From Chloroflexota bacterium (GTDB lineage Bacteria > Chloroflexota > Limnocylindria > Limnocylindrales > CSP1-4): a stretch of 24,319 nucleotides of DNA. Position numbers and translations under genes: made by a program. Position 1 is the stretch's first letter; each line of letters begins with the position of its first letter. The stretch is taken from NCBI GenBank assembly GCA_021789355.1, contig JAJYJR010000020.1:1-24319 (forward strand), given 5' to 3'. The notes beneath the pieces are model-generated. The model had not been told where the DNA came from. It worked only from the letters and a program-made list of their open reading frames with translations, and did not search any database. Below are positions 1-24,319 of the stretch, one piece after another.

Positions 1-37
1 TTACGAAACAGCTGCTCTACCGCTGAGCTACGTCGGC
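1..37 (-). tRNA. tRNA-Thr(CGU), 5' part, cut by window edge
   Basis: Read on the minus strand from position 37, the sequence gives a 7-nt acceptor strand GCCGACG, the TA at 8-9, a D stem GCTC/GAGC closing an AGCGGTA loop, A26, an anticodon stem strand GCTGT and the loop TTCGTAA. The anticodon CGT (positions 5-3) reads threonine codon ACG. The 3' anticodon arm, variable loop, T arm and acceptor 3' strand lie outside the window. Identity is by manual folding; the canonical D arm with GG and the T33/A37 context make it convincing. Confidence 0.85.
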
Positions 38-104
38 GCGCCGGCTAGTCTAGCAGGCCGCCCACGCTCGTCGGGGCCCCTGGTCCGGGTTCGACGGTGA
101 ACTT

Positions 105-287
105 TCACGGCACTTCACGAGCGAAGAGGCGGTTGCCTGCCGCCCGGAGCCGGTACAGCGCGGCCGCGACGGAAGACAAGTGGCGAACGCTGTCGTCCCC
201 GTGGCTCAGCTCGTCGGCGATCTCCTGGTCGAGCCGGCGGGCAATCCTGTAAACGTGGCGAGTCGTGACGCCACAGAGCCCCGCCAC
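105..287 (-). CDS. short helix-turn-helix-like ORF, unrecognised
   Basis: This 60-residue ORF starts at GTG 287. It contains VTTRHVYRIARRLDQEIADE, which resembles a recognition-helix region followed by an amphipathic helix, and it ends in an Arg/Leu-rich helix. The same frame stays open upstream for about 20 more codons (back to a TGA near 357), reading GRRIALLVTGTAVHVAGLCG with plausible codon use but no ATG/GTG start. The ORF overlaps the 3' end of the upstream membrane protein in another frame by 82 nt. Either it is a small regulator with an unusual start, or a frameshift separates it from that gene. No family could be named, so the function is not assigned. Confidence 0.35.
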   Translation of the reverse strand: MAGLCGVTTRHVYRIARRLDQEIADELSHGDDSVRHLSSVAAALYRLRAAGNRLFAREVP

Positions 288-772
288 ATGGACGGCGGTG
301 CCCGTGACGAGCAGGGCAATCCGACGTCCAAGTCCAGGAACGGTCGAGGCCCCTGCCGGTCAGCGTGTCCGGCCAAGCCCCGTTGCTCGACCATCAGGAT
401 GGCAGCGGCGAAGAAGAGCGCCACCCACAGCGCGAGGGCGATGTTCGAGACGAATATCTGGATCGGGTCAGCCATCCGGAGGCTCAGGACGGCCTCGGTC
501 AGCAGCCCGACGCCGAGCCCGAGGATGGTCGCCCGTCGCACGTGAAGCGACGGCCCGTGGTGGGGCCATGGAGGCCGCGCCCGGCCCCAGTTGATCGCCA
601 GCGCGATGGCGCCGACGCCGAAGACGGCGACCATCCCGACGGCCAGGGTTTCGACGAGCGCCAGGAACGGCGTGTCCGACCGCGTGCTGATGGTCGGGGC
701 GGCGACCGCCAGGACGATCAGCCCAACGGTCATGGCCTGCCGCACCTGCAACGGGGGCCTCGGCTCCTCCAT
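206..772 (-). CDS. small polytopic membrane protein, function unknown
   Basis: This 188-residue ORF starts at ATG 772, directly after a GTG at 775. It has about four hydrophobic segments: near residues 13-29, 37-60, 82-100 and 107-127. The last reads FVSNIALALWVALFFAAAIL and is clearly membrane-like. The C-terminal 60 residues after MVEQR are rich in Arg, Pro and Ser and overlap the helix-turn-helix-like ORF at 105-287, so the true C-terminus may be wrong or frameshifted. It follows another small membrane protein by 7 nt, so the two are probably co-transcribed and may form one complex. No catalytic motif is visible. Confidence 0.5.
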   Translation of the reverse strand: MEEPRPPLQVRQAMTVGLIVLAVAAPTISTRSDTPFLALVETLAVGMVAVFGVGAIALAINWGRARPPWPHHGPSLHVRRATILGLGVGLLTEAVLSLRMADPIQIFVSNIALALWVALFFAAAILMVEQRGLAGHADRQGPRPFLDLDVGLPCSSRAPPSMWRGSVASRLATFTGLPAGSTRRSPTS

Positions 773-779
773 CACGGCA

Positions 780-1142
780 TCACCATTCGCCGACGGCTTC
801 GAGGGCGCGGAAGCACCAGACCACGTAGGGAGCGACGAGCGCCACGAGGACGAGCCCCTTCACCATGCCCAGGTAGGCCGGCAGCACGAGAGTGAGTGCC
901 AGCGCGGCAACGATGACGGGGCCATCGCCGAGGGTGACCCGTGTTCGCAGCCTTCGGTCCTTGATGCGGTGGTTCTTCAGCCCCAGCAGGGTCGAGCCGA
1001 CGAGAGCCATGACCACCCACACCCAGATCTCGCGGGTGTCCGGCCCGTTCGGTGTCTGGACCGTGTAGCCGTAGGTGACGTAGCCAAACAGCGCCCCGAA
1101 GGCGAGCACGTAGGCCCAGAGAGACACGGATCGGACGCTCAT
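780..1142 (-). CDS. small four-helix membrane protein, function unknown
   Basis: This 120-residue protein has four hydrophobic helices: AYVLAFGALFGYVTYGYTV near the N-terminus, then EIWVWVVMALVGSTLLGL, VIVAALALTLVLPAYLG and GLVLVALVAPYVVWCF. A basic loop (KNHRIKDRRLRTR) lies between helices 2 and 3. The start at ATG 1142 is chosen because a GAGGGGG ribosome binding site lies upstream; an in-frame ORF extends to 1202 but adds an unlikely leader. The stop is 7 nt before the GTG-ATG start of the next membrane gene, suggesting a two-gene operon. I do not recognise the family. Confidence 0.6.
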   Translation of the reverse strand: MSVRSVSLWAYVLAFGALFGYVTYGYTVQTPNGPDTREIWVWVVMALVGSTLLGLKNHRIKDRRLRTRVTLGDGPVIVAALALTLVLPAYLGMVKGLVLVALVAPYVVWCFRALEAVGEW

Positions 1143-1346
1143 TGCCCTGACCCCCTCGATGTGAACGAGGTCAGGATCGACGCGGCGCGCGCCCGGCGTC
1201 AAGAACCCTTTCGCCTCTTGGCCCCGACGGCTATTTGGAGACGCTCACCAGGATCGGCTCACTCCGGGCGGCCAATCCGATGCTGCCGTCGGTGAGGTCC
1301 TCGACGAGTCCACCCGCCAGCTGGCGTCGGGCCGTCCGGCGCAGTC
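1143..1346. other. intergenic region with a possible coding remnant
   Basis: No complete gene is seen. On the minus strand one frame reads LAGGLVEDLTDGSIGLAAR and continues to a stop at 1231. This looks protein-like but has no start or upstream domain of its own and runs out of frame with the MFS gene. It could be the tail of a degraded gene or chance in GC-rich DNA. Confidence 0.3.
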
Positions 1347-2636
1347 TCAGCCGGCGGCCTCCGGCATCGCCTGAAGCGACCGGACGGGCGAGAGGAGCAC
1401 CGCGAGGAACGGCAGGCACGACCCGAGCGCGCCGATCCAGATGGCGTTGTGGACGCCCACGCCCGTCGCCACGAGGCCACCGAGGATCGAGCCGATCGGG
1501 ATCGTCCCCCAGACGATGAAGCGCATCGTCGCGTTCATCCGGGCCTGGATGGCGATCGGAGAGACGGCCTGGCGGTAGCTCACCTGGTTGATGTTGTAGA
1601 CGACGTTGGCGAAGCCCCCCAGCGCGACCGAGGCGACGAGCCAGGCGACGGGCGCGCCGTGGGGCGCGAGCGGCAGGAGCAGCATGGCCGGTCCGTTGAG
1701 CGCCACGGATCCGACGATCGCCCGGCCGAGCCCGGCTCGAGCCGCAACGTGGTTGGCCACGAGCGCCCCGCCGAGGGTGCCGAGCGCCCCGATCCCGAAG
1801 ATCGCCCCCGCCATGGCCGCGCTCAGTCCGAGCTCCCGATACAGGTAGACGGGAATGATCGCGTAGACCATGTTGCTGCACAGGTTCGCCGAGGATGTGG
1901 TCGCGGCGATCGCCCGCAGGTACGGGTTGCCAAGCACGAAGCGGAGCCCCTCGGCGACCTGGCGCTGGAGCGGTTCGCGGGCCAGGCCGGCGGCTCGCCG
2001 CTCCGCCTCGGGGTGCGGTTCGGGGCGCTTGATGCTCCAGACGAAGAGCGCCGAGGCGAGGTAGCTGAGCGCGTCGGCAATGATCGCGTAGGGCGCGCCG
2101 ATGGCCCCGATCAGGACACCCCCGAGCCCGGGCCCGACCACCGCGGCTGAGGCCTCGCTCGCCTGGAGCTTGCCGTTGCCCTCGACGAGCTCGTCCCGCT
2201 CCACGAGCGCCGGGAGGTACGACTGGTAGGCGACGTCGAAGAAGACCGTGGCGACGCCGGCGGCGAAGCTCACGAGGTAGAGCTGCCAGATCGTGAGGAT
2301 CTCCAGCCCCCAGGCCATGGGGACGGTGCCGAGCGCGACAAGGCGTACGAGATCGCCCGAGACCAGGACCGGGCGCCGCCGCATGCGATCCAGCCAGGCA
2401 CCGGCCGGGAGGGTGAACAGCAGGAAGGGGAGGAACTGCAGGGCGCCCAGCAGCGCCACCTCGAAGGGTGTCGCGTGAAGGAGCACGGTCGCGATGAACG
2501 GGATGGCCAGCAGGCTCACCTGGGAACCGAACTGGCTGATCGTCTCGCCGACCCAGAGACGCCGGAAGTCGACCTCGCGCAGGAGCCCGAGGCGGTCCCG
2601 CACCGGGCGGGCTGCCGACTCGCCGGAGGGGATCAC
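1347..2636 (-). CDS. MFS exporter, EntS/MFS_3-like
   Basis: This 429-residue major facilitator protein sits in the inner membrane and probably exports a small toxic or signalling compound by proton antiport. The N-terminus FRRLWVGETISQFGSQVSLL is typical of the MFS_3/enterobactin-exporter-like group, and the loop GAWLDRMRRRPVL is a motif A variant between helices 2 and 3. About 12 hydrophobic helices can be counted in two halves, separated by a charged loop after FVWSIKRPEPHPEAERR. The start is GTG 2636, which overlaps the stop of the ArsR-type gene by 4 nt (GTGA). This indicates translational coupling, so the regulator probably controls this exporter. Upstream in-frame codons inside the regulator are ignored. 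The substrate cannot be inferred. Confidence 0.85.
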   Translation of the reverse strand: MIPSGESAARPVRDRLGLLREVDFRRLWVGETISQFGSQVSLLAIPFIATVLLHATPFEVALLGALQFLPFLLFTLPAGAWLDRMRRRPVLVSGDLVRLVALGTVPMAWGLEILTIWQLYLVSFAAGVATVFFDVAYQSYLPALVERDELVEGNGKLQASEASAAVVGPGLGGVLIGAIGAPYAIIADALSYLASALFVWSIKRPEPHPEAERRAAGLAREPLQRQVAEGLRFVLGNPYLRAIAATTSSANLCSNMVYAIIPVYLYRELGLSAAMAGAIFGIGALGTLGGALVANHVAARAGLGRAIVGSVALNGPAMLLLPLAPHGAPVAWLVASVALGGFANVVYNINQVSYRQAVSPIAIQARMNATMRFIVWGTIPIGSILGGLVATGVGVHNAIWIGALGSCLPFLAVLLSPVRSLQAMPEAAG

Positions 2637-3202
2637 GCAGGTTCGCCGGTGGGGAAGACGTCGACCTGGATCTCGACGTCGCGCGCATCGGGACCCGGCG
2701 GACGGGCGATGTACGCATCGATGATCGCCACGAGTTCGTCTGCGAGCGCGCGAGTCTGGGCGGGGCTGAGGCGGGCGACGAAGGCCGAATCCTCGGCGGC
2801 GTCGTGCCATGCCCCGCTCCATCGCTCGCGCTCATTCAGCCACTTCTCGATGCGCTGCTCGGAGATGCGCTGCCGCTCGCCGCTGACCACGCGAAGGGCC
2901 TCGCGGGCGACTTCGTCCCCGACGAACTCGGACGGGTGGATCTCGATGACGTCCGACGTCGCGCGCCACCAGCGCTCGCGACCCATGCCGCGGCCCGGCT
3001 CAGGTTCCACGAACCCGTGGCGGGCGAGCATCCGCAGGTGATAGCTCGTCGCAGCGCTCGACTCGCCGAACTGGCGGGCGAGCTGCGTCGCGGTCGCCGG
3101 GCCCTCCCGACGCAGCCGGTCGCGGATCCGGATCCTGAGCGGATGCGCGAGGGCGATGAGCGAGCGGGCGTCGAGTCGGCGCCGCGAAACTCCGGCGTCC
3201 AT
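2633..3202 (-). CDS. ArsR-type winged-helix transcriptional regulator
   Basis: This 189-residue protein has a winged helix-turn-helix at about residues 12-84: HPLRIRIRDRLRREGPAT, then the recognition region ATSYHLRMLARHGFVEPEPG and a wing ending RERWWRAT. No ArsR metal-binding CxC motif is seen, so the ligand is probably organic or protein-linked rather than a metal. The C-terminal 100 residues are helical and charged (KWLNERERW, TRALADELVAIIDAY) and may serve as dimer or ligand domain. It begins the operon and is coupled to the MFS exporter by a 4-nt overlap. Two inverted repeats lie within 45 nt upstream of ATG 3202, which fits autoregulation. No strong Shine-Dalgarno is seen. Confidence 0.85.
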   Translation of the reverse strand: MDAGVSRRRLDARSLIALAHPLRIRIRDRLRREGPATATQLARQFGESSAATSYHLRMLARHGFVEPEPGRGMGRERWWRATSDVIEIHPSEFVGDEVAREALRVVSGERQRISEQRIEKWLNERERWSGAWHDAAEDSAFVARLSPAQTRALADELVAIIDAYIARPPGPDARDVEIQVDVFPTGEPA

Positions 3203-3207
3203 CTATC

Positions 3208-3221
3208 CAAAGATACCTTTG
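3208..3221. promoter_or_regulatory. inverted repeat next to regulator start, operator candidate
   Basis: CAAAG-ATAC-CTTTG forms a perfect 5-bp inverted repeat 6 nt upstream of the ArsR-type start codon. It is AT-rich against a very GC-rich background, so it may overlap the promoter or the leader of the transcript. Confidence 0.45.
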
Positions 3222-3226
3222 CAAAT

Positions 3227-3243
3227 GAGTCTTGGCAAGACTC
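3227..3243. promoter_or_regulatory. 17-bp palindrome, operator candidate for the ArsR-MFS operon
   Basis: GAGTCTTG-G-CAAGACTC is a perfect 8-bp inverted repeat with a 1-nt centre, 25-41 nt upstream of the regulator's ATG. This size and position are typical of a dimeric winged-helix operator. No gene diverges from this point, so autoregulation of the regulator-exporter operon is the simplest reading. Confidence 0.6.
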
Positions 3244-3500
3244 CGGGCGCGAAGAATGCGCCGTGATCGGGCTTGATCGGGGGTCCCATCGAGCAGGTGG
3301 CCGTCCGGGGCGCGGCGGGTTGCCCTGTGGGACGCAGGAGTAAGCGGACCAGATCGGGGCCGACAGCTACGCCCCTGACGTGGGCTCCGCAGTCGAGGTG
3401 GTCAATGGGTGGTGAGCAGCTGAGCCTGGTCAGGAGGCGCCGAGCGCCCGGGGCTGCCGGTCAGGCGCGTCCGGGGCGGCCGAGCGCCTGTGGGTGCCGG
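3244..3500. other. intergenic region between two MFS loci
   Basis: I see no gene here. It holds upstream DNA of the ArsR-MFS operon on one side and, at 3439-3500, most of the tandem duplication that extends from the end of the DHA2 exporter gene. Confidence 0.5.
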
Positions 3501-3514
3501 TCAGGCACGTCCGG
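3439..3514. repeat. tandem duplication, 40-bp period, at the 3' end of the DHA2 exporter gene
   Basis: A 36-bp unit starting GCCGAGCGCC and ending GCCGGTCAGG(C)(G/A)CGTCCGG occurs at 3439-3474 and 3479-3514, separated by GGCG. I count 32 of 36 identical positions. The second copy contains the exporter's TGA (3501-3503) and its last codons; the first copy carries the same TGA context just downstream. Confidence 0.8.
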
Positions 3515-5042
3515 CTTCGACGGCGGACGCGCGACGCGTCCGGGCGGTGTCCCCGGCCACGTACGTCATCGCGCTCGCGGCAAGGACGATCACGGCCGAG
3601 ACGACCAGGGCGTGGGCCATGCCGACCGTGAAGGCGCTCATGATCGGCGCGCCAAGCTGGACCGAGGTCCCGAGGAAGATCTCGCCCACCAGGCGCCCCG
3701 GAATCGCCGCGGCCGCGACCGCCAGGGCAAGGGCGAAGCTCGTCACCATCCCGGTCTGGCGGAAGGTGGCGAGCGTGGCGCTCGCCACTCCCAGTCGCTC
3801 CGGCGGCGCGGCACCCATGACCGCACTCGTGTTGGGCGACCAGAAGAGCCCCCCGCCGAGCCCGAGGACGAGCAGGCCGGCCAGGAGGACGGGGTACTCG
3901 GAGGTCTCCGTGAGCTGCGCGAGGAGGAGGCAGGCGACGGCCTGGAGCACCAGCCCGGCCGTGGCCGGCAGACGCGCCCCGACGCGGTCGGAGAAGGCGC
4001 CGCCGATCGGCCCCACCACCGACTGGACGAGCGGGAGCGGCAGGATCATGAGGGCCGCCTGCAGGGGCGCAATGCCCTTCACGCCCTGCAGGTAGAAGAG
4101 CACCAGGAAGTTCACCGCGAACATGCTGAGGCTCTGCAGGGTGGCGGCCGCGGTCCCGAAGGTCAGGATCCGCGAGCGGAACAGGGAGGGATCGATGAAG
4201 TGGATCCCGGCCCCGCGCTCGCCGAGGACGAAGAGCCCCTCGAGGACGATCGCCGCCCCGATCAGGCCCAGGGTGGGGGCGGAGAGCCAGCCCCACGAGA
4301 CCGCCTGCGAGAGGGCGACAAGGAGGCAGGTGATGCCGCCCGAGAAGAGGACCATGCCGCGGAGATCGAAGCGCTCGACGCGCCGCGATGCTCCCAGCTC
4401 GTGGAGCGCCAGGTAGGCCCAGGCCGTGCCGAAGATCCCGATCGGCAGGTTGACGAGAAAGATCCAGCGCCAGGAGGCGACGGCCAGGATGGCGCCGCCG
4501 GCCACCGGCCCCACGACGCTGCCGATCGCCCACGTCACGGAGTTGATGCCCATCGCCCGGCCGCGTTCGCCCGACGGGAAGGCCTCGGTCAGGATGGCCA
4601 TGCCGTTCGCCATGAGCATCGCCCCGCCGAGCCCCTGGACGAGCCGGAAGAAGACGAGCTGGAGCCCCGTCCCGGCGAGTGCGCAGAGCAGCGACCCGAC
4701 GGTGAAGACCGCGAACCCGAGGTTGTAGAGGCGCACCCGGCCGAACATGTCGGCCAGCCGGCCGAAAAGCATGAGGCAGACGGTGCTCATGAGGATGTAG
4801 CCCATGAGCACCCAGATCATCGTCAGCAGGTCCGAGTGGAGCGTCGTCATGATGGTGGGCAGGGCGAGGACGACGATCGAGGAATCGATCGCCGACATGG
4901 CCGCCCCCAGGGTGGTGACCGAGAGGGCAACCCACTTGTAGTCGATCGGCCGCCGCAGCCCCTGCGGCGGCCGATCCGCCCGGCCTCGGCCCGCCGGTGC
5001 CGCCTGCGACTCCACGTCCGATCCAGGTCCGCCCAGGTTCAT
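3501..5042 (-). CDS. DHA2-family (EmrB/QacA-like) 14-helix MFS drug exporter
   Basis: This 513-residue inner-membrane drug:H+ antiporter is of the usual DHA2 length. Visible signatures include the first helix VTTLGAAMSAIDSSIVVLAL, with the DxxIV-type acidic residue, motif A GRLADMFGRVRLY, the motif RLVQGLGGAML, motif C GSVVGPVAGGA and ASWRWIFLVNLPIG. These are characteristic of EmrB/QacA proteins. The start is ATG 5042, preceded by CGAGGG at a spacing of 7; the adjacent TTG at 5045 is less likely. No EmrA-like adaptor or regulator lies next to it, and it diverges from the PfkB kinase gene, with 242 nt for promoters between them. The short C-terminal tail after the last helix is basic and coincides with the tandem duplication. 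Confidence 0.9.
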   Translation of the reverse strand: MNLGGPGSDVESQAAPAGRGRADRPPQGLRRPIDYKWVALSVTTLGAAMSAIDSSIVVLALPTIMTTLHSDLLTMIWVLMGYILMSTVCLMLFGRLADMFGRVRLYNLGFAVFTVGSLLCALAGTGLQLVFFRLVQGLGGAMLMANGMAILTEAFPSGERGRAMGINSVTWAIGSVVGPVAGGAILAVASWRWIFLVNLPIGIFGTAWAYLALHELGASRRVERFDLRGMVLFSGGITCLLVALSQAVSWGWLSAPTLGLIGAAIVLEGLFVLGERGAGIHFIDPSLFRSRILTFGTAAATLQSLSMFAVNFLVLFYLQGVKGIAPLQAALMILPLPLVQSVVGPIGGAFSDRVGARLPATAGLVLQAVACLLLAQLTETSEYPVLLAGLLVLGLGGGLFWSPNTSAVMGAAPPERLGVASATLATFRQTGMVTSFALALAVAAAAIPGRLVGEIFLGTSVQLGAPIMSAFTVGMAHALVVSAVIVLAASAMTYVAGDTARTRRASAVEAGRA

Positions 5043-5284
5043 CAAGACCCTCGCCGTGTCACGGGCTCGACGCCCATTCCCGGGTGCGCACGCCGCGGGA
5101 ACTCTCGGAGTACAGCCGCAGTCGCGATCGCCCGGACGCGCCCTACAGGATGGGCCGACTCGGCGTTCCCTGCAAAGGCTCGGCGCAGCCGGTCCGGCGG
5201 CGCAGTCGCCGCCGTGTGGGGGCCTCTCCGGTCGTGGCGGGCCTGCCTCCCGGCTACCATGGCATCCATGGCGGCGGCAGGGCG

Positions 5285-6289
5285 GTGATCCTCGTCTGCG
5301 GCGAGGCGCTGGTCGACCTCGTCCCGGTCCCGGTCGGCGGGGAGGCCGCCTATCTCCCGAGGGCCGGCGGATCGCCGTACAACGTGGCCGTGGGGCTCGT
5401 GCGCCTCGGCCAGGAGGTCGCGTTCCTGGGCCGCTTCTCCCACGACCGTTTCGGACGCCTGCTGCGGGACCGGCTGACGGCGAACGCGGTCCGGCTGCTC
5501 GGCCCGCCCGACGGAGGGGGGCCGACCGCCCTGGCGGTCGTCCACCTGGAGCCGGGCGGCGAACCCGAGTTCGCCTTCTACGGAGAGGGGACGGCCGACC
5601 GTTCCCTTGCGCCCAGCGACCTGCCCGCGGCCCTGCCGGAGGGGACGGCGGCCCTCCACTTCGGCTCGATCTCCCTCGTCCGGGAGCCCGGCGCGTCGGC
5701 CTTCGAGGAGCTCATGCGGCGCGAGGCCGGGCGGCGGGTCATCAGCCTCGACCCCAACGTTCGGCCCGGCCTGATCGCCGATCGGGCCGCCTACCTGCGG
5801 CGGCTCGCCGGCTGGCTCGCCCTGGCCGACGTGGTCAAGGTCAGCCGGGCCGACCTCGGCTGGATCCAGCCGGGCGAGGAGCCCGAGGCGGTCGCCCGGG
5901 CCTGGCTGGCCGCCGGGCCGGCGCTCGTCGCGGTGACCCGGGGTGCGGAAGGCGCGATCGCCTTCACCGCCACCGACCGAGTGGCGGTCCCGGGCATCCG
6001 CGTTCCCGTGGCCGACACTGTGGGCGCCGGCGACGCGTTCACGGCCGGCCTCCTGGCCGGCCTGGCGGAGGACGGCCGGCTGGACCGCTCGCGCCTCGGC
6101 GAGCTGTCGGAGGCCGTGCTCGAGGCGTGCCTCGGGTTCGCCAACGCGGCCGCGGCCCTGACCTGTACGCGCCCCGGCGCCGAGCCGCCGACACGGGAGG
6201 AGGTCGCGGCGTTTGCCAGCCGGGATGGGGAGACGGCGCCGCGGGCCGCTCGGCGCGCTACAGGCCCAGCGTCTCCCGGACCGTCTTGA
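5285..6289 (+). CDS. PfkB-family carbohydrate kinase (fructokinase-like)
   Basis: This 334-residue ribokinase/PfkB kinase is predicted to phosphorylate a sugar in the cytoplasm. The N-terminus MILVCGEALVDLVP carries the substrate-contacting GEALxD pattern common in fructokinases. Signature 1 is GGSPYNVAVGLVRLG (residues 29-43) and signature 2 is DTVGAGDAFTAGLLAG, with catalytic Asp250 after the GAG anion hole. ISLDPNVRP (153-161) is the usual PfkB motif between them. The start is GTG 5285, with AGGG just upstream; two ATGs at 5259 and 5268 are out of frame. The last 25 residues are Ala/Arg/Pro-rich and overlap the convergent HD gene by 32 bp. 2-Keto-3-deoxygluconate kinase is an alternative, but the GEALxD start favours a fructokinase-type enzyme. 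Confidence 0.85.
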   Translation: MILVCGEALVDLVPVPVGGEAAYLPRAGGSPYNVAVGLVRLGQEVAFLGRFSHDRFGRLLRDRLTANAVRLLGPPDGGGPTALAVVHLEPGGEPEFAFYGEGTADRSLAPSDLPAALPEGTAALHFGSISLVREPGASAFEELMRREAGRRVISLDPNVRPGLIADRAAYLRRLAGWLALADVVKVSRADLGWIQPGEEPEAVARAWLAAGPALVAVTRGAEGAIAFTATDRVAVPGIRVPVADTVGAGDAFTAGLLAGLAEDGRLDRSRLGELSEAVLEACLGFANAAAALTCTRPGAEPPTREEVAAFASRDGETAPRAARRATGPASPGPS

Positions 6290-6824
6290 GCCCCTCGACC
6301 ACGTTGGCGACATGCTCGTCGAACGGCACCCCGAGCTCCTCGGCGCCGCGGACCAGTTGGTCGCGGGGAACCTGGCGGGCGAAACCCTTGTCCCTCATCT
6401 TCTTGGTCACCGCCCGCGGGTCCACCTCGTCGAGCGAGCGGTTCGGCCGGACATAGGCGACCGCGATGACGAAGCCGGCCGTCTCGTCGCAGGCGTAGAC
6501 GGTCTTCGCCAGCAGGCTGGTCCGGGCCACCCCCGTGTGGTCGCCATGGCCCAGGACGGCCTCCACCACCTCGTCGGGGTAGCCGAGCCGCCGCAGCTCC
6601 TCCGCCCCACGCACCGGATGCGTCTCGGGGTAGCGCTCGTAATCGAAGTCGTGGAGCAGGCCCGCCGCGCGCCACGTCTCCAGCTCCGGCCCGCCGATGC
6701 CGAAGCGGTGCTCGCCGTACCAGGCGACGGTCGCCTCGACGGCCAGCCCGTGCCTGCGCAGCGCCTCGCTGGGCGTCCACTCGGTGAGGAGCCGCCAGGC
6801 GTCCTCGCGGGTCGGGCTCGGCAT
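6258..6824 (-). CDS. HD-domain phosphohydrolase-like protein
   Basis: This 188-residue soluble protein carries an HD-domain metal site: His25, the paired His58-Asp59 (GLLHDFDYERYPETHP), His93/His96 (LGHGDHTG) and Asp113 (ACDETAGF). This layout fits small HD proteins that are often near nucleotide or nucleoside metabolism; the substrate is unknown. Residues 131-188 form a helical C-terminal part containing DPRAVTKKMRDKGFARQV, which recurs in this group. The start at ATG 6824 is fixed by a perfect AGGAGG 6 nt upstream; an in-frame extension to 6920 lacks one. Its 3' end overlaps the PfkB gene tail-to-tail by 32 bp, and its 5' end diverges from the nitrilase gene. Confidence 0.85.
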   Translation of the reverse strand: MPSPTREDAWRLLTEWTPSEALRRHGLAVEATVAWYGEHRFGIGGPELETWRAAGLLHDFDYERYPETHPVRGAEELRRLGYPDEVVEAVLGHGDHTGVARTSLLAKTVYACDETAGFVIAVAYVRPNRSLDEVDPRAVTKKMRDKGFARQVPRDQLVRGAEELGVPFDEHVANVVEGLKTVRETLGL

Positions 6825-7032
6825 GCGCGCCTCCTGTCGACTGGCTGAACGGTCCGCCCGAGCCGGCGGGCCCTGCCCGGAGCCTAGCACGGCCCGGATG
6901 GCCGCCGGACCCCGGGGCACGACCGGACGTGACCGCTCGGGCGGGGCTCGAGCCTCGCTGTGGGCCGGCGCGCGTCGCCCCGCCGGCGCCCGACCGGACG
7001 TGGCATCCTCCGCGCATCAGGCGGAGGTGCCC
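6825..7032. promoter_or_regulatory. divergent promoter region, HD protein / nitrilase
   Basis: These 208 nt separate two divergent start codons and must hold both promoters. I see no convincing paired -35/-10 hexamers; the clear elements are the AGGAGG of the HD gene and the hairpin over the nitrilase Shine-Dalgarno. Confidence 0.5.
7007..7027 (+). promoter_or_regulatory. hairpin sequestering the nitrilase Shine-Dalgarno
   Basis: CCTCCGC-GCATCAG-GCGGAGG is a perfect 7-bp inverted repeat with a 7-nt loop. Its 3' arm contains the whole GGAGG ribosome binding site (7023-7027) of the GTG start at 7033. If formed in mRNA it would hide the site from the ribosome. Confidence 0.55.
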
Positions 7033-7872
7033 GTGCAGCCGTTCCGTGTCGCCCTCGTCCAGCTCGACGCCGGCCCGGAGGTCGAAGTCAACCTCGCGCG
7101 GGCGCTGGCGCTCGTGGAGCGGGCCCTCGCGGCCGGGCCCGACCTGGTCGCGCTGCCGGAGACCTTCCTCTATCGCGGCCGCGCGGCCGGCTTCAGCGCG
7201 GCAGCCTCCGAGATCCCGGGTCCCCTGACCGAGCCGTTCGCCGCGCTCGCCCGGCGACAGGCCTGCTGGCTGCTGCTCGGCAGCCTGGCCGAACGCTCCG
7301 CGGACCCGGAGCGGCCCTTCATCACGAGTGTCCTGCTCGCGCCCGACGGGGCGGTGGCGGCGACCTATCGCAAGGTCCACCTCTTCGACGTCGACGTGGC
7401 CGATGGGCCGAGCGCCCACGAGTCGGCCAGGGCGACACCGGGCGATCGGGCGGTCGTGGCGGAGCTCGGGCGGCCGGAGGGCGATCCGGTCCGCCTGGGT
7501 CTCTCGGTCTGCTACGACCTCCGTTTCCCCGAGCTCTACCGCTCCCTGGCTCTGGCCGGCGCCGAGGTCCTAGCCGTCCCGGCCGACTTCACCGAGCGGA
7601 CCGGCCGCGACCACTGGGAGGTGCTGCTGCGGGCCCGGGCGATCGAGAACGGCGCCTGGGTGATCGCCCCTGCCCAGTGCGGGAGCGGTGGTGGGGCTGC
7701 CACGCCCGCGTTCGGGCGGAGCATGGTCGTCGACCCATGGGGCGTGGTCGTGGCCCAGGCGCCCGACGGGCCGGGCGTGCTCGTGGCGGACCTGGACCTG
7801 GACCGCGTCCCGGCGGTCCGGCGCCAGGTCCCGTCTCTGGCCAACCGGCGCCCGGAGGCGTACCGCCCATAA
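7033..7872 (+). CDS. carbon-nitrogen hydrolase, Nit/omega-amidase-like
   Basis: This 279-residue cytoplasmic amidase belongs to the nitrilase superfamily and is the usual size. The catalytic triad is visible as Glu43 (LPETFLY), Lys114 (YRKVHLFDVD) and Cys160 (LSVCYDLRFPELYR). The sequence KVHLFDVDV and SVCYDLRFPELYR match the Nit1/Nit2 branch, whose members hydrolyse omega-amides such as alpha-ketoglutaramate or deaminated glutathione. The C-terminus follows the family pattern to LANRRPEAY. The start is GTG 7033, with GGAGG five nt upstream; GTG 7027 is in frame but would overlap that site. It converges on the first Tad cassette, and a hairpin lies between. The exact substrate is not determined by the sequence. 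Confidence 0.88.
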   Translation: MQPFRVALVQLDAGPEVEVNLARALALVERALAAGPDLVALPETFLYRGRAAGFSAAASEIPGPLTEPFAALARRQACWLLLGSLAERSADPERPFITSVLLAPDGAVAATYRKVHLFDVDVADGPSAHESARATPGDRAVVAELGRPEGDPVRLGLSVCYDLRFPELYRSLALAGAEVLAVPADFTERTGRDHWEVLLRARAIENGAWVIAPAQCGSGGGAATPAFGRSMVVDPWGVVVAQAPDGPGVLVADLDLDRVPAVRRQVPSLANRRPEAYRP

Positions 7873-7885
7873 CGCCGCTGACGAG

Positions 7886-7915
7886 CCGAGGCCGCGCCTG
7901 CCGGCGCGGCCTCGG
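7886..7915. terminator. GC-rich hairpin, bidirectional terminator candidate
   Basis: CCGAGGCCGCGCC-TGCC-GGCGCGGCCTCGG is a perfect 13-bp stem with a 4-nt loop. It lies between the convergent nitrilase (ends 7872) and cassette-1 TadG-like gene (ends 7934). No U-tract follows on either strand, so efficiency is uncertain. A close relative lies after cassette 2. Confidence 0.65.
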
Positions 7916-7933
7916 ATGCGCGGTCCGGCGCGG

Positions 7934-8890
7934 TCAGTTGGTCAACCGGACCGAGTAGGCGCCGAAGAACTGGACGCCGTTCGTCCCGTTCCCGTTCTGG
8001 ACGACGTGCAGGTCGGACGGGTTGATCGGCGACTCGAAATAGCCACTGAGCTGCTTGGTGCTGCCCCCGACGCAGGCGGTGAGGCGAAACATCGCCCAGC
8101 CGACCATGGCGCCCGCGTCGTCGACGATGGCCACCGGGAAGTCCTGGCCGACGTAGTCGCTCAGGTCACTGAAGAGGGTCGTGTGGCTGCCCGCGTTGAG
8201 CGGCCCGATCAGCTCCTTCAGAGTCACGATCGTGCTCGTGCCGCCGCCGTTGATCAGGTCATCCACGGTGTTCGAATCGCCGTTGCAGGGGTTGCCGTGG
8301 GCGGTGCAGAAGACCGTCCAGTTGAAGGTCGAGGCGTCCTGGGGGACATCCTCGGTCCCCGTCCCGGGCTCGCCGAAGGCCCTGTTGTGGCTCTGTCCGA
8401 ACGGGTTCCCGGCCAAGGCCTTCTTGTTGAAGATGATCGGCATCGCGCCATAGGCCCCGTTGGGGACGCCCTCCTCGACCGTGGCCGTCGTGCCCACCTG
8501 CCAGACAGGTTGGCCCACGACACCGGCGAAGTAGTTGTCGTGGGGCTTGCCGAGGTCGACGGTGATCGAGGTCGAGCCATCGGCGTTGGCCGTGGTACTG
8601 ACGCTCATGGTCACGCCGCCGACGCCGATGGTGTAGCCGTTGCTGGCGGCCACACCCTGGGCAGCGGCGGTCGCGGCGTCGGACGAACTCGTGTTGGCGA
8701 AGGCGTAGCCGGCCGCCATGGCCGCGGCGTCCGCCGCATTCTGCATGTCCCGGCGCTGGTTGAAGGTGTCGCCACCGTCCACTACCAAGCCGGCCATCGC
8801 CAGGATGACGACCAGGACGAGCGTGAACAGCACGAGCGCCTGGCCGCGCTCGGACCGGCGACCAGGGGGGGTGGGTCGAAGACGGCGCAT
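7934..8890 (-). CDS. TadG-like pilus-assembly protein, cassette 1
   Basis: This 318-residue envelope protein is anchored by one N-terminal helix, GQALVLFTLVLVVILAMAGL (residues 16-35). That helix is followed by the TadG N-terminal hallmark VDGGDTFNQRRDMQNAADAAAMAAG, after which the chain is presumably outside the membrane. No von Willebrand A domain is seen, and the position corresponding to pseudopilin Glu5 is not Glu, so it is TadG-like rather than TadE-like. It is the last gene of cassette 1 and is diverged from the other two TadG-like proteins, although YFAGVVG and the ending YSVRLTN can be matched to YFAGV(A/V)G and VQLI(R/K). The start at ATG 8890 has TAGGAG 8 nt upstream. Its role is inferred from the family: it probably works with the pseudopilins encoded next to it. 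Confidence 0.8.
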   Translation of the reverse strand: MRRLRPTPPGRRSERGQALVLFTLVLVVILAMAGLVVDGGDTFNQRRDMQNAADAAAMAAGYAFANTSSSDAATAAAQGVAASNGYTIGVGGVTMSVSTTANADGSTSITVDLGKPHDNYFAGVVGQPVWQVGTTATVEEGVPNGAYGAMPIIFNKKALAGNPFGQSHNRAFGEPGTGTEDVPQDASTFNWTVFCTAHGNPCNGDSNTVDDLINGGGTSTIVTLKELIGPLNAGSHTTLFSDLSDYVGQDFPVAIVDDAGAMVGWAMFRLTACVGGSTKQLSGYFESPINPSDLHVVQNGNGTNGVQFFGAYSVRLTN

Positions 8891-8900
8891 CGGACGGCTC

Positions 8901-9368
8901 CTAGGGCAGCTGGACATGACTCGTGGAGCTGACGGTGAAGCTCTGCGGCAGGCCGACGACCTTCACCAGGAACCCCGTCATGAGGGGGATCCGGACGGTG
9001 ACCGTGACCCGGGCGTACGAGCCCGACTGGCAGTTGCCGTCGTCGAGCTGGATGTTCTGGACGTCGGTGCAGTGGATGGCGATGGTCGAGGATGGGTCGG
9101 AGAGTCCCATGACCATGCCCTTCTGGACCGCGATGGTGGACAGCGTCTGCGGGCTGTTGCCGATCACGCAGTCACCGGGATCGCAGGGGTGGACGCTCGT
9201 CACACGGGCGATCTCCCGGGCCGCCTCGGACGTGCCGTTGGAGACATAGACGACGCGCCCGAGATCCACGATCCCCATCAGGATCAGCAGGAACGGGATC
9301 AGGACGAGGGCGAACTCGACGGTCGCCTGGCCGCGGGAGTGGTGGGTGCGGGAGCCGTGGCGTAGCAT
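8901..9368 (-). CDS. TadE-like pseudopilin, cassette 1 (plain)
   Basis: This 155-residue protein has the sequence RGQATVEFALVLIPFLLILM, which combines a pseudopilin cleavage pattern G|xxxxE with the single TadE transmembrane helix. It continues DLGRVVYVSNGTSEAAREIAR, the typical amphipathic TadE extension. The mature domain has four cysteines (HPCDPGDCV, IHCTDV, GNCQSG) that could form disulfides outside the cell. The family assembles with Tad pili as minor pilins. ATG 9368 is one nt after the TGA of the PKD-bearing gene upstream, so translation is probably coupled. It is followed after 10 nt by the TadG-like gene. Confidence 0.85.
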   Translation of the reverse strand: MLRHGSRTHHSRGQATVEFALVLIPFLLILMGIVDLGRVVYVSNGTSEAAREIARVTSVHPCDPGDCVIGNSPQTLSTIAVQKGMVMGLSDPSSTIAIHCTDVQNIQLDDGNCQSGSYARVTVTVRIPLMTGFLVKVVGLPQSFTVSSTSHVQLP

Positions 9369-9369
9369 C

Positions 9370-10293
9370 TCACTTCACCTTGATGGTGACTTTGCCCGAC
9401 GTGTTCGAGCCGTAGCCGTTGGTCACCGTCAGCGTCACGTAGTACGTGTTGGGGGCCACGTAGACGTGGGGCTGCTGGGTCTGGCCCGAGCGGACGCTGC
9501 CGTCGCCGAAGTCCCAGATCCAGCTCGTGATGGCGCACGGGTTGGGCTGGGAGACACTCGGCGTGGAGGTGTCGGCAACGGTCAGCGTGACGGGCGCCTG
9601 ATCGCTGACCGGGCTGGTCGTGTAGGTGAAGCCGGCGCTCGGCGGACAGGTGAGCGGCGGGGGACTCTCGGACTCGCTGGGGCTCGCGCTGGGGGACGGC
9701 GTCGGTGTCGGCGTGGGGACCGGCGTGGCGCCTGCCGGAGGCGTCGGCAACGTCTCGATCTGCGTCGTGGAGCTGCTGCTGAAGGTCAGGTTCTGGTTGC
9801 CGCTGAAGAAGGCGGCGATGATCGGCGTCAGGAAGCTGAAATGCCCGGTCACGGTCACGGTGACCGTGTTGCCCATGCCCGTCGCGCAGTCGCCAGGATT
9901 GCAGGCCACCCGGACGTCGGCCGGCCGGACCGACACGAAGGAGCTGCTGTCGCGCGATTCCAGCAGGGTGCGACACATGACCAGGTTGGTGCCGGGGTCG
10001 CAGCTGGCGGTCGGGTAGGGCGACGGCGCGCCGGCCACGAAGAGGGTCGGCGTCTTCGACGCCTGCATCGCTCCTTCGCGGGCCGCGTTGCTCACGGCGA
10101 TGCGGGCGTAGTAGAGCCGACCCAGGTCCAGCACCGTGAGCAGCACCAGGACGAAGATCGGGGCGATCAGCGCGAACTCGACAAGCGCCTGGCCGGGACT
10201 GTGGCGGCTGTGGCGGCGGAGGCGGCGGCCCAGGCTTCTTCGGTGCGACGTCCCCCCGGTGGTGCCGGTCGGGGGCGGTGGCGGGCGATGCAC
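9370..10293 (-). CDS. TadE-like pseudopilin with C-terminal PKD domain, cassette 1
   Basis: This 307-residue protein begins with a basic, Pro-rich cytoplasmic leader, followed by GQALVEFALIAPIFVLVLL (residues 34-52). That segment has the pseudopilin motif with Glu at +5 and the TadE helix, followed by DLGRLYYARIAVSNAAREGA. The TadE ectodomain runs to about residue 180. A Pro/Thr/Ser-rich linker covers about 183-214. Residues 219-307 form a PKD domain, shown by WIWDFGDGS (258-266) and HVYVAPNTYYVTLTVTN. PKD domains are extracellular beta-sandwiches used for protein or polysaccharide contact. The start is GTG 10293 with GAGGG about 9 nt upstream; an ATG at 10298 is out of frame. It is the first gene of cassette 1. 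Confidence 0.85.
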   Translation of the reverse strand: MHRPPPPPTGTTGGTSHRRSLGRRLRRHSRHSPGQALVEFALIAPIFVLVLLTVLDLGRLYYARIAVSNAAREGAMQASKTPTLFVAGAPSPYPTASCDPGTNLVMCRTLLESRDSSSFVSVRPADVRVACNPGDCATGMGNTVTVTVTGHFSFLTPIIAAFFSGNQNLTFSSSSTTQIETLPTPPAGATPVPTPTPTPSPSASPSESESPPPLTCPPSAGFTYTTSPVSDQAPVTLTVADTSTPSVSQPNPCAITSWIWDFGDGSVRSGQTQQPHVYVAPNTYYVTLTVTNGYGSNTSGKVTIKVK

Positions 10294-10480
10294 GGCATGG
10301 TCCCTCGGATCGGGGGACGCCCGCCGATCCTCATGCCGTTGCCTTTCGGGGTTGTTTGCCGTGGTGCGTGGACGCCTGCACCGATCGAACCAGGCCGGGC
10401 CAGCCGTTGGTACCGGGGGGCTCGAATCGAAAGGCCGCGCCGGATGCCGGCGCGGCCTCGGTCCCCGAGAGGCGGAGCTG
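10294..10480. other. intercassette region 1/2
   Basis: These 187 nt hold the cassette-2 terminator-like hairpin at the right end and should contain any promoter of cassette 1. No gene or clear promoter hexamers are seen. Confidence 0.5.
10432..10458 (-). terminator. GC-rich hairpin after cassette 2
   Basis: AGGCCGCGCCGG-ATG-CCGGCGCGGCCT is a perfect 12-bp stem with a 3-nt loop, 22 nt downstream of the cassette-2 TadG-like stop. On the minus strand it is followed by TTCGATTCG, a weak T-rich stretch. It shares a 17-nt arm-plus-flank with the hairpin after cassette 1. Confidence 0.65.
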
Positions 10481-11671
10481 CTACTTGATCAGCTGCACAC
10501 CCAGCGGTCCGGGCACACCCGGCTGGGGCATGCCGACCGGTCCCTGGGTGATCGGCAGGACGAACCAGCCCTTCAGGCATCCGGTGGCGCCGTTCCCGAG
10601 CGCCAGCGGCAACCCGGGCGGGGAGTTGCAGATGACGCTGTTGTCGCCCTGGATGTAGGCGTGGTCCAGGTGGAAGCCGATCGCTCCGATCAGGTGATAG
10701 TAGGTGTTGTTGCCACTGACCGTCTGTGGCGGGTTCGGGCAGGCTGGGCCCGGGCTAACCTGGCCGACGCCGTTCTCCAGGCAATCGAAGAGCGGCAGGT
10801 AGACCGTCTTGCCGTCCCAGGAGTTCATGGCCGTGTCGACCTGGGTATTGTTGGTGTTGCCGGTTTCTGTCTGCACCCAGATCGGGAAGGTGATGACCGG
10901 GTTGTCGGGCGTCTGGATGTCGCAGGCCAGGTCGTTGACACCGCCCCCGCAGACGCTGTCCTCGGGGGCGATCGCCAGCCAGCCGACGCTGCCGGGGCCG
11001 GTCCCGCAGAGGGGCACGATCGACTCGTTGGACGCGGTCATGTCGCCGGTCACGATCGTGTAGGGTCCGCCGGGGGTCCCGATGTTGTACTTGTTGTTGT
11101 TGGCGTTGCAGGTGGAGATGCTGCTCGGGAAGGTGACCGGCAGCATCCCGCAGACCGGCGCCTCGCAGAAGCCGGTCAGCTCGCCGGCGATGGCGGTCGC
11201 CCGTGCGGACGCCGAGAACTGGTTGAATCCGGCCACCCCGGCGAAGTAGGTGCGGAACGTCTTGGAGCCATCCACCTCGACCCCATAGGCGGCCGACGGT
11301 GGCGTGACGGCGCCCAGCGACCCGACCTGGACGGGCGGGTCCAGTTGGTTGCCGGTGATGTCGGTGTACCAGGCGGTGGGCGTCGAGATGCCGTTGTTGG
11401 AGGCCGACGCGTCGACGGCGTTGAGGACGTCCTGGTCCGTCCCGGTCGGGGTGGCCTGGGTCATCACCGCCCCGATGTTCTGGGCGAGGACCACCGCTCC
11501 CGCTTCGGCTGCCGCGTCGGATGCGTTCTGGGTGCCGCGCTGTTGCGCCCAGGCGTTGCCGCCGTCGACGATCAGGGCGGTCATCGAGAGGAGCGCGACG
11601 AGGGCGAGGACCATCAGGACGAGGGTCTGGCCCTCCTGGCCGCGCCGCCGGCGACCGGCCGCTGGATTCAT
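10481..11671 (-). CDS. TadG-like pilus-assembly protein, cassette 2
   Basis: This 396-residue protein has one N-terminal helix, GQTLVLMVLALVALLSMTAL, followed by the TadG-type motif IVDGGNAWAQQRGTQNASDA. The long ectodomain has many Asn, Thr and Gly residues and several cysteines (FCEAPVC, STCNANN, CDIQTP, CLENG, CPNPP). It aligns by eye along its length with the cassette-3 copy: YFAGVAG, MLPVTF, TGNTNN, YLPLFDC, GATGCLKG and the terminal VQLIK all have counterparts there. The start at ATG 11671 has AAGGGG about 8 nt upstream; the ORF open to 11959 overlaps the previous gene and is rejected. It is the last gene of cassette 2, and its role is inferred from the family. Confidence 0.8.
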   Translation of the reverse strand: MNPAAGRRRRGQEGQTLVLMVLALVALLSMTALIVDGGNAWAQQRGTQNASDAAAEAGAVVLAQNIGAVMTQATPTGTDQDVLNAVDASASNNGISTPTAWYTDITGNQLDPPVQVGSLGAVTPPSAAYGVEVDGSKTFRTYFAGVAGFNQFSASARATAIAGELTGFCEAPVCGMLPVTFPSSISTCNANNNKYNIGTPGGPYTIVTGDMTASNESIVPLCGTGPGSVGWLAIAPEDSVCGGGVNDLACDIQTPDNPVITFPIWVQTETGNTNNTQVDTAMNSWDGKTVYLPLFDCLENGVGQVSPGPACPNPPQTVSGNNTYYHLIGAIGFHLDHAYIQGDNSVICNSPPGLPLALGNGATGCLKGWFVLPITQGPVGMPQPGVPGPLGVQLIK

Positions 11672-11730
11672 CTGGATCACCCCTTCGTGCGTCGAGATCG
11701 TGCGCGACCGTGGCCGGTGTCCGGTGACGT

Positions 11731-12216
11731 TCATGGGACCGGGCACCCGCTGGTGGAACAGACACTCTCGATCGGCTGCTGGCTCGTCGAGCTGACCGCG
11801 ATCGAGCCGATGATGCTGCCGATGATCGGCGTGATCGGACTGACGGTGTCCTTGACGGTGACGACGGCGACGCAGCCGATGTCGAGCGTGGAGCAGGTGG
11901 CGCTCAGGTTGGACGTCAGGAACTGGACGCAGACGCCGCTGCTGCCGCTGATCGGGCACGAGCTGGACGCGGTGCTGATGCCGAGTGCCGTGGCCTGGGC
12001 CGCAGCCCGGTCGACGATGTCGCTCGGGTACTGGTTGACGATCGCGGTCCGGGCCCCCTCGCGGGCGGCGTTGCTGACCGCGTTGTACGCGTAGATGTAG
12101 CGACCGAAGTCGAAGACGCCCATGAAGAGGAGCAGGATGAGCGGGATGACCAGGGCGAACTCGACCAGGGCCTGGCCGTGGGATGGCCGTCGCGACCGGA
12201 GGCGAACGATAGTCAT
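11731..12216 (-). CDS. TadE-like pseudopilin, cassette 2 (plain)
   Basis: This 161-residue protein has HGQALVEFALVIPLILLLFM with the G|xxxxE pseudopilin motif and the TadE helix, followed by FDFGRYIYAYNAVSNAAREG. The ectodomain ends ITPIIGSIIGSIAVSSTSQQ followed by a Cys-containing tail (SVCSTSGCPVP). It closely resembles the cassette-3 plain TadE (TPIIG, SxTSQ and a GR-AYN-VSNAAR core). ATG 12216 lies two nt after the stop of the PASTA-bearing gene, and the TadG-like gene follows after 59 nt. It probably forms the short minor-pilin partner in the cassette. Confidence 0.85.
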   Translation of the reverse strand: MTIVRLRSRRPSHGQALVEFALVIPLILLLFMGVFDFGRYIYAYNAVSNAAREGARTAIVNQYPSDIVDRAAAQATALGISTASSSCPISGSSGVCVQFLTSNLSATCSTLDIGCVAVVTVKDTVSPITPIIGSIIGSIAVSSTSQQPIESVCSTSGCPVP

Positions 12217-12218
12217 GG

Positions 12219-12995
12219 CTACGGCCCCACCGTCAGGGTGAACGTGTCGCAGGGTTGCGGGGTCCCGTCCCAGTCGCCGGTGACCCCGCCCGACGTTTCG
12301 GTCTTGATGGTGTAGTTGCCGGTGCCGATCGTCACGGTCAGGTCATTCGGGACGAATCCGGCGGCATTCCACTGGCCCTGGGCGCTCGTGGTGGGCTGGC
12401 CCGGCGATCCGAGGACGTGCGAGTTCATGAAGTTGGGGACCGTGCAGAGCGCGGGCGTCGAGGTCGGCGTCGGCGTGGGTGTTGGCGTCGGGGTCGGTGT
12501 GGGCGTCGGGACCGCTGCCGTCGTCACCAGGCCGGCCCGGATCGGGAAGATGGCGGTCGAGCCGAGCTGCATCGGGTTGCCCAGGACCGCGCCCATGAAG
12601 GGGGTCAGCAGCTGGAAGCCGCAGGTCAGGGTGACCTGCGCGCGGCCACCCAGGACGTCCCCGTCGGGGAAGGTCGGCGTCGGCAGGGGCGACGGCAGGG
12701 CGCAGTTGATCGCCGCCGCGTCGTTCTGGATCTGCTGGGCGTAGGTTGCCTGTGCGGCCGGGTCCGGAGTGGCTCCCCAGGCGTCGGGGTTGAGCGCCGC
12801 GAAGTTGGCGGCGATACGGGCCGAGTTCTGGAGGTCCACCCAGCCGAAGTAGAGCCGGCCCATGTCGATGGCCGTCAGCAGGATGAGGGTCAGGACCGGC
12901 AGGACCAGCGCGAACTCGACCAGGGCCTGGCCGGCACGACGCCCCCGCCGGCCTGACCGGCGAGAGCGTCGCGGCTGGGGGTGGGTAGGACGCAC
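12219..12995 (-). CDS. TadE-like pseudopilin with Thr-Pro linker and PASTA-like domain, cassette 2
   Basis: This 258-residue protein has a very basic cytoplasmic leader, then AGQALVEFALVLPVLTLILL (residues 21-40) with pseudopilin Glu, then IDMGRLYFGWVDLQNSARIA. The TadE ectodomain extends to about 160. Residues 163-179 are an uninterrupted Pro-Thr alternation. After it, CTVPNFMNSHVLGSPG (184-199) and QWNAAGFVPNDLTV begin a PASTA-like fold ending CDTFTLTVGP; the two flanking cysteines (184 and 249) could pair. PASTA domains bind peptidoglycan or muropeptides in serine/threonine kinases and penicillin-binding proteins. The start is GTG 12995, with ATGAGG upstream. It is the first gene of cassette 2. 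Confidence 0.8.
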   Translation of the reverse strand: MRPTHPQPRRSRRSGRRGRRAGQALVEFALVLPVLTLILLTAIDMGRLYFGWVDLQNSARIAANFAALNPDAWGATPDPAAQATYAQQIQNDAAAINCALPSPLPTPTFPDGDVLGGRAQVTLTCGFQLLTPFMGAVLGNPMQLGSTAIFPIRAGLVTTAAVPTPTPTPTPTPTPTPTSTPALCTVPNFMNSHVLGSPGQPTTSAQGQWNAAGFVPNDLTVTIGTGNYTIKTETSGGVTGDWDGTPQPCDTFTLTVGP

Positions 12996-13245
12996 GTGGG
13001 ACGCCTCATTGCTCAGCGCTTCAGTTCACGATTGCGGGCGGCATCTTGGGGGCCCGACCTTGCGCCCCAGATTGCAGTGGTGCGCCGGAGCAGCACCCCC
13101 GCGGCCCATGGTGGGACGAGACTGCGGCGTCGGGGATCCCGAGCGCTTTCCGACCGCCCCATCGCGCCACGGCGACGCGGCGAGTCCAAGGAACACAAAT
13201 GTCGCACCCCGGGATTCCCTCGACAGCGATGACGCCCGGACTCGG
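12996..13245. other. intercassette region 2/3
   Basis: These 250 nt contain no gene I can support. They should contain the cassette-2 promoter. Unlike cassettes 1 and 2, no strong hairpin follows the cassette-3 stop, so read-through from cassette 3 is possible. Confidence 0.5.
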
Positions 13246-14421
13246 CTAGCGAATCAGCTGGACGGATGCCACCCTGAAGCCCGCCCCCCCAGTGCCGGAC
13301 CCCTGGTCCACCACACCGCCTGTGATGTAGTCGACGAACTTCCCGACGAGACATCCGGTCTCACCGTTGCCCGTCCCGCAGACCGAGTTGCCGCCGTTGA
13401 TATAAGCCCCGTGGCCATAACTGCGGGTGACACCATCCGGTCCCACGACGGCACCACAGGCACCCGAGATCTCCGGCTGGGGTCCGCAGAAACGGAACGC
13501 CAGGACCTTGGGAATGTGGTACCAGGTGTTCGAACCATGCGGCGGATCGGTGCACGTCGTCGTGGCTGGGTCCCCGGGATCACTGCCACACTGGGCATCG
13601 AAGAGTGGGATGAAGACCACCTGGCCGTCGTAGGCACGGAGGTCCGCCTCGATCGCACTCATGTTGGTGTTGCCCGTCTGGGTGACGTATTGCCACGACG
13701 GGAGCGGGATCGGTGGGTTGTTGGGCGTCTTGATCGATTGGTCGACCTCAGCGACACCGCCCTGCCTCGGTGTCCAATCGAGCCAGCCGACATTCCCGTC
13801 GGCCGCCTTGCAGAGCGCCAGGACGAAGGCCGGGTCGTCCACACCCGGGTAGTCCCCCTTGGGGGGCGCGAGTGTCCCGTTCGGAGCACAGAGCGGCAGC
13901 GTGACAGGAAAGGCCACCGGCAGCAGAATGCTCGACGTTAGTTGGGCCCAGCCGCTGACCGCGGTGGCGGAGGTCGCCGCCGAGAGGGTCGTGATCCCCA
14001 CAACGCCGGCGAAGTAGGTGCCGAATGATTTGGTGGCATGCACCTGAACGCCCTCGGCTGTCGACGGCGGCGCTTGAGTCGGGTTGTCGCCGACTCGGAC
14101 GGACGGGCTGAGGAGTTCACCGCTCCTGGTCGTGTAGTAGGCGCTCACTGACGCCGGGTCAATCCCGTTCGCCTGCGCGGCACTATCCACTGCCTGCTTG
14201 ACGTCTCCGTCGGTCTTGCCTTGCTCAAAGAGGTTCCGCGCCAGCACGCCGGCACCCGCGTTCGCCGCGGAGTCCGTCGCATTCTGCGTTGCGCGCTGCT
14301 GGACCCACGCGTTTCCCCCGTCGATGATGAGTCCAGTCATGGCCAGTAGCGCCACCAAGAGCACGCCGGCGAGAACGAGGATCTGACCGGCCTGCCGCGG
14401 CTGCTTATCGGTGCCTCGCAT
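13246..14421 (-). CDS. TadG-like pilus-assembly protein, cassette 3
   Basis: This 391-residue protein has one N-terminal helix, GQILVLAGVLLVALLAMTGL, followed by IIDGGNAWVQQRATQNATDS, the same TadG-type hallmark as cassette 2. The ectodomain shares YFAGVVG, LLPVAFP, TGNTNMS, FIPLFDAQC, NGETGCLVGKF and the end VQLIR with the cassette-2 protein, so these two are clear paralogues. The start chosen is ATG 14421, which has GAGGA 9 nt upstream; ATG 14457 is in frame and overlaps the previous gene by 11 nt but has no ribosome binding site. The gene uses noticeably more A- and T-ending codons than the cassette-1 and -2 genes. Function is inferred from the family only. Confidence 0.8.
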   Translation of the reverse strand: MRGTDKQPRQAGQILVLAGVLLVALLAMTGLIIDGGNAWVQQRATQNATDSAANAGAGVLARNLFEQGKTDGDVKQAVDSAAQANGIDPASVSAYYTTRSGELLSPSVRVGDNPTQAPPSTAEGVQVHATKSFGTYFAGVVGITTLSAATSATAVSGWAQLTSSILLPVAFPVTLPLCAPNGTLAPPKGDYPGVDDPAFVLALCKAADGNVGWLDWTPRQGGVAEVDQSIKTPNNPPIPLPSWQYVTQTGNTNMSAIEADLRAYDGQVVFIPLFDAQCGSDPGDPATTTCTDPPHGSNTWYHIPKVLAFRFCGPQPEISGACGAVVGPDGVTRSYGHGAYINGGNSVCGTGNGETGCLVGKFVDYITGGVVDQGSGTGGAGFRVASVQLIR

Positions 14422-14446
14422 GTCTAGGATCCTCACATCACAGCGC

Positions 14447-14926
14447 TCAGCCGCCATAGGGCAGCGGGCATGCCGTCTCTCCGGAGAAGAGCGGCGGGCA
14501 GTTACGTTCGAGCGGGAGTTGACTCGTCCCCGAGATCGTGATCGGACCGACGATCGCCCCGATGATCGGCGTGAGTGCCCGGAACTGATAACGGACGGTC
14601 ACGCGGAGACTGCAGTCACCTACCGTCGGGCAACTCGTACCGTCCCATGACAGGGTTACGTCTGTCCTCGGATCTATCACCAGAGCCGTTGCCTGCCGAG
14701 CCGCGGCCACCTGGAGTTGGTAGACCGGGGGCGTGAACGATGGGTCGAGGTCCTGATTTACGATCCCAGTCCGAACAGCTGCACGAGCTGCGTTCGAGAC
14801 TTGGTTGTAGGCGACGATCGCGCGGCCGAAATCGAGCACACCCACAACGATGAGGAGAAAGACAGGGATGATCAGCGCAAATTCGACGAGGGCCTGGCCA
14901 TGATGTCGATGTCGCAGGAGATCCAT
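14447..14926 (-). CDS. TadE-like pseudopilin, cassette 3 (plain)
   Basis: This 159-residue protein has HGQALVEFALIIPVFLLIVV with the pseudopilin G|xxxxE motif, then LDFGRAIVAYNQVSNAARAA. The ectodomain carries the pair CPTVGDC and ends LTPIIGAIVGPITISGTSQ followed by a Cys-containing tail (NCPPLF, TACPLP), matching the cassette-2 counterpart in layout. ATG 14926 lies three nt after the stop of the PASTA-bearing gene. As elsewhere in the cluster, A/T third positions are more frequent here than in cassette 2. It probably acts as a minor pilin or pseudopilin. Confidence 0.85.
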   Translation of the reverse strand: MDLLRHRHHGQALVEFALIIPVFLLIVVGVLDFGRAIVAYNQVSNAARAAVRTGIVNQDLDPSFTPPVYQLQVAAARQATALVIDPRTDVTLSWDGTSCPTVGDCSLRVTVRYQFRALTPIIGAIVGPITISGTSQLPLERNCPPLFSGETACPLPYGG

Positions 14927-14929
14927 GCT

Positions 14930-15658
14930 CTAGGCCTTCGGCTTCACGATGATCTTGGAGTCGCAGGGGACTGAGATATCACTCACTTGGCTCTGATACT
15001 GGATCGTGAATCCGGGCGGTCCCTGCGAGCTGTAGTTAACCTCGGCGAAGCCCTTCGCGGTCCAGGCCGCAACCCCCTGCGTGTTCTCCGTAAGGCCGAT
15101 CAGATTCGGAACGCTGCACATTGCCGGCGGCGTCGGGGTGGGCACGGGGGTCGGGGTCGGAAGAGGGGAGGGATCCGAGCTGACGACCCCCGCCCGGACC
15201 GGGTACCGGACGGTGGCGGTGACGCGCACCGTGCCTCCGACGACTGCCTGGATCAGGGGCATCGCAGGACGGAAGTCGCACCCCAGCGTGACGGTCACTA
15301 GGCTACCAACGTCCTTGCCAGAGGAGAAACTCGGCGGCGGAGGGGCCGGGGCCCCAGCGAGTGGACAACCTGCGTCATTGCGGTCTGCGAGGACCTGAAC
15401 CGCATATTCACTGCCTGGACCGAACGAGGCACTCGGGTTCGAAGCCGCATAGGCGGCGCCAACCCGCGCGGCACTCGTCAGGTTGACCCAGCTGAAGAAG
15501 ACACGCCCGAAGTCGATCGCCGTTGCCAGAATCAGAATCAAGACGGGCAGGACCAGGGCAAACTCCACCAGGCTCTGGCCACCGGGTGGCAGGTGATGGA
15601 AACAAGGCTTCCGCGCGGAACCACGCCGGAGCCGCGGGATGGGCAGGTCCATCGGCAT
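14930..15658 (-). CDS. TadE-like pseudopilin with PASTA domain, cassette 3
   Basis: This 242-residue protein has GGQSLVEFALVLPVLILILA (residues 26-45), with pseudopilin Glu at +5, then IDFGRVFFSWVNLTSAARVG, closely matching the cassette-2 PASTA-bearing protein. The TadE ectodomain ends near 160. A Pro/Thr linker covers about 163-178. Residues 181-240 form a PASTA domain: CSVPNLIGLTENTQGVAAWT starts it and CDSKIIVKP ends it. GGAGGGAGG abuts ATG 15658; the in-frame ATG at 15652 is better spaced (6 nt) and may be the true start. It opens cassette 3, downstream of a 416-nt non-coding stretch. Confidence 0.83.
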   Translation of the reverse strand: MPMDLPIPRLRRGSARKPCFHHLPPGGQSLVEFALVLPVLILILATAIDFGRVFFSWVNLTSAARVGAAYAASNPSASFGPGSEYAVQVLADRNDAGCPLAGAPAPPPPSFSSGKDVGSLVTVTLGCDFRPAMPLIQAVVGGTVRVTATVRYPVRAGVVSSDPSPLPTPTPVPTPTPPAMCSVPNLIGLTENTQGVAAWTAKGFAEVNYSSQGPPGFTIQYQSQVSDISVPCDSKIIVKPKA

Positions 15659-16074
15659 CCTCCCTCCGGGACGCCGTGGCGGAGTCTGTCACCGCGACCT
15701 TGCGGTACAGATTGCCCATCCGCCGCTGGTACATCTGGCGGTGCGGCGACGCACCTCGCCCGGTATGGCCCCCATGGGGTGGCTGCCTCGCGGCGATCCG
15801 GATGCCGACGGGCCGGGCGGCGAAGCGCCCGGCCCGTGTCCCGAGCGGTGGCGAGTGAGCTCTGCTCGAACCGAACGGCACCCTGCCCCTTCCGGCCGGG
15901 ATCGTGCCGGCGCCGACGCAGCCGGTGAAGGCGCCGTTGCTTTCGACGTGGATGGGCCCGCTCGGGGTGCCGAATGTGATACGTGAGCCCTCGGTGGCAA
16001 AGTCCGCGCGCGTGGTGGCGACCTTCGCCCTGGGTCCCCGCTCCCCGGACGTAAGGGTCGCGCGACGCGGAGGG
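15659..16074. other. 416-nt intergenic region between histidine kinase and cassette 3
   Basis: No supported gene. It contains a strong hairpin at 15808-15837. On the minus strand, 15850-16050 has an open frame reading FATEGSRITFGTPSGPIHVE and continuing SNGAFTGCVGAGTIP, with GC-ending codons but no start codon; the plus strand is also open here. The leader and promoter of cassette 3 should lie at 15660-15800, but no clear hexamers are seen. Confidence 0.5.
15808..15837. terminator. GC-rich hairpin between kinase gene and cassette 3
   Basis: ACGGGCCGGGCG-GCGAAG-CGCCCGGCCCGT is a perfect 12-bp stem with a 6-nt loop. It is 238 nt after the kinase stop and 150 nt before cassette 3, and would isolate the two units on the minus strand. 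No T-run follows. Confidence 0.5.
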
Positions 16075-17649
16075 TCACCCCTCCTCGGGCGGCTCCCCGG
16101 GGAGGTGGATGCTGAACGAGGCGCCCCGATCGGTCGCCGACGCATCCAGGACCAGGTCGCCGCCCATGGCCCGCACCAGTTCGCGCGACACGTAGAGACC
16201 GAGGCCGCTCCCTTCCTCTCCCGCGGGCGCGCTGCCCCGCCGGAAGCGCTCGAAGAGGTGTGCCCGCTCGGCGTTCGGGATGCCCGGCCCGCCGTCGGCG
16301 ACCGTGAGCCGCAGCTCGCGACGCCCCTCGTCCGCGGCCACCGCCACGGCGACTCGGCTACGCCCGCCGTACTTGACCGCGTTGTCGAGGAGGGCCCAGA
16401 GGACCTGGTCAAGCTGGTCGGGATCCGCCACCGCCAGCCAGCCGCGCGAGCCGTCCTCGAGCTCGAACGGGACGTCGGCCGCAGCCAGGGCCTCCCACGC
16501 TCGCCGGACGCGCGGGGCCAGGGCGATCACCTCGCTCTGGGGGCGGAGCGCTCCCGACTCGAGCCGGCTGACGGTCAGCAGCTGGCGGACCATGCGGGAG
16601 AGCCGCTCCGACTGCTCGGCGATGATGGCCAGGCGGCGATCTGGGCGCTCCCCGCCGAGCTGGCCGGCGTAGAGCCGGATGCTGGTCAGCGGGGTCTGCA
16701 GGTTGTGGCTCACGCCGCGCAGGAACTCGTCCTTGGCCGCGTCGAGCGCGACCAGCTGCTGGTTCTGGGTCTCGACCCGCGCGAACAGCTCGGCGTTCCG
16801 AAGGGCGACCCCGACCTCGCTGGCGAACAGCTCCAGCAGGTGCTGGTCGGCCGCCTCCCAGGTCGCGGTGGCCGGCAGGTGCCCGACCAGGACGCCGAGC
16901 CGTTCGTCGCCGGCCCGCAGCTCGGCCCGCACGGGTCGCGGCTCCCCAGGGACCCGTTCCTCCGACGCGACGGAACGCGGATCGCCCAGCCGCACCTCGG
17001 CGTCGATCAGCTCGAAGACGATCCTGGCGTCGGCCGCGGCCCGGCCGGCCAGCCAGGTGGTTCCGTCGCGCGGGGACCAGGCCCCGACGGCCTCGAGCAG
17101 CGCGGCGAGGGAGCGGTTGCGCCGCTCGGTGTCGGCGGCCAGGCGGTTGTGGCTCTCGGCCAGGCGAGCGAGCTCGTCGTCGCCGGGGATGTGGACGGGA
17201 CGGCTCGGCTCGCCGGCGGTGACGCGCTCCACGGCGGCGGCCATCGCCCGGATCGGCGTCGTCAGGTCCGCGGCCACGAGGTACGCGACCAGCACGCCGA
17301 GGAGGGCCGCCAGGGCGATCGCCAGGAGCAGCAGCCGGAAGACGGCCTGGTCGCCGGCCAGTCCGACCGCGACGAGGACGACCCCGAAGACGGCGAGCGG
17401 CGTGACTGCGGTCGCGATCAGGGCGATCGTCAGCCGGGCCCGGAACGAGAGCGAGAACCCGCCTCGCTCGCCCTCCGGGGTGTCGAGTTCGAAGCCTCCG
17501 ACGGCCGGTTCGGCGGTGGGCGGGTCCGATGGTCGCTCGCCCGGTCCCTCGGGGTCCCCTGCCGGCTCCGCTTGCCCACCGACGGGCGAGGAGGCCAGCG
17601 TCGCCGGCTCGTCCGCCCGGGCGCCCGGGACGCTCCCGCCGACGCTCAT
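16075..17649 (-). CDS. membrane sensor histidine kinase with HAMP and GAF domains
   Basis: This 524-residue kinase has a long, Pro/Gly/Glu-rich N-terminus (1-66) and two membrane helices: about 72-97 (LTIALIATAVTPLAVFGVVL) and 103-127. A HAMP-like segment follows (128-180, TTPIRAMAAAVERVTAG). Residues about 195-290 look like a GAF domain ending in LFASEVGVALRNAELFARVE. The HisKA domain has the phosphoacceptor His315 in GVSHNLQTPLTSIR. The ATPase domain shows the N box LLDNAVKYGG (421-429), G1 DGGPGIP, F box LFERF and G2 GSGLGLYVSRELV. There is almost no extracytoplasmic loop, so the signal is probably sensed in the membrane or by GAF. It lies 10 nt after the response regulator, its likely partner. 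Confidence 0.92.
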   Translation of the reverse strand: MSVGGSVPGARADEPATLASSPVGGQAEPAGDPEGPGERPSDPPTAEPAVGGFELDTPEGERGGFSLSFRARLTIALIATAVTPLAVFGVVLVAVGLAGDQAVFRLLLLAIALAALLGVLVAYLVAADLTTPIRAMAAAVERVTAGEPSRPVHIPGDDELARLAESHNRLAADTERRNRSLAALLEAVGAWSPRDGTTWLAGRAAADARIVFELIDAEVRLGDPRSVASEERVPGEPRPVRAELRAGDERLGVLVGHLPATATWEAADQHLLELFASEVGVALRNAELFARVETQNQQLVALDAAKDEFLRGVSHNLQTPLTSIRLYAGQLGGERPDRRLAIIAEQSERLSRMVRQLLTVSRLESGALRPQSEVIALAPRVRRAWEALAAADVPFELEDGSRGWLAVADPDQLDQVLWALLDNAVKYGGRSRVAVAVAADEGRRELRLTVADGGPGIPNAERAHLFERFRRGSAPAGEEGSGLGLYVSRELVRAMGGDLVLDASATDRGASFSIHLPGEPPEEG

Positions 17650-17659
17650 CGCCGGCCGC

Positions 17660-18376
17660 TCAGCTCTCGTCCGGTGGGCGGCCGACCAGGCGATAGCCGA
17701 CGCCGCGGACGGTCAGCAGGTGGGCTGGGCGGTTGGGGTCGACCTCGACCTTCTGCCGAAGCCGCCGCATCGTCACCCAGACGTACGAGGGGTCGGCGCC
17801 CTCGGTGTCCGCCCAGCCGCGGGCCAGGAGGGTCTCGGTGGTGACCGTCTGGCCGAGGTTGGCGGCCAGAGCGTAGAGCAGGCGCGACTCGGTGGGCGTG
17901 AGCTGGACCGGCTTGCCGGCGACGGTCGCCGCGCGGCGGTGGAGGTCCAGGACCAGGTCGGGGCCCAGGACCAGGCTGCGGCGCGGGACCTTGTCGCCGA
18001 GCCTCCTGAGGACGCGCTGGATGCGGGCCCGCAGCTCCGGGTAGTGGTAGGGCTTGGTGACGTAGTCCTCGGCGACCTCGTCGAGCAGGTCGGCCTTGCT
18101 GTCGGCGGCATCGATGGCGGAGAGGACCATGATCGGCAGGTCGGCCGTGGCCTTGATCTCGCGAGCCAGGCTCAGGCCGTCCAGGCGGGGCATCATCATG
18201 TCGAGCAGGACGAGGTCCGGCCAGGCAGTCTGCAGGCGATGGCGCGCCTCCAGGCCGTCGCGGGCCGTCGTCACCTCGAAGCCGTCGGCCCGCAGTTGCT
18301 CGGCCAGCAGGACGAGGAGGTTCGGGTCGTCGTCGACGAGGAGGATGCGCGGCGACTGGGGGGCGCCGTTCAGCAT
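17660..18376 (-). CDS. OmpR/PhoB-family response regulator
   Basis: This 238-residue protein has a receiver domain (residues 9-128) with the acidic pocket LVDDDPN (14-18), phosphoacceptor Asp59 in LLDMMMP, Ser86 in VLSAID and Lys108 in TKPYHYPEL. The C-terminal winged helix of OmpR type follows: VQLTPTESRLLYALAANLGQ, the recognition region WVTMRRLRQKVE and the wing HLLTVRGVGYRLV. The start at ATG 18376 gives a normal OmpR length; the ORF continues to 18574, but that part is translated repeats. No Shine-Dalgarno is present, and a TATACT box ends 6 nt before ATG, so the mRNA is probably leaderless. It precedes and probably receives phosphate from the adjacent kinase. Confidence 0.93.
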   Translation of the reverse strand: MLNGAPQSPRILLVDDDPNLLVLLAEQLRADGFEVTTARDGLEARHRLQTAWPDLVLLDMMMPRLDGLSLAREIKATADLPIMVLSAIDAADSKADLLDEVAEDYVTKPYHYPELRARIQRVLRRLGDKVPRRSLVLGPDLVLDLHRRAATVAGKPVQLTPTESRLLYALAANLGQTVTTETLLARGWADTEGADPSYVWVTMRRLRQKVEVDPNRPAHLLTVRGVGYRLVGRPPDES

Positions 18377-18382
18377 GGGCCG

Positions 18383-18411
18383 AGTATAGGCAGGGCGAGG
18401 AGAGCCCCGAA
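18383..18411 (-). promoter_or_regulatory. promoter of the response regulator operon, leaderless type
   Basis: On the minus strand a near-consensus -10 TATACT (18388-18383) lies 6 nt before ATG 18376, so transcription would begin at or next to the start codon. A weak -35-like TTCGGG is found 17 nt farther upstream (18411-18406). Confidence 0.55.
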
Positions 18412-18435
18412 GGGGTCGGCCGCCCGCGGCGGCCG

Positions 18436-18503
18436 GCGAACGGCGCCAGCGCGCGAACGGCGCCAGCGCGCGAACGGCGCCAGTGCGCGAACGGCGCCAG
18501 TGG
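18436..18503. repeat. four tandem 17-bp repeats upstream of the response regulator
   Basis: The unit GCGAACGGCGCCAGYGC starts at 18436, 18453, 18470 and 18487 with an exact 17-bp period and almost no variation except C/T at one position and the end of the last copy. Each unit has a palindromic GGCGCC core. A degenerate fifth copy may continue to about 18530. It lies about 60-127 nt upstream of the response regulator start. Confidence 0.85.
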
Positions 18504-18587
18504 GCGGGCGTCAGCGGGCGAATGCCTGGCCCATCGGGTCCCACTCCGCGGCCTGCCAGAGCGCCGGGCGGCACTTCGGTGGCGTGT

Positions 18588-18692
18588 GCGAGTCACCGCA
18601 TAACCGGGGAGCCGATGTGCACGATCGCGAGCAAATGCGCATGGTCGGGCGCCTGTGCGCGTGACCGGGCGCCTATGCGGTGAGTCGCATAG
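18588..18692. repeat. inverted and direct repeat patch
   Basis: GCGAGTCACCGCATA (18588-18602) recurs inverted, with 14 of 15 matches, at 18674-18688. The second copy is itself part of a perfect hairpin CTATGCG-GTGAGT-CGCATAG (18673-18692). Between them, CGGGCGCCTRTGCG occurs at 18646-18659 and 18666-18679. Confidence 0.65.
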
Positions 18693-18733
18693 CGCGGAAG
18701 CGGGTCCTCCCGGACCTCGTTTGCGTGGACGTG

Positions 18734-18754
18734 GCCCGCGCGCCGGTCGCGGGC
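18734..18754 (-). terminator. hairpin after the glycosyltransferase-endonuclease operon
   Basis: GCCCGCG-CGCCGGT-CGCGGGC is a perfect 7-bp stem with a 7-nt loop, beginning 12 nt downstream of the endonuclease stop on the minus strand. There is no T-run, so terminator function is only suggested by position. Confidence 0.45.
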
Positions 18755-18766
18755 GGCGTCCCAGCC

Positions 18767-19687
18767 TCAGGGCGCCTTCGGATCGACGTAGCGGCAGCGG
18801 GGCGCGACGGGGCAGATCGCGCAGCGGGGCGATCGGGCGACGCAGATGGCGCGTCCGTGGCGGATCAGGTTGACGTGGGCCTCGTAGGTCCGGTCGGGCT
18901 CCAGCATCGCGAGGTACAGATCGTGCGCCTCCACTGCGGTGGCCTTCGGGGGGATGAGCCCGATCCGCTTCGAGACGCGCTCGACATGGCGATCGACCGG
19001 CATGAGGGGCTGGTCGAAGCTGAAGAGGAGGACGACGGAGGCCGTCTTGGGTCCGATCCCGCCGATCGCGGTCAGCCAGCTGCGCGCCTCGCGGGCCGGC
19101 ATCCCGCCCAGGAACTCGAGCGAGTAGCCGCCGGTCGCCTCCCGGATCGCCCGCAGCGCGGCCTGGATCCGGGGCGCCTTCTGGGGGGCCAGGCCGCCGG
19201 GCCGGATCACCTCGATCAGCTCCGGCGGCGGCGCCGCCTCCACCCGCGCCCAGTCCGGGTCGGCCGCGAGCTCCAGGCCGTGGCCGCCCCAGCCGGGTCG
19301 CGCGCCGGCGTGGTCGACGTCGCGGTCGACCGCCGCCGTTTCCCCGGGACCCGGCCGGCGAGGATAGGCGCGGCGGAGCGCCTCGAACGCCTTCTCGGCG
19401 TTCACGTCGGCGCTGTTCTGCGACAGGATCGTCAGCACGAGCTCGGAGGTCGGGTCGTGCCAGCGCTCCCAGACGGGACGGCCGTGGATGGAGGCGAGCG
19501 TCTCCATGACGAACGGCAGCAGGCCGGGTCGCGCGCGGTCGAGGCGGCGGGCCCAGGCGCGACCGGGGTCCGGCGGCCGCCGCGGGCGGACCCTCGCCGG
19601 GCGGGTCGGACGGGCGCGACCGGCCAGGGGCGGGGGGTCGACGGTGCCACCGGTGTCGCCGGCCCCGGTCCTCCGGGCCCGGCTCAC
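18767..19687 (-). CDS. endonuclease III-like DNA glycosylase (HhH-GPD, 4Fe-4S)
   Basis: This 306-residue base-excision-repair enzyme is predicted to act on oxidised or damaged pyrimidines. The helix-hairpin-helix is ITAIGGIGPKTASVV-like (205-219), with Lys214 at the catalytic lysine position. The catalytic Asp232 lies in MPVDRHVERV. The C-terminal iron-sulfur loop is complete: Cys282-x6-Cys289-x2-Cys292-x5-Cys298. The N-terminal helix LTILSQNSADVNAEKAF matches the family. It is about 90 residues longer than typical Nth: an Arg/Pro-rich N-terminus (1-60) and extra sequence at 110-150. GTG 19687 overlaps the glycerate kinase stop by 4 nt (GTGA), which supports the long form; ATG 19507 is an alternative. 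Its place in a sugar-metabolism operon is odd. Confidence 0.88.
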   Translation of the reverse strand: MSRARRTGAGDTGGTVDPPPLAGRARPTRPARVRPRRPPDPGRAWARRLDRARPGLLPFVMETLASIHGRPVWERWHDPTSELVLTILSQNSADVNAEKAFEALRRAYPRRPGPGETAAVDRDVDHAGARPGWGGHGLELAADPDWARVEAAPPPELIEVIRPGGLAPQKAPRIQAALRAIREATGGYSLEFLGGMPAREARSWLTAIGGIGPKTASVVLLFSFDQPLMPVDRHVERVSKRIGLIPPKATAVEAHDLYLAMLEPDRTYEAHVNLIRHGRAICVARSPRCAICPVAPRCRYVDPKAP

Positions 19688-20880
19688 TGCCGGCTCCCGC
19701 GAAGCTGCCAGCCCAGGGTCACGAGCCGCGCGATCCGCTCGCCGGCGCGCTCCACGAGACCTGCGCCGGAGGCCATCGCCTCCTCCAGCGAGCACGGCCC
19801 TTCGACCGCGGGGACGACGATCGCCCCCAGGCGGCCCAGCGCCTCGGCACCTTCCGGCTCCACGCCGCCGCCGACGGCAAGGCAGGGCCGGCCGGTCTCG
19901 GCCGCTCGGCGCGCGACGCCGGCCGCCGTCTTGCCGAAGGCCGTCTGGGCGTCGATCCGGCCCTCGCCGGTCAGGACCAGGTCGGCACCGGCGAGGCGGG
20001 CCGCGAACCCGACTGCCTCCATCAGCAGCTCGATGCCGGGGCGCAGCTCCAGCGCCGCGAAACGCTCGCGGAGGCAGAGCAGGCCGAACGTGGCCCCGCC
20101 GGCGGCGCCGGCGCCGGGCGTCTCCCGCGCGCTGCAACCCGTGGCGGTCTCGAGGCGGTCCGCCCAGCCGGCGAGAGCGGCGTCGAGCCGCCGGACCTGG
20201 GCCGCGGAGGCTCCCTTCTGTGGCCCGTAGGTCGCGGCCGCGCCGGACGGGCCGAGGAGCGGGTTGGAGACATCGTTGGCGATCCGCAGCCGCGTCTCCG
20301 CCAGGCGGCCGTCCAGGCCCGAGAGATCGAGCGTCGCCAGCACCTCCAGCCCGGCGCCGCCCGGTGGAATCGACCTGCCCGACCCGTCCAGGAGACGCGC
20401 GCCGAGCGCGGCCAGGAGCCCGGCCCCGCCGTCGGTCGTGGCGCTCCCGCCGAGGCCCAGGAGGACCTCGCGGATCCCCGCGTCGAGGACTGCCCGCAGG
20501 ACCTCCCCCGCGCCGGCGGACATGGCCGCGAGGGGGTCGCGCTCCCCGGGGGCGACCAGGGCCAGGCCGGAGGCGTCGGCGAACTCGACCGCGGCCCGCC
20601 GCCCGTCGCTCGAGCGGAGCCAGGTCGCCGTCGTGGGCCGGCCCAGCGGATCGTGGACCGGGACCGAGTGGCGCTCCCAGCCGCCGGCCGCCTCCAGCGC
20701 CGCCAGGGTGCCGTCGCCGCCGTCGGCCAACGGCGCGAGGTCGAGCTCATCGGCCGGCCGTGCCCGCCGCCAGCCGTCGGCCAGCGCCCGGGCAACCTCG
20801 ACCGAAGTGAGCGACCCCTTGAACGAATCGGGGGCGACCAGGACACGCAGGCGCAGGCGCCCGGCGGCCGGTTCGCTCAT
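19684..20880 (-). CDS. glycerate kinase (GlxK/GarK family)
   Basis: This 398-residue enzyme belongs to the bacterial glycerate kinase family that phosphorylates D-glycerate with ATP in the cytoplasm, usually to 2-phosphoglycerate. It starts with the family pattern VLVAPDSFKGSLTSVEVARA (residues 13-32), followed by PLADGGDGTLAAL, LGLGGSATTDGGAGLLAALG and VLTGEGRIDAQTAFGKTAAG, all strongly diagnostic. The length is normal. ATG 20880 overlaps the stop of the Usp-glycosyltransferase fusion by 4 nt (ATGA), and its own stop overlaps the endonuclease GTG. The context, next to a glucosyl-3-phosphoglycerate synthase, suggests that it recycles glycerate released from, or destined for, glucosylglycerate-type compounds. 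Which phosphoglycerate is made cannot be told from sequence. Confidence 0.92.
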   Translation of the reverse strand: MSEPAAGRLRLRVLVAPDSFKGSLTSVEVARALADGWRRARPADELDLAPLADGGDGTLAALEAAGGWERHSVPVHDPLGRPTTATWLRSSDGRRAAVEFADASGLALVAPGERDPLAAMSAGAGEVLRAVLDAGIREVLLGLGGSATTDGGAGLLAALGARLLDGSGRSIPPGGAGLEVLATLDLSGLDGRLAETRLRIANDVSNPLLGPSGAAATYGPQKGASAAQVRRLDAALAGWADRLETATGCSARETPGAGAAGGATFGLLCLRERFAALELRPGIELLMEAVGFAARLAGADLVLTGEGRIDAQTAFGKTAAGVARRAAETGRPCLAVGGGVEPEGAEALGRLGAIVVPAVEGPCSLEEAMASGAGLVERAGERIARLVTLGWQLRGSRQ

Positions 20881-22802
20881 GGCCGCGGCTGGCCGGCTGC
20901 CGCCCGACGGCGCTCGAGGTACTCCGGGATGCGGACCATCGGCGGCCGCTGCTGGTCGGCCAGCTCGATCACCTCCAGCCCCAGCCGGCCGCGGCCCGAG
21001 CGCGGCAGCTTCATCGTGGAGCCGAGCTCCGCGAAGAGGCGGCTCTTGCGTCGCTCCTCCAGCCGCTTCATCACCGCCTGGAGGATGACGAAGCTCATCC
21101 GCGAGAGCCCCTCCAGCTCCTGGTTGCGATGGACGCGTCGCTCCAGGTCCACCTGGCCGAGCGAATCCAGGCCGCCGCGCTCGGCGATGTCGATCAGGTG
21201 GCCGATCTCGACCGCGTAGCCGGTGAAGAAGGGGATCGTCTCGAGCAGCGAGCGACGACCCGCGTACTCCCCGGCCAGCGGCTGGATGAAGCCTGACAGC
21301 TCCGGGAAGAAGAGGTTGATCAGCGGCCGGGCAACCAGCTCGGTGACGCGACCGCCGCCGCCCTCCTTGAGGACGCCGCCCTCCACGATCGGGCGCTGGT
21401 AGTAACCCTTGACGTACTGCAGGCGCTGCTCCTGGAGGAGGGGTCCGACGGTCCCGTAGACCATCCGGGGATGCCAGTTGCGGACGTCGCTGTCGGCCCA
21501 GACGACGATGTCGCCGAACGTCTCGTAGAGCGATTTCCAGAGGGCCTCGCCCTTGCCCCGGAACGAGCCGTAGCGCGGCAGGACGTCGGGATGCTGGACC
21601 ACCCGCGCTCCCTCGTCCGTGGCGATCTCGCGGGTCCGGTCGCTGGAGGCCGAGTCGATCACGAGGACCTCGTCGAGCAGCGGCACCCGCTCGACCATCT
21701 CGTGGATGGCCCTGCGGACGATCGGGCCGATCGTCTCCTCCTCGTTGAGGGTCGGCAGGACGAGCGAGATCGTCAGGCCCTGCTTCTCCTTGGCCTGGAC
21801 CAGGCGCCGCAGATCGGCGAACTCGCGGTGGTGGAAGTTCGACTCGCCGAACCAGCGCTCGACCCGGGCGGGCACGGCCCGGGCGTCCTCGGCGGCGCGG
21901 TCGGCGGCGGCGAGCGTCTCGGCCCTCTGGGCGAGCTGCTCGAAGGTCGAGCGGCCGATCTGCTCGCGGGTCTTCACCACGACGACCGTCTTGCCGGCGC
22001 GGGTGGCCACCGCCTCCGGCAGGGCGCCGAAGAGGTACGTCTCCGCGCCGGAAGTGGCCGGGGTGGCCGCTGCACCCATGACCACCAGGTCGGCGTTCTC
22101 CGCCTCGCGCAGGATGGCGTTGCGGACGTTGGTCGCCTCTCGGACGAGCGGCTCAACGTGGCCGCGGACCTGCTGCCGGAGAACGGCACCGAGGGCCCGC
22201 TCCGTCTGACCGCGGACGGTGGGCGTCACGCCCGGCGGGACGAGGTGGAGCGCCACGACCCGCGCCCCGTGGCGGCGAGCGAGGGCGTCGGCGAAGCGCA
22301 GCGCCAGCTCGGCGTGCGGCCCGCCTCGGATCGGCACGAGGATGCGCCGGATCTCCGCCGTGCCGCGCTGCTTGACGACGGCGATGTCGCAGGGCGCCTC
22401 CCGGACGACCTCGTCGATGGTCGGGCTGAAGACCGGCGTCGGCCTGCCCCGTGTGGCACCGGGCTTGCCGCCCCAGCCGAAGATGATCAGGTCGGCTTCC
22501 AGCTCGGCCGCCGCCTCCTTGATCCCTTCCGCCGCCCGCCGCCCGATCCGCACGATCGGGTGGATGGCCGTCCCTTCCGGGGCGTAGTCGAGGACCCGCT
22601 GGAGCAGCCGGCGGGCCTGGCGGGCCCGGGTGGCGCCCTCGGAGAGCGGCATCCCCTCGGGCACCTCGACGATGCCGAGCGCGGTGAGGTCGCCGGTCCG
22701 GTGGTCCAGCAGGCCGGCGCCGAGCCGGATCAGCTCCTCCGCGGTGAGCGGGTTGGCGACCGGGATCAGGATGCGCGAGGGGAGCGGCGGGTGGGCGGTC
22801 AT
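20877..22802 (-). CDS. gpgS: two Usp domains fused to glucosyl-3-phosphoglycerate synthase
   Basis: This 641-residue fusion has Usp-like domain 1 at about 9-144 (SRILIPVANPLT ... ADLIIFGWGG ... PCDIAVVK), Usp domain 2 at 152-277 (RRILVPIRGGPHAELALRFA ... ADLVVMGAAAT ... KTVVVVK) and a helical linker (280-340). A GT-A glycosyltransferase follows from 344: ISLVLPTLNEEETIGPIV, VLVIDSASSDRT, GKGEAL, the metal-binding WADSD (435-439), GGGGRVTELVARPLINLFF and RVHRN (His558). These are the hallmarks of GpgS, which transfers glucose from an NDP-glucose to 3-phosphoglycerate, the first step to glucosylglycerate or methylglucose polysaccharide primers. Known GpgS proteins of about 320 residues lack Usp parts. 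ATG 22802 overlaps the upstream stop by 4 nt. The Usp part may sense a nucleotide. Confidence 0.85.
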   Translation of the reverse strand: MTAHPPLPSRILIPVANPLTAEELIRLGAGLLDHRTGDLTALGIVEVPEGMPLSEGATRARQARRLLQRVLDYAPEGTAIHPIVRIGRRAAEGIKEAAAELEADLIIFGWGGKPGATRGRPTPVFSPTIDEVVREAPCDIAVVKQRGTAEIRRILVPIRGGPHAELALRFADALARRHGARVVALHLVPPGVTPTVRGQTERALGAVLRQQVRGHVEPLVREATNVRNAILREAENADLVVMGAAATPATSGAETYLFGALPEAVATRAGKTVVVVKTREQIGRSTFEQLAQRAETLAAADRAAEDARAVPARVERWFGESNFHHREFADLRRLVQAKEKQGLTISLVLPTLNEEETIGPIVRRAIHEMVERVPLLDEVLVIDSASSDRTREIATDEGARVVQHPDVLPRYGSFRGKGEALWKSLYETFGDIVVWADSDVRNWHPRMVYGTVGPLLQEQRLQYVKGYYQRPIVEGGVLKEGGGGRVTELVARPLINLFFPELSGFIQPLAGEYAGRRSLLETIPFFTGYAVEIGHLIDIAERGGLDSLGQVDLERRVHRNQELEGLSRMSFVILQAVMKRLEERRKSRLFAELGSTMKLPRSGRGRLGLEVIELADQQRPPMVRIPEYLERRRAAAGQPRP

Positions 22803-24253
22803 CGCTCGGATTCTGAGGCCGGCTCGGCCCCAGTCGCAGCGGCCGACGGCCCGGCCGCGTTCTCGAGGGCGGCGGCCTCCGCCTCGCGCCAGCGCCGGAC
22901 CAGGTACGGCTTGAGCAGCTCGAACTCGCGCGCCTGCCGCTCCACCCGCTCCTCGGCCTGCTCGGCGGAGGCGCGGCGGTTCTCGATCACCAGGCTGCCG
23001 ACCCGCCCGAAGTAGATCGGGACGAGGGCCGCGACCAGGCGGTCCAGCGCCATCCCGCCGTGGCTGGCCGCCACGACCAGGTCGAAGACCGCCCGGGCCC
23101 ACAGGTCGTCCGGGAAGTGGAAGGCGGCCACCGCATCGGACATCTCGTCGGTCGTGGGGGTCGTGCCCGTCCCCTCGGCCCCGTCGGCGGCCATTCCCAG
23201 GCGACGGGCGGCCTCCTCGGCCAGGGCCCCCGCCTCCGCCGCCAGGAGCAGCACCGTCGCCGCGTTCTCGGGCGCGAGCATCGCCCCCCACGTCTCGGCC
23301 AGGGTCAGCGAGCCCTGGTGGAACTGGGCGAGCAGGCGCAGCGTGTTCACCTCGAGCGGCAGGGGATCGATGATCCGCTCGAAGCCGTAGGCCGGGACGT
23401 CGTGGGAGCCGGCGATCGGCAGCCAGCGCTCCGCGTGGCGCCCGGCAAGGCTCAGGATCGTGCCCAGGACCTGGCGGAACATCGGCCCGAGGTCCGCGCC
23501 GGGATCCTTGGGATCGTGGATCTTGGCTCCCAGGCGGGTCTGGCAGACGGCGAAACCGCCGACGAGGGCGAGCGTGGTCATCCAGATGTCCACGCCGAAG
23601 CGGCTCACGTCCGGCGTCCACTGCTCCTGGGCCAGGTAGTAGCGGACGAGGTCGCCGCTCACGCCGAAGTCGCCGCCGATCGGCTGGCGGATTCGGTGGC
23701 CGTAGAGGGCCCTGGTGAGCGGGTAGGTGACGGTGTTGGTGATCGTGCCGTCGTACTTGTAGCGGGCGTAGAGCGGGGCCACGAAGTCGTAGCCGCCCTT
23801 GAGGATCGGGCCGGCCAGCAGCTCGACCCATTCCGGCAGGATCGAGCGGAGGTCCGAGTCGACGACGACGAGGGCCTCGACTTCGAGGGCGGCCGCCATC
23901 TCGAAGATGGTCCGCAGGGCGGCGCCCTTGCCGCCGACGCCGTCGACGGCCGGGTAGGTCAGGCTGACCCGGGCCAGGCGATTGGTCGGCCGGACCAGCA
24001 GGATCTGCTCGACGTAGTCGGGCGGCTCGGTCTCGACGACCACCCGCTGCGTGCCGTCGGGCGATCCAGCGTCGGAGTTGACGAGCACGGGTCGCAGCTC
24101 GGGAAAGTACTGGACCAGGCCGGCCTGGGCGGCGCGCGTCACGTAGCCGATCGTGGCCGCGTTCTTGAAGCTCGGGATGCCGACCATGATGTCGGCCCGA
24201 CCGAGCCGCTCGATCTCCTCGCGGATCGCCGGCGTGAGGGAGGTGACGGGCAT
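22799..24253 (-). CDS. GT-A glycosyltransferase, possible glucosyl/mannosyl-glycerate synthase relative
   Basis: This 484-residue soluble glycosyltransferase starts with IMVGIPSFKNAATIGYVTRA (22-41), VLVNSDAGSPDGTQ, GVGGKGAALRTIFEMA (105-120) and the metal-binding VVDSDLRS (130-137), followed by KYDGTITNTVTYPLTRALYG, GGDFGVSGDL and a late His in AKIHDPKDPGADLG. The layout parallels GpgS (NSDAGSPDGT, GKG, DSD, late His), so the two operon glycosyltransferases are probably distant relatives with similar acceptors. The C-terminal 150 residues are helical and end in an Ala/Glu-rich tail. ATG 24253 has TGAGGG just upstream and is preferred over an in-frame start at 24313. It opens the four-gene operon. 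An enzyme using glycerate or glucosylglycerate as acceptor would fit, but this is inference. Confidence 0.8.
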   Translation of the reverse strand: MPVTSLTPAIREEIERLGRADIMVGIPSFKNAATIGYVTRAAQAGLVQYFPELRPVLVNSDAGSPDGTQRVVVETEPPDYVEQILLVRPTNRLARVSLTYPAVDGVGGKGAALRTIFEMAAALEVEALVVVDSDLRSILPEWVELLAGPILKGGYDFVAPLYARYKYDGTITNTVTYPLTRALYGHRIRQPIGGDFGVSGDLVRYYLAQEQWTPDVSRFGVDIWMTTLALVGGFAVCQTRLGAKIHDPKDPGADLGPMFRQVLGTILSLAGRHAERWLPIAGSHDVPAYGFERIIDPLPLEVNTLRLLAQFHQGSLTLAETWGAMLAPENAATVLLLAAEAGALAEEAARRLGMAADGAEGTGTTPTTDEMSDAVAAFHFPDDLWARAVFDLVVAASHGGMALDRLVAALVPIYFGRVGSLVIENRRASAEQAEERVERQAREFELLKPYLVRRWREAEAAALENAAGPSAAATGAEPASESER

Positions 24254-24319
24254 GGCCCTCACCCTACCATCGCCGGGCGGCGCTGCGTGGCCCGGCCCGG
24301 CCCGGCGTGGCATGCCCGC
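24254..24319 (-). promoter_or_regulatory. upstream region of the glycosyltransferase operon, partial
   Basis: These 66 nt precede the first gene of the operon. TAGGGT, a TANNNT-type box, lies 7 nt before ATG 24253 and overlaps the ribosome binding site GAGGG; a leaderless start is possible, but no -35 is evident. The window ends here. Confidence 0.25.

Follow-up and report, generated by a model that had tools for sequence, protein, structure and literature searches.

Why a stretch of Chloroflexota DNA should carry three sets of minor pilin genes with no pilus machine beside them is the question raised by this locus. The window, that is, the whole 24,319-nucleotide stretch analysed, contains nine adjoining minus-strand open reading frames, in which a long TadE-like gene (A), a short TadE-like gene (B) and a TadG-like gene (G) follow one another three times. 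We consider it probable that these genes form a tip module for Tad (type IVc) pili, with three cassettes that serve one machine as alternative tips and an upstream two-component pair that controls them.

The gene order and strand given in the preliminary description are confirmed by the gene calls and by Pfam (Table 1). All six A and B proteins pass the cut-off of the TadE family PF07811 (46.7-71.7 bits), and all three G proteins pass that of the Tad family PF13400 (31.5-36.0 bits). The A-B junctions, described as 1-3 nt, measure 3, 2 and 1 nt in cassettes 1, 2 and 3, respectively; B and G overlap or lie close together, depending on the start chosen for G (ATG 14457 or 14421 in G1, most likely ATG 11671 in G2, ATG 8917 in G3). 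The paralogues match far above shuffled sequences, with identical over aligned residues of 97/208, 65/179 and 63/166 for A, 74/131, 52/130 and 48/127 for B, and 157/333, 49/128 and 66/209 for G (cassettes 1-2, 1-3 and 2-3, respectively).

Table 1. Features of the locus, in window coordinates.
Feature	Position	Strand	Evidence or remark
Response regulator, receiver and Trans_reg_C, OmpR/PhoB type, head of module	17660..18376 (ATG taken at 18376)	-	Pfam
Histidine kinase, HAMP, HisKA, HATPase_c	16075..17649	-	Pfam
A1, long TadE-like minor pilin, PASTA C-terminus, cassette 1	14930..15658	-	PF07811 52 bits
PASTA domain of A1	14933..15127	-	
B1, short TadE-like minor pilin, cassette 1	14447..14926	-	PF07811 61.2 bits
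G1, TadG-like, without Glu5, cassette 1	13246..14421 (alternative ATG 14457)	-	PF13400 34.2 bits
A2, long TadE-like minor pilin, PASTA C-terminus, GTG start, cassette 2	12219..12995	-	PF07811 46.7 bits
PASTA domain of A2	12222..12455	-	43.8 bits to A3 profile, A2 itself a profile member
B2, short TadE-like minor pilin, cassette 2	11731..12216	-	PF07811 71.7 bits
G2, TadG-like, without Glu5, cassette 2	10481..11671	-	PF13400 31.5 bits
13-bp hairpin 3' of cassette 2, possible terminator	10431..10459	-	fold z -2.99; not called by consensus scan
A3, long TadE-like minor pilin, PKD C-terminus, GTG start, cassette 3	9370..10293	-	PF07811 58.7 bits, PKD_4 49 bits
PKD domain of A3	9394..9633	-	PF00801, residues 221-300
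B3, short TadE-like minor pilin, cassette 3	8901..9368	-	PF07811 58.4 bits
G3, short TadG-like, without Glu5, cassette 3	7934..8917	-	PF13400 36 bits
13-bp hairpin 3' of cassette 3, possible terminator, without U run	7886..7915	-	fold z -3.70

All six TadE-like proteins of the window have a prepilin site, Gly/xxxxGlu (the slash marks the cleavage predicted from the motif), with a hydrophobic helix. The three TadG-like proteins keep the Gly and the hydrophobic helix and have positively charged leaders, but residue 5 after the Gly is Leu in each of them, so the distribution of Glu noticed at first reading is exact. Over 44 triplets, the window's included, the fifth mature residue is Glu in 43/44 A, 44/44 B and 0/44 G proteins, a count that is not fully blind because the two families were told apart with profiles whose training proteins already differed at this residue. 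The sole A protein that misses it, from locus L021, has a mis-set start, and its corrected site has Glu. The Gly before the site is found in 43/43 proteins of each kind, and the number of Cys is even in 41/43 A, 42/43 B and 41/43 G proteins. A capping subunit without Glu5 tops known tip complexes, as described in the available part of PMC10191384, and the pattern seen here reads, at the level of sequence, as the mark of a filament-tip complex with TadG as its putative cap. Published accounts disagree on TadG as a pilin and file it in two ways; the system, with Glu5 lacking in 44/44 G proteins, offers a clean test of whether TadG is the filament cap.

The long TadE-like proteins do have the C-terminal domain reported for them, but its identity had been missed: cassettes 1 and 2 have a PASTA domain there, cassette 3 a PKD domain. 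The AlphaFold2 model of A1 has a pLDDT of 88.7 and a pTM of 0.58, and the domain shows the PASTA fold. A profile of 24 such C-termini retrieves 8 PDB chains at E<=1, all of them PASTA domains of PknB-type kinases (best 1.9e-8); taken singly, 6 of its 24 members have a Pfam match at E<=1, and A1 has none. In fold and sequence profile the window's PASTA domains are the same as those of PknB/StkP kinases and PBPs, but their carrier here is a minor pilin, to which a linker of Pro and Thr joins them, and the alignment shows a pair of Cys flanking the domain. Over 43 cassettes the C-terminus of A is PASTA in 25, PKD in 9 and neither in 9, as scored with profiles built in part from the scored proteins themselves; L001 and L016_1 have both domains. 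PASTA-type A pairs with a G of 362-434 residues and PKD-type A with one of 292-346 residues (exceptions are L001, 368, and L024, 416), and the group without a C-terminal domain includes four giant G of 801-894 residues.

Of 7990 candidates that were scored, 585 are homologues of G1 at E<=1e-5. Relatives of the locus were collected by scanning one genome per species with a TadG-homologue alignment, so the 27 loci obtained are biased toward G1-like TadG. Twenty-five of them are labelled Chloroflexi or Chloroflexota, L027 belongs to Caldilineales in the same phylum, and L002 is labelled Nocardioidaceae. The last of these nearly equals L003. With profiles built from the window and A1, 25/27 loci yielded 41 complete A-B-G triplets in addition to the window's own. 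The number of cassettes per locus ranges from 1 to 4, with two to four in 10 of the 25, and these array lengths are lower bounds because many contigs are cut short. The same nine genes recur in L006 in the window's order, regulator-kinase-PASTA-PASTA-PKD; a failure of co-conservation, named beforehand as grounds for abandoning the cassette idea, was therefore not what we found.

Three trees were compared over 43 cassettes, one for the first 170 residues of A, one for B and one for G. Their distances are rank-correlated at 0.834, 0.851 and 0.790, values reached by 0/2000 shuffles within loci, and this agreement indicates that cassettes are inherited as units. The domain type of A changes 4 times on the G tree (at least 13 times in 300 shuffles) and 6 times on the B tree (at least 12 in 300 shuffles). 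In the joint tree, cassette 3 falls in a starred PKD clade with L006_3, L019_2 and L011_2, then L008_2; cassette 1 groups with L004, L005, L006_2 and L024, and cassette 2 with L001 and L016_1, beside L006_1 and L019_1, neither placement being starred. By its place in the tree cassette 3 is clearly an old lineage, so that there was no recent triplication, and cassettes 1 and 2 likely split long ago. The expression "tandem triplication" used in the preliminary description is thus misleading, since cassette 3 sits in a well-supported clade in which other genomes share, and the groups of cassettes 1 and 2 differ as well, with weaker support. Given the tree placements and the identical order in L006, the array is old.

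The module is larger than the nine genes first proposed as the unit: the cassettes stand, and an upstream response regulator and histidine kinase, overlooked at the time, belong to it too. Orthologues of the regulator occur at 23 places (E<=1e-45) in 19/21 genomes, and 19/23 lie within 6 kb of a TadE gene among the TadE matches listed (20/23 with L055); such neighbourhoods of listed TadE genes account for about 1.3% of a genome. Those without a nearby TadE are G014:C1, G011:C44 and G022:C392; G022:C392 adjoins tadC where its contig ends. In most of the arrays whose upstream sequence reaches far enough, kinase relatives sit between the regulator and the first cassette. The pair is absent upstream of the arrays in L007, L009 and L016, in whose genomes it adjoins another cassette; it is convergent in L018, and an inverted E-G pair lies in between in L010. 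No close match to the pair was found in the distant loci L025-L027. Between L005 and the window the regulator is 54% identical (207 aligned residues) and the kinase 43% (294 aligned). The pair probably controls the cassettes.

The absence of Tad machinery, as first reported, holds for the window but not beyond it, since relatives encode TadA-TadB-TadC. The machine was sought in the genomes behind the loci, 22 for TadE and then 21 (G002 left out). TadE is present in 22/22, at 4-15 per genome. One TadA-type ATPase, sorted by score and frame length, was found in 20/21 genomes (none in G011), two strong T2SSF in 20/21 (none in G015), and one A24 prepilin peptidase in 20/21 (none in G022). At least one strong T2SSF lies on the TadA contig in 19 of the 21 genomes. 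Flp-like matches occur in 20/21 genomes, on the TadA contig in 17/21, and above the Pfam cut-off in just 2/21. These counts agree with the earlier suggestion that a prepilin peptidase and an ATPase are borrowed from another locus, and they lend good support to its view of the cassettes as alternative minor-pilin sets, or tip complexes. That such a Tad machine also serves the window's cassettes we infer from the relatives. A secretin was detected in 0/21 genomes and in 6/14 control genomes, which fits a cell without an outer-membrane secretin channel.

A wider count covered the 177 genomes of the class of G006. To judge solely from names attached to some homologues, the class is probably Limnocylindria. 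In it TadE and T2SSF occur together in 119 genomes, both are missing in 34, and each occurs alone in 12, a co-occurrence that is inflated by the incompleteness of MAGs; incomplete MAGs may also be the cause of the one-sided cases. Strong T2SSF are present in 131 class genomes, of which 101 encode exactly two and 23 between three and six, so that a single machine is not universal. Among the 90 with exactly two T2SSF and any TadE, at least three TadE are found in 62 and at least six in 35; the other 28 have one or two (just two in 22).

In the reading that we favour, the cell's prepilin peptidase would cleave the three prepilins of each triplet, and the mature A, B and G would form one heterotrimeric tip complex per triplet. 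TadG, without Glu5, would act as the cap, while A and B would retain Glu5 for the docking of further pilins. The complex would prime a Flp filament assembled by a TadA-TadB-TadC machine encoded elsewhere, leaving PASTA or PKD on A and the large head of G exposed at the pilus end. The three cassettes would then be alternatives for one common adhesive pilus, with the kinase-regulator pair controlling the module.

Two other readings place the cassettes outside the tip of a Tad pilus. That they build a pseudopilus or envelope apparatus of their own, without relation to Tad pili, as the preliminary description had in part allowed, might seem natural from a window without a Tad machine and from the 18/20 TadB/C places without a TadE within 10 kb among the TadE matches listed; with 2/20 such places near a listed TadE, separation of machine and cassettes is the rule. 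The two do, however, form an operon-like chain on one strand in L005 (rcpC-tadZ-tadA-tadB-tadC-regulator-kinase-A-B-G, unbroken) and in L003, where the contig begins at tadA. The strong T2SSF of the 21 genomes are moreover the TadB/TadC of the Tad machine, with weak extra ones in G008 and G014 only, and TadE and T2SSF co-occur across the class; we regard a stand-alone apparatus as highly improbable. Slightly more credible, yet still very unlikely in our view, is that TadG acts as a scaffold in the inner membrane, with the cassettes supplying alternative adaptors of the assembly platform instead of tip complexes. It agrees with Table 1 of PMC10191384, which in the available text lists TadG as a component of the membrane sub-complex, not as a pilin, but not with the Gly conserved before the hydrophobic helix in all 43 G proteins, the positively charged leaders of the window's three, or the placement of TadG homologues at the tip in the models of PMC12075869 and PMC12607857 (both 2025, as far as the available text goes).

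The remaining alternative accepts the tips but denies that they are exchangeable: the cassettes would be non-redundant paralogues, needed jointly or at different steps. Retention of the PASTA-PASTA-PKD order behind the regulator-kinase pair in both the window and L006 despite long divergence is what such a requirement would predict, and in M. luteus, as reported in the available text of PMC6916266, every gene of both tad loci is essential for piliation. We nevertheless judge it unlikely, though the strongest of the three: the number of cassettes per locus varies, 22/90 two-T2SSF genomes manage with just two TadE, and each cassette encodes A, B and G in full, including a G of its own without Glu5.

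The closest known counterpart of exchangeable tips is the Kil system of Myxococcus xanthus, whose Tip1-Tip4 (KilL/KilM/KilN) are several paralogous TadE/TadF/TadG-like triplets that serve a single Tad pilus, as the window's cassettes would, and that show predicted disulfides and C-terminal domains of varying kind; any one of the four suffices for pili, and removal of all four leaves none. According to the available text of PMC12075869, from which these details come, Kil tip genes are reported only from Myxococcota, lie in separate gene clusters, carry their variable domain chiefly on the TadG-like KilN, and include three tips that depend on T3SS*. Here, in contrast, the triplets form a tandem array in Chloroflexota, PASTA or PKD is grafted on the TadE-like A, a two-component pair stands at the head, and a secretin was detected in 0/21 relatives; KilA serves three of the four Kil tips (PMC12075869), and 20/21 relatives have a single A24 peptidase match. 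Triplets of the tadEEG type with rcpC-tadZABC and flp are named for three species of Chloroflexales (PMC7332563), the available text of which mentions neither multiple cassettes nor PASTA/PKD nor a two-component pair, and a Tad operon is named in Litorilinea in the accessible part of PMC13319060. The parts seen of PMC12607857 present CpaJ-CpaK-CpaL of Caulobacter as one modelled trimeric Tad tip with a vWA domain, thought to sense surfaces, grafted on CpaL, where the window has PASTA or PKD on A. PprAB of Pseudomonas aeruginosa (PMC3510237, as described in the accessible text) is a two-component system as well, and Flp pili are turned on by it; the likeness is one of description, and the pair here adjoins tip cassettes. 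What is new is the PASTA tips, the tandem array and the linked two-component pair, the triplets themselves being known already.

Genetic proof of exchangeable Tad tips came in 2025 from the predatory Myxococcus (PMC12075869, in the text available), and the same logic would extend to Chloroflexota without a detectable secretin, in compact arrays that combine grafted domains of known fold with a linked two-component pair. The locus would propose, from its sequence, a pilus tip that binds cell wall. PASTA domains, a kind familiar from the sensing of cell wall, bind peptidoglycan fragments. We tentatively suggest, while holding it doubtful, that PASTA on A binds peptidoglycan or lipid II, of neighbours or of the cell itself, and that the pair picks which tip is made. 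Binding to a neighbour's wall would then amount to contact recognition, possibly predation as in Myxococcus, and binding to the cell's own wall would place pilus assembly at growth sites; either would make this a wall-sensing, tip-switching pilus in secretin-less Chloroflexota.

Among the relatives, G008 and G014 are exceptions to the single machine, with additional divergent T2SSE at 3 and 5 places, respectively (73-141 bits). Weak T2SSF and Tad-domain matches lie near several of these, which are perhaps a second kind of Tad-like system.

A PilB-like assembly ATPase of the T2SSE family, additional to the first, is encoded in 15 of the 21 relatives searched for machine genes, in frames of 505 to 724 aa. 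No PilC-type platform partner (T2SSF family) for it was found at E<=1e-4 in these 15 genomes, and the ATPase is an orphan motor. Divergent T2SSE and/or weak T2SSF matches, with a Tad-domain match in short frames close by, occur in two genomes, G008 (contigs C3, C29, and C177) and G014 (C13, C64, and C92), where they possibly form a second Tad-like system.

Four related loci (L007, L008, L009, and L016) carry a further cassette type, which combines an A protein (long TadE-like) lacking any C-terminal domain with a giant TadG of 801 to 894 residues. PKD and PASTA are found together on one A protein, that of the first extracted A gene, at L001 and L016. At L010 (2057-4695), the kinase is separated from the first A-B-G cassette by an E-G pair in inverted orientation. 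A similar-looking arrangement was noticed on G014 contig C90.

The cassette cluster of the window (7934-15658) has a lower G+C (0.675) than the remainder (0.735), with the minimum, 0.615, in B1, the short TadE-like gene of cassette 1 (14447-14926, minus strand).

Elsewhere in the window (19684-24313, minus strand), a glycerate kinase gene and an ORF adjoin a fused gene, a group that by analogy resembles a glycosylglycerate compatible-solute set.

Neighboring genes in the window and their Pfam assignments
Feature	Position	Strand	Source
Glycerate kinase	19684-20880	-	Pfam
Usp + Usp + GT2 glycosyltransferase, one fused protein	20877-22874	-	Pfam
ORF	22799-24313	-	Pfam: 0 matches
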